64,000 nucleotides of DNA. Source: Clavelina lepadiformis. Taxonomy: Eukaryota; Chordata; Ascidiacea; Aplousobranchia; Clavelinidae. The position numbers and the translations under genes were made by a program. Shown in pieces: positions 1 through 64,000 of this stretch. Under the pieces are notes generated by a model, which did not search any database, had not been told where the DNA came from, and saw nothing but the letters and a program-made list of their open reading frames with translations. Within the stretch, counting starts at the first letter, position 1. The number at the start of each line of letters is the position of its first letter. The stretch covers positions 23,498,860 through 23,562,859 of the forward strand of contig NC_135244.1 of the NCBI RefSeq assembly GCF_947623445.1. The letters are read 5' to 3'.

Positions 1-143
1 TCGACTCACTTAGGCTTACTCATGTAAAAAGGTTGATGACGTGTCACAAAGAAAAGCGCAGAAACAAACGACGTGGTCTTTTGTGTCCAAGAGTTTAATC
101 GATGCAAAACGCAGCTCAGAGAATAGAAGATCAACCTGCGGGT
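1..143 (+). repeat. Kelch intron segment from a further unit to the left
   Basis: These bases closely match the intron between kelch exons 3 and 4 of unit 1 (about 7,684-7,820) and unit 2 (about 21,893-22,035). From about 144 onward the sequence instead matches TIR intron 1 of unit 3 (about 31,538 onward). The window therefore opens inside a kelch intron that has been joined to a TIR intron. This implies the tandem cluster continues to the left of the window. Confidence 0.75.
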
Positions 144-1630
144 TATGTTGCGATGTCTTGAAAATTTATATTAACTGTTGCTTGATGAATCTTTTTTCGA
201 GTGGAGCCATATTTTATTTAATCATCTGCGTGGAGTCGCTTTGCTTTTTATACATTTCATTAATATCATTGCCCAGTGACCCAGTGATATCTAAGTGAAA
301 GGCAAATTCAAAAACAAACTTGTTTTAAATCAAGTATTAGTTGTGAGTAAATATACTGTTGAAAGGATTTGTGCTGATATACTGTAGTGATTAAGCAGTT
401 ATTGCCACAAATCAATGGTAAACACCGCCTAGTTCTTGCTTATTGTGACGTAGATGGCGGCCATTATAGTATTACGTCACAATGAAAAAATCAACGGGTA
501 TAACTGAGATATTTAAATCAAGTATCAACAGAATATTTTATGTTACTGACAAACAAAATAAGGCATCATAATAGATTGCTTTGTAACAGGAATGTTTTGC
601 GTGATATAAGGCGAAGCGAACTTAATCTTCATTTTTGTTGCTACCCTAGTCCAGTAGTGATAACTGTGGTGTGGTCACATTATGATGTGATCAGCGAAAC
701 ATGCGACGTGAAATGCGTAAACGTTTGCGTGGTATCTACGCAACATTACAAAAGGAATTTAATTTCATTTCAAAAAAATATAAAATACGAGACCAGTAGT
801 AAATATAAACTGAATCGTTTTTTACACGCGCCACAGATAACATGCAAACCTTTACTCATTTGACGTCGCATGCTTCGCTGATCATGCAGACGTCATATCG
901 AACTAGCCCAGTGCGTAGGATTTAAAGCATAAAAACATACAAACTGGGAAAACGTTTTTCAATACTTTCGGCACGACCTGCTTCACAGAACGCTTGTACA
1001 CTTGTATAAAAAGAATAAAAGCAGCAGGACAATTAGCATTGTTACGTAAACGCCATTGAAAACATATTTACATTCAAACCTTAACTCGGTGAGAGTCTGG
1101 TCCGTTCATTACGCTTTAGCTAGCCTAGCACTACTATAGTATACCACACTTAATTGAAACCCTATTCATGAAGCATACATCCGCCTTCTCCATCATACCA
1201 GTAGGCCGAAATTGCGACATAAATTTGGCAATAACTGCTCAACTACTACGTATTATTGAATATTCTTTCTGCAGCATTCTTACCGACAACTATTCACCCT
1301 TTTCCAAATACCGTCGAAGAGGCAAAATATTTTCGATCGCTTATACTTAACGATGAAAATTATCAACTCGCTTTGATTCATTTTTAAGTTGTTTTAAGCG
1401 TTTTTGGATTCGGACTGTAAAGATTAAGCCGCCCAGTTGGGCAGCATATGCATTCATATACAGGACGAAAAAAATATTAAAAATATGCTCTTTAGTTTTT
1501 ATTTCACAGTAATTTAAATCTTACGTACTGGGCAAGTTCGATACGAAGTCACGTTACGTGGTCAGCAAAGCACGTGAAGTGAATACGTAAGAGATTTGTT
1601 GCTTCATCAACTTGACATGGATTGTTCTAG

Positions 1631-2690
1631 ATCCATGATGGTTTGTCTGATGCTGGGTACTAGGTTTGGATCGACAAGGGACAGATGAAAGGAAATATCT
1701 ATGAGAAAATGGGGCAAGCAGTCGATAATGCTCACGTGGTTCTGATGTTCCTTTCTCCTAACTACGAGACAAGCGAAAATTGTATACGGGAATCTTCGCT
1801 CACAACTGATTTGGCAAAAAAGATCGTCCCAATTCGAGTCCTTCCTGATGAATACCAGCTTATAACCAGGCTTCGTGAGTATGATAATCTACGATATATG
1901 TAGATCTATAATCTATGATAATCTATAGGAATATCATCAATCGTAATAAGCTGCCTGAACCTGTCCATCTAAGCAATAAATTCTTGCCTTTTTTTCTACA
2001 TAACTAAAGATGGCGTTTAATTGTTCTAATATTTTTTATTTTGTTCCCTTGTTGACCTCATTTCTGAGGAGAAATTAATGTGGTCGCCTTTTATTAGGAG
2101 TTAGTTATCCCTAAAGTTTTTGGTCAGCTTTTTCTTGTTAGTTTTATGAGTGCAACGTTGCCATAAATTGCTCATTTCAACATTTTGCTGTTATACCAAT
2201 GTTGATAATTGCAGGTTTGCTGACACAAGGCTTGACCTACTACAACTTCAACAATGGATCCTTTGATGACAATTTCAACCAACTTCTTCATGAGATAGGT
2301 GAGTTTTGCCTTGAAATATTACTTTCTTCAAATTTCCCAGATACTTTGTACATATTGCCAACTGAAAACCCCAACTTCTTTTGGATTTATTTAAATTGTA
2401 TATGGAGGACACTACGACCTAAACTGTAAACGGTCTTTGTAGATTAATCAATCATCGACTCGGTATAGATGTTGATAATAGCAGAATAATAATATTTGTG
2501 CATGTGTATACTATTATTTGATGATCAGTGGATGACTACTTCTATCAGTATATGCTTGAAAATATACATCAACTACTTTGGTTAAGGTTTGTTTTTATTT
2601 TTTGTTTTGTTTTAGAATCCATTCCTGGTATAGAAATGACAAGAAAAGTGGAAACTAAACTTCGTAAAATGAAAATTGCAGAAGTTCCCG
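1631..2690 (+). pseudogene. TIR domain exons of unit 1 (three exons, first one stopped)
   Basis: The exons read GY-stop-VWIDKGQMKG, then a hydrophobic strand VVLMFLSPNYE, then SENCIRE with the Glu (1790-1792) at the position of the catalytic Glu of NAD-cleaving TIR domains, then KKIVPIRV. The next exon gives LTYYNFNNGSFDDNF and the last a short linker, RKVETKLRKMKIAE. These are the hallmarks of animal TIR domains (Y-x-V-W-I-D box, S-x-x-C-x-x-E, I-P-I-x-V). The 244-, 84- and 75-nt exons correspond to the 241-, 84- and 75-nt exons of unit 3. The TAG at 1661 is the only frame break. Confidence 0.75.
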
Positions 2691-3634
2691 GTAATAAGTT
2701 ATTTTTTAACATGGTAACAACATTTTTAAGTTATTACTTCTGTTAACAACTAAATAACTAAAACTCAAACTGATTCACCAACAAATAGAAACAAAATCCT
2801 TTATTGTTTGTGAATAAATTTCATTGATATCTCAAATCAAAGGTGAATACTTACTCTACATCTTAATTGCTGTCCCCAGAGAGTGAAATCTAAATCATCA
2901 TGTACAAAATTTTCAATCAAGATAACAAAGTTCGACAAAAAGCGACTAAACTAATCCAGACTTTTTTCTAAAACGGTTTAATGTCGATTGCTTGTTTAGG
3001 CTGCATTAGTGTTCATTAAAAAACAGTTCTATCGAACTCTTTTTTTGTTTTTGTGTTTACTTAAATTGAATTATTTCGGTTTCCTTTCAACTTCAACCAC
3101 TACACAGACACTGGCTGTTGTATATTAGATTGTTAACTTTATGCAAGATTTTTTTACCTTTGTTACAAATCAGGAATAACAAATCAATCAAGAAGCTGTA
3201 AAAGAAAATGTGCTATTTAATCTCCCTCCTTATTGTCAAGCATTATGTTGATGACGCAATAAAGGATGCTAGATTTGACGCAAATATCGATTTGATAAAA
3301 TAATCTTTCCTTCCCGTGTTCTGAAAAATCATTCGCGTATCGACTTTATGATAAAAGTTTCATATGCGCCTGTGTTAAACTCACTAATGCTGCAAAGGTG
3401 GAAACCATGAGGAGATATTTAATGAAAACTCCAACCGTGGTTATAATATTTGGTCACAACCAATGCCATCACGTCACTATTGGGAACATATTGACCGCGT
3501 TCTTGACGTTGATAATGACAAGAGGAAAAATAAGCTTATTCTACACAGTACTTCGAGTTAAACAAATTTAAGTTCGTGACCTAGTGAGATCCGAGTTAAT
3601 GATCTTTCAGTGTTTGCTGTAATTTCTTTAACAG

Positions 3635-6600
3635 ATCAGTCTGATGAGATACTTGTCATTGGTAGATCGGGTTGTCCACAAAGTGTTGTCAAGTTCAACA
3701 CCAAGACAAAGCAGTGGAGTAAAATGCCGGTATGTTTGCGTTTTAAATGCTTTGGTTTACAACAAGCGAAGTCTTTATACTGTCATAGACATACGTCCTT
3801 TTTTCACAGCATTGTGGCACTTACAAAAAAGTTAAATGCCAACAATGTTCATCTGTTTGGTCATGACCAATTCTAACCTTAGAATAGGTGGCGTCTTTTT
3901 ATCAAAAACACCTGGCACAGAAAGATGTCACCAACAAGAATTAAAACTAAAATAAACCAGTTTTCCAAAAGTTTGAAAAATGGCGAGAATTCTCGAATTT
4001 GAATGCAAAGTTCCAAGTGAAGCGACTGTGTGGAGGCAAACCCATGTTGCTGTTTGTAGCAGATCCATTGACCCCAACATGCCACTCAGGCATTTCCACT
4101 TTAAATTTACGTTTTGTTGCGTGTTTGATTTTATCGCTGCATCAAGACATGTTTTCTTTTCAACTTTGCTATTTTATTATCTTTACCATTTCACTTATTA
4201 CTAGGTCACCTATGTCCAACCCAAATACCTTAGTGGAATTAATTAAAAAACAAAACCAAAATGGAAAACCGTCGAAATGGCTCAGAGAAAGCAAAACTCC
4301 ACCTCGCTCCACTCTGCTCGTCTTGCTCTTGCCATTGTGAGAAATGGAGCAAAGTCTAAGATCATTTATTTGTCACAATGTCTTTTGTTACAAATAAATG
4401 TAAATGACATTTGGTGCCCGGCAAGATGCTCATGCACCTTCAAATTTTGCCTCCTTACTCGAGTATGAACTTAATTGGGGCAAAATAGAATTGCCGAAAC
4501 AACAATAATATACGTTACCACGTTAAAGTGTTTTAATTATCGCGAATAACCATTTTATTTTAAAAGCACAAAATTCATTTATGAGTTGGCAAGCTGCTAA
4601 GAAGAGTGGATGTTAAAGTTATGAGCTAACAAACATTCTTTGCGGTCGTGGAATGTCGTGGATTGTTGTTTCTTGATCGAATCGATTGTTATGAATTGTC
4701 GCCTGCAGAAAGTTTATACCTGTGTTGTTATGTGCCACTGTACAATCCCCTCAACCACATAACTTTATTGACCATGTCCATTGGCCATCATTTATTCATG
4801 TTGTGTTGTTACCTGCAGATAGTTTTTGTACCAAGCCATCTCCACTAATAACATCATATCCAGTATTTAGTTGATATTGTTAGTAAATTCACTTCAGTTG
4901 ATGTTGACTTTATGCAATAATGTTTCATCATACAGGATACAAACACTGCTCGGAGATATCCATCTGCTGTAAATTACAATCAACAAATTATATTGATGGC
5001 TGGTGGTAAAGGAATGATTAGTACTTACTACAACTCTGTTGAGATGTTGGACTTGAATGATGAGAATCCAAAGTGGGATAGCAACTTGCCTGCTATGGGA
5101 AAAAAGCGATGTAACTTTGCATCAGCTTTATTGAATGGTAAGTTATTAAACTATCATAACAATAATATAGTTAATAAGTTATTATGGCGTGCAAGTTCAA
5201 GTTCCTGGAAGTTATAGACAGTGATGGTGGGCAACCTCTCTTGTCTCTCACGCTCTCCCTCGCTGAAAAAAGGCTTTTATTCGCGCTTATCTTCTTTTAT
5301 AAAGAAAAGAACTCGTTTTGTCGCTCACGTTTCCGCTCTTTTTGGCGATTAAAAATATTTTCACTCCGGCTCGTTTCAAGACACCAATCGCATTCGTATG
5401 TTGCAAACATCGTATTTGCGTTGTAAAATGTGAGTCCAACTGCAGCTGTAATTGCCTATCATTTATTTGTTGTAAACGGCCTAGGAAATTTAATGGAATC
5501 ACATGCTGAAGAGTTTTCGGGCACACTTGCCGTAAATGATTAATAGACGATTTGAGTTTTAAGACGCTTCAACGATTGTAGATGCCGATGTTTAACAAAT
5601 TAACCTTCTACACTTTCAAACAGTGTTGCGCTTAATTGACAATAAGTAAAACACTTATGTAATTACGTAACGGAGCTGCTGTTACGAACGTTTGTTACAT
5701 GTTATTAAATTTCGTTAATACGCGAGGAATTAGGCGAGGATCCGTCGTCTTCCTCCAGTCACTCAGCTTGTCTTTTTACGTTTGCTGATTAATTTGTTTT
5801 AAATTTGAAATTTTATTTTTATTTGGTCTGGATTTGAAATTGTTCACCAGAACCACTGAACAGGAGCAAGCTTACTTAAATGCCTTGCCCAAGGAGATTA
5901 CTATGGTAGGATAGCGCCATCGAGTGTCGAACCAGGCGCATAATTGCGATTCTGTGCTCCACCACTCACTAATGTTGTGAGATAATCAACAAAGTTTTTG
6001 ACAAAATACTTCAGTTTAGACTTCATTGGTTCAATAATTATGATGTCATAGAAGGATGTAACAAAAACCTTCTCGTATAGATATTCACCTGATTGTGTCT
6101 TGTAGGTCTTGTTTATTGTGCTGGTGGTTGGAATGACACTGGTCGTCTATCATCATGTGAAAGTTACAATCCTGAAGAGAGGAAATGGTCTTCGATAAGG
6201 AACATGAATATAAAGCGAAGTTGGCTTGCGTTGGTCAGTGCACGAGGTGAGTTTATGATTTTGATGTTTCAGGTAAAGTAAAGTGTTTAAAGTAAACTTT
6301 TGTCAAAGTTGTCGAAGTAAATTGAGAGATCACCAATGGTTCGTTTCCACATTGATAAAACTATACCGGCACCTGCCCGGTGATCGCAGTATACGTGAAG
6401 CAGATACTCACGTTCTTATTCGCACATTTTTTTTGATATCGTTCATTTTTACGATACAGGTCCACTTAAAAACGCAAAAAGGTGCACATAGTTGCTGTTT
6501 TCTTATTCTCATTCGTGTTCATGTCCGTGTTGTAACTCCTTGATATTCGTTCTTACGAGAACATGGCCCTCAGAGGAATCCAGACACTTGGATATACTCC

Positions 6601-9600
6601 TAAAAGTTTAACTAAACATAGCTACTTGGCGTTCATCATCACCATCAAATAGTTTGGTGGCAATAACACTTTTTACTTCTTAGCGCTGTTAAGCGAGTTC
6701 AACTCGTTTTATGAGCGCACTTCTCTCAAGTGTTTCCAACTCGGGTTTTCCCCAACCCGAAACCCGGATTTTTCTACCCTTTTCTACGACACGAAACCTG
6801 GGTTTCAAAATGTAAACACCCGGACTTTTAGACAAATCCAGGAAAACTTTGGCGTTCACAATTTTCAAACAAAATGGCGTCGCTGTATACTATTTACGCA
6901 ATTTATTGTTTGGTATTAGGCAATTGTTTCATCACAATATTTAGTTTGCGCAATATTTGTACTGGTTACCTTGATATTAATTTGTAAATAATAATTTGAT
7001 GCATTGATCGAGAAAGTTTTCTCATGTCTTTAGGATGCTGAGGTTACGCAAAGTTCATGACAAAATTGGACAACCAAAATGATTGTTGTAAAATAAAATT
7101 GCCGAACTAATGAAATTACGTAAAGCCGATATAACCGAAAATGAAAACATGAAAATATTCACAGTTCTGCCGGGATCAACAAAAATGTATTAATGAATTG
7201 AACGGATACGAATTACAAAAATTCGACTGTATTACAATAATGTTGATTTTACCTTAATATTGAGTTAGTTTTCACAAAAACATCCGCTTTTCTCAAAACC
7301 TTAAAAAACAACCAGGTTTGTCACTTACACCGGGAACCCGGGTTTTGAAATTTCGTCCCTAATTTGAAAAACTACTTTTCTCTCGTTTAAAACGTTTTAA
7401 CAAAAAAAGAATTCAAAGCGAGTTCACGCTGCCTGGTCGTGTCAAGTGAACTCGTTGACGAGCTTGGAAACCGGTTGAGACATTTTATGCCAATACCACA
7501 AAATACTAATATCTCGATTGGTTTTATGGAAACGGAAAATTCATGCATAGGCTTAATCACTTACTTGAGATAGTATTTTAAAAAGATTTAAATAAGTTGC
7601 CCTAACCCAGTAGCCTTGATATCGCATTGCGTGTACTCATTTTTGCGTAGGTCGTTGTTCTGACACGCGTCGCTGACTTAGCTCAACTCACTTAGGCTTA
7701 CTCATGTAAAAAGGTTGATGACGTGTCACAAAGAAAAGCGCAGAAACAAACGATGTGGTCTTTTGTGTTCAAGAGTTTAATCGATGCAAAACGCAGCTCA
7801 GAGAATAGAAAATCAAGCTGTTGGTCACGTGTTAAATGTTGTATGATTTCAAATGACAGTCTGTGTGACGTCACAGATACCGTGCTTTCCAGAAATTTCT
7901 AAATTTGGCGTCTGGAATCATATTCCATGTATTTTGAAACAAATTTATAAAAATCAACAAAAGATAAAATAATTGAGCAACGGAAATTGGTCCTAGAAAA
8001 TTTCACAACTGCGAAGAATTTGACTTTCCTTCATAAAGTGCTGGAGCAATAATGCTCGAATTTCAAGCACAAGTGACGTGTTTAATTGATAGATGGTTGA
8101 TTTTGAAAGGTTTGCTTTATGCGCTTGGGGGATGGGATGGTAATACAACAAACACAGCAGAATGTTATGATCCACGAAACGGAAAGTGGGAATATATTCC
8201 ACCGATGAAAACCTGCATATATGGATTAACTGCTGTTGTATTAAACAACGAAATATACGCGATAGGTGAGTCTTGCTGCAAGTGCAAATATCTTTCAAAT
8301 TTTAAGGAGATTTATGACTTGTCATGTTCTTTAAATGAATTAAATCAGGTGGATATGACGGTTCAAATCGTCTCTCTTCTGTTGAAAAATACAACCTGGA
8401 CACGAAAACTTGGATTGATGTTCCATCTATGACTGAGGAAAGATGTGGTGGATCAGCTTGTGTAGTGGCTGGCCTTATATGGGTGTTTGGAGGGTGAGTA
8501 ATTATAGGTATACATAATCACATTATTTTAAATTTATATCATTTAATTTATATATTATAATACCATATTATAATGTCTGCTGCAGTAATTGCCTACCTGG
8601 AGTCTATGAACCACTAGACTAGATGAAGGTGAATGTCATGATGAGTTTTGGGAAATGAATTTAAAAAATTTGTTTCATTAATATGCTCAGTTAATCTATG
8701 GCTCGAACAATGACAGTTTAAAATTCCAGTGATAATTTTCTCAGTAACAATTTCACATATGTGAAATAATTATCACATAAAAAGTGATAACTAAAATTGT
8801 CAATTGTTAGCTGATAATGAGATTGATTTTATAAAAATTTGTAACAGCACTCCAGCATGCAGAATAGATCATTCGTAGTTAGAGACATGGAGAGTGACAG
8901 TTCTTCAAGCAGCGAGGAAGAATGTTTCGCGGTAATAGCTGTTGCTCTGACATACAGACAAATAAAGCACAGAGTGTGGGTTAGAAATGTGTTGAATAAA
9001 AAAGATATCAGCAGCTACAATTTTATTGAAGAACTCGCTATTGGGTATAGAGAAATGTACATTAGATATATGAGAAGGACCTTTAGTTGTTCTAGTTATC
9101 TAGTTTTTAGAAAAAAGACCAGCACCAATACGAATTTTTAAATCTTTACCGAAAAATCCAGTGATAGTTATAAATTACTACCTGTGGAGCCATAACTTTA
9201 TAGTGGCAATAGCAGGCTTCGGAAATGTTTTAATTGGTCACAAAGCCGATCTTGTGAAATGTTTTTTGGTCATTATGACATCATAAAGCATATTAACAAT
9301 TGTATTATTGTTTTACCAGCAAATGCAAACTTCGCATAACAAGCGAAGGGGTTTTTACCTTGGCAGACGTAGCTTGTGACTGTCTGATTGTGAATAGTTA
9401 GACAGTCTGGTATGATTCGGCAGAAGATTTGCTGTAGTAGCTTTTCACCAATTTGGTTTCTAACTTAATCTCAGCCCCAGAATAATTCAAATTACGTGAT
9501 AAAAAAACTAACTAAACATTATTGACCTGATGAGATTGTGTGTCGTTTCTTTTATACGATTGTTTTGCGTTTATGTCAAATGTTTGAGTTCTGCAGAAAT

Positions 9601-10007
9601 TGTAACTATAGACACCGATAAAAAATTGGATACGATAAATGGTCACAGTGATTGACCTAAACTTCGGTGGCAGCTGGTGGCGAGGTTACAAGTTGGCGTG
9701 AAGCCTGGATCACATTGTTTTGTAATCGTCTATTCCGAAGTGGATTACGTAATTTATTTATTATGATTAGTATATTCGGGATAACATGCTTCCAATTATT
9801 AACCTATATACAACCTGGTTCAGCTTTAATTTTGATTAACTCATCGTTTGTAATTTGTGTACATTTTGTGTTTTAAAGAGTTTACTTTATATATTTTATA
9901 GGTGTGATGGCAAAACAGTTGAGTTCTATGATCCAGCCACCAACAAATGGCAAGTATCGACCAACATGGACAGACAACGATGGTGTCCTTGCGTCCTTTC
10001 CATCTGA
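3635..10007 (+). CDS. Kelch propeller exons K1-K6 of unit 1
   Basis: Six exons (3635-3729, 4936-5137, 6106-6246, 8110-8265, 8349-8493, 9902-10007) encode six kelch blades. Blade signatures are IGR in K1 (the usual second Gly is Arg), AGG in K2 and K3, LGG in K4, IGGYDG across K4/K5 and FGGCDG across K5/K6. Each blade then has the ESY/ECY/EKY/EFY and W positions typical of kelch repeats. The frame is open and all donors and acceptors are canonical. The propeller normally binds a partner protein. Listed separately because it is intact while its TIR head is not. Confidence 0.75.
5828..5985 (-). repeat. tRNA-derived SINE-like element
   Basis: Read on the minus strand, this stretch has an RNA polymerase III B-box-like sequence (GGTTCGACACT, complement of about 5,931-5,943) in a tRNA-like head. 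It is followed by a conserved tail with GGGCAAGGC and CAGTGGTTCTGGTGAACA. The same element lies at the equivalent place in unit 3 (about 38,411-38,565) and in the opposite orientation at about 49,160-49,320. Confidence 0.55.
7684..7830 (+). repeat. Copy of the window-start intron segment
   Basis: This part of the K3-K4 intron of unit 1 is nearly identical to bases 1-143 and to about 21,893-22,035. It is the source-type sequence for the recombinant junction at the left edge of the window. Confidence 0.7.
8694..9197 (+). mobile_element. PIF/Harbinger element, internally deleted copy (unit 1)
   Basis: The element is flanked by TTA on both sides (8691-8693 and 9198-9200), the 3-bp target duplication typical of PIF/Harbinger. 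Its ends resemble the inverted ends of the longer copy in unit 3. Inside, from 8857, is an open stretch with an acidic Ser-rich start (SDSSSSSEEE), then KHRVWVRN and YNFIEELAIGYREMY, as in Harbinger transposase N-termini. The DDE catalytic part is missing. It sits in the K5-K6 intron, at the same site as the insertions in units 2 and 3. Confidence 0.7.
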
Positions 10008-10139
10008 AGTTGATACTAAATGATCAATCAATGTTTTCTAATTTGTATAGAAGTACAATGCAATAGTTCATAAAGATATTTCCTTTCAATTAAATGTTGA
10101 GAAAATTATCAAGTTTATGAATTCATGGAATGTACGTAA
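10008..10139 (+). other. Recombinant junction, unit 1 end to BTB-BACK intron
   Basis: Just after the unit 1 stop codon, at about 10,018, the sequence stops resembling the downstream region of units 2-4. It begins to match the BTB-BACK intron of unit 4 (about 49,817-49,935: GATCAATCAATGTTTTCTAA against GAGCAATCAATGTTTTCTAA). Unit 1 therefore has no 3' flank of its own and unit 2 has no BTB exon. CGTAA at 10135-10139 is the left target duplication of the retrotransposon that follows. Confidence 0.65.
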
Positions 10140-10365
10140 TGTTACCGGCCTTTTCTTATGCTGGTTCGAATAGACCTGCAGTTAAACTGTAGAATTGTAT
10201 TTGATAAAATAAAGGGTAAAAACAGGCACGTCTGCTCACAGCTCAGGCAACGGTAAAACTGACACGTTCGCCAACTATCAAGGCGCAATTACAAACATCA
10301 GCGCCTCCGGCCGAAGGCAGAAACGCAAGGCACAAACACGTCAACCGAGCATAACACACGTAACA
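10140..10365 (-). repeat. 3' LTR of the Ty3/gypsy element
   Basis: 226 bp, TG...CA, identical to 15705-15930 except one base. It is the 3' LTR for the minus-strand element. Confidence 0.92.
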
Positions 10366-10378
10366 CTCCTCCCCCTCC
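10366..10378 (-). other. Polypurine tract
   Basis: On the minus strand this reads GGAGGGGGAGGAG, ending directly at the 3' LTR. That is the expected place and composition for the plus-strand primer of reverse transcription. Confidence 0.8.
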
Positions 10379-10977
10379 AATAAATTTCTCTTCGACATTA
10401 GCATAACTGGCTATAAGCTAATATATGGAAAATAAAACGACAAATTGCAATATAATCACGAAGCAACCTCTATACTTCTGTTACCCAGATAATGTGTTAA
10501 TCTTGAAGAAAATTGTCGACCACGTATGCCACAGTGGGCCACAAAAAAAAACTTTACAAAAACGATTCCTCAAACACAGCAAAACGGTGCAGTAGCGAAA
10601 AAATTATGATTATCACACCAATAAAAACAAACGGAAATCAAGGTAAAGCATTTCTATGTAAATAATATAAATACAAACATTACATTGAAAACCACAGCAA
10701 AATTTTAAATAACTTGTCATAAAAGAAATTCAAACATTTTTTGACTATACCAAAACAATAGTACAAACACAATAAAGGTGGGTTACAAATAATCCTTCAT
10801 GCCAATAACACAACAAAAGGTATAAAAACGTGAGATTGAAAGCTAAATTAGACGATATATAACAGATCCGAAATAAAATACCATCATACTTGGTATATGT
10901 GAAACTGTGGTATATATAAAACACAAATCATAGGAAAGTAGTCAACAACATAGCATCAAGCATCACACAATAAACAA
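10379..10977 (-). other. Non-coding part of the retrotransposon between pol and the polypurine tract
   Basis: About 600 AT-rich bases lie between the pol stop and the polypurine tract. I see no open frame or domain, and no envelope-like gene. Confidence 0.5.
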
Positions 10978-13716
10978 TTAATACGTTTCGACGTCTGGGT
11001 AATGAATAGTGCGACGTGGGCTTCGGCGAAGTCGACCGTTATTTCGGGAGTTGCAAACGTTATTAAAATTGTTACTCTCGTGATGATTTGCATTTGATCG
11101 GTTAGGCCTATTAAAAAAGTAAGCTCCAGTCAAGGGCATGTCTAGTTGCTGGGGGACATCTTCTGGGCAACTAGCTTGATTATAGGAAGGCATCCCTGTA
11201 TGATGGTCTCCTCTGCTTAGCTTTAGCCTGTTAAAATGTACTCTTAACGTACGTTCGTGGTTGCGAATCAGATAATTTACCGGCGGAAAAGTCTCAACAA
11301 TTTCGTAGGGTCCTGAATAAGGGAGGTGAAACTTTCGCTTTTCATCTTTTGATATGACAGTGTTTCGCAGCATGACCTTATCTCCTACTTGAAACTCAGC
11401 TTGTCTCGATACCGACTTGTCGTAACGTTCTTTCATGGATTGCCGACGTTGGTCGAGTCTCGTTTTCACGACTTCGTGGACAAGTCGCATACGGTCTTGT
11501 AAATCGAACATTGCCGATGATGATGGACGACTTGAAGGCTGTCCAGTCATCAAATCTGCTGGTAATCTCAATTCTCGTCCAGTCAGAAGGAAATGTGGAG
11601 AAACACCTGTCTCTTCGTGTCGACTGGCGTTATAGGTTGCACAAATTGAGGAGAGGGATTTATCCCAGGATAGTGGATCGCGCTGGACATAATTCTTCAT
11701 GATGGAAAGGATGGTTCTGTTGGCCCTTTCAACCGCTCCGTTTCCAGAAGGGTGGTATGCTGTAGTTCTTGACTTCTTGCAGCCGAGAAGATCAATAAGC
11801 TCTTTAAACAACTGGCTCTCAAAGTTTCCTCCTCGGTCGCTGTGAATCCGCTCCGGAACACCATGAATCGTCATCCAGTTATGATAGAGAACAAATGCTG
11901 TTTCTTGGGCTGTCTGTGATGGCATAGACCAAGCCTGCATATATTTAGTGTACATATCAGTGGCTACCAGTATGTAACGATTTCCTGAATGTGTCACAGG
12001 AAGTCCTCCAAGGACGTCAATCTCTATTCTTTGCATCGGCTCCAACTCCTCGGAAGGTACCAAGGGCGCTCTTGGTGTTTTAGAAGGAGCTTTACGTAAA
12101 TCACAGAGTGTGCAACGCTCACAATACTCACGGACATCCGTTTTCCAGCGTGGCCAGTAAAATCGTCTTGAAACTCTTTCAGCTGTTCTATCAACACCCA
12201 TGTGTCCTCCTCCATGTGATGCGTCATGTAACTCTTTCAGGACTCTCGGACGCATTTCTTTAGGAACCAGTAGCTGAAGACGTTTTCCTTCCAGTGTGTC
12301 TTCCAGACTGCGGTACAAGCACTGGTGTACTAAAAAAAACTCTCCAAACAAAGACCAGTAATGTCGAACCTCACTGCTCAACTTCTTAATTTTCTTAAAA
12401 GGGGGTCTTGCACCGGATCTAATCCAACCTAGTACTACGAAAAGATGTTCGTCGGACATTTGAGCTTGTGAAATTTGATCAGGAGTCCAACCGAAACCCT
12501 CACGAAGATCAATACTTAAAACACTTTCCGTCGAGGTCTTACAGGTTTCAAAGTTTTCTTCAAATTCAAACGGATACCTCTCAGGATTCACTTCGACGCT
12601 ATTAGAATCACTTGTTTTGCTGCTCTGTGGCCTTCTGCTAAGTGCGTCTGCATTGGAGTGCTTTGATCCAGAGCGATGTATTAATTTAAAATCAAAATCA
12701 GCCAATATTTCAAACCAGCGCGCACATTGACCGTATGTCTCTTTTGCTGTCCACAGCCACCGTAACGAAGCGTGGTCCGTGCGAAGAAGAAAAGGTGTGC
12801 CAAGATAACAACGAAATTTCTGCACCCCATAAACAATTGCCAGGAGTTCCTTCCTCGTGGTGGAATAATTTCTTTCTGCTTTCGTTAAAGACCTACTTGC
12901 GTATGAAACTGGGTGCTCTTCACCATCTACAATCTGTGACAAAACACAGCCGAGCGAAAAATTTGAAGCATCTGTATCGAGGATGAACTGCTGCGTAAAG
13001 TCCGGGTATCTCAATACTGGGTTTGTCACGAGTGCGTCTTTCAACAAGTTGAATGAGTGTAAACATTTATCATTCCAGCCGAACTGTTTTTGAGGCTTCG
13101 TCAAATCGTACAGTGGGGCCGCAATTTTGGAAAAATCTCTGACAAACTTGCGATAGTATGATGCGAGTCCCAAAAACTGCCTTACATCCTTTATCGACGA
13201 GGGCACAGGCCAATTGGAAACCGCAGAGATTTTCTCCGGATCGCAGGATACACCAGATTTTGAAACTACATGACCCAAGAATCTAACTTCTTCTTTGAAC
13301 AAATTGCATTTAGTCGGTTTAAGTTTGAGGCCACCTGCAACTAATCGGGAAAGCACGTCGTCCAAGTTGCGCAGATGATCTTGAAAGGTGCGTGCATATA
13401 TAATGATGTCATCCAGGTAAGCCAATGCACCATTCCATTCAACCCCATCGAGCACAATCCGCATCAAGTGCTGAAACGTGGCAGGTGCGTTTGCTAGTCC
13501 GAACCGCATAACATTAAAATCGAATAAACCTCGATGACAAGTAAACGCTGTCTTTTCACGGTCGCCTTCACTCATCGGTATTTGCCAGTAACCAGATTTA
13601 AGGTCTAGTGTGGTGAAATATTTGCACCCCGAGAGTTGATCCAAACTGTCATCGATCCGTGGCAAAGGAAAACTATGCTTCTTAGTGCAATTATATATTG
13701 ACAGCCCTGTAGTCAA
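10978..13716 (-). CDS. pol: Retrotransposon Pol: RT (C-terminal part), RNase H, integrase
   Basis: 912 codons. Domains: reverse transcriptase palm and thumb, with DLKSGYWQIPM near residue 40 and the YLDD catalytic motif at about 100-103; RNase H, with FILDTDAS near residue 250; then an integrase. The integrase has an H-H-C-C zinc finger (HDASHGGGHMG followed by CERCTLC) and a DDE core (IEIDVLGG, HSDRGGNFE, GNGAVERANR). The order RT-RNase H-integrase is that of Ty3/gypsy. The frame starts inside RT. The N-terminal RT portion is in the preceding ORF in another frame, so the listed start is not a real translation start. Confidence 0.92.
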   Translation of the reverse strand: MTTGLSIYNCTKKHSFPLPRIDDSLDQLSGCKYFTTLDLKSGYWQIPMSEGDREKTAFTCHRGLFDFNVMRFGLANAPATFQHLMRIVLDGVEWNGALAYLDDIIIYARTFQDHLRNLDDVLSRLVAGGLKLKPTKCNLFKEEVRFLGHVVSKSGVSCDPEKISAVSNWPVPSSIKDVRQFLGLASYYRKFVRDFSKIAAPLYDLTKPQKQFGWNDKCLHSFNLLKDALVTNPVLRYPDFTQQFILDTDASNFSLGCVLSQIVDGEEHPVSYASRSLTKAERNYSTTRKELLAIVYGVQKFRCYLGTPFLLRTDHASLRWLWTAKETYGQCARWFEILADFDFKLIHRSGSKHSNADALSRRPQSSKTSDSNSVEVNPERYPFEFEENFETCKTSTESVLSIDLREGFGWTPDQISQAQMSDEHLFVVLGWIRSGARPPFKKIKKLSSEVRHYWSLFGEFFLVHQCLYRSLEDTLEGKRLQLLVPKEMRPRVLKELHDASHGGGHMGVDRTAERVSRRFYWPRWKTDVREYCERCTLCDLRKAPSKTPRAPLVPSEELEPMQRIEIDVLGGLPVTHSGNRYILVATDMYTKYMQAWSMPSQTAQETAFVLYHNWMTIHGVPERIHSDRGGNFESQLFKELIDLLGCKKSRTTAYHPSGNGAVERANRTILSIMKNYVQRDPLSWDKSLSSICATYNASRHEETGVSPHFLLTGRELRLPADLMTGQPSSRPSSSAMFDLQDRMRLVHEVVKTRLDQRRQSMKERYDKSVSRQAEFQVGDKVMLRNTVISKDEKRKFHLPYSGPYEIVETFPPVNYLIRNHERTLRVHFNRLKLSRGDHHTGMPSYNQASCPEDVPQQLDMPLTGAYFFNRPNRSNANHHESNNFNNVCNSRNNGRLRRSPRRTIHYPDVETY

Positions 13717-14941
13717 TGCAAAACCTCGTATTACCGTCCTTCTTTTTTACCAACACAACTGGGCTAGACCAAGGCGATTGTGAGTGACTAATAACGTTAT
13801 CATTTAACATGTCCTTTAGCAACTCATCTACCTTTCGTTTGTTTTCTTCTGACATTCTTCTCGGGTGTTGGCGTATGGGTGCAGCGTCTTCCGTGTCGAT
13901 ACTGTGAGTAAGAATATTGGTTTTGCCAAGATCACGTTTAGAGAGTGAAAACGCAGCTTTCCGTCTTCGAATTACTTCGATTACAGCTTCCCGCTCAACA
14001 TCGGACAAATTAAGATCATTTAGATGCAGTTGTTCAACGAGAGACGACACGTCATCATCGGTCGCTGGCTTGTCAACCTCTTCCGATATACAACATAATG
14101 AGTAGGCATTAATGTACGAAACATTTTCGCCAACAATTGGTATTAAATCTGCAACAGTTGTCCCAGCCGGAATGCATTTGCTTTTATTCGTAAAATTGGC
14201 AAGTCTAACTGGCACCAAATTTTCCTTAGTTTTTGTTACGTAGTTTGCGCCTAAGATTTCGTATTTGTCTAGTAGGCTTTCAGATCTCTGTATAAAAACG
14301 TTGTTAGACTTGGACTTTGTCGGGCGTTTAACACTACAGGGCAGCACAACCTCAGTAAACGCGGGGATAAGCAGTGACTCAATTAATGCAATCGATGAAC
14401 TGTGCAAAATACCTGGTTCTCTCAATAGTGGTAATGTTCCTCCACCAGCCTTGAGTGTCATCACATCATAGTCAACGATGCAACCATGGTCTTGAAGAAA
14501 ATCCAAACCCAGAATGCAAGACTCCGACAAGTTTTCCGCAACAAAAACGTCGCGAGTGGCCTCTATTCCGGCAACGGTGAAGTTTAGCTTTGCTTTTCCT
14601 GCCATCGCGATAACGGTTCCGCTTGCGCCAATAAATCGAACATTTGAAGGGCAGTCATTTAAATCTTGAGCGGAACATTGTTGGAAAGCCAAATGGGATA
14701 TGACGGTAATTGATGCACCAGTGTCAACAAGCGCAAACAAGGGCTTACCATTAATGATAACGTTAACGTACCTATGTTGTTCTGCAGAGACGGTATGTAG
14801 GTTGTAAGTGACCAATTCTCGTTCTGGCTGTGGTGATGGATTCAGGGGCGGACACCTGTGCCCGCCCCGTTGGCGTTTCCCTGGCGGTTGCGTTGAAGAC
14901 AATATCGACTGATGTGTCCTCTTTCTCCGCATGTAAAACAC
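13691..14941 (-). CDS. pol: Retrotransposon protease and N-terminal reverse transcriptase
   Basis: 416 codons. The aspartic protease motif LVDTGAS lies at about residues 71-77. The N-terminal fingers of RT follow at the end (SPWSSPVVLVKKKDG, RFCIDYRAVN). The ORF overlaps the end of gag by 100 bases and is in the -1 frame relative to gag, so Gag-Pol would be made by -1 frameshifting. It stops in the middle of RT, where the next ORF continues in a different frame. The offset fits a short insertion within an AT-rich TATATA stretch near 13,690-13,700. Confidence 0.9.
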   Translation of the reverse strand: MFYMRRKRTHQSILSSTQPPGKRQRGGHRCPPLNPSPQPERELVTYNLHTVSAEQHRYVNVIINGKPLFALVDTGASITVISHLAFQQCSAQDLNDCPSNVRFIGASGTVIAMAGKAKLNFTVAGIEATRDVFVAENLSESCILGLDFLQDHGCIVDYDVMTLKAGGGTLPLLREPGILHSSSIALIESLLIPAFTEVVLPCSVKRPTKSKSNNVFIQRSESLLDKYEILGANYVTKTKENLVPVRLANFTNKSKCIPAGTTVADLIPIVGENVSYINAYSLCCISEEVDKPATDDDVSSLVEQLHLNDLNLSDVEREAVIEVIRRRKAAFSLSKRDLGKTNILTHSIDTEDAAPIRQHPRRMSEENKRKVDELLKDMLNDNVISHSQSPWSSPVVLVKKKDGNTRFCIDYRAVNI

Positions 14942-15669
14942 GTGCGTGATTCCCGGGGGCGAAAGGGATGATTGTGGTTAAGACGAGACCTCCGCGATAT
15001 CTCCGATAGTGATTCACGCAAGGTGTCAACTTCCTGCCGCAGACCCTGGATCATTTGCTTCATTTCCTCGCAAGCTGATGGGACCTGCTCGATTGGCTGT
15101 ATTTTGGAAACGTGTTGTTGCACATGCGCTGGTTCCATCATCAATAGCTTTTTGACAGCATCTAAAAACTTTGGACACTGCACCTCCATGTTGCACGTGA
15201 CCAGCCTTTCTGCTTCATGTTTGTTACGCAGTCCAGCTATTAAAGCGTTATACAAGACGTCATTCTTCGTACCTTCATCTTCCGGTTTCGGGTATGCAAT
15301 TGCTCCGAAATTGACAAGGGCGTTGACGTAACTTCGATTCGTTTCGCCGAGAGCTTGGGCTCTTTGTATAAGCTGCTGTTTAGCCTTGTTACGTCGAAGC
15401 GAGCAACAAGTAACTTCCTCAGCTTTGGACTTTAGTTCTTCATAGTTCATGGTGCCTAACCGTGCACCGTTGCATATCATTTCCAGCTTAACATCTTCCG
15501 GTAAACTCACCATAAAAGCATGTTTTCGAGCAGCTGCTGTTGCGTCCACACTGTCGCAGAAACTTTCAAACGTTGATAAAAACGAGATAAAACTTTCTCC
15601 AAGTTCAAACTTCGAAGGAGAGCAAAAAAAATTCATCTTGGATAAAACTCGGTCACCCTCTTGCTTCAC
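14842..15669 (-). CDS. gag: Retrotransposon Gag with zinc knuckle
   Basis: 275 codons. This is a capsid-like protein with a single C-terminal CCHC zinc knuckle (C-x2-C-x4-H-x4-C at about residues 244-257, reading CFTCGERGHISRYC). A short basic tail follows. It is preceded by the primer site and the 5' LTR. The family normally packages the element RNA. Confidence 0.88.
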   Translation of the reverse strand: MKQEGDRVLSKMNFFCSPSKFELGESFISFLSTFESFCDSVDATAAARKHAFMVSLPEDVKLEMICNGARLGTMNYEELKSKAEEVTCCSLRRNKAKQQLIQRAQALGETNRSYVNALVNFGAIAYPKPEDEGTKNDVLYNALIAGLRNKHEAERLVTCNMEVQCPKFLDAVKKLLMMEPAHVQQHVSKIQPIEQVPSACEEMKQMIQGLRQEVDTLRESLSEISRRSRLNHNHPFRPRESRTCFTCGERGHISRYCLQRNRQGNANGAGTGVRP

Positions 15670-15685
15670 GTTTTTTAACTGCAGG

Positions 15686-15702
15686 TCCTGCCGTGCTCGC
15701 CA
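15686..15702 (-). other. Primer binding site
   Basis: On the minus strand, TGGCGAGCACGGCAGGA begins two bases after the 5' LTR. Its complement ends in CCA, as a tRNA 3' end does. A serine-type tRNA is plausible from the TCCTGCC arm, but I cannot check this against a tRNA set. Confidence 0.65.
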
Positions 15703-15704
15703 AA

Positions 15705-15930
15705 TGTTACCGGCCTTTTCTTATGCTGGTTCGAATAGACCTGCAGTTAAACTGTAAAATTGTATTTGATAAAATAAAGGGTAAAAACAGGCACGTCTGC
15801 TCACAGCTCAGGCAACGGTAAAACTGACACGTTCGCCAACTATCAAGGCGCAATTACAAACATCAGCGCCTCCGGCCGAAGGCAGAAACGCAAGGCACAA
15901 ACACGTCAACCGAGCATAACACACGTAACA
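15705..15930 (-). repeat. 5' LTR of the Ty3/gypsy element
   Basis: 226 bp, TG...CA, followed by target duplication CGTAA at 15931-15935. An AATAAA lies on the opposite (plus) strand within it, as in the other LTR. Confidence 0.92.
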
Positions 15931-16040
15931 CGTAATTCAGGAAGCTTGAATAAACATATGAAATGAGTGACTGTTAAGAGATTTTGTATCATAATTAAAT
16001 GACAGGTTTTATTCCTAAATAAGTTGGAAGATTTTTTAAG

Positions 16041-17327
16041 GTTTGAAGGAAAACTGCAGGAAATTTTTCAAAGCATCTCTCAATGGAGAAAATTGTTTGA
16101 AAATTCGATCTTATTCAAACCGATACAACATGGGTGATATTGTTCAAGCAGCTGAAACTTTCATTTCTAAAAATCTCGGAGCAGTTTTAAAAAGTGCAGA
16201 TTTTCTTGAGCTTGGAGTTGATGATGTCAAGGCTATGTTGAAGTTGGAAAGTGATGAAATAAACTTAGAATTGGAATGTTTTTGACTTATAATGATTTTT
16301 ATGCAGTATCTAAATCAAACAATTTGTTTTGATAGTTTTTACATCATTGTGTGAAATGCGGTGATTGCAAGAAGCTAATTGTAATGCACACTTTCATGTT
16401 AGAAATGTTACACTGCGGTATATTATTTACATTTCCAGAAATTGTGCATTACCCTGTGCTCTATTTATAAATGAAAGTGAAGAGGCATTGCTAAAGTTGT
16501 CTGTTTTTAGACAAAGCATAAGATGTAGACTGGCTCATATATGCATGAATGGCCTTGAATGTTTGTTACAAGATTTTGCAAGACACTTCTTATCTCGAAT
16601 AAACTAACGAGATTTAAATTTTCAAATATTTTTGGCAGTTAATATAATTTCGCTATTAAGTTAAGACAATAAATCAAAATATTAAATGGCGTTGTTCAAA
16701 CTATCTGCAATGTTTCATTTCTTCAACCAATTTTTGACCATTCTTAGCTTTAACATACATCATATCATATATTTGAGATAATATAATAGTACATATGATG
16801 TCACCCTAACCTTGATTAAATTTCAGGATTCGATCGATGAGGACAAGTACAGGAGTGTAGTTGCTTGGGCACTTCATGATTTGGATGAAAGACGGAAAAA
16901 CTTCAGTGATTTGTTTCATCTCATTCAACTGGAAAATTTGTCGAAAGATTTTTTGATAAAAGTTGCTCAAAAGGAGGTACCTTGCATAATTTTTTGCACA
17001 CATTGCTTATTTCTTTGCATCATCATGCATCATGCACCAAGTTTTGTGTTAATTTTTGAAAGAAATTAAAAATTGTTATAGGGTTGACGTGTAGTACTGC
17101 TACTTTATGTTACGAGTCAATGTTGAAAAATTTAAGTTTAAAAATGTTTTTGTTTGCAAAAAGGCGCACATGGCGACAAAGTATATTTTCGTAATATGTA
17201 AAGTACTTACATGGTTCAATTTTAATTATTTAGAAATTGGTTTGCAACTCCACGGATTGCATGCAACTTCTTGTGAAATCACTCGTTTCTCGACTTTCTG
17301 AAGCTCCACCTTGTAAAGCAAAACCTG
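16041..17327 (+). CDS. BACK domain exons of unit 2
   Basis: Three exons encode a BACK domain. The first gives NCLKIRSYSNRYNMGD and ADFLELGVDDVKAML, as in the KLHL consensus NCLGIRxFAD. The second gives DEDKYRSVVAWALHDLDERR, as in the EEEVFxAVxxWVxxDxxxR segment. The third gives LVCNSTDCMQLLVKSLVSRL and ends in AKPG at phase 1, directly before kelch exon K1. The first exon starts at phase 1 after AAG and ends at 16258, where the expected GT is AT. Confidence 0.7.
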
Positions 17328-17722
17328 GTGAGAGAGCGGTTAATCACTTAAATTGTTTTGACATGCGTCCAGTTTTTTGTCAGTGGTTGTCCAGGCTTCT
17401 CTGTACATATTGGTTTTCTTAAAATAAAATTTGTTTGTATCTAACCCTGTATAATGTTTCATGGTTTTGACAGTGCATAAAATTATAAGGCTTTGATGAA
17501 AGCTTTGAAATAAGCTGTACATTAATATAAGTTAACTCTTTGCTAAACAAAATTATGGCAATATTGAGCTGTTGAACCAATAATATTTAATATACTGGAC
17601 CAGGATGGTAATGATTAAGCGATTAGTGGTAGTAGCAACAGCAGCAGTAGATTTAACAACTGAATTTCTTTGTTGTAACAATGCTTGAAACCAAATACTA
17701 CTAATCGAATACATTTTTCTAG

Positions 17723-20700
17723 GTCAGTCTGATGAGATACTTATGATTGGTGGCTTGAACTGCCCACAAAGTGTTGTCAAGTTCAACACCAAGACAAACC
17801 AGTGGAGTAACATGCCGGTATGTTTGCTTTATAAATGAATTTGTTTCAATTAAGAAGTGTGATTGTGATGTCATATACATATATGCTTGTTGTCACGGTA
17901 TTGTGACACTTTGCAATGAGTTGAAAGCATAATTTGTTCCTCTGTGTCTGTGTGTTCATGGCCAAGTGTGACTCAAGATAAGATCGTTATGTTTTCTGTC
18001 AGTAACAATTTGATCGGGCAGATTTCTCTCATAAGTAAATATAAAATAAACTTTTATTCAAGAGATAAACAGATGAAGTTCGAACTGAAATATTTTTTCA
18101 ATTTGTTGTGGTTGCAGAGCAAAGTCATCAAAGCAATTAATTAATGCAATTATTAGAACAATTAAAACAAAGCAATTATTATGCAAATGATTAAAAACGT
18201 GAAAAGCGGCGAGAATGATCGAATTTAGAAAAGTGTCCAAGTGAAACAACTGCTTTGAGAAAAAACCATGTTGCTGCTTGCACTAGATCAGCGGTTTCCA
18301 ATCTTTTTACACCACAGACCTGTTTCATGCAAACTAATCGTTGCGCGGACCGACAAAGCTGGTTTAAACATATAACAATGAGACGGGCACAAATTTGTTG
18401 ATACGCTAACTCAAGTACACCCTTATACGGTGTTATTTCGAATTTACCTGAAAATTTTTTCTGTCTAATATAACTGTCTACTTTTAACAACGTGCTTTGC
18501 CTTCTTAACAAACACTCAGGTTTTTGTTGAAAAACACAGCATTGGAAACCACCGAAATGCGCTCCGAAAAGGCAAAACTCCATCCATGCTGCTCGTCTTG
18601 CTCCTGCCATTGTGAGTAATCGAGCAAAGTTTAAGATCATTGTTTTGTCACATTGTCTATTGTTAAAAATAAATGTAAATGACGTTTGTTGCCCGGCGAG
18701 TTGCTCATGCACGTTCAAATTTTACCTCTTTAAGCGAGTGTTAACTTAATTTGGATAAAATAGTGTTACCGGCTTTTTCCTAGTACTGGTTCGAAGAAAC
18801 CTGCAGTTAACTATAGGATTGTATTTCAAAAACGATGAAAACTAGGCACGTCTACACAACCGTACCCGTATCGGTAGAATCTCATCATCACTCGTTGTAG
18901 CAACAGACAAGGCGCAGACAAATCGACAAGCGCTTTCATCCGGAGGCAGACAAGACTGCGGAATGACAAATCAAGCGTAAAACAACGTAACAATAACTAG
19001 TGCCAATAGATAGTAACAAGTAGTAACAAGGTAGACAAGTAACAACGTAACAATAGAATTGACGGAGAAGCAAGAATATATTGAAATGTTAAAGTGTTTT
19101 AATTATCGCGAAAAACTATTTTATGTTCAAAACCCAATAATCATTTTGAATTGACAAGCTGCTAAGAAGAGTGAATGTTAAAGTTACGAGCTAACAAACA
19201 TTCCTTGCGTTCGTGGAATGCCGTAGATTGTTGTTTCTTGATCGAATCAATTGTTATGAATTGTCGCTTGCAGAAAGTTTATACCTGTGTTGTTATGTGC
19301 CACTGTACAATCCTCTCAACCACAAAACTTTATTGACCATGTCCATGGGCCATGACTTATTCATATTGTATTGTTACCTGCAGATAGTTTTTATACTTAA
19401 GTCTGGCCAGTCCATCTCCATTAATAACATCATATCCAGTATTTAGTTGACATTTTTAGTAAATTCACTTCAGTTGATGTTGACTTTATGCAATGATGTT
19501 TCATCATACAGGATACAAAAATTGATCGGGGATTTCCATCTGCTGTAAATTACAATCAACAAATTTTATTGATGGGTGGTTGGCCACTGCTTGGTCCTTA
19601 CTACAACTCTGTAGAGATGTTGGACTTGAATGATGAGAATCCAAAGTGGGATAGCAACTTGCCTTCTATGGGAGAAAAGCGAGGTGTATTTGCATCAGCT
19701 TTATTGAATGGTAAGTTATTATGACGTGCAAGTTCAAGTTCATGCTAATTATAGACAGTGATGGTGGGCAACCTCTCTTGTCGCTCACGCTCTCGCTCAT
19801 CGATGAAAAAAGCCGTTATTCGTGCTATATTCGTGTAGGCCTATACCTTCTTTTATAAAGAAAAGAACTCGTTTTGTCGCTCACATTTCCGCTCTTTTTG
19901 GCGATTAAAAATATTTTCACTCCAGCTCGTTTCAGGACACCAATCGCATTCGCATGTTGCAAACATCGTATTTGCGTTGTAAAAGCTGTGTCGAACTGTA
20001 ACTGGAATTTCTTATCATTTATTTGTTGTAAATGTCATAGGAAATTTGATGGAATCACATGCTCTAGAGTTTTGTTTCCGGCACACTTGCCATAACTGAT
20101 TAATAGATAAATAGAATATTAAGAACCTTCTACTAATATTCACCTGATGACTTGTAGGTCTTGTTTATTGTTCCGGTGGTTTTAATGACACTGGTCATCT
20201 ATCATCATGTGAAAGTTACAATCCTGAAGAGAGGAAATGGTCTTCGATAAGAAATATGAATAACAAGCGAACTTACCATGGATTGGACAGTGCACGAGGT
20301 GAGTTTATTATTTTGATGTTTGAAGTAAACTTTTGTCAAAGTTGGCAAAGTAAATTGAGAGTTGCCAATCACCAATCGTTCGTTTCCACATTGATAAAAC
20401 CATACCGGCACCTGCCCGGTGATCGCGGTTTACGTGAAGCAGATACTCGCGTTCTTATTCGCTTATTTTGCTTGATATCGGTCCTTGTTACGTCACAGGT
20501 CCACTTTAAAGCACAATAAACCGCACAAGGTTGCTATTTTCTTACTCTCATTCGTGTTCATGTCTTTGTTGTAACTCCTTGATATGAGTTCTTACGAGCA
20601 CATGGTCCTCAGAGCAATCCAGACACTTAGATATACTCCTAAAAGTTTAACTAAACATAGCTGCTTGGCGTTCATCATCACCATCAAATAGTTTGGTGGC

Positions 20701-23700
20701 AATAACACTTGTTACTTCTTAGCGCTTTAAGCCAGTTCAACTCGTTTCATGAGCGCACTTCTCTCCCGAACCCGAAACACGGATTTTTCTGTCCTTTTCT
20801 ATTTCTCGAAACCTGGGTTTTAAAATGTTAACATCCGGATTTTTGGACAAATCCAGGAAAACGTTGGCGTTCACAATTTTCAAACATAGCAGAGTCGCTG
20901 TATAGTATTTACGCAATTTATTGTTTGATATTTGGTGATTATTTCATCACAATAGTTAGTTTGCGCAATATTTTTACTGGTAACCTGGGTATTAATTTGT
21001 ATTGCGTCATAAGCAGGAAAAAAAGAAACTTTGTTAATTTGATTAACAAGCAGAATATAACTTGGCACTTCAGACCTTTTATTTACTTAACACGAGCTTT
21101 CGCAAGCTTGAGCTCACATGATCAGGTGGACTATAGGTTATGAATATGCAAACAAGTAATAACACACTGGCACACACAGTGTATTCTCTGTAGGGCTTAC
21201 TCACAACATAAAAACACCATCAACTAAACATTTAAATTACATTTATTATACAAACTCACACATTCATACAATTAAAATGCGTTGATCGCGTAAGCTCTCT
21301 CATGTCGTTGAGTCTTTATGCTGAGGTTTACTCAAAGTTCATGACAAAATTTGACAACCAAAATGATTGCTGGAGTAAAAGAAAATTGCCGAACTAGTCG
21401 AATTTGGCAAAACCGAATTGAACGAACCAGAAAATTTGAAAATATTCACAATTTTGCCAGGATCGACAAAAATGAATTAATAAATTAAACGGAGACGAAT
21501 TGTGCAAATTTCACTATATTACAATGATGTTGATTTTACCTTAATTTTGAGTTGATTTTCGCAAAAAGTTCGTTTTTCTCAAAACTCAAAAACCGGGTTC
21601 ATCACTTATACCCGGAACTCGGTTGTTGAAATTCCCGAATTGGAAACTACTTTTCTCTCGTTTAAAAAAGTGAAAAATGAAAACGATTTCCGCGTCAGTC
21701 TGGTCGCTTTCTTGAGAAAAAATTGTGGCGTTTAGGAATTTTAGAAATTTATTTTACTTCAGGTCCAGTCTATGTTCCAGTGTTGTTGCTGAGCTTTGAA
21801 AAACTTTCCAGCTTACCAGGAATTAACTCATGTAAATAAACATCAAAGCGAGTAGAAATATTTACCCGCACGTGACACGCGTCGCTTACTTAACTCGACT
21901 CACTTAGGCTTACTCATGTAAAAAGGTTGATGACGTGTCATAACAAAAAGCGCAGAAACAAACGACGTGGTCTTTTGTGTCCAAGAGTTTAATCGATGCA
22001 AAACGCAGCTCAGAGAATAGAAGATCAACCCGCGGGTCACGTGTTAAATGTTCTATGATTTGAAATAACAGTCTGTGTGACGTCATAGATATCATACTTC
22101 CAACAATTTCTAAATTTGGCGCCTAAAATCATATTCCGTGTATTTTGAAACAAATTTATAAAAATCAGCAGAAGATAAAAGGAGCAACAAGAAATGGTCA
22201 AAGAAAATCTCACCACTGCAAAGGATTTGACTTTTCCTTCATAAAGTGCTGGAGCAATTATGCTCGAACTTCAAGCACAAGTGACGTGTTTGATTGATTG
22301 ATTGATGGTTTATTTTGAAAGGTTTGCTTTATGCGCTTGGAGGAAGGGTTAGCAACTATGCAACAAACACAGCAGAATGTTATGATCCACGAAGCGGAAA
22401 GTGGGAATATATTCCACCGATGAAAACCCTCAGATCTGGATTAACTGCTGTTGTATTAAACAACGCAATATACGCGATAGGTGAGTCTTGCTGCAAGTGC
22501 AAATATCTTTCAAATGTTTAAGGAGATTTATGACATGTCATTTTCTTTAAATGAATTAAATCAGGTGGATATGGTCTCTCTTCTGTTGAAAAATACAACC
22601 TGGACACAAAAACTTGGATTGACGTTCCATCTATGAATGAGGAAAGATGGGATGGATCAGCTTGTGTGGTGGATGGCCTTATATGGGTGTTTGCAGGGTG
22701 AGTATTTGTATGTATACCTAATTATTATACGTAACCATATTGTTTAATTTATATATTATGATATCATAAATTTCATCACCGAAATAATTATCATATAAAA
22801 AGTGATAACTATAATTGTCAATTGTTAGCCCTGAAGAGGTTGATTTAAAAAAAATTTGCAACAGCACTCCAGCATGCAGAATAGATCATTCGTAGTTAGA
22901 GACATGGAGAGTGACAGCAGTTCTTCAAGCAGCGATGAAGAATGTTTAGCGATAATAGCCGTTGCTCTGACATACAGACAAAGAAAGCACAGAGTGTAGG
23001 TTAGAAATACGTTTAAGAAAAAAGATATCAACAGCTACAAGCTTATTGAAGAACTCGCTATTGCAGATGGAGAAATGTACTTTCGGTATATGAGAATGAC
23101 CTCTATGACAATTTAATCATCACCGGCTGTTTCACAACTAGCAATTTTAAATTGTCACTCAGTGAAATTGTCAGCGATCAGTGCGTACCAGTACCAATAC
23201 CAATTTTTAAATTTTTACCGAAAAATGCAGTGATAATTTTAAATTACTATACCGGTGGAGTCGCAGCATTATAGTGGCAATAGCAGACCTCGGAAATGTT
23301 TGAATTGGTCACAAAGCCAATATTGTTAAATGTTTCTAGGTCATTATGACATCATCGAGCAAAACAATTATGTTATCTTGCCAAATGCATTCTTCACATA
23401 ACTAGCGAAGGAGTTTTACTTTGCGGAAGTAGCTTGTGACTGTCTGATTGTGAATGGTTAGGCAGTCTGGTATGAGTCGGCAGAAGATTCGAGAAGATTG
23501 GCAATTTTAAGGATGCCATCAAAGGATGGCATTTTTGAAATCAGCGCACCAAAATTAGCTAGAAAACGTTGGCATCATACAAAATAAAATTTTCATGCAG
23601 ACCAGTGTTATGAATGGTTAGGCAGTCTGGTATGATTCGGCAGAAGATTTGCTGCAGTAGCTTATAACCAAGTTGGTACCTAACTTAATCTCAGTTCCAG

Positions 23701-23998
23701 AGTATTTCAAATAACGCGATAAAAATCGTTTTTGGTTCGCTTTTCTGTTTATTATGGTTAATATATTCTGGATAACATGCTTTCCAATAATTAATTAACT
23801 TATATACAACCAGGTACAGTAATTATTTTGATGGACTTATCTATCATTTGCCAACATTTTGTGTTTAACAGTTTACTTTATATATTTTGTAGGTGTGATG
23901 GCAAAACAGTTGAGTTCTATGATCCAGCCACCAACAAATGGCAAGTATCGACCAACATGGACAGAATACGACGGTACCCTTGCGTGCTTTCCATCTGA
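17723..23998 (+). CDS. Kelch propeller exons K1-K6 of unit 2
   Basis: Six exons encode six blades: IGGLNC (K1), MGGWPLLG (K2), SGGFND (K3), LGGRVSN (K4), IGGYG (K5) and FAGCDG (K6). K5 is 12 nt shorter than in the other units: the DGSN segment after GGY is missing, in frame. K6 ends in CVLSI-stop as in unit 1. All splice sites in this block are canonical. The large K1-K2 intron holds a solo LTR (18764-19052) and the K5-K6 intron a decayed Harbinger copy. Confidence 0.75.
18764..19052 (-). mobile_element. Solo LTR, related to the Ty3/gypsy family
   Basis: 289 bp beginning TGTTACCGG and ending GTAACA, resembling the ends of the 226-bp LTRs. It shares internal blocks with them (CTGCAGTTAA, GGCACGTCT, AAGGCGCA). 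It is flanked by ATAG on both sides (18760-18763 and 19053-19056). Unit 1 keeps the unoccupied site (AAAATAGAATTG near 4,485). No internal coding region is present, so this is a recombined solo LTR. Confidence 0.8.
21893..22035 (+). repeat. Copy of the window-start intron segment (unit 2)
   Basis: This segment of the K3-K4 intron is the closest match to bases 1-143, including GAATAGAAGATCAACC and GCGGGT at the breakpoint. Confidence 0.7.
22775..23268 (+). mobile_element. PIF/Harbinger remnant, left end lost (unit 2)
   Basis: From 22,874 it carries the same transposase N-terminal segment (acidic Ser-rich start, then RKHRV and YKLIEELAIADGEMYFRYMRM), here with an in-frame stop (TAG at about 22,997). 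The right end meets TTA at 23269-23271 as in units 1 and 3. The left terminus and some flank are deleted. The catalytic region is missing. Confidence 0.6.
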
Positions 23999-24905
23999 AG
24001 TTTTGTTGGATTTTGATTTGTTTATCTGGATGTGTTTGACAGTTCATTTAATTTATTTCGTGATTCGTCGAAATCTTTTTTATCTTCATTGTTTTATTTG
24101 CTAATTTTGATCAGTAATCATTTGGCATTTAATTTTGACGTCATAAGAGCGATCATTCTGAAATTTGATGTTTTGTGCTTGGGAATTCTTTTACGTCGTT
24201 TCCGTCAGCTTAAAATTTTTTAATCAAATTTGTCGTCTTAAACTACTTTGTTTGTACAAACGAATATTTGATTTCAATTAAATGTATTTCCTGCTTTTAT
24301 TGTCTGTCCTTTCAATTTATAAAATTTATTCCAGTATATCTTTGTATTTCCATCTATACAATGTCTCTCTACCTTGGATGTCTCAAAAAATAAAATTGTT
24401 TTAAATATGGGCTCATTTATCGTTGACATTAATCGAATATTTCCATTTTAACCCGATGATTGTTTCGTTTTCGTTTTTTAACCCTTATTATAAATTTTCT
24501 CAAACTTTTACCTGTTGTTGGTTGTTTTCCTCACATGACGTTATTATCAGTAGTTTAATTTATTCGATTCTGTGTGGATTGTTTTATTATTGTAGCTAGA
24601 TTGTGATTGTGATTTTTTTTAAATTCATTTTAGCATCGACCTTATTAATAAAATGATACTTTATGCCTGGATATCATACACTTCAGCAATGACAGTAGTA
24701 ATAATACAAGCGCCAGATGATACTTGATACACTCTAAACGGTAGTTCAGCACTTTCAAACATTTGCCTTTTCATAATAAGTTAATCAATAAGTCAAAAGA
24801 TATAATTAACCAATCTACTACACTAACTACAGTATCCATGCATGTGGAGGCATCTGCTTTATAATAAAAACCGATTACTTGCTGGGCAGTGAAGTGAACA
24901 TTCCG
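23999..24905 (+). other. 3' flank of unit 2, duplicated behind unit 3
   Basis: This non-coding sequence matches 43,287-44,175 almost throughout, including CCTTGGATGTCTCAAAA and a GTTCAGCACTTTCAAACATTT block. It contains AATAAA at 24389-24394 and 24647-24652, possible polyadenylation signals. Both are altered in the unit 3 copy. Homology ends near 24,905 / 44,175, which marks the edge of the duplicated block. Confidence 0.55.
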
Positions 24906-25254
24906 TTTTGAAATTAAAACATTGTTAATGTTAAAAGCTGTACTTCGCTCATGCTCACCACTATTAGTCAGCTATAGCAGGTGCAACTACAATTATCTCT
25001 GTCCTCAAATAACAATCGCCTAAACGTCGCATTTTCTGTAATGAATTAAAAGCAGTTATAAATTAAAATCATCTTAGTTAAAATAAAAGGAAATTGAAAG
25101 AAAAACTTTCTAGGAAAAATCAAAAAGTTTACAAAATTTCGCCACCTCCAGAAACAAGGCAAACGAACCCCAAGTTGATTTTTAGCATCTCCTTGGAAAG
25201 TTTCCCAATACTTTATTTTCTTGATTAAAAGCAGCTCTTGAATAGAAACCACCC

Positions 25255-25865
25255 TTGAATAGAAGCTAGTTACTCTTAACCTCGGGCAAATCATTTTTAA
25301 AAGATTTGTATCGCTTGTCTTGACACACCCAAGTTTTGGTGAACGAGTTAACAATATGGAAGATTCGCTTTGACCACCTTACATGTTGGGTCATTATAGC
25401 CCAGACGGTCAAATTTAATACAACTGAAAATTAATATGTGTTTATCTGATCGTATACAAGTCATTGTTAGGACAGCTTCTAACCAGCAATAATCTACGCC
25501 TTACGATGAGATTCGTCAATATCGAGAAATAGCCGCGAATTATCATCAACTTCACTGATTACCTCGCTCGATTCGGAATGACAGTCGCAAGTCGGCAAGT
25601 AACATTGACGGATTGCTCTGCTATACGTCCAGAAGCGCAGTGGACTTGCATACGATAAGATAAACAAATATTAATTTCCAGTTGTTTTATTAAATTTGAA
25701 AGTTTGAGCTATAATGACCCGACATGTAAGGTGGTTAAAGCGAATCTTCCATATTGTTAACTCGTTCACCAAAACTTGGGTGTGTCAAGACAAGCGATAA
25801 AATCTTTTAAAAATAATTTGCCTGAGGGTAAGGGTAACTAGTGACGTAAGTCTACGGTATGCAAC
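25255..25865. repeat. Large inverted repeat (arms about 25,255-25,445 and 25,680-25,865)
   Basis: The left arm carries the exact complement of right-arm segments, for example TTGTTAACTCGTTCACC in the right arm (from about 25,756) and its complement in the left. The arms are about 185 bp with a spacer of about 235 bp. Part of the left arm plus the spacer is also found, complemented, at about 27,975-28,230. No open frame is seen. Confidence 0.7.
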
Positions 25866-27650
25866 CAAATACGGGGATGTTAACAAAGCAAAGGTAATCA
25901 CCGTGACAATTACGTCACATTGGCTTTACTACTATATTGACTAGGTTCTGTCGTAACCGAACAACAACTACACTAGATGAATGTTAAAAACTAAATGCCA
26001 TAGTGTCAGCAACAGCATCTTAAGGGGTCACTTCCCATTAGGTAAACAATTTTAAGCGGGCAACACGGCGATAGTGACGATGTCGCGTCATATTAAAAAT
26101 AGAAATAAATTTTCCGGTTTAAAGCGCACGTGACGTCGTTATGGGTTTGTTACGGTTTTGGCGATAGGTGGTTGCAGGTCCAGGTTAAGTAGTAAATTTG
26201 CTTTGTGTTGGAAATTTTGTTTTTTTTGGAGTATTTGTCCTAAAATTTCAAGCTCAAAACTTGCTGTAAAGTTGAGGCGGTTGTTGCAGAACTCTTTGGA
26301 CAAGGATTCTGTCCAAACTAAGGCTGTAGGCAGTTCTAGCCCAAATCTCGTTGTAAGCCAAAATTCATAGTAGGTTTATGATGTGGTTTTACGATAGTAG
26401 CTTCTTGATTTAGTATACTTTGCATTGAAAAGCCTATCTCTTTAAATTGGGTCATGACCCTTTAAGCCTTACGCACACGTTGCTGCGTATACTGTGTATG
26501 GGTAAAAGCGGATAGAAACAAGTCATCCGTTTTTGTGCGCTACAAGTGAATGAACTTGTACGTAAATACTGTGATACTGAGTGATGCTGATACTGTGTAA
26601 AACCACCTTCAAACCTTTCAGGTACACTGCACAGCTCTCAGTGTTTTCAACAAAAATAGGAAAAAAGCACTAAAAATATTAACTATTTTTTAGTGTTATA
26701 AACAGTCCGAGGATAAAAACTACGATATCATACCACACCAGTTTTATAGGCAATTTTTATGGCGCTCACGAAGGCTAATCATAGGCCTGTGTCTTGTATG
26801 GGAGACTTGCATTTAAACACAGGGAGACTTACTCCGAAAAAATTAGAGTCTATGTTTTACGCCACGCAAGTTTTAAAAATCTAATTAATTATTTTCCGCC
26901 ACAGCTAGTTCTTATTTCAATAAATGGAGTCGATTCTATTCGGCATTCGCTTCCCTGCTCGGCTGTGTCACTGCCACTGTCAAGTTACAACTGTCAAGAG
27001 ATGAAACTAAAGGGTATTTGACTGTACGTGCAATCTTTGTTAGCGCGTTTCTTTTCTTATGACATGATTTTATGACGCCACGCCAGAAAAGTCTAAGCTG
27101 ATATTTACGCCAGTAGCGTAACGATATTCGCTCAATCGCCAGAGCGTCAGAGCAAAAGATCAGCCGAAAACCAAAAAATTGACGGCGCGCGAAGAGAAAG
27201 AAAGAAACAAAACGAGAGCAAAGGAAGGAGGGAGTGAAAAAGTCTTGTACCGAAACTAGGATGAAAGAGCGAACTGATATCACTTGCACTGACATCATTG
27301 ATAATCGCTAAGTACAATTATGGCAAGGAGATGGGGGCATGTTGCACTTTCATCCATGAATGAATACAATAGACTTTGAATTTGTGGTACTTTTTAAACT
27401 AGTAGCGGTAAGGGGGCCGCTACTATAAGTTCGAAAAATTCGTTTGATAATTTCATAAACCCATAAAACATTTAGAGACCAAATATAAAGCAAACGATTG
27501 CATTTATAAGTGAAATTGATTGTTTGTTTTGAGATCTAAAGTTCTGGTCAGAAAGTTAAACTATTTTCCACCCTGACCGCGAGTGCGATCTTTACGTTTT
27601 TTTTGTATTGACTCTGTGGCGGTTGGCATTACGCCATCAAAAGTGGCGCA
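25657..27650 (+). repeat. Intergenic repeat, copy A
   Basis: Non-coding, AT-rich, and repeated in the same orientation at about 28,164-29,600. Shared landmarks include GTAACTAGTGACGTAAG, CAACACGGC, AAAGCGCACGTGACGTCG and a purine-rich tail around 27,195-27,240. Copy A has about 240 extra bases at 26,695-26,930 and extra sequence at 27,248-27,590. Confidence 0.7.
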
Positions 27651-28163
27651 TAGCATTTATAAAAGGTTTATAAATGAATTATTCTCACTACTATTGTACA
27701 TAGTTTACTAAAATGATGGTAAACATGATAACACAAGATGGGCTTCAGCCAGTATTTAATACCAACGAGCTTGATATTTCGATTGCCGATGTCAGAATTG
27801 ATGTAACATTTTAACGATGTCTACTGCGCTACTGGACGTATAGCAGAGGTAATCAGTGAAGTTGATGATATTATGGCGATTGTAGTACTGAATTGTAATC
27901 CATCTACGTACGTAACGAAGCACGTATACAGTGTAAAGCCGGCTTAAAACATCTGTAACATTTTAACGATATCTACTGCGCTACTGGTCGCATAGCAGAG
28001 CAATCCGTCAATGTTACTTGCCGACTTGCGACTGTCATTCCGAATCGAGCGACGTAATCAGTGAAATTGGTGCTATTTCGCGGCTATTTCTCGATATTGA
28101 CGAATCTCATTTTAAGGCGTAGATTATTGCTGGTTAGTGGCTGTCCTAAGAATGACTTTCATA

Positions 28164-29600
28164 CGGTCAAATAAATACACGTTAATTTTCAGTTGTATTA
28201 AATTTGACCGTCTGGGCTATAATGACCCAACATGTAAGGTGGTCAAAGCGAATTTTTCATATTGTTAACTCGTTCACCATAACTTGAGTGTGTCAAGACT
28301 AGCGATGAAATTCTTTTAAAAATAATTTACCCAAGAGTAATGGTAACTAGTGACGTAAGTTTACGGTATGCAACCAAATATGGGCATGGTAACGAAGCAA
28401 AGGTAGTCACCGTGACGATTACCTCACATTGGCTTAACTACTTCTTGACTAGGTTCTGTCGTAACCGAAAAACAACTAAATGAATGTTGAAAACTAAATG
28501 CCGTAGTGTCAGCAACAGCACCTTAAGGGGTCACATTCTATTAAGAAGACAATTTTAAGTGGGCAACACGGCCATTGTGACCATGTCGCGTCATACTGAA
28601 AAAATAGGATTTTTTCCGGTCCAAAGCGCACGTGACGTCGATGTGGGTTTGTTACGGTTTTGACGATAGCTGGTTGCAGGTCCAGGCTAAGTTGTAAATT
28701 TACTGTGTGTTGGAAATTTGATTTTTTGGAGTATTTATCCTAAAGTTTCAAGTTCAAAAGTTGCTACAAAGTTGAGGTGGTTGTTGTAGAACTTTTAGGA
28801 CAAGGATTCTGTCCAAACTAAGACTGTAGGCAGTTCCAGCCCAGATCTCGTTGCAAGCCAAAATTCAGGGGAGGTTTATGATGCGGTTTTACGATACTAG
28901 CTTCTTGATTTAATGTACTTTGCATTGAAAAGCTTATCTCTTTAAATTGGGTCATGAACCCTTAAGTTTTACGCACACGTTGCTGCGTACACTGTGTATA
29001 AGTAAAAGCGGATAAAAACAAGCCATCCGTGTTTGTGCACTACCAGTGAATGAACTTGTACGTAAATACTGTGATACTGATGCTGATACTGTGTAAAACC
29101 ACCTTCAAACCTTTCAGGTACACTCCACAGCTCTCAGTGTTTTCAAAAGAAATAAGAAAAAAGCACTAAAAATATTAACTGTCGGATTAACTAAAAATAT
29201 AATGGAGTCGATTCTATTCGGCATTCGCTTCCCTGCTCATCCGGGTCACTGCCACTATCAAGTTACAACTGTCAAGAGAAAAAACTTAAGGGTATTTGAC
29301 TTCGCTTGCAATCTCTGTGTGCGCGCATTTCTTTTCTTGTGATATGATTTTATGACGTCACGTCAGAAAAGCTTAAGCTGATATTTACGCCAGTAGCGTA
29401 ACGATATTCGCTCATTCGCCAAATGTTAGATCAAAACGTCCGCCGTCTGTGAAAACCAAGAAAATGAAGCCGTCCGAAGAGAAAGAAAGAAACATAAACG
29501 AGAGAAGAGACAGGAGGGAATGAAAAAGTCTTGTGCGATGTTTATGCTCTTTATGTATTGACCCTATTGGTTGACGTTACGCCACCAAAAGATTACACCA
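28164..29600 (+). repeat. Intergenic repeat, copy B
   Basis: A direct copy of 25,657-27,650 without the internal extra segments. It is preceded at 27,975-28,164 by sequence that is inverted relative to 25,445-25,640. No coding capacity is seen. A non-autonomous transposon or nested foldback element is the likeliest origin. Confidence 0.7.
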
Positions 29601-30488
29601 ACAATTATGACATAACACGGATGTGACGTCCAACGCAATAGAGAAGCGACGTTTTAGTTGCCGTGAAAAATACCTTTTGACGGGATCAACTTTGTGCTTG
29701 GCTGTTGTCTTTTTATTCACAGTTGAGAGACAAACAATTGTTTGATGTTAGTATGTAGGGAGTTACAGATTTAACAGATTATATAATATTAATAGATTTA
29801 AGCTGAAGTCAGATTGCTACAAACTCTAACTCTTACACCGAAACCCCACTGGCGATCCCGAAACATGTGATCCAGTAACAAGCCTACCCCACATTAGTGA
29901 CCACGACTCGCTACGAACTCTACAAGCTTCATTTTGCGTATGCTCAATTAAAAACGCTTACGATTTCTTGTGTTTTTTATGGGGTATTTGCTTTGTTATA
30001 CCTTTTAACATGGGCAAATTTATGAAGTTTAGCGAACCATAATGCAGTAGGCTAACTAGTCGGTCAAAGCATGGTCAGACTGTCAATGGACTCTTTGTAC
30101 TGTGGTGGTATCAGTTACATCGTACGTCACTGAACAACACACACCTGACCTAACCATCACACCACTAACCTCACCAATACCATCACACCACACCACTAAC
30201 ACCATACACCTGCGACAAAGGTATTACTTCATCTAGGGACGACAATGGCGTGACGAAGGCATCTTTTGTAAACGAAATATGTTCTATTCTTTATCAAGGC
30301 CTGTTGTAATCAGCTGTTGAGGCTGTAGGTTGTCTACGGATGTAGGTTTTATTGTAAATATTTGAAACATCAAACTATTTCAAGTTGAACTGTTTGTTTT
30401 TCTCATCAGTTTTAGACATTTATAGCCTAGATTTAACAATCAGTTTTTTCCTGCTCAATTGTTAAATTGACTACGTCATCGCAACAAC
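29601..30488 (+). other. Presumed upstream region of unit 3
   Basis: About 890 bases without a supportable gene. A simple CACACCACTAAC-rich stretch lies at about 30,140-30,210. If the five-codon first exon at 30489 is real, the promoter and 5' UTR of unit 3 lie here. I cannot place a TATA box or start site with confidence. Confidence 0.3.
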
Positions 30489-33400
30489 ATGGCATCACCA
30501 AATGTAAGTGAAATTATGACGTCATTAACATTGTCATAGTGCATAGGATGAATTAATTTGATGATGTCACGAAGATTGATGGGTCTTCGCGAAATTTATA
30601 TTGACGAAATTGCGAATAAGTGTGAATTTAGTTACTTCTAAATCAGTTTAACTTTTCATTAATTGTTCGTCACTTGTTGATCTATTTGCTTGATTATTAT
30701 TGTTTATTATTACTGTACTACTTATGACCATTATTTTTAAATTTTCGACAACTTTAACAACGTTTTTTAACTGCTCCTCATATATTCAAGAAATGTCGAG
30801 CACAACACACAAATACTTTCATGATTCTGAGCAAATTGCAATCGGGTTTAAAGCAGAGATTTTTTAAGTTTATTTCCTGAAATTGATTTGAATACCAGGC
30901 ATCGAATCATAGCGAGGTAAATGGATTGTCCTTGATAAACGATTTCCTGTTATTGTGTCTGTGTGTCCGGTTCAATTCGGCATCGGTTCAACTTGTTAAG
31001 CTTTTAATTTGTCGACAATTTTTTTTCTGTTCATTGAAAAGTTCCACATTTTCCTCACGAGTCACTTCGATGTGACGTATGAATACGTCACCTCTTGTCC
31101 TTATGTGAATCATTTGGTCCGTTAAGATTTAAATGAATTGTGAAGATCACTAATATCTTTAGTAAATGGTTTCGATTAATCTTTTTGGCTTGGTGAGGAA
31201 TGCGGTAAAACCCTCTTCTTGGTTTGCATATTATTAAGAGGATTTCGTTGTTTAATAACCTTCATATTGTCTAAGCAACATCATATCACAAACTTTTACG
31301 TTTGTTTTTCTCAGTTAGTTCGTGACGTACACGAACCTTCAACCCAAGCAAGAAAAAATTAAAAACATCTCTTTACATAAGCATTGGGCTGTCATTGGGA
31401 ATAGCGTTAAAATTTCATTTTCTTTTTAGTAGAAATCTTGTCTTTGTAGACTTCCAGCCCAAGCAAGCACATCATGATCAGCTACAACTGGAGTGACTCG
31501 AAGGAGTTGGCGCATAAGGTGGGTTGTGCTCAATTATGTTGCGATGTCTTGAAAATTTATATCAACTGTTGATCGATGAATCTTCCTCGAGTGGGAGCCA
31601 TATTTATTTCACCATCTGCGTGGAATCATTATGCTTTTTTATACATTTGATTGTTATCATTGCCTAGTTTGACCCAGTTAATTTAAGTGAGAAGCAAATC
31701 CAAAAATAAATTTGTCCTAAATCAAAGCACAGGTGTCAAAGAAATCAGTGGCAAAAATATACAAAATCATTGCTTATAATGACGTAAATGGCGGTCATTA
31801 CAGTGTTACGTCACAATATAAAATCAATGAGTATAACTTAGGTATTTAGATGAAGTATAAATGGAATATTTTGTGTGGTCAACAAGCAATAAGCATAATT
31901 AAAGTTTACTTTATAACAAGAATGTTTTTCGGTGAAATAAAACAAAGCTAAACTTCCGCTGATGTATTTGTACTGAATGTAAATGCTAAGCAACAGTCCA
32001 GTTTTCGTCGTTGGCGCTAACCTTGTTTGATCCCGGTAACTGCAGTAAAGAGAACAATCCTTTTCTGAATTACAGCCAACATTTTGTTGTTGAAGGCAAA
32101 GTATTTTTATTTAGAAATGTCCACTTTGATTCTTTTTTAAATTGCAAGCGTTCTATGCATCGACCTGTAAAGATTTCGCTCAGGTCGGTAGCTTATAAAA
32201 TTGTGTACATAGTAAATAGAAAAATATTTGAAAACGGTTGCCTGGATTTTGGTTTTACAGTGCTTTGTATCCTACTCATTGGCTTTGCTCGACATGAGGT
32301 CACATTACGTGGTCAGCGTGGTATGTGACGTGAAATACGTAATAATAGGTTACGAGTAAGCTACAAACCGGCGTAAAATAAAAACTAGGCAAATCTTTTT
32401 CCAATGTCTTTTCATCTCGATATAAAAAAATTCATTCCATTCGTTGAATTGTTGCTTCATCAACTCGACGTGGTTTATTCTAGATCAATGATCGTTTGTA
32501 TGATGCTGGGTACCAGGTTTGGATCGACAAGGAACAGATGAAAGGAGATATGTACGAAATGATGGGCCGAGCTGTGAACAACGCTCACGTGGTTCTGATG
32601 TTCACTTCTTCCAACTACGAGAGAAGTGCTAATTGCCAGAGTGAAGCGAACTATGCAAAAGATCTGAAGAAGAAAATTATCCCAATTCGTGTCCAGAAAG
32701 GATACGAACCAAACCCCAAAATTGGTAACAAATTAAATCTTAGTAACTAGGTTTTGGAATCGTAAAAATCTTTGGCTCGTGGCAAGCCGAGCTTTTGACT
32801 TTAACCTTCATGAGTGCCCGAGCCGAGCTCGTATGACGTCATATTAAAAGATGTGTAAATCCGAGCCAAACATCGTTATAGTGTTGGCTTCGTCCAGATT
32901 GTGTACTTCACGTTTATCTCACGTTTGCTGCTTGCTTCACATTTGCTTTAGCATTTGACAAACACAAATTGTGAGATTGATATTTTAAGAACACAAATTA
33001 GTTGTAAGTTACATCGTGTACACACTCGCGCATAATGAAGTCGTAGCTTCTTGAAGCAGAAAACGTTTAAAACTGGTTCGGGCTCGTGCTTGTCGCATCT
33101 CTGAAATAATGTAAAAATCGAGATAAAACTTAAATACCCAGAATAACAATTTTGAAATAGTTGTCTTGTTTTTATTCCACAAAACTTGTATAACTGCGTG
33201 ATGACGTTCTTAGGCATGATGACAGCAGGCTTGCTCTACTACGACTTCAGTAAAGGATCTTTTGATGACAATTTCAATAAACTTTTTCATGAGATAGGTG
33301 AGTTTATCATTCAAGTTTTACTCTTGTTTCTCAGATATTTGGTCAATTCAAAATTGCAGCTTCTTGTAAATTTATTAATTTAATTTTAATTTATTAAGTG

Positions 33401-36400
33401 AGAGTTGTAAACTGTTATACTGTTAACCCAAACTAGGTCCGACTACGAAATTTTATTTGAAGCCCCAATTAGCCCCGAAAGTTAATTTTACTAAACGAGC
33501 CAAAGTCATATTTTGATGCCACTCTTTGACTTTTATTATTTTCTAAGTACACGAATGTACAAGCGGGCAGACTGTTAAGAACCTGCTGCAGTGAGCAAAC
33601 TCAACTTAGAAAATGATAAAAGTCAAAGTGTGACATCAAAATATGACTTTGGTTCCCTACACTGTAGAGAAAGGGAATTTACGACGCAAATGTGGCAGAG
33701 TGTGAATATAAATTCGAGCTCGAATCTGGTCCGAAATTGGTTTCAAACTTAAGCCCGAACCCGACCTGAGAATCCCGGTCCGACTTACAAATCTGGTTTG
33801 AGTTGATAATAATCTGGGTCGGTTGATGTTGATAATAGCAGAATAATAATATTTGTGCATGTAGATACTATTATTTGATGATGAGTGGATGACTACTTCT
33901 ATCAGTATATGCTTAAAAATATTCTGTTACTACTTTGGTTAAGATTTGTTTTTATTTTTTTATTTTGTTTCAGAATCCATTGCTGGTATCGAAATGACAA
34001 GAAAAGTGGAAGCTAAACTTCATAAAATGAAAATTATAGAAGCTCCCGGTAATAAGTTATTTTTAAACATGATGGCTACATTTTTAAATTAATACTTCTG
34101 TTAACAAATAAATAACTAAAACACAAACTGATTCACCAAGAAACACAAACAAAATCCATTATCACATGTGAATAAATTTCGTATCCACTTTATGATAAAA
34201 GTTTCATATGCGCCTGTGTTAAACTCACTAATGCTGCAAAGTTGGAAACTGCGAGGAGATATTTTAATTAATAAATAAGTTACTCCAACCGTAGTTATAC
34301 GATTTGGTCACAGTCAATGCTATCACGTCACTATTGGGTACATATTGACCGCGTCTTTGACGTTGATAATGACAAGAAGTAAAAAGACGCCTATCTTACT
34401 ATTACTTCGAGTTAATCAAATTCTAGTTCGTACTCTGGTCACAGCCGAATTAATGATCTTTCGGCGTTTGCTGTAATTTCTTTAACAGGTCAGTCTGACG
34501 AGATACTTATGATTGGTGGATTGAGTTGTCAACAAAGTGTTGTCAAGTTCAACACCAATACAAAGCAGTGGAGTGACATGCCGGTATGTTTGCGTTTTAA
34601 ATATTTGGGTTTAGAACAAAAAAAGTCATTATACTGTCATAGACATACGTCGTCTTGCCACAGCATTGTAGCACTCGAAAAACAGTTGAAAGCCAACAAT
34701 CAATGTTCATGTGTTTGGTCATGAGTCATGACAAATTCCAACCTTAGAATAGGTGGCGTCTTTTTGTCAAAAACACCCGGCACAGACAGACGTCCCCAAC
34801 AGGAATTAAAACTAAAATAAACCAGTTTTCCAAAAGTTTGAAAAGTGGTAAGAATTGTGGAAATTAAAATCAAAGGTTCCAAGTGAAACGACTGTGTGGA
34901 TGCAAACCCATGTTGCTGTTTGCTCTAGATCCATTAACCCCCACATGCCGCTCAGCCATTTCCAGTTTAAACTTTACGTTTTGTTGCGTGTTTGATAATA
35001 TCGCTGCATCAAGACATGTTTTCTCTTCAATTTCGCCATTTTATTATCTTCACCATTTCACTTATTACTAGGTCACATATGTCCAACCGAAATACCTTAG
35101 TGGAATTAATTAAAAAACAAAACCAAAATGAAAAACCGTTCAAATGACTCCGAGAAATGACTCAGAGAATCGAAAAACCGCTGAAATCCACTCAGAGAAA
35201 GCATAACTCCATCAAGGCTGCTCGTCTTGCTCTTGCCATTGTGAGAAATGGAGCAAAGATTAAGATCATTGTTTTGTCACAATGTAAAAGTGTTTTAATT
35301 ATCGCGACTAACCATTTTATTTTAAAAGCAAAAAAATGTTTCAATTGACAAGCTGCTAAGAAAAGTGAATGTTAAAGTTATGAGCTAATAAACATTCCTT
35401 GCGGTCGGGGAATGTCGTGGATTGTTGTTTCTTGATCGAATTGATTGTTATGAATTCTCCCCTGCAGAAAGTTTATACCTGTGTTGTTATGTGCCACTGT
35501 ACAATCCTCTCAACCACATAACTTTATTGACCATGTCTATGGGCCATCATTTATTCATATTGTATTGTTACCTGCAGATAATTTTTCTGCCTGGGTCTGG
35601 CCAGGCCATCTCCATTAATAACATCATATCCAGTATTTTGTTGACATTGTTAGTAAATTCACTTCAGTTGATATTGACTTTTTGCAATGATGTTTCATCA
35701 TACAGGATACAAACATTGCTCGGAGATATCCATCTGCTGTAAATTACAATCAAGAAATTTTATTGATGGGTGGTAGGCAAGGATATAGTAGCACTTACTA
35801 CAACTCTGTTGAGATGTTGGACTTGAATGATGAGAACCCAAAGTGGGATAGCAGCTTGCCTTCTATGGGAGAAAAGCGGTATACATTTGCATCAGCTTTA
35901 TTGAATGGTAAGTTATTATGATGTCATAAAAATGTTTTCTAGCTTGCGAATTTCGCTAGCAGTTGGCACGTTTTAAAGTTTCAGGTTTTGCGGAAAACTT
36001 GGATAGAAATTTGCATGAAAAATTAAGAAATTTGTGTTTTTATGCCCAAAAATCCACTTTTGATTTTGGGCCTATGTAACGGGATATATAGATATGTGAT
36101 TTTGCCATATTCCAATATGAGACAGCATAATTTTGCTCTAAAAAGAAATAAACAAAGAAATTGACCTTTTTTTAAACCCATACGCCTCCTATGGAGATTA
36201 TCACTTAAATAATTGAAATATGTGCGATATCTGCACTCGGCTCCTGGCCCACATCGCCGTTTTCCGAAACCAGGCAAAAGCAAATTGTATTGTGACGTAA
36301 TAACCGTCTTTTGATAACTATTGTTACGACATAAATCGATTATGGAAAGTATGGCAGTGACGCTGCTAAACTGTTAAAGTGATATCATACTGCGCAAAGC

Positions 36401-39400
36401 CCAGGAGAAATATCGCTTTTGCATCTGGTGAAAAAGTAGATCACACCCTACGTCGATAAAGTTACGATAAGCAATTAAGTTTGGGAAAATGTTTGTAAGA
36501 AAATAAGTGAGATTAATAACGACCATAATAAATAACCTTTTTTTACATTTTAACTTGCTTGTAACATTTGCTAAATTGAAACTCAATATTAAACAATTAG
36601 TTGTGATAAAAACCTGCTTTGAAAATAAACAACAATGACATCACAGTATTACAAAAAAACAACGCGCGCGGTAGCAGCAAAAATTACGTAATTATTTACT
36701 GTCAAGTATATCAGGAAATTAAGTTCCGAGTACGTGCAACACTAATTTCAAAGCATATATCGATTAAGTTATAAAAATAACCGCTACGTAAAGCAAATTA
36801 CGATTCCAGGATGAAAACTCGGCTCATTGTTATATAGGCTTATATAGGCTCATTGCTCGTGGTTCGGTTTGAAGTTGAAAAAAGAGCGACGTTCTTGAGA
36901 TCGTTCCTAAGAAATAGGTGCGCGCTCTCTTTGACAGACAGTAATGGTGGTCGTGACGACTGTTAGACCACACAGGGCTCGCACTTTAGATTTTAGACAC
37001 TAACGTCAGCGTAGTTGTAATTACATCGCTCGATTTAACTTTTGTGTTTGATGTGGCTGACTCCAACTACGTTGAGGTTTCATGCAATATGGACCAGAAG
37101 AGTGCATAAATAAGTTTGTTTTCATAATTGTGAGTATTTTCATAATCGTAGTTCTGTAATTAACCCTGGGTAATTTTCAAATGAAAGTGACTATTTCGTC
37201 ATAAAAAGGTCACACATCCCGTTGTTAAAGATAGGCGGTTAGGTTAGGACATTGCTTCTCAATCCCTGCATCGCGACTCCCAGTGATTTTGCTGGGTCAC
37301 CATGTAAGATTTGTAAATCGTGTTACATGGGTTAGAGTTATTTTAAGCAATTATTATAGCTTGAAGCATAATATACGTTACGTAACACTCAAAAGTGACG
37401 GCATTTGCCTTACCTTGATTTTGTTATTTTATAGTTTAGTTATTACGTAACAATAGAAAGCGTCATACGCAGTAATCGTTGGACACTTGCCAACTAGAAT
37501 ACAAAGTAATTTGTGGGAAACACTGTAAAGGAATAATAGCACGTTGTCAAAGACACAATGTAGTTCACAAAATGTGTGACTGCTGCTGCTGACAAGACAC
37601 TTTTATCTTTGTTGTCTTATGTATTGCCATATCGCACATTTTGGTTGTTATAGTTTTTAAACGAATGCGAATAACAAAGTTGATGTCTAGAAAACACATT
37701 TTATTTACGACAACCGTCACTAAGTTGCTTGTGCAAATTGCCAAACTTGCGTTCATTCATTCGAAGTACTTTAGTATATATAAAAAGTTGGCACAGTAGA
37801 AATAGGTGCGGCGTATAAGCCCACTGCTGCTTTTTGGGATTGCATAAGTGGGCTTATAGGTCTACAGTACTTATGGGCTTTTTAAATAACAATGTTAAAA
37901 AATCTGCTTCTGAGTGCTGGGTTATTCAGGACTTAAGATTGTTTTAGTTGGATTAAATTGCATTTTGTTAGCATTGTTGCAACTCACTACATATGACACG
38001 GTTAGATTCGAAATGCTAGATTTGCTATCTCTATTCTTGAAACCATTAGGATTCTACTTTGACCAACCCTAGTTAGGAGAATGGGTATTTTAGTTATTTA
38101 ATTGTTGTTGTATTAGTTGTTAATTAACTAGTTGTAATTTAGATTTAGATTTCTATGCTATACATTTAAGTTAGATTAACAAGTAACTATAAAAATAACT
38201 TCTAACATACCATTGTTTCTGATGAAACAGTGAAAACCATTTTAAATTTACGCCCAGCTTTAGTCCATACCTGTTTATAACAACACAATAACAAGGTAGA
38301 TTTAAATTAGGCGATGATCGGTCACTGCTCTTGTCCCAGTCACTCAGGTTGTCTTTTTACGTTTTCTAATTGATTTGTTTTTAATTTGAAATTTTATTTT
38401 TATTTTGCCCGGATTTGGAATTGTTCACCAGGACCACTGAACAGGAGCAAGTTTACTTGAATACCTTGCCCAAGGAGATTACTATGGTAGGATAGCGCCA
38501 TCGAGTGTCGAACCCAGGCGCATAATTGCGAGTCTGTGCTCAACCACTCACTAATCTTATGAGATAATCAACAAAGTGTTTGAAAAAACACAACGCGTCA
38601 CAATAAGCTCCGTTTATACTTCATTGGTTCAATAAATAATTATGATGTCATAGAAGGATATAACAAAAACCTTCTGGTATAGATTTTCACCTGATTGTGC
38701 CCCGTAGGTCTTGTTTATTGTGCTGGTGGTTGGAATGGCGCTGGTTGTTTATCATCATGTGAAAGTTACAATCCTGAAGAGAGGAGCTGGTCTTCGATAA
38801 GAAACATGAATAAAAAGCGAAGTCACCATGCTTTGGTCAGTGCACGAGGTGAGTTTATTATTTTGATGTTTGAAGTAAACTTTTGTCAAAGTTGTCGAAG
38901 TAAATTGAAAGATGCCAATCACCAATAGTTTGTTTCCACATGATAAAACCATACCGGCACCTGCCCGCGGACCGCAGTATACGTGAAACAGATTCTCGCG
39001 TTCTTATTCGCATGATTTACTTGACAATGTTCATTGTCACGTCACAAGTCCAATTTACAGTGCAACAAAGTCTTTGTTGTAACTCCTTGATATTCGTTCT
39101 TACGAGCACATGGTCCTCAGAGGAATCCAGACCTAGATATACTCCTAAAAGTTTAACTAAACATAGCTGCTTGGCGTTCATCATCACCATCAAATAGTTT
39201 GGTGGCAATAACACTTTTTACTTCTTAGCGCTTTTAAGCGAGTTCAACTCGTTTCATGAGCGCACTTCTCTCCAGTGTTTCCAATCCAGATCTTCCCCAA
39301 CCCGAAACCCGAATTTTTCTGCCCTTTTCTACGACTCGAAACCTGGGTTTTAAAATGTAAGCGTCTGGATTTTTTGACGAATCCAGGAAATCTTTGACGT

Positions 39401-42400
39401 TCACACTTTTCAAACAAAATGGCGTAGCTGTACAGTATTCACGCAATTTATTGTTTTGTATTAGTCGAATATTTTATCACAATAGTTAGTGTGCGAAATA
39501 TGTTTACTGGTAACCTGGGTATTAATGTTTATTGCGTCATAAGTAGGAAAACAAAGAAACTTTGTAAACTTGATTAACAAGCACAATATAACTTGGCACT
39601 TCAGACCTTTCATTTACTTAACAGGAGCTTTCGCAAGCTTGAGCTCGCATGATCAGATGGATTATAGGTTATAAATATGCAAACTAGTAATAACACACGG
39701 GCACACACAGTGCATTCTCTCCAGCGCTTCCACACAACATAAAACACCATCAATTACACTTTTAAAATGGATTTACTTTAAAAACTCACACATTCATTCA
39801 ATTAAAATGCGTTGATCACGAAAGTTCTCTCAAGTCGTTGAATATTTACGCTTAGGTTTACGCACGTCTATGTTTACATGGTTCATGACAAAATTTGACA
39901 ACCAAAATATTTGTTGGAGTAAAAGAAAATTCCCGAACTAATTAAATTACGCAAAGACGAATTAAACGAACTTGAAAACATAAAAATATTCACAGAATTG
40001 CCAGGATCCAAATAAATGAATGAATCATTTAAAGTTTAAACGGATACGAGTTATGCAAATTCCACTGTAATACAATAATGTTGATTTTACCTTAATATTG
40101 AGTTAGTTTTCACAAATAAATTCTTTTTTTCTGAAAACCCAAAAACCGGGTTTGTCACTTATACCTGGAACCCTGGTTTTGGAATTTCGTCCCAAATTGG
40201 AAACACTACTTTTCTCTCGTTAAAAAAGTAAAAAACCAAAGCGGGTTTACGTGTCTGTCTGGTCGCGTCAAGTGGACTCGTATAAGTGACGTGACGGTGA
40301 CGAGCTTGGAAGCGGGTTGAGACATTTTACAAAATAATATTCACAATATAACAAAATGCTGATGACTTGATTGATTTCTATGGGAACGAAAAATCCATGC
40401 ACAAGCTTAGACACTTACTTGAGATAGTATCTTCAAAAGATTTGAATAAGTTGCTCTAACCCAGTAGCCTTGATATCCCATTGCTGGTACTCATTTGTGC
40501 GTAGGTCTTTATTCTGTAAATTAGAGCACCGCACCGCACCGCACCGCACCGCACCGCACCGCACCGCACCGCACCGCACCGCACCGCACCGCACTGAACC
40601 GCATTTCGCTTGCTTGCTTGTTAAAGCGCAGTCATTAACTAAAAAGGAAATAAAACATTAATAGTAATATTAATTTATGAATTATATTAATTATATTATT
40701 TTTTTAATTATTTAATATTATATTAATGTTAATAAAAAAGTGAAACATTGTAATTAATCTACTAACACATTTAAAAGTGGTCAACAGTGTTTCAAGAATT
40801 TAATTCCGCAAGTGACGTGTTTGAATGATTGATGGTTTATTTTGAAAGGTTTGCTTTATGCGCTTGGTGGATGGGGTGGCAACAATCAAACAAACACAGC
40901 AGAATGTTATGATCCACGAAATGGAAAGTGGGAATATATTCCACCGATGAAAACCTGCAGAGATGGATTAACTGCTGTTGTATTAAACAACGAAATATAC
41001 GCGATAGGTGAGTCTTGCTGCAAGTGCAAATATCTTTCAAATGTTTAAGGAGATTTATGACTTGTCATGTTCTTTAAATGAATTAAATCAGGTGGATATG
41101 ACGGTTCAAATCGTCTCTCTTCTGTTGAAAAATACAACCTGGGCAGGAAAACTTGGATTGATGTTCCATCTATGAATGAGGAAAGAAGTGGTGGATCAGC
41201 TTGTGTAGTGGATGGCCTTATATGGGTGTTTGAAGGGCGAGAAAATATATGCATACATAATTATTATACCTAACCATATTATTTTTATTTTATATCATTT
41301 AATTTATGTGTTACACTATCATAAATTTACTTTTACTAAGGGCTTAATGTCTGATGCAGTGATTGCCAACTTGGGGTCCATGAACCACTAGAATAGATGA
41401 AGGTGAAGGTCATGATGAGTTTTGGGAAATGAATTAAAAACATTTCATTTCATTAATTTACTCAGTTAAGCTATGGCTCGAACAGTGACAATTTTCTCAG
41501 TAACAGGTTTTTTAATAAAAATTACTCCTGGTGGAGCCGCTCAATTGCCGGTGTTTTAATGCCGCTCCACCAGCGATATTTTGAGGTAAAATGTCATCAC
41601 TGAAATAATTATCACATAAAAGTGACAATTAAAACAGTCATAATAACAATAATATTGACAATTGTTAGCTCTGAAGAGATTGATTTTATAAAAATTTGCA
41701 ACAGCACTCCAGCATGCAGAATAGATCATTCGTAGTTAGAGACATGGAGAGTGACAGTTCTTCAAGCAGCGAGGAAGAATGTTTAGCGATAATAGCCGTT
41801 GCTCTGACATACAGACAAAGAAAGCACAGAGTGTGGGTTAGAAATGCGTTTAAGAAAAAGGTAGCAGAAGCCACAAGCGTATTGAGATAGAGAAAAGTAC
41901 TTTCGATATATTAGAATGACCTCTAGTTGTTTGAAACACTTGCTTTGCTTGGTTGCCCCTCAAATAACAACACAGGTTACAAACTACAGAAAACCTATTG
42001 CACCTGAACAAAGACTTTCTCTGACACTTCGTCATCTAGCTGCTGGTAGGTCTAACATATCTTGGAGCTTGCAGTATAGACTTGGCCGTCAAACTATATC
42101 TACAATCATTCAGGACACTTGTAAGGCCGTCTACACTGTTCTAGTCCCTACTTATGGAAATATACTTGCATCAAATGGAGATTGGCGAACTATCTTAAAA
42201 CAGTTTGAAGAGAAGTGATACTTGCCACACGTTGTTGGTGCGCAAGATGGGAAACATGTACGCATTCGTTGTCCAACAAAAAGTGGGAGTTTCTATCGCA
42301 ATTATAAAACGTTTTCTAATATAGTTCTGCTTGCCGTTTGTGACGCCGACTACAACTTCGTCATGTTTGATTTCGGGCAATATGGCAGTAACAACGATAG

Positions 42401-43286
42401 TGACGTTTTACTTAAAAATGTGATAAAACTAGTTGGCTCAAAATAGATTGAGCATTCCTAATGGAAGATAATTATTTTATTTTCCCAGTAGTAGTTTCAG
42501 TGATTATTTATCAACACTTTTTGATAAACTGTTGCTAAAATTGTCACTATAATTATCGCTAAACTTGACAACTTAAGTCATCACCGGCTGCTTCACCACT
42601 GACGTATCTTTAATGGTCACTCAGTGAAATTGTCAGCGATCAGTACGTTCCAGTTGCACGTTTTAAATCTTTACCAAAAAATGCAGTGATAATTTTTAAT
42701 TACTACAGGTGGTGCCATAGCTTTATAGTGGCAATAACAGACCTCGGACAAGTTTTTTATTTGTCAAAAAGCCAATAGTGTTTTATGTTTCTAGGCCATT
42801 ATGACATCATACAGCAAAACATTATTATTGTCTTGCCAAATGCAATCTTCACATAACAAGCAAAGGGGTTTTACTTTGCAGACATAGCTTGTAATTGTCT
42901 GATTGTCAATGGTTAGGCAGTCTGCTATGATTCGGCAGAAGATTTGCTGCAGTAGCTTATAACCAAGTTTGTTCCTAACTTAATCTCATCACAAGAATAT
43001 TTCAAATTACGCGATAAAATCGTGATTGGTTCGCTTTTTTCTTTATTATGGTTAATATATCCTGGATAACATACTTTTCAATAATTAACTTACATATAAC
43101 CTGGTACAGTTATAAATTTGCTCGTCATTTATCATTTGCAAACATTTTGTGTTTAAGAGTTTACTTTATATATTTTATAGGTCAGGTGCCAAAACAGTTG
43201 AGTTCTATGATCCAGCCGCTAGCAAATGGCAAGTATCGACCAACATGGACAGAAAACGATCTAATCTTTGCGTCCTTTCCATTTGA
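30489..43286 (+). CDS. Unit 3: TIR-kelch fusion gene, frame intact (443 aa predicted)
   Basis: Exons: 30489-30503 (MASPN), 31450-31518, 32484-32724, 33214-33297, 33974-34048 (TIR and linker); 34489-34583, 35706-35907, 38708-38848, 40849-41007, 41092-41236, 43181-43286 (kelch K1-K6; stop TGA 43284-43286). They sum to 1,332 nt with every phase compatible and no stop. The TIR occupies about residues 13-140, a linker about 140-161, and a six-blade kelch propeller 162-443. TIR domains signal by self-association and many cleave NAD; kelch propellers bind partners. All introns are GT-AG except that after K5, which starts GC. The first exon is the least certain; the Met at 31474 inside exon 2 is an alternative start. 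There is no signal peptide or membrane segment, so the protein is probably cytosolic. A receptor function is inference. Confidence 0.75.
31450..34048 (+). CDS. TIR domain exons of unit 3
   Basis: Exon 31450-31518 gives HIMISYNWSDSKELAHK (first strand, the F/I-S-Y box). Exon 32484-32724 gives RLYDAGYQVWIDKEQMKGDM, then NNAHVVLMFTSSNYERSANC. Cys is at about residue 79 and Glu at about 82 (codon 32643-32645), the position of the catalytic Glu of NAD-hydrolysing TIRs; KKKIIPIRV follows. Exon 33214-33297 gives MMTAGLLYYDFSKGSFDDNF, matching the C-terminal part of many invertebrate TIR domains. Exon 33974-34048 is a basic linker ending APG at phase 1, the same phase as the end of the BACK head in units 2 and 4. 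Confidence 0.85.
33499..33653. mobile_element. Hairpin MITE in the TIR intron
   Basis: Two 50-bp arms (33499-33548 and 33604-33653) are nearly perfect inverted copies (CCAAAGTCATATTTTGATG and its complement). They surround about 55 bases of unique sequence. It has no coding capacity and is absent from the equivalent intron of unit 1. Confidence 0.7.
34489..43286 (+). CDS. Kelch propeller exons K1-K6 of unit 3
   Basis: Blades: IGGLSC (K1, 34489-34583), MGGRQGYS (K2, 35706-35907), AGGWNGAG (K3, 38708-38848), LGGWGGNN (K4, 40849-41007), IGGYDGSNR (K5, 41092-41236) and FEGSGAK (K6, 43181-43286). In K6 the usual GGCDG is altered to EGSGA, perhaps an early sign of decay or a changed loop. The K5 donor is GG/GCGAG. 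Introns are large, notably K2-K3 (2.8 kb) and K3-K4 (2.0 kb). Confidence 0.8.
35908..38400 (+). other. Expanded K2-K3 intron of unit 3
   Basis: The matching intron of unit 2 is about 450 bp. Here some 2.3 kb of extra AT-rich DNA is present without a convincing gene. It contains a perfect 12-bp hairpin (TATAAGCCCACT at 37814-37825 and its complement at 37847-37858). Confidence 0.4.
38411..38565 (-). repeat. tRNA-derived SINE-like element (unit 3)
   Basis: Minus-strand copy of the element at 5,828-5,985, at the equivalent intron position. The B-box reads GGGTTCGACACTC. The conserved tail (CAAGGTATT, CAGTGGTCCTGGTGAACA) is present. Confidence 0.55.
40526..40590 (+). repeat. GCACC pentanucleotide microsatellite, 13 perfect units
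   Basis: Thirteen uninterrupted GCACC units, followed by imperfect GCACT and GAACC units. It lies about 260 bases before kelch exon K4 of unit 3, where units 1 and 2 have unique intron sequence. It is strikingly GC-rich against an AT-rich background. Confidence 0.95.
41469..42722 (+). mobile_element. PIF/Harbinger element with transposase remains (unit 3)
   Basis: Its termini are inverted (AGCTATGGC at 41469-41477 and its complement at 42714-42722). They are flanked by TTA on both sides (41466-41468 and 42723-42725), the target duplication of PIF/Harbinger. It is the longest of three copies at the same intron site. A 10-bp hairpin (CTGGTGGAGC at 41528-41537, complement 41564-41573) lies near the left end. 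Unit 4 shows the empty site CAGTTATAG near 55,319. Confidence 0.85.
41714..42446 (+). pseudogene. Harbinger transposase, truncated and stopped
   Basis: The N-terminal part (41714-41890) is acidic and Ser-rich, then RKHRVWVRNAFKKK, and stops early. A second open stretch (41916-42218) has RLSLTLRHLAAG and YRLGRQTIS. After an in-frame TGA (42216-42218) the frame continues with VVGAQDGKHVRI and NYKTFSNIVLLAVCDADYNF, then DFGQYGSNNDSD. These match the first two acidic sites of the HARBI1/DDE_4 nuclease. The third acidic residue region is missing. Inactive. Confidence 0.8.
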
Positions 43287-44314
43287 AGTTTTGTTGGATT
43301 TTGATTTCTTCATCTGGATATGTTTGACAGTTCATTTTTATTTCGTGATTCGTTGAAATATTTTTATCTTCATTAGTTTTTTTGCCAATTTTGGTCAGTA
43401 ATCGTCTGGCATTTGATTTTGACGTCATGAAAGCGATCGTTTACAAATTTGAAGTTTTGTGCTTGGGAATTCTTTTACGTCGTTTCCGTCAGCTTAAATT
43501 TTTTGATCAAAATCCTCATCTTAAACTACTTATTTTGTACAAACGAATATTTGATTTCAATTAAATGTATTTCCTGCTCTTATCGTCTGTTGTTTCAATT
43601 TATAAAGTTTACTCCAGTATATCTTTATATTTCCATCTATACAGTGTCTCTCTACCTTGGTTGCCTCAAAAATAAGATTGATTTAATTATGGGCTTATTT
43701 GTCGTTGACATTGATCGAATATTTCCATTTTAACCCGATAATTATTTCGTTTTCCTTTTTTAACCCTTATCATAAATTTTCTTAAACTTTTGCCTGTTAT
43801 TGGTTGCTTTCCTCACATGACGTTATTATTATTAGTTTAATTATTTCGATTCTGTGTGAATTGTTTGATTATTGTACCGTGTGATCGTGATTTTTTTCCA
43901 ATTCATTTTAACATCGACCTTATTAAAAAAATGATAATTTATGCCTGGACGTCATACACTTCAGCAATAGCAACAGTAATAATACAAGCACCAGATTACA
44001 TTTGATACACTTTAAACGGTAGTTCAGCACTTTCAAACATTTGCCCTTTCATGTTAAGTTAATCAATCAGTCAAAAGTTATAATTAACCAATGTACTACA
44101 GTATCCATGCATGTGGAGGCATCTGCTTTATAATAAAAGCCGATTAGTTGCTTGGCAGTGAAGTGAACATTCCTAGTTTCAAAATCCATGACTTTTTTCT
44201 ACAAGCGCCATATGAAAGCATATCATGGTTTGCATTCAGTCGTGACGTCACTGGGCATTAGGCCAGCCAACATTGGTTGGTGTTGAAATGATTAGGATTG
44301 CTTCTCATGTGCGT
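43287..44314 (+). other. 3' flank of unit 3
   Basis: Matches the flank of unit 2 (23,999-24,905) to about 44,175, then diverges. Both AATAAA sites present behind unit 2 are mutated here (AATAAG near 43,670, and a run of A near 43,926). No gene is seen. Confidence 0.45.
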
Positions 44315-47300
44315 CATTGCAGTAGTCAAGTCAATATATGGTTTGACCCCAAAAAAATTCCTACAAGAGATTTTTCAACGGTTTTTTGTAGTATTTATCA
44401 TCAAGAATAATATATTAAAAATCTAGGAGAATCAGTTCAGTGGAAAGTGGTCATTTTCAAGATGGCCGCCAAAACAGTATAATGACAATAATTCACTTAA
44501 TATTCATGCTAGAGCCCTAACTCTGGCGTCTATCCCTAGGTTTTAGGTAGCAAGGAATTCATTAAAACAATTCAAAATAAAATTAACTCATTAGTTTAAT
44601 GGAAAGGCTTATATGAAACAAAAACAATAGTGAAACACTGGCGGTATAAGAATCACACACCACTTATTAAGTTATTTACATTCAGTTACTTAATAAGTCC
44701 TGGTCATCATCTTCATCCAGTAATGAAAGATTGTACGTATTGTCACAGGCATCAAGTTGGCACTGTCCTCATGCTGAGGAACAGGGTAGATTATTCTGCC
44801 TACAGCTACACCTGGCAGTGCTACAGGCAGTTTTGCAGTTGCAGTGGATAATGTTCAAGAGGGTGTAGCGGCTTGGGTGGCATTTTTAATACCATTACAT
44901 CATTTCTTGGGAAAATGTTTTCTAGTTATTGATTGAAGTTTGTGAACTTGTTTTTTGATAACACTTCAACTGTCGTTTGATACTTGGAAACCTACTCTAA
45001 ATAACTTCATGTAAAAACTCCTTTTAGTACGTTCCCAGGTTGTTTCCAGCACCTGTGCTGATAAGAAATCTTTATTGTAAATGCCCGCTTCTTAACTTTA
45101 TACTGATAATAATTTATCCACGCGTCAGCTTAAACTACAACTTCCTTTGTTTTTCTCGCTGCACCTGTTCTAAAATGCTGCGTTTTTCTTGTCGAATATT
45201 TTCACTCCCATCCCTTCACGTTTTATAAGCCCGCACTTCTACCAGCGAGCAGAGACAGATGGAGATATACAGAGAGAGTCATATGAGCTTACTACGCTAG
45301 TCATGGTGTTTGCAACTCAATAGGCATCTTATAAGCAGTGGTATTACTATGTTTTTGATTATGCGTAATATTGAGAAAGTGTACAGCACCTACAATAAAA
45401 ACCTTTTCTTGTAAACTATATTTGTTGTAACATTAAAAGCTTTCGGCTGACAAGAGGTTAGAGTATTCTAACCGCACGCAACAATAGAGTCAGATAATTA
45501 ATTCAACAGGTAAATTAAGTTGACATAACATAAGTTAAGACATATAAGCTCTGCATCTGCATTAATAAGCTCTGTAAGGGAATCTGGGGCCGCATTGATG
45601 TCCGACTCTGTTGGCACAAACTGACTGCCTTCTAGTTTCCAACCCCACCCGCAAGTTTCCATATCACTCTCCTGTCCTAGCCAGACTATTATTTGGTAGT
45701 AAACCCTTGGACGCTTTATCTTCCACGCAACTCAGTTTTCTTATTGCCCAATGCTGCCCTCATACTGACAAGAGTATCAGATGCTACAGCACTATCCAAA
45801 TTTGACTCGCCATTTACTAACGATTCATAGATGTCTTCAGCCATATCTACAAGTGACCACAAGTTCGGATGTTCATCTAATACTTCATAAACAATCAATT
45901 GGTTCACTCAGATCAATCAGACACTTAGTGACGAGAAGAAGACCACGCAATGCCCATTGGACGGATTTCCCAGTCATCATATGGACAATAGCGTTTTCTC
46001 CATAGACTTCTTCAACAATCCTCGTCAGCCCTGTTCCTGCCGTAAGTGTGCCTATTACTCCAAGTACGTTTATGAACGTATGGAAACAACCAAGCATTAC
46101 AACAATTGATTTCAGGTAACTGTTTTGAGGTGCTTCAGCAATGATTTCGGAAGCTTTCCAGTACAGTGACTGATCGAATGTGATCACTGGTGGAACGTGA
46201 TGTTTGGAGGCAATATTGGATACATACTCCAATGTGGACAGAATGCACGTTTTATCCCCAGAATACATGTCTATCATTGGCAAAAACACTATCGACGACT
46301 GGCCAGGATGATCGTTCCCTTGGTGAAGAATGTGCATCATACCTTGCCAGTTGGGCAGGGTTTGCTTGAAATTGAATGAAAGCTACCACAAAATGTCAAT
46401 CCTGTCATCACAATCAAAAAATCTGGGGAGATCTTGAAAGAAGATGTCACGACGCGTTTTATTGGCAAAGCGGAGTTGTTTGATTTCAATCCTAGTCTTC
46501 TCTGTGATGTTCAGTTGTGATATGTTGTGCCTTGGAATCATACGGTTTGCTTTCTGACCCGGTGTCAAGGCAACAATCATTCTCATCCCGTGGAAAGTCC
46601 CCGTCCCATCCAGGTTGATAATATTATGATCAACATTGTCAGCTGCAAATAACAGTGTACTTTCGAGTAGGTCTATGTTCTCTGGAACAATGGGTTCTGA
46701 CGCTACACAATCAGCTGCATTCTTTTCAAACCTCTGGATTTCTGCGTAAGAAGAATAATATCCCATATTGTGTAAAGTATCAACAAGAAATGTCGACTTG
46801 TACAAATGATATCCTTGAACAGCAAGACCAATTTGCAATGGTGCAATCACCGCTCGTGGTCTGACAGCTTGGACAACAGCTTGGCCAATACTTGCAACAT
46901 TTTTCTTAGTGTCTTTTCCTACAAATAAGGAACTCAACAGTGTTCGCAAAGTTTCAGGCAAGTACATTAGAGCAGGACCGAGATTGAGTGCCTCTGTGCT
47001 TGGATAGTGATCATTAACAGATGTAAAATCATTTTTGATGTCACTTTTGATGAGCCTTGCCGCAGTGTTAAATATTTCTCTCTTTTGTGACTCTTCATCA
47101 TCCTCATGCCTTGTTTTTAGGTAATGAGATCGGAGGATTTCGGATGTTTTCTCTCTCATAGTGACAATGTCATGAAGGCCCTGACCTTCAGCTATATAAA
47201 TAGATTCACCGTATTGTTTCTGTAATTGGGTTTTCAGATATTGTGATCCATAAGGAGGGCAATCATTATTTGCTAAAAACTCCTTCATTATAGATCTGAG

Positions 47301-47629
47301 GTCTTAGATCTGAGATCTGAGGTCTCTACCGTTTTCTTGTGACATCTAACGCATGTAAAAATGCAAACGTGAAGTAAAATCCTCAAATGCAGGGTTAACT
47401 TTAAAACAGAAAATGCTAAGACTTGCTGAAGTAAATTATTAAATAACAAAATGCTGAAAAACACAAGATTATTTTTTTTTAATAAAAAATGTCAAAAATA
47501 TTTTTCTTTCTCCTAAATTTTTAATATGTTAATCTTGATGATAAATACTACAAAAAACCGTTGAAAAGCCTTTTGTAGGAATGTTTTGGGTTCAAACCAT
47601 ATATTTCATATATTGACCCTACTACAGTG
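44315..47629 (-). mobile_element. 3.3-kb DNA transposon with about 115-bp terminal inverted repeats
   Basis: The left end (44315-44430) and right end (47511-47629) are inverted copies of each other, sharing for example TTTTTTGTAGTATTTATCAT, GTCAATATATG and TTTTCAACGG. The ends read CAYTGYAGTAG. A minus-strand reading frame fills much of the interior. I could not find a clear target duplication. The superfamily is unknown to me; the protein resembles one I recall as an uncharacterised, multi-copy protein in cnidarian and crustacean genomes. Confidence 0.75.
45716..47288 (-). pseudogene. Transposase-like protein of unknown family, broken
   Basis: Three minus-strand segments: 47288-46383 (301 codons), 46340-45885 (same frame, separated by an in-frame TAG at 46383-46385) and 45907-45716 (shifted frame). 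Features include FAADNVDHNIINLDGTGTFH, FLPMIDMYSGDKTCILSTL, VITFDQSLYWKA and a Leu-Gly-rich LGCFHTFINVLGVIG. Conserved acidic positions (DNVDH, IDM, FDQ) could be catalytic, but this is inference. The context inside terminal inverted repeats supports a transposase. One nonsense change and one frameshift suggest recent inactivation. Confidence 0.65.
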
Positions 47630-48700
47630 TTTCTTATCATGCAATAAGTTTGTCACCATGCATGCCCTGTGTTGCCTTCCTGCTCTAAGTGCGAGAACAT
47701 TATTCCAGTGATTCTTGATTTTTTATTATTATTTAATATCACGTTTTCTGCTGACAACGAAAGCTTATATTGCCAGTAATATTAGCAATGTCCTATATTT
47801 CTCCCACATGACTATAAAGTATCATATTTGAACCTAGTTCCGTATTGATAAATCCATATCGCCACCTGCCCGGCGACCGCAGTATACCTGGAGCCGAGTT
47901 CTTATTTGCATTTTGTTACTTGACATCGTCCATTGTCACGACACAAGTTTCTCAACAAGCAATCAGCACTCAAGTGTGACGTAGATTCCCATTGTCAATT
48001 GAACTATAATATAATATTATAATATAATATTAATATAGTATGACGTATAGAGGTATAACAAATTGCAAATCGACAGTAAAAAAAGACTAAGTATAATTAT
48101 GTGACGTCAGTAGCTATGTTTGCATTAGGCCTGCTCACAGGATATATAGGCCTATTTCTCAGAAATTGGTGTAATTTCTAAGCAGCTTGCAATCCTACCG
48201 TATGTTTATGTTTATCCTATTGAAGCGTTTACTCCCGATGTAACTCATTTTGCTAAATCGCAATCGAGAAGAGGCTGTTATTTTGCTGTGTCGACTCCAT
48301 GTAATGTTGTGTTCTTATATTTAAGAGATAAATGTGGTGCAATAACACTAATGAAAACAGGCTGCATCTGGTATATAGCATAGAGTATATCAGACACACA
48401 GTTTAAGTATAACTGGGAAAGGTCTCGCGTTTAATTTGCTTTATTACATTTTTACATCATAAAGTCGCTTTTAAAGGTGACTGAATAATCGAATACTGGT
48501 AAAACGAGGTACGGATAATCAAGGAACTACTGCAGTAATACTAATGCAGTGCATGTATGCTGTAACGTGTAGTATACAGTATATGACAACACTAGTAAGT
48601 ATTTCAAAAAAATGTTCACTACAAAGGTGGAATGGATTAAATTCTTACTAACTTACTATTTCCCAAAAAGTTTTAAGTATTTACTATTTTTTTCTTTGTT
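47630..48700 (+). other. Region upstream of unit 4
   Basis: AT-rich sequence, including a short palindromic run of TAATATAATATTA at about 48,005-48,035. I searched for the first half of a BTB domain and did not find it. The 5' end of unit 4 may lie here or further left, beyond the DNA transposon. Confidence 0.3.
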
Positions 48701-48707
48701 GTTGAGA

Positions 48708-48853
48708 GAAAGTAGTTTGAGTAAAGAAAATGTTAAAGAAGCTAGTGGTCCAACAATGGCATCGATTATAAACTTCATATACACTTCACGCATAATCCTC
48801 ACTAATGAGAATGTATATGATATACTGGAAGCAGCAGAATATCTATGGATTAC
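48708..48853 (+). CDS. BTB domain exon (C-terminal half) of unit 4
   Basis: Reads ESSLSKENVKEASGPTM, then ASIINFIYTSRIILTNENVY and DILEAAEYL. The spacing from the Glu-Ser to the Tyr-Thr of the BTB consensus is the standard 25 residues. The donor CAA/GTAACT at 48854 gives phase 1, matching the BACK exon. The acceptor near 48,708 follows a T-rich stretch and is approximate. Confidence 0.65.
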
Positions 48854-51800
48854 AAGTAACTGTTATTAATGCAGCTGATTTTGTGATACTTGTTGTATTT
48901 ATTGATACAACGCTGTGCATAAAGGTTGATTGATTTGTGTATTATATAAAAGTAACTTAAACTGTCAACTCTTTAGTACAACTGTACAAAGTTTGGATTT
49001 TTATGCCTTTAAAAATACTTTTAAGTAGAATTCGGTTAATTGATTCAGAACGCCGGACATTTAACATTTACAACCAACCTATTTTCGGATGTAACGTTTT
49101 TTTTGATCTGATTTATTCAACTTGTAGGCAGAAACAGTCCGTTCATGAGTAGATGTTCCTGATATTCGGGCGGTTTAGGTTCTGGGCTCACACATAACGC
49201 GATCTGTGTTCGATACCTAGTGACGCTACTTTTTAATGCTATTTGGCAAGGTATTAAACAATGTTTGCTCTTGTACAGTGGTCCTGGTGAACAGTTCTGC
49301 GTTTGGGAAATAACATATAGAAATCGATGTAAAGTGAAACATTCAACTTTAAAATCAATAAAGCAAACCGAAAAATATAGTTTTGCAAATGGAACTTGGA
49401 CAATGGCAAGCTTGGTAACTGGAGCTCAAGCGACGAGGGCTCATCGCTGGGTTAAAGTTGTGGAAAGATTTTTCATCCTCTGGAGATAAAGGTTATCATA
49501 CCACACCATTTGTCCATAATCGGCCATTGTTTCTTCTCGGTAAACAGCTCCACACAACTTGTTCAATTAACATTTGGTCATTACCATAATCATAGGCAAT
49601 TGTTTGAACACAGTAAAGAATAATTTTCGTCCATGAGGAATCGAAAGTGGAAGTATTAAATCGGGTTTTTATAATGGATGATGAATACGAAAATTTCGTT
49701 TCCAGCAATTTCGATTTAATAATCAGTTGGTTGTGTGAACCGTGGATGTATTCACTGGATTTAATTGTAATTGCATGAGGTTTTGATTTAAAACTGCATG
49801 GTACTTCTATATAAATGAGCAATCAATGTTTTCTAATTTATATAGAAGTACAATGCAGTATTTCAGAGATATATCCTTTCAAAAAAATTTTGAGAAACCT
49901 GTAAAATTTGGGAATTTATCGAATATATGTAATTCAAGGAACTTGAATAAACATTAGAAATGAGTGGCTGTTAATAAATTTTATGTCGTAATTAAATGAT
50001 AGATTTCACTCCTAATTGAATCGGAAGATTTTTTAAGGTTTGAAGCAATTCTACTGGGAATTTTTCAAAGCATCTCTCAATGGAGAAAATTGTTTGAAAA
50101 TTCGATCTTATTCAAACCGATACAACATGGGTGATCTTGTTCAAGCAGCTGAAACTTTCATTTCTAAAAATCTCAGAGCAGTTTTGAAAAGTGCAGATTT
50201 TCTTCAGTTTGGTGTTGATGATGTCAAGGCTATGTTGAAGTTGGATAGTGATGAAGTAAACTTAGAAAGTTTTTCTTTTGTAATGATTTTTATCCAATAT
50301 ATCATTTTAACGTTTTTGTTTTGATAGTTGTTAAATCATTGAGTGAAATTTTGTAATTGCAAGAAGATAATTATAATTAATCTCAAATTTCATGTTAGAA
50401 TTGTTACACTGCGGTATAATAGTTAAATATCTAGAATTTGTACATTACCCTGTGCTCTATTTATAAGGGAAAGTGAAGAGGCATTGCTAAAGTTATCTGT
50501 TTTTAAACAAATATATGATGTAGGCTGGCTCATATATGCATGAATGGCCTTGAATGTTTGTTGCAAGGTTTTGCAAGATACTTCTTATCTCGAATAAGAT
50601 AACATGATTTAAATTTTCAAATATTGCTAGCAGTTAATATAATTTCGTTATTAAGTTAAGACATTAAATGAAAAAATTAAATGTCATTATTCATACCATC
50701 TGCAGTGTTTTGTTTCTTCCACCATTTTTTGACCATTCTTAGCTTTAGCATTCGTCATATCTTGTAATTAGACATATATAAAGGTGCCTATGATATCACC
50801 CCAGCCTTGATTAAATTTCAGGATTCGATCGATGAGGACAAGTACAGAAGTGCAGTTGCTTGGGCACTTCATGATTTGGATGATAGACGAAAACACTTCA
50901 GTGATTTATTTCATCTCATTCAACTGGAAAATTTATCAAAAGATTTTTTAATAAAGGTTGTTCAAAAGGAGGTAACTTGCTTGAAGTTTGGCACGCAATG
51001 CTGATTTCTTTGCATCATCATGCATTGCCAAGTTTAGAATAATTTTTTGAAATAAATTAAAAAGCTTGTGGAGATTTTCCTTTTATCAATGTTAACGGCA
51101 AGCACATAAACAAACAGAAGAATTTTTCAATAGCATGTAATTGTTCTGTAATTTTGCAATTTTGCTCCAGGAGTAAAACTACGTTTAACCTCAGTTTGAT
51201 GACGTAGCTCATGAAGCTGATAGTGCAAAAATATTTACAATTGTTGGTTTCTAATTTTTAGGCTTGTAAATATTAACTGTCGTTGCTCTTTTGTAAACTC
51301 ACAACTTCACGGGCTTTAATCTTGCAATTGTAACATTTTTGTAACTTGCAGTTATTAATTTTTTTCTCCTTAAACTAATTTTACACTAAATATATGTTTC
51401 AAATATGTTTCAATTTTAATCATTTAGAAACTGGTTTGCAACTCCACGGATTGCATGCAACTTCTTGTGAAATCACTCCTTTCTCGAATATGTGACGTTC
51501 CAGCGTTTAGGACAAAACCAGGTGAGACAATGGTTAATAACTTGAATTGTTTTGACATGTGATCATTTTTTATCAGTTGCTGTCGAAGCTTTTCATCATA
51601 AATCTATGCATTCTGAAAATTAACACTAAATATAATTTTGCTTGTAACTAACTCTGCCTAATGTTTCATGATTTTGACACTGCATAATATAATAAGGTTA
51701 TGATGAAAGTTTTGAAATCAGCTTTGAATTAATATAAGTTAATTCTTTACTAAACAGAATAATGGCAATATCGAGATATTGAACAAATAATATTTAATCT

Positions 51801-54800
51801 ACAAACCTATACGGATCACGATGGTAATGAATAATTAAAAGCGACTAGCGATAGCAGCAACAACAGCAGTAGATTTGACAATTCACTTTTCTCCATAAAC
51901 CAAAAACTCCTGCCTTCTGACAACTAATACCAAAATGAACTTTGCATGTAACTAACCCTGTATGTTGTTAAGTAGACCAGGATGATAATGCCCAAGTGCG
52001 TCATGGTATTAATAACAACAACTGTAGTAGTAGCTTCGACCAATAACTTTCTGTGATGTAACAATGCTAATAACCAAATACTACAATATTTATTTTGATC
52101 GAAGTTTACGTCTTATCCATCATTTTAGTCCTTAGTAGCATTATGTTTTTAATTGGGGCTTTATAATAAAAAGTTTTAGGTATTTGCACCTTCTTACAAG
52201 ACATTTATCACTCTTAATAAATGAAAGACAAAGTTTCAAATAAATTCTACACAGTTTTCAACTTGCTTGCAGCCAAGCAACTAGCTTGTCACAATAGTTG
52301 TCCACAGGCTGCAACCGGCCTGTATTTGCTTCATGTTGGTTCTAACAAAATGGAATATTTTTCCAGGTCAGTCTGATGAGATACTAATCATTGGTGGATG
52401 GGATTGCCAACAAAGTGTTGTCACCTTCAACACCAAGACAACGCAGTGGAGTGACCTACCGGTATTTTTGCTTTATAAATAAAAATTTTTTAAGTAAGAT
52501 CTGTGTTTATGATGTCTTGAACAAATTATAAAGTGTACTGCGCTACTGGACGTATACGAGTAACATTCGTTTGCCACGTCAAAGTGTATTATCGCGAATA
52601 ACCATTTCATTTCACATAACTTCATTGACCTTGTTCAAGGACCATCATTTATTCATATTGTGTTGTTACCTGCAGATTGTTTTTGTACTTAGGTCTGGCC
52701 AGTCCATTTCCACTAATAACACCATATCCAGTATTAAGTTGGTACTGTTAGTCAATTCACTTCAGTTGATGTTAACTTTATGCAATGATATTTTATCATA
52801 CAGGATACAAACATTGCTCGGAGATGGCCATCTGCTGTAAATTACAATCAACAAATTTTATTGATGGCTGGTGGTAAAAGTAGGACTTACTACAACTCTG
52901 TTGAGATGTTGGACTTGAATGATGAGAATCCAAAGTGGAATAGCAACTTGCCTTCTATGATTGAAAAGCGACTTGCATTTGCATCGTCTCTATTGAACGG
53001 TAAGTTATTAAACTATCATAACAATACAAATACTAATATTAACGTGGAATCTTTTTATGATGAACTTTATAAGCGTTTTCATGCTTCAGACACATATTTC
53101 CTAATGTGATAATTTGGCATATAATAACAACAATTAGAAGGTAAATTACCAACAAACCAGACACTGAAGTTCTGGAACTGCACAACCTCTAAACTACACG
53201 TCATTTCAACATCGAAAAATAAACCAAAAAGCCTTATGCTACATGTGATTGTAACGATTAGATTTGTGTTTTGTGTGTGAGATTTCGGAAAAGATTCATA
53301 AGCAACAATAATTTACTTAGAAAATGTTAAACGCAGTTGTTTAAATTGATGTTGTGGTGAGGTGGTTTGCTAAGATGTTTTCCGTCTAAAATTGGAAAGG
53401 TTGAGAAGCACTGGGTTAGAAGCAGATGTATTCAAAAGTTTATGACAGATTTCTAACATCTAAGTTATCTTAAAAATAAAATTAAAAAAAGAATAGTTGG
53501 TAAAAATAACTTAAAAGATTACTTGAAAAACTTTTTTTCAATGATCCAACGAAAACCATTTTTAATTTACGCCCAACTTTAGTCTTTACCACATTTATGA
53601 CATCGCAATATGTATATGTCACAACTCCATTCACTCTTCACTCTTTTCTCGATTACTGATTGTTTTCTTTTTCTTTTTCTTTTTAAATTTTATTTTATTT
53701 TGTCCCAATTTGTTGATTTGATCGAGTCTTGTAGATCTTGTTTATTGTGCTGGTGGTTATAATGACACTGGTCGTCTATCATCCTGTGAAAGTTACAATC
53801 CTGAAGAGAGGAAATGGTCTTCGATAAGAAACATGAATAAAAAGCGAACTTACCTTGCCTTGGTCAGTGCACGAGGTGAGTTTATTATTGTGATGTTGGA
53901 ATATAAACTTTTGTCAAAGTTGTCGAAGGAAATTGAAAGATGCCAATCACCAATCGATCGATTCTACATTGATAAAATCATACCGGCACCTGCCCTGGAA
54001 CCACAGTATACGCAAAGCAGATACTCACGTTTTTATTCGCATTTTTTACTTGAAATCGACAATTTTCACGTCGCGAGTCCACTTTAAAACGTAATAAAGT
54101 GCACAAGGTTGCTGTTTTCTTATTCTCATTCGTGTTCATGTCTTTGTTGTAACTCCTTAATAAGCGTTCTTACGAGCACATGGTTCTCAAAGGAATCCAG
54201 ACACTTAGATATACTTCTAAAAGTTTAACTAAACGTAGCTGCTTGGCGTTTACTATCACCATTAAATAGTTTGATAACGGTGACACTTCACGCCATGGTG
54301 TCTTCAAGCAAGTTCAACTCGTTTTAGTACTTTGTTTAAAGTATTCGAAACATGAACGTGCCTTTTTTACGTTTTAAAAATTGAAAAACCAAAGCGAATC
54401 CACGTTTCTGTCTGATCGCGCCAATCGCGCCAAGTCGAGCACATAAATGACGTGGGTTTACGAGCTTGGAAGCGTGTTGAGATAAATTATGCCAATATCA
54501 CAAAATCCAGTTGAATTGATCGCTTTCTATGCAAAAGGGAAATTCATGCATAGGTTTAAACACTTATTTGAGAAAGTATCTTCAAAATATTTAATTAATT
54601 AAGTTGCCCTAAAGCAGTAGAACTTACCCAAAGGTAACTCATGCAAATAAGAAAGGTTTGCTTTATGCGCTTGGGGGAGTGGATGATGATGACAACAATG
54701 CAACAAACACAACAGAATGTTATGATCCACTAAATGGAAAGTGGGAATATATCCCACCGATGATAACCTGCAGATATGGACTAACTGCTGCTGTATTAAA

Positions 54801-55895
54801 CAACGAAATATACGCGATAGGTGAGCCTTGCTGCAAGTGCAAATATCTTTCAAATGTTTAAGGAGATTTAGGACTTTTCGTGTTCTTTAAATGAATTAAA
54901 TCAGGTGGACGTGATGACTCAAATCGTCTTTCTTCTGTTGAAAAATACAACCTGGACACAAAAACTTGGATTGATGTTCCATCTATGAATGAGGAAAGAA
55001 GTGGTGGATCAGCTTGTGTAGTGGATGGCCTTATATGGGTGTTTGGAGGGTGAGTAATTGTATATTTACTGTAATTATTATAATTAATCATAAAACAGAT
55101 TTTTTCGTAAACCATCATAAAAGATGAGCTTGATCAGCTTGTGTAGTTGGTGGCCGTATATGGGTGTTTTGAGGGTAAATATGATAAAAAAATTTTACAA
55201 TTTCCATAACAACTTATACAGCATATTGGTCCATGACCCTGCAGATGAAAGTGAAGGTCATGATGAGTTTTGGGAAACTATTTAAAAACAGCTTCATTTT
55301 ATTAATTAGTTATTTTACTCAGTTATAGAGGCAAAGCAGGCCTTATGGATGTTTTTATTGGTAACGAAGCCAATAAATAGTGATTGATGTTTCTAGGTAA
55401 TTATGACAACATAGAGAATATCAACAATTATTATTGTCAATTATAAACGAGTTCGAAATTCACAGACGTAATTTGTGATCGTCTGATTTTGAATTTTATA
55501 AGAGGCGAATACAAATATAAGAGGTGAATTAAAGATAACGCAGCAACACATGACATCAAAGCAATGAGTGGTAGCAGCAGCTGTTGAATGATCAGGCTGG
55601 AGTGATGTCTAGACCACATTGTTTTGTAATCTTCTGTTGCGATGTGGATTACCTAGTTAATTTATTATGGTTAATATGTTCTAATTAACATACACTATAA
55701 TATATACACTGGTGCAATTATTATTTTGCGTCTTCGTCTGTCATTTGTATTCATATTCTGTTTAAGAAGTTACTTTATATACTTTATAGGTGTGATTCCA
55801 AAACAGTCGAGTTCTATGATCCAGCCACCAACAAATGGCAAGTATCAACCAACATGGACAGAGAACGATACGTTCCTTGCGTCCTTTCTATCTGA
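48708..55895 (+). CDS. Unit 4: BTB-BACK-kelch (KLHL-type) gene, 5' end not found
   Basis: Exons: second half of BTB about 48708-48853; BACK 50038-50255, 50822-50971 and 51428-51521; kelch 52367-52461, 52804-52999, 53735-53875, 54656-54820, 54905-55049 and 55790-55895 (stop TGA 55893-55895). All phases fit and no stop interrupts. Splicing at 48853/50038 gives the usual KLHL distance of 20 residues between EYL and NCL. KLHL proteins link Cullin-3 ubiquitin ligase (through BTB-BACK) to a substrate held by the propeller. The exon with the start of BTB was not found, so the model is partial. It is the only unit whose K5-K6 intron lacks the Harbinger insertion. Confidence 0.7.
49160..49320 (+). repeat. 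tRNA-derived SINE-like element (unit 4 intron)
   Basis: Plus-strand relative of the elements at 5.8 and 38.4 kb. It has a B-box-like TGTTCGATACC at about 49,207-49,217 and the tail TGGCAAGGTATT followed by CAGTGGTCCTGGTGAACAGT. Confidence 0.5.
49496..49822 (-). other. Unassigned minus-strand open frame (108 codons)
   Basis: Long for AT-rich intron DNA. It lies in the BTB-BACK intron of unit 4 and has regular alternation of hydrophobic residues (HNQLIIKSKLLETKFSYSSS). I recognise no domain and see no clear splice or repeat context. It could be chance or a fragment of another gene. Confidence 0.2.
50038..51521 (+). CDS. BACK domain exons of unit 4
   Basis: 50038-50255 reads QFYWEFFKASLNGENCLKIR, then ADFLQFGVDDVKAML, with donor GAA/GTAAAC intact. 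50822-50971 reads DEDKYRSAVAWALHDLDDRR. 51428-51521 reads LVCNSTDCMQLLVKSLLSRI and ends TKPG at phase 1. Exon sizes (218, 150 and 94 nt) equal those of unit 2. Confidence 0.75.
52367..55895 (+). CDS. Kelch propeller exons K1-K6 of unit 4
   Basis: Blades: IGGWDC (K1), AGGKSRT (K2), AGGYND (K3), LGGVDDDDNNA (K4, with an acidic insertion), IGGRDDSNR (K5) and FGGCDSK (K6). All are open with GT/AG borders. K4 is 165 nt, against 156-159 in the other units. The extra codons follow the GG, in a loop. Confidence 0.78.
55125..55176 (+). repeat. Partial duplicate of kelch exon K5 in the following intron
   Basis: GATCAGCTTGTGTAGTTGGT and the following TATGGGTGTTTT repeat the end of K5 (about 55,006-55,050), about 115 bases downstream. 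The copy would carry a donor-like GGTAAAT. The duplication is too short to code for a blade. Confidence 0.6.
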
Positions 55896-56148
55896 AGTTT
55901 TTTTTCCACATCCGGATATTTTCAACAGTTCATTTAAATTATTTTGTGGTTTGTCGAAATATTTCTATCTTCATTGTTTTATTTGCTAATCTTGGCAAGT
56001 AATCATGTTACATTTCATACCGACGTCATAAAGGCGATCGTTTTATATTTGAAAATTATTTTAAGCAGTTTCCGACAACTTGAAAATTTTTGGCTCATTT
56101 TTCGTTTTAATTTATAAAAATTATTCAAGTATCTATTGGTACTAGTTG

Positions 56149-56377
56149 TGTTACGTTGTTTTACTCTTGATTTGTCGTTCCGCATTCTTGCCTGCCTCCG
56201 AATGAAAGCGCTTGTCGATTTGTCGGCGCCTTGTCTGTCGCTACAATGAGTGATGATGAGATTCTACCGATACCGGTAAGGCTGTGTAGACGTGCCTAGT
56301 TTTTATCGTTTTTGAAATTCAATCCTTTAGTTAACTGCAGGTTTCTTCGAACCAGCAGGAGAAAAAGGCCGGTAACA
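56149..56377 (+). mobile_element. Solo LTR in the 3' flank of unit 4
   Basis: 229 bp, TGTTACG...GGTAACA, flanked by GTTG on both sides (56145-56148 and 56378-56381). It is the reverse-orientation relative of the solo LTR at 18764, sharing AAAGCGCTTGTCGATTTGTC in complement. The flanks match the uninterrupted 3' flanks of units 2 and 3. Confidence 0.8.
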
Positions 56378-56429
56378 GTTGCATCTACACGCAATGGTCC
56401 TTTACTTTGGTTGTCAAATTAAAATTGCT

Positions 56430-56545
56430 TTAAATATTGTGATGTGATGTAATAAATATGGGATATAATGAAGTGATATAATGATGTGATGATGTAATAA
56501 TGTGATGATGTTATAATGTGATATAATGATATGATAAATCATTTC
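56430..56545 (+). repeat. Degenerate TGATG/TAATG simple repeat
   Basis: Imperfect repeats of GTGATGATG, GTGATATAATG and similar words. This is low-complexity sequence in the 3' flank of unit 4. Confidence 0.7.
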
Positions 56546-58285
56546 TTGAAGAAACTGATCAAATATTTTTATTGTAACCCGAAAATTATTTTATGATCCG
56601 TTTTAATCCTTACTGTAATTTTCTCAAACGTTTGCTTGTTATAATTATTTCGATTCTGTGTGTTTTTTTGTGACTTTTCTAGTTTTCAATGACCTTAATT
56701 GCTCCCACAAGCCTCCAAAATATCATACTTGCACCTGCAGTAGAAGATTTGTGTAAACAGTTCCATATTGCTATAACAGTACTGGCACCTGCCGGGAACT
56801 GGCGCAGTGACGACACAACTCAGCAAATGATTTGTTTCAATTTCTTATATATAATTAAATAAAACCATTCCAACTAACATCAAGGTTTTTACTTAATCTA
56901 CTCATTTGGACCATTTCATGGTCCATTTGCAAATCCTTTGTTGATAGCTGATGATGCATTTTGCTTGTCGCACTTATTTTCTTTAATCTGTTGGTATTGA
57001 CCTAAAATGATGGACGGTGTCAATTTGACACCTATGTACTTTGGAGTTCAAAGGTTTGTTTTATTTATGTTTTATTTAACATAACAACACAAACAAGTCA
57101 AACATCACTAGACAATTTGCATAGGAATAGGGAGAACACCGCATAGGGAGGACACCGCATAGGGAGTTTTCACATTTGTTTCACATTTCACATTTAATCT
57201 GTAGATTTTTCAGGTCAACTGAAACAAAATAAAAATATCAAAAATAATGAATATGAATTTCTGCATTTGCGAAACTTTGGTTTACATTGGTCGCATAGCA
57301 AATATTTAACATGGGTTTAAAACATGTGATATATGACACTTACCAACCTTTTATGTCAAAACATAGTCACTGCAATATTTTTTCGATTCTAAATTGAATT
57401 AAATCAAAAGTTCTCAAAATCAGGTTTTGCACGCCGCTGTGGGGATGGCGACGTGGATTGCTTTTAGGTTGGCCTAAAGCCAAGACTATTAGTCTTTCTG
57501 TTAGACTCCTAGACAATTGTCTTTGACTCCGTTGCGTTTGCTGTCTCTATAATGTTTCTTCAAATCAACACCAGCTTCATAAAGTCTAATTGTTATATTG
57601 TCCGAATAGGTTGTATTAAATTAGAAACATTTTCATCATCTTTTCACATTTAAGCAAAGCTATAACTCGAATTCAGTAATGATTCCAATTCCGAATAATT
57701 CAGCAAAACAGAAAAATCCGAAAAGAGAGAGATTTAGATCAAACATTTGATTTTATACTCGCCGTATTGACCAATGGGCGAGTGCCAAGCTAGCTTTTAC
57801 CATGACACGTATATACGTGTCCATGTTGTAGCCTACATTCTAAGTTTTTTCACAAAGAATTATATCGATTTGAATTTGGAACAGAAAAACCACTTGGCAC
57901 ACTTTACTACGTCACAAATCGATTGGGAACTATTTTTGAATACGAAAAATACACTTCAAATATTGAATAGAATCTAACTGGAGACACAAAAATTGTTTAA
58001 CAAATGCCAATTATAGAACTTATTTAAATTGATTATATCCAAACGCCACACCGCTCTCCCAACCTCATTGCTTGTACTGTATCAAGTAACATACAGCGTG
58101 GCCCGCTTCTGGTGAAATGACTTTCTTGATTCTTTGTCTTGTGAGCACGCTGCATTTTGAAAGCGGCCCGTAAAGTCATTTCGGTTGATGCATGGTCAAC
58201 TATGTTGATAAAATGAAATCGGAACCATCCTCTGCTATATATCAGCTGTGATACTATAGTGTTTAGTACTCCACCTTGTGGCCTG
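56546..58285 (+). other. Gap without a supportable gene
   Basis: AT-rich, with no convincing open frame. An 18-bp unit (CATAGGGAGGACACCG-like) repeats about two and a half times near 57,129-57,170. Confidence 0.4.
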
Positions 58286-58290
58286 GCAAC

Positions 58291-58307
58291 CCTGGTTCGA
58301 GTCCAGG
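58291..58307 (+). other. tRNA-like T-arm (CCTGG TTCGAGT CCAGG)
   Basis: A perfect 5-bp T-stem and 7-nt loop containing a consensus polymerase III B box (GGTTCGAGTCC). I found no acceptor stem or anticodon arm upstream that would pair, so a tRNA pseudogene or SINE head is more likely than a working tRNA. Confidence 0.35.
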
Positions 58308-59600
58308 TTATGCAGAAGCATTATATTCACATAATTAAAGATTTATAGATGCAGGGCTTGTAAACGTGTAAAATTATTTCGTAAAACGGATACCAGAGGC
58401 AAAAAGTTGAAAGCATTTTAATATTTAGAGGTTTTGGTCGATGCTACACCCATTCTCATAGTTCATTGTGTTGTTTGAAATAAAAACAATCAGTCTGTAA
58501 TGCTGAATTGAGTGAATTAATTGCTCGTCGTTGCTCCTGTTCGATGGATTTGGTGGGCGGTTTTAATTCAGACAATATCAAAGAAATTAAAACACATTAG
58601 GGAAAATTGCTCCTTTCTACTTGACGTCATATTTATTTGTCTTATCAATTTGGATCATCTTGCACTTTCGTTGGTCGTCACGCTTGACAACATCCCACCA
58701 AAAAACAAAACGTCTGACAATCGGAACTTGCACAAAGTCTAGCCCGGTAATCGGGACTGGAGCGATGAGGAATCATCGGTTTAAGTCGTGCAAAGACTTT
58801 CCTTAGTCCGAGGATAAACATTATCAATTTATCACACCATGCCAAACAATAGGTGGCGCCCATGTTTGTCGCCAAAATGTTGGGAATCCCCCAATGTTTT
58901 CTTACAAAGTGGCGGGAAGCTACGTGGCCTAGTTGGTCGTTGTCTCGTACTTATGGTCAGAGCCTCAGAGGTTGTGTAATTAAAGGTAGGCTATATAAAC
59001 TATATATCAATTCACTAACTACTTTTATTGCATTTAGCATATTGCCTAATTCGGTAAACGGTGGCCGATAAAATACCAATCTGCGGGTAGCCTTTGATTT
59101 TTTGTCGCTGTATGGTAGCCTATGACAGTTTTTGTCGAGATCTCGGGGTTGAAGAAGAAATATTTTTTTGTACCGGTGCACGAGAAAAAGAAGTAGTTTC
59201 CTTTCTCAAGAAATCGCTCTTTCTTCAATGCGCAATACTGTATCGGCTAAAAAATCTCGGATGCAATTTGACTCAAAAACTGTCATTTGCTGCAAGTTAT
59301 GCCTGCTTCATTTTTGATGCCAAGTTTTGTTTTAAATGTATTCACACCAGATCAAACTTTTTTGCATGAAAGCCCTTGATTTAACCAACTGATTTAACAT
59401 TTATATTTTCGCTCATTTATAAATATAAACAAAATTAATGCAATATTTGTCAGAGCGACTTTATTATCCGGGAATTCAATGTTTTCTAGATTTAATAATT
59501 TTCAGATCTTGCGTTGAATTAGAAATAGAGCTTTGGTTTCATTCATGTTCTGGAATAGTCAAAGCATCATGGAAGATTTCTTAGGGCTGTTTATCTCATC
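58308..59600 (+). other. Gap without a supportable gene
   Basis: Short open frames on both strands overlap one another and show no domain signature. I see nothing I can name. Confidence 0.4.
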
Positions 59601-59637
59601 AACAATCTCCTTCTTCCATTGCTTGGTCCAGATGATT

Positions 59638-60480
59638 CTAGTTTTTACCAGACAGAAGGTAATGTCTGCGAATGCAAAGATCAGAAAAGCAAGAACTTTT
59701 CCTACCAGCATTTGTATTTAGGTCGACATAACCTTTGACGTTGCATGAGTCCGAGCCAATAATTGGCACCTTTATGATCCAGTGGTAAGATGGTACATTG
59801 GTGCTGAAACATAGTGATAACACATCGAATACTACAAACTCTTACAAGCATAGCTGCTTCAAATCAATCCTTTTGTGGAAGTAATGTGACAGACATGAAG
59901 GAAAAATAACGCAGTAACTCACTGCAATTTCACGTTGCCATTCAAACCAACCTTTCTTGCTCATCCAACTCCAATACAGTGGTTACAGTTAGTTTATGTT
60001 GACAAAGACACCACAAGGCCCTAGTAGAGAACAAAATGGATATAATGGTTCTTTGATTCTTTATCGTCTGTGGGGTCAGACTATCCTTCTGTTTGGGAAG
60101 TGTTCACATTTGCACATAAACCTGCCAGACACCGTGTCCTCTTGAGCCTAGTAAAGACAGTCCTGTCCTGCAAAGATTATTCTTAAGTAGTTTCGACGCT
60201 AACAGTTTTGGACTCCTTTTAAAATCCTCTGTTACATCATAAACATCTTTATCTCATTGTAGTCAAGTTTGTTGGGAAAAATCAAAAAGTTTGAAGCCAA
60301 CATAGATAGATCCCTTTCAAAATTCTTCTGCATTTTTTATTCCAAACTATTTTAGTTGCTATTGCTCACAACTGCACAGTGCCGTATCGGGCCGTGTTCT
60401 CATGAACCAGCTAACGGACAATAATAAGACGTCATAATAACAACGACACTTACCTTTGTTGAAAGCTCTTGAGTTACAGA
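59638..60480 (-). pseudogene. Decayed copies of polycystin-like exons
   Basis: At 59638-59790 the minus strand reads PSYHWIIKVPIIGSDSCNV, a diverged relative of the exon at 61054-61244. Around 60,000-60,290 are further fragments matching the later exons (a segment like ALQCLHW at about 60,010, and one like PNKLDYNE at about 60,265). None is open over its full length. Confidence 0.45.
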
Positions 60481-60489
60481 ATTTTTTGG

Positions 60490-60753
60490 TATCTCACCTT
60501 GCAGAGGCTGTCTTCCCAGCCATTGTTGGCATCAAGCCAGTAAAGACACTACAAGGCCCAAGCAGAGAACACGATCGATGTGATGGTTGCAATCTTGGCC
60601 TACAAGGGTCAGGAATATTTTATCCTTTTTAACTCTCCCTTCAATATTTTCAACTACAATATTGAGAATTGTCGCTTCCGTGACACCACGAGAATCTTCC
60701 TCAACATCTATGAAAGCAGATCCAATGGTGTCGCTTCTTTTGTTACATTATAA
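60490..60753 (-). pseudogene. Fused fragment of two polycystin-like exons
   Basis: On the minus strand the 61.4-61.6 kb exon type (GSAFIDVEEDSRG, RVKKDKIFLTLVGQD) runs directly into the tail of the 61.05-61.24 kb exon type, ending GWEDSLCK at a GT donor near 60,490. The intron and the first half of the second exon are missing, so this is a deletion product of the tandem array. Confidence 0.5.
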
Positions 60754-60763
60754 ACATCCTTAC

Positions 60764-61586
60764 CTCATTGTAGTCCAGTTTGTTTGGAAAAACCAACAAC
60801 TTTGATGCGAGAAGCAAAGGCGCCCTTGTAAACTCATCCGTGCTTCTTTTTTGACCCTGGGTCCAGACCACCCTTGTAACAGGGAAGTGACCACATTGGC
60901 ACACAACCCTGCCGGAAACCGTGTCCTCATGAGCCTGGTAAAGACATAAGATGATGTTAGCTGCTCATGTCACAGAATAATCCACAAAGCATTCAATTAA
61001 TTAAAATTTCTATATTCACAAACATGTTCACTTTTCTGCCTTCAATATCTCACCTTGCAGAGGCTGTCTTCCCAGCCATTGCTGGCATCAAACCAGTGAA
61101 GACACTGCAAGGCCCAAACAGAGAACACGGCCGATGTAATGGTTCCGGCACGGTAGTAGCCTGGACCCAGGTCAGCACAAATGGAAACATCGTTAGATCC
61201 AGATCCTACAAAGGGCGCCTTTGTGGTCCAGTGGTAGGAGGGAGCTGAAATTTAATGACAATATTTCAAGAACCATAGAGACTGAGAATAATATCTACTC
61301 CACAGTTACCTTTCTGCAGAACAAAAGTGAAAAACAGTTTGATGTTACACTCACTGTAACTCATGCACAGTAACTCATTGCAAATTCTCACAGACGCTCA
61401 TACCAACCTTCCTTGTCAAACTCCTTTCTAGCCATGACAATATCTTGGCCTACAAGGGTCAGGAATATTTTAACCTTTTTAACTCTGCCTTCAATATTTC
61501 CAACTACAATATTGAGAATTGTCGCTTCCATGACACCACTCGAATCTCCCTCAACATCTATGAAAGCAGATCCAATGGCCTCGCTT
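60764..61586 (-). CDS. Best-preserved polycystin-1-like exon set with GPS-like motif
   Basis: Three minus-strand exons with compatible phases: 61586-61408 (GSAFIDVEGDSSG, RVKKVKIFLTLVGQD), 61244-61054 (SYHWTTKAPFVGSG, then CLHWFDASNGWEDSLCK) and 60934-60764 (VVCQCGHFPVTRVV, then LLVFPNKLDYNE). The pattern C-x2-W ... W ... C ... C-x-C-x-H-F followed by PN-x-x-D is that of the GPS region and post-GPS segment of polycystin-1/PKD1-like proteins. The cleavage site (normally H-L/F then T/S) reads H-F-P-V, so self-cleavage is unlikely. No transmembrane exon is seen. It may be part of a live gene running off the mapped exons, or an isolated duplicate. Confidence 0.45.
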
Positions 61587-61599
61587 CTTTTGTTACATC

Positions 61600-61847
61600 A
61601 TAAACATCCTTAGCTCATTGTAGTCCAGTTTGTTGGGAAAAACCAACAACTTTGACGCGAGCAGCGAAGGCGCCCTTGTAAACTCTTCTGCTTCTTTTTT
61701 GACCCTGGGTCCAAACCACCCTTGTAACAGGGTAGTGACCACATTGGCACACAACCATGCCGGAAACCGTGTCCTCATGAGACTGGTAAAGTAATATATC
61801 ACCTTCCAGAGCCTGTCTTCCCAGCCATTTTTGGTATTAATTTTCAT
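61600..61847 (-). pseudogene. Polycystin-like exon copy with deletion
   Basis: Reads NGWEDRLWK, then only about 20 bases of intron remnant, then the GPS second half shifted out of frame. It is followed by LLASKLLVFPNKLDYNE with the donor GT changed to CT. Clearly a degenerate duplicate of 60764-61054. Confidence 0.5.
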
Positions 61848-62039
61848 TCATTTTAATTTTTGTCTTCAATGTGGAAAAATTGTGCTGACACAGGGGGTCG
61901 CAAGCATTTTAATATTTGTAAAAATTTTCCACAAATTGGACGGGAAAATGTGACAAGGCCTCAAAGGCATAAACGTGCATTAAGAACGAATCAGAGAATG
62001 TAATGCGGCCACCAAACCCACTCAAGTTAAGACGCTGCA

Positions 62040-62400
62040 AGACGTAAGGAATGGTTCGATGGAACGGTTCCGGACTATTCTAGTTCTGGGGAACTTTCTA
62101 AAGCAGCACCTTGTCCTCATGAGTCTGGTAAAGACATGAGGTGATATTATTGGTTGCTCATAGCAGAAAATAATCCGCAGGACTTTTTAATTCGTAAAGT
62201 TCTACAATTTTACTTTGTCCAATATCTCATCCCCTTAGCAACCATGGTATGCATTGAACCAATGCAGTTCAGCTCATACTTAGAACATGGTGAACAAAAT
62301 TGTCCCGACCCAGATTTGTATGAAGTTTGATGCTGCAGGATCCATAGAATGGTGCTTGAACCCTCCTTCATTACGAGAGAGCTAGAATTAAATGACAACA
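62040..62400 (-). pseudogene. Highly decayed polycystin-like exon copy
   Basis: Scattered matches to the exon at 61054-61244 (for example GAACCAATGCAGTTCAGC, where the better copy has a W-x-C-L-H-W segment) and to the following exon near 62,110-62,140. It is the outermost recognisable copy of the array. Confidence 0.35.
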
Positions 62401-64000
62401 TATCAAGCGACTACAGACTTTTGCAAACCGGCTTCTGTGTTCCCATGAAACTGACATAGACAAAAACATTATCCTTGGCTGCAGAAAACAGAAACTAGTC
62501 TGCAAAATAGTTCACTTAATTACTTGTTCTTAATATACAAGAAATTTCTCTTTTGTGTGTTTAATTTCCCATCTTACAAAGGTTCTTTTAACAACAATGC
62601 ATCTTTTGCGTAAAGGCATTATAGCTGTAGATTAAGTAAATCATCAGATTAAAACTCAACTGGCGAAGCATTTTCATATTTTGCATTGTCTTCGTTTTTT
62701 ATTGTGCCTTTATGTTGTAAGGAGATATTGAAACATGCTTATCGACAGTAAAAATTAGTGGCAAATAAACTTTTGTAATTGAAAAGTTGTATCGAGAATT
62801 ATAAGTGACTTGTATATAATATCTTATCAAGTATTTATTCCATTAGCTTCGTATGGTTTTGCGCTTATTTCAACAAATGACATAACATACATAGCTTTAT
62901 AATGCAACTTTTCACTTGTGTGATCGTTTTCAATCTAAACTCGATTCTTAAGAGTGTAGTATTCAAGGTACTGTTTCGTGATGTTATTCTTGTGGTGTAT
63001 TTGGAATAAATTATGATGTCATTAAAATGAACATTTATATGGGCAAGTGTTGTCAGGTTAAATGCAATTATATCCAGATTCTGGTGGCGGAATATTTCAT
63101 AACAAATAGAATGAGACTGTCAGTGAAGCCAGAACAACCAAGCTTTTATCTTGCAACAATTAACTATTGTTGTTACCCAACACCATCTCAAATATGATGA
63201 CACACAAACGTTCTTGACCTTTTTAAAATAAAAAGCAAAATGGATGATGACACACTTATTCTTAATATCTTTACACAATTATTTCTTGACTTGTAGCCAC
63301 TACTTGATTTTCTCCTAGCTAGTTCTCTTTTGTAAGCAAATGACTGAGTGAATACTTCATTAAATGACTATCAACTGAGCAACATATAGGAATATCGTCA
63401 ACAACAGTTCTTGTTAGTAAAAACATATTGGAAGTAATTTGCTCTATCTGAGGACAGTCTAAAGTTCTATTGCAATGGGGAGGAAGTAATTAGTAATCAA
63501 TATTTTCAGCATAGGAATGTAACAGGTCACAATATAAACTGCTAGGCCTAAGGCAATTTTTCGTTTTACCACAGCTAAAGGAATAGGACTAGGCTAAAGC
63601 CACCAACTAAAACTGAGCTATATACTGTAGGTTAGCATTTACGTCAACTAGTACAAATACCCCAACGGTGGTGTAGGTTAATTTAACGCAAAGTGTTCCT
63701 GTTAGGCTAAACACCTAGTAAGCTTTTATTCACTTAAGTGCGTTATAATCAGGACTTTGGAGCCGGAGCCGCACATTTTCAACGGAGCTGGATCTCTAAG
63801 TGAAATTCAAACGGAGCAGGAGCTGGAGTCAGTTGTTTGAAAAATAGCTCCAGCTCCGATGTATTTCATAAGATGCTATGCTACTACTATTGGCTGAATT
63901 CACATAATTTAACAGCAACCTTTCACAAAATTAAGAATTGCTGGGGATTTGACAGCAGAGCAGTCACATTTTCATAGCTGCAACCGATGGTACTGACCAC
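62401..64000. other. Right end, no supportable gene
   Basis: AT-rich with no open frame of note. Near 63,760-63,860 are runs of GGAGC words and a short hairpin (GGAGCTGGAG, then CTCCAGCTCC at about 63,848), a composition often seen at hAT-type transposon ends. It is too little to call. Confidence 0.35.

Follow-up and report, generated by a model that had tools for sequence, protein, structure and literature searches.

A window of 64,000 nucleotides from Clavelina lepadiformis, meaning the whole stretch of DNA that was analysed, carries a gene in which a TIR domain is joined to a kelch propeller. The reading that we favour, with modest confidence, is that this gene encodes a germline-diversified intracellular sensor combining a pocket-bearing kelch propeller with a TIR effector, one of at least 18 tandem units whose propellers are exchanged with BACK-kelch genes.

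The gene lies on Clavelina lepadiformis chromosome 5. Joining its 11 exons at 30489-43286 gave 443 codons followed by TGA, in phase and with no internal stop, and the protein runs from a TIR_2 domain through a linker to six kelch exons. The sequence-only reading had reported TIR exons in phase with six kelch exons over 443 codons without a stop, and the same number was obtained on recomputation. The exons were as follows.

30489..30503, forward strand: exon 1, start codon, MASPN, phase 0 donor gtaagt
31450..31518, forward strand: exon 2, first TIR strand (TSSPSKHIMISYNWSDSKELAHK); 13 copies seen, near-identical
32484..32724, forward strand: exon 3, TIR core; Cys-Gln-Ser-Glu82 occupies the position of the NADase glutamate
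33214..33297, forward strand: exon 4, TIR end (MMTAGLLYYDFSKGSFDDNFNKLFHEI)
33974..34048, forward strand: exon 5, linker (ESIAGIEMTRKVEAKLHKMKIIEAP), helical by eye; phase-1 donor
34489..34583, forward strand: exon 6, first kelch exon; phase-1 acceptor, joining point for TIR or BACK modules
35706..35907, forward strand: exon 7, kelch
38708..38848, forward strand: exon 8, kelch
40849..41007, forward strand: exon 9, kelch
41092..41236, forward strand: exon 10, kelch; GC donor
43181..43286, forward strand: exon 11, last kelch exon, NLCVLSI, stop TGA

Nine of the ten introns were GT-AG and one was GC-AG, and 34048/34489 is the linker-to-kelch junction. An exon-1-like ATG exon with a GT donor was present in 8 of the 14 units whose DNA was examined (four mismatches at most), and the N-terminus of P0002, used for comparison with exon 1, was MASPNTSSPSKHIMISY. 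In some copies the linker exon 5 is duplicated or triplicated. At one position of exon 10 the window gene reads Glu; the remaining copies listed carry Gly there, save one with Ala. The gene had previously been called intact. The 443-codon frame bears this out, but it depends on the GC donor ending exon 10 (GG/gcgaga), which had not been remarked; the exon 10 donor was GT in 16 of 17 copies, and the window copy could be spliced poorly through its GC donor. The same VFEG-SGAK join is present in P0001. An alternative GT 9 bases upstream of the exon 10 end keeps the frame and gives 440 codons, minus Phe-Glu-Gly. A DDE_Tnp_4 transposase fragment was observed within the GC-donor intron.

In Pfam, the window protein matched TIR_2 (PF13676) with an E value of 2.5e-25 (89.7 bits against a cut-off of 28; profile positions 1-121 of 122) and Kelch_1 with an E value of 4e-57, above cut-off. 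Its six kelch exons align along the KEAP1 propeller, and the solved relatives nearest by sequence were designed SAKe propellers, KEAP1, KLHL3 and KLHL12. A six-bladed kelch propeller is likewise found in the KLHL (BTB-BACK-kelch) proteins KLHL12 and KEAP1; in contrast to these, the window gene lacks both BTB and BACK and carries a TIR in their place, at the same intron. A KLHL gene with an unrecognised BTB was rejected since neither BTB nor BACK was matched in the 443-aa protein with Pfam; nor was there a match to NACHT, NB-ARC or LRR in Pfam at E 0.01.

The gene is not a single one: at least 18 such units stand on chromosome 5, and this array rejects a lone chance fusion. The array spans 1.9 Mb with roughly 50 propellers. 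Among 49 propellers counted on the chromosome, 18 follow a TIR, 30 follow a BACK and one follows neither, and all 18 TIR exons of the window type lie upstream of a kelch propeller. The TIR-kelch units and the 30 BACK-kelch units are interleaved and use the same propeller, as is also seen within the window:

1631..10004, forward strand: upstream TIR-kelch unit, exons 3-11, with a TAG in exon 3; a probable pseudogene
16040..23995, forward strand: adjacent BACK-kelch unit, with BACK on exons at 16040-17332 and kelch at 17725-23995
48549..55892, forward strand: neighbouring BTB-BACK-kelch unit, BTB match 48549-48857, BACK 50037-51529, kelch 52369-55892

A BTB exon was looked for in the BACK-kelch unit at 16040..23995 and not found; the BTB match at 48549-48857 has a gap and a stop, which may be an intron. 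Near-identical copies exist within the array. Haplotype duplicates were rejected as the whole explanation because the available text on the assembly describes it as HiFi and curated for haplotypic duplications (PMC10884593) and because 9-12% of the propeller sites differ within the six disjoint pairs compared.

The exon order of the window gene was repeated in all 14 TIR-kelch units read, of 18 known on chromosome 5. Exon 2 was seen in 13 of the 14, its expected place in the first window unit being outside the window. Exon 11 was seen in 11; in the 20-kb stretches of the remaining three it was looked for and not found. Base-level reading placed a phase-1 intron at the junction of module and propeller in the 14 TIR units and in one BACK unit. 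TIR and kelch exons could belong to separate mRNAs, with a merely coincidental joined frame, and the public models P0013, P0021 and P0064, which have kelch without TIR or BTB or end after two kelch exons, would agree with this. We regard it as extremely improbable, given the phase-1 junction in every unit read, the same exons joined in the database proteins P0001, P0005, P0007 and P0122, and a diverged C7 gene with its TIR and six kelch exons inside 3.6 kb. The sequence-only reading had noted that BTB-BACK usually precedes a kelch propeller. Phase, paralogues and public gene models together give good support to a real fusion; the array and the shared propeller had been missed.

Propellers about 82% identical stand behind BTB-BACK in Clavelina. 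Since the propeller is shared and the array interleaved, TIR and BTB-BACK are, at the sequence level and in the units checked, alternatives at one intron, that is, a module swap. The propeller tree, which leaves 28 of its 57 inner branches open and shows some genes as two rows, intermixes TIR and BTB rows with 9-10 label changes, of which the starred branches force at least two. BTB_P0035 clusters at 99 with four TIR rows, one of which it matches at 88% identity. The TIR and BTB labels were nevertheless more clustered than expected from shuffling, since none of 500 shuffles gave so low a value. Propeller exchange between TIR and BTB genes is limited, not free.

The dN/dS ratio of TIR exons 2 and 3 was 0.34 (14 copies for exon 3, whose two types taken separately gave 0.20 and 0.36); the near-identical copies 22.9371, 23.1165 and 22.6828 were kept in these calculations by exon. 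Constraint across the TIR/kelch junction is weak, because exons 4, 5 and 6 gave 0.74, 0.88 and 0.90, respectively. All 14 listed TIR-kelch proteins keep the motif SxxCxxE, as do the C7 gene and the seven rows of A2. The glutamate of this motif aligns, in a weak match (E 0.02), with the CxxE position of RPS4, which we take to be catalytic in RPS4 and SARM1. Constraint on exons 2 and 3 and the kept glutamate are compatible with the earlier suggestion that the TIR may signal.

The same sensor might instead carry a non-enzymatic TIR whose task, as in MyD88-type adaptors, would be to recruit further TIR proteins. Candidate partners are many, including 29 TIR exons on C4 at 0.7-3.4 Mb, the triple-TIR protein P0066 and P0121 with a long C-terminal tail, and the sister protein P0005 passes the cut-off of the TLR/IL-1R-type TIR model PF01582 (24.7 vs 21.3 bits). 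However, TIR_2 is a far better match, the window gene scores 16.2 bits and stays under that cut-off, and the glutamate at the RPS4 CxxE position is retained, so we consider the adaptor role unlikely. TIR_2 is also the family of the TIR NADases (SARM1/tir-1, plant RPS4 and bacterial defence TIRs), and PADLOC TIR effectors matched the TIR-kelch protein weakly. The sensors of TIR NADases are LRR, ARM, SAVED or Ago parts, whereas that of the window protein would be the kelch propeller, with a putative NADase role.

That the propeller may sense a ligand had been suggested before, and excess amino-acid change at codons aligned to KEAP1 contacts gives this independent support. Thirteen codons were aligned to the KEAP1 ligand-contact residues named in the available text of PMC6891428, leaving out Phe577, whose counterpart is absent. 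The pocket was mapped by sequence alignment to KEAP1 and counted by a counting method without a codon model, after removal of the three near-identical copies named above. KEAP1 numbering was fixed on P0100 by a single anchor, Ser363. At the contact codons pN was 0.54 and pS 0.17, against 0.096 and 0.135 elsewhere. None of 20000 random 13-codon sets reached the pN of the contact set, and moving that set by 1 to 8 codons in either direction lowered pN every time. In six disjoint pairs pN/pS was 2.3 at contact codons vs 0.68 elsewhere, nonsynonymous to synonymous changes being 72:7 and 304:121 (Fisher p 1.2e-4), and the contact codons exceeded neutrality with p 0.008. A broader loop set, drawn after viewing the alignment and hence not blind, with an exon 6 part of one codon, was weaker: pN/pS was 1.36 (p 0.05) in disjoint pairs and 1.30 (p 0.11) in TIR units only. 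Excess change at a putative binding site, as in a fast-evolving receptor, is what these codons display.

The TIR-kelch genes could also be unstable recombination by-products of the kelch-gene array, without a function of their own. A TAG occurs in 2 of 18 TIR exons and a stop in 3 of the 14 units read, the overall ratios of linker and propeller lie close to 0.9, near-identical copies occur, and the window gene has a GC donor. Against this stand the ratio of 0.34 in TIR exons 2 and 3, contact codons above neutrality, the 11 of 14 units without a stop in the exons read, and three further, separate and diverged Clavelina TIR-kelch proteins (P0011, P0068 and P0122), one of which is probably membrane-anchored. 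We find this account very doubtful.

Excess pocket change is silent on which partner drives it. The array could serve recognition between individuals or gametes, or the turnover of fast-evolving self proteins, and not microbial defence. Clavelina is colonial, which would suit such a role, and the source name of P0122 is spermatocyte protein spe-26-like, but that name was probably assigned automatically on account of the kelch part. Between the window gene and the public protein P0001 (430 aa), two residues of 430 differ, at positions 153 and 308, and both lie outside the 13 contact codons; this one pair therefore shows no strong allelic diversity. A self or gamete role is in our judgement quite unlikely.

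Both TIR and kelch labels were carried by 14 of 120 proteins among the matches listed (of 775), all from Clavelina, and this word-based search, of limited sensitivity, gave no TIR-kelch protein outside Clavelina among those 120. A second protein search gave 10 matches, all Clavelina and nine with kelch, and a third gave four, of which the one with kelch was from Clavelina. No TIR-kelch match came from elsewhere in the protein searches run, so these give no sign that the architecture is conserved across species. A prokaryotic TIR-kelch parallel was rejected, as no kelch motif was visible by eye in three loci inspected of seven found; one of the three encodes a repeated TIR protein. The best PADLOC match to P0001 was the bSEFIR anti-phage protein (PDLC03957; E 1.3e-14), a match spanning residues 2-256. 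The kelch half alone matched no PADLOC model, so a common domain order beyond the SEFIR/TIR part is no more than a possibility.

In plant TIR receptors a TIR output is linked to another recognition domain. The window protein resembles plant TIR-NB-LRR proteins in this combination. One sunflower TNL carries a Kelch motif, according to the available text of PMC6115920; there it is an added motif, whereas in the window protein kelch would be the whole sensor, with no NB-ARC or LRR match. Clavelina has been used in an orthology analysis whose available text mentions kelch 0 times (PMC12373286), and the openly licensed literature searched yielded no description of TIR receptors in animals that use a kelch propeller as their scaffold.

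For the favoured sensor reading, we infer ligand binding, enzymatic output, an immune role and activation by clustering. The window locus would encode an intracellular sensor-effector protein whose six-bladed propeller has a rapidly diversified top-face pocket for a ligand, either a peptide or a protein. Output would come from the N-terminal TIR, most likely an NAD-cleaving or nucleotide-signalling enzyme that becomes active once ligand has drawn TIR domains together. The at least 18 TIR-kelch units and about 30 BACK-kelch genes of Cullin-3 adaptor type would exchange propellers at their common phase-1 intron, and thereby the same kind of recognition surface would be wired to two outputs.

More tentatively, and with somewhat less than even confidence, Clavelina may possess a germline intracellular recognition system in which a pool of hypervariable pockets is shuffled by exon exchange between TIR (NAD cleavage or signalling) and BTB-BACK (Cullin-3 ubiquitination) genes that alternate as neighbours; it would be a convergent animal analogue of the TIR receptor clusters of plants. 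Should the pocket recognise foreign or self ligands, a close chordate relative of the vertebrates would possess many germline-encoded cytosolic sensors, with a recognition part common to degradation and TIR output. The origin of new receptor-effector pairs would then become testable within one genome, as would the question whether TIR domains of animals, SARM1 aside, cleave NAD in immunity.

Joining eleven exons of the window gene from 30489 to 43286, at splice sites visible in the sequence, gave 443 codons plus a stop, bearing out the sequence-only reading of 443 stop-free codons. The window spans bases 23,498,860 to 23,562,859 of Clavelina lepadiformis chromosome 5 (C5; 24,617,235 bases in the assembly used, 24.62 Mb in PMC10884593), within a 209-Mb genome. 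Pfam matched residues 13-132 to TIR_2 and the part from residue 165 on to several kelch models. The TLR-type model PF01582 was under its cut-off in the window gene and over it in the sister protein P0005. The top protein matches were from C. lepadiformis. Between P0001, a 430-aa database protein named TIR domain-containing protein, and the protein spliced from the window exons, 2 of 430 residues differed, and P0001 has exon 10 joined to exon 11. P0005 and P0007, which carry kelch names, correspond to chromosome 5 units at 22.8585 and 23.8923 Mb. TIR-kelch proteins are already public under general or kelch-like names; all three are database models, in which the joining of TIR to kelch is predicted.

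Nine of the ten introns were GT-AG, and the tenth, after exon 10, begins with GC (GG/gcgaga). A GT donor was found at this place in 16 of 17 exon 10 copies, including the divergent gene on C7, versus GC in the window gene; the glycine beside the donor was kept in 14 of 16 chromosome 5 copies and is glutamate in the window gene. An alternative in-frame GT nine bases upstream (GGT/GTTTGA) would give 440 codons with loss of Phe-Glu-Gly, and no other GT near the end of exon 10 keeps the frame. The claim of a TIR-kelch family does not rest on this copy. A DDE_Tnp_4 transposase fragment (42219-42443) lies inside the exon 10-11 intron, and fifteen copies of a GCACC repeat (40526-40603) in the exon 8-9 intron.

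The window gene is third in order in the window, and its neighbors are as follows.

Units flanking the window gene, in window order
1631-10004, TIR-kelch unit, first, with a TAG in exon 3
16040-23995, BACK-kelch unit, second
48549-55892, BTB-BACK-kelch unit, fourth

When the whole genome was queried with exon 3, exon 7 and a BACK exon, at least 18 TIR exons of the exon 3 type, at least 36 BACK exons and at least 49 exon 7 propeller copies were recovered between 22.47 and 24.34 Mb of chromosome 5, all three counts being lower bounds. A propeller was located downstream of all 18 TIR exons; 30 propellers followed BACK and one followed neither, and six BACK exons had no paired propeller. Among the 54 modules, one TIR-TIR neighbor pair was seen versus 5.7 expected from shuffled orders (57 of 20000 shuffles were as low), a scarcity for which duplication of two-gene blocks could suffice alone. 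Exon order was identical in all 14 TIR-kelch units read (two in the window and 12 elsewhere, of 18 known), and three of them carried an in-exon stop (22.7174, the first window unit and 23.2713). Several units carry two or three copies of exon 5, the linker, and its length may vary accordingly. In the 23.0040 unit, exon 4 occurs again downstream of the propeller, together with two additional copies of exon 5 (17719-19336 of the joined stretch L025-L026). At 1.96-2.11 Mb of C6, six kelch places with equal scores of 48.7 bits lie in open frames 558 to 588 codons long and form a separate group of recently copied kelch genes.

The linker-to-kelch intron was in phase 1 in 14 of 14 TIR-kelch units. 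The last BACK exon of the neighboring BACK-kelch unit ends ..CCT G/gtgaga and joins the same kelch acceptor, also in phase 1, so TIR and BACK modules could trade places with the frame intact. In a propeller tree of 60 rows, built by a quick method with SH-aLRT support only and with some genes entered twice (database protein and genomic copy), TIR and BTB rows were intermixed, with 9 changes for BTB and 10 for TIR, 2 being forced by starred branches; 28 of 57 inner branches were open. Nevertheless, the labels clustered more strongly than under shuffling (none of 500 shuffles was as low), which argues against free exchange. The most clear-cut case for exchange comes from the BTB protein P0035, which is placed with four TIR rows (99) and shares 88.0% identity with one of these. 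At the DNA level, parts of the kelch introns and 3' flank of the window gene aligned with the BACK-kelch neighbor at 84-90%, and the first window TIR-kelch unit gave partial matches at 79-90%. We read these patterns as propellers exchanged between units, with which gene conversion and block duplication would both fit.

In the TIR domain, dN/dS was 0.34 for exon 2 and 0.34 for exon 3 (14 copies; the two sequence types of exon 3, taken separately, gave 0.20 and 0.36), and constraint was looser in exon 4 (0.74) and the linker (0.88). An SxxCxxE motif was kept in the TIR-kelch copies examined. Its glutamate, which we take to occupy the catalytic position of plant and SARM1 TIRs, aligned with the plant RPS4 glutamate in a weak PDB match (E 0.02).

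KEAP1 ligand-contacting residues, taken from the complexes in PMC6891428, were aligned with the propeller by sequence, and thirteen had counterparts. Across 11 TIR units and two BACK-kelch units, 13 in all (11 of which include exon 11, with three near-identical copies dropped), pN and pS, obtained by counting differences, were 0.54 and 0.17 at the contact codons versus 0.096 and 0.135 in the remaining propeller. None of 20000 random 13-codon sets matched the contact pN, which fell at each step when the set was slid by one to eight codons. Because pairs share history, six disjoint pairs were used; pN/pS was 2.34 at contacts versus 0.68 elsewhere (Fisher p 1.2e-4), with a binomial p of 0.008 for the contact codons against neutrality. 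Five TIR-only disjoint pairs gave 2.24 (p 0.020). The signal was weaker in a broader loop set (1.36, p 0.05; TIR units only 1.30, p 0.11). So rapidly changing a pocket points to an antagonist, or to a partner that itself changes, as driver.

Diverged TIR-kelch genes were also found, encoding P0011 and P0068 (65% and 39% identity to the query) and P0122, at 13.98 Mb of C7. P0122 consists of ten residues, a hydrophobic stretch (19 residues, mean hydropathy 2.35; region at 1363-1581 of the stretch L029), TIR and kelch. Because of this N-terminal stretch, which has no similar counterpart in the window gene or P0005, P0122 is probably membrane-anchored, with TIR and kelch both predicted to lie inside. 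A second TIR array is located at 0.7-3.4 Mb of C4, made up of at least 29 additional, exclusively minus-strand TIR exons with 51-57% identity to exon 3 and with no kelch nearby among the matches listed. P0066 has three TIR domains and P0121 a TIR with a long C-terminal tail, leucine-rich by eye but without a Pfam repeat match, pointing to several fusion partners for TIR in this Clavelina species.

The sequence-only reading knew of no described TIR-kelch family, and likewise none was found in the openly licensed literature searched; among the database protein matches listed (best 120 of 775 in the main search), no TIR-kelch protein came from outside Clavelina. BTB-BACK proteins act in Cullin-3 ubiquitination. 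We propose that a ligand would be held in the top pocket of the kelch propeller, that TIR domains may then cluster, and that NAD cleavage or signaling by TIR would follow, while the BTB sisters may route the same ligand class to Cullin-3 ubiquitination. We count the joined frame, the array, the module swap and the selection pattern as demonstrated. TIR receptors and KLHL propellers were known; what is new is the fusion of TIR with a KLHL propeller, the variable pocket common to both kinds of gene, and their interleaved array.
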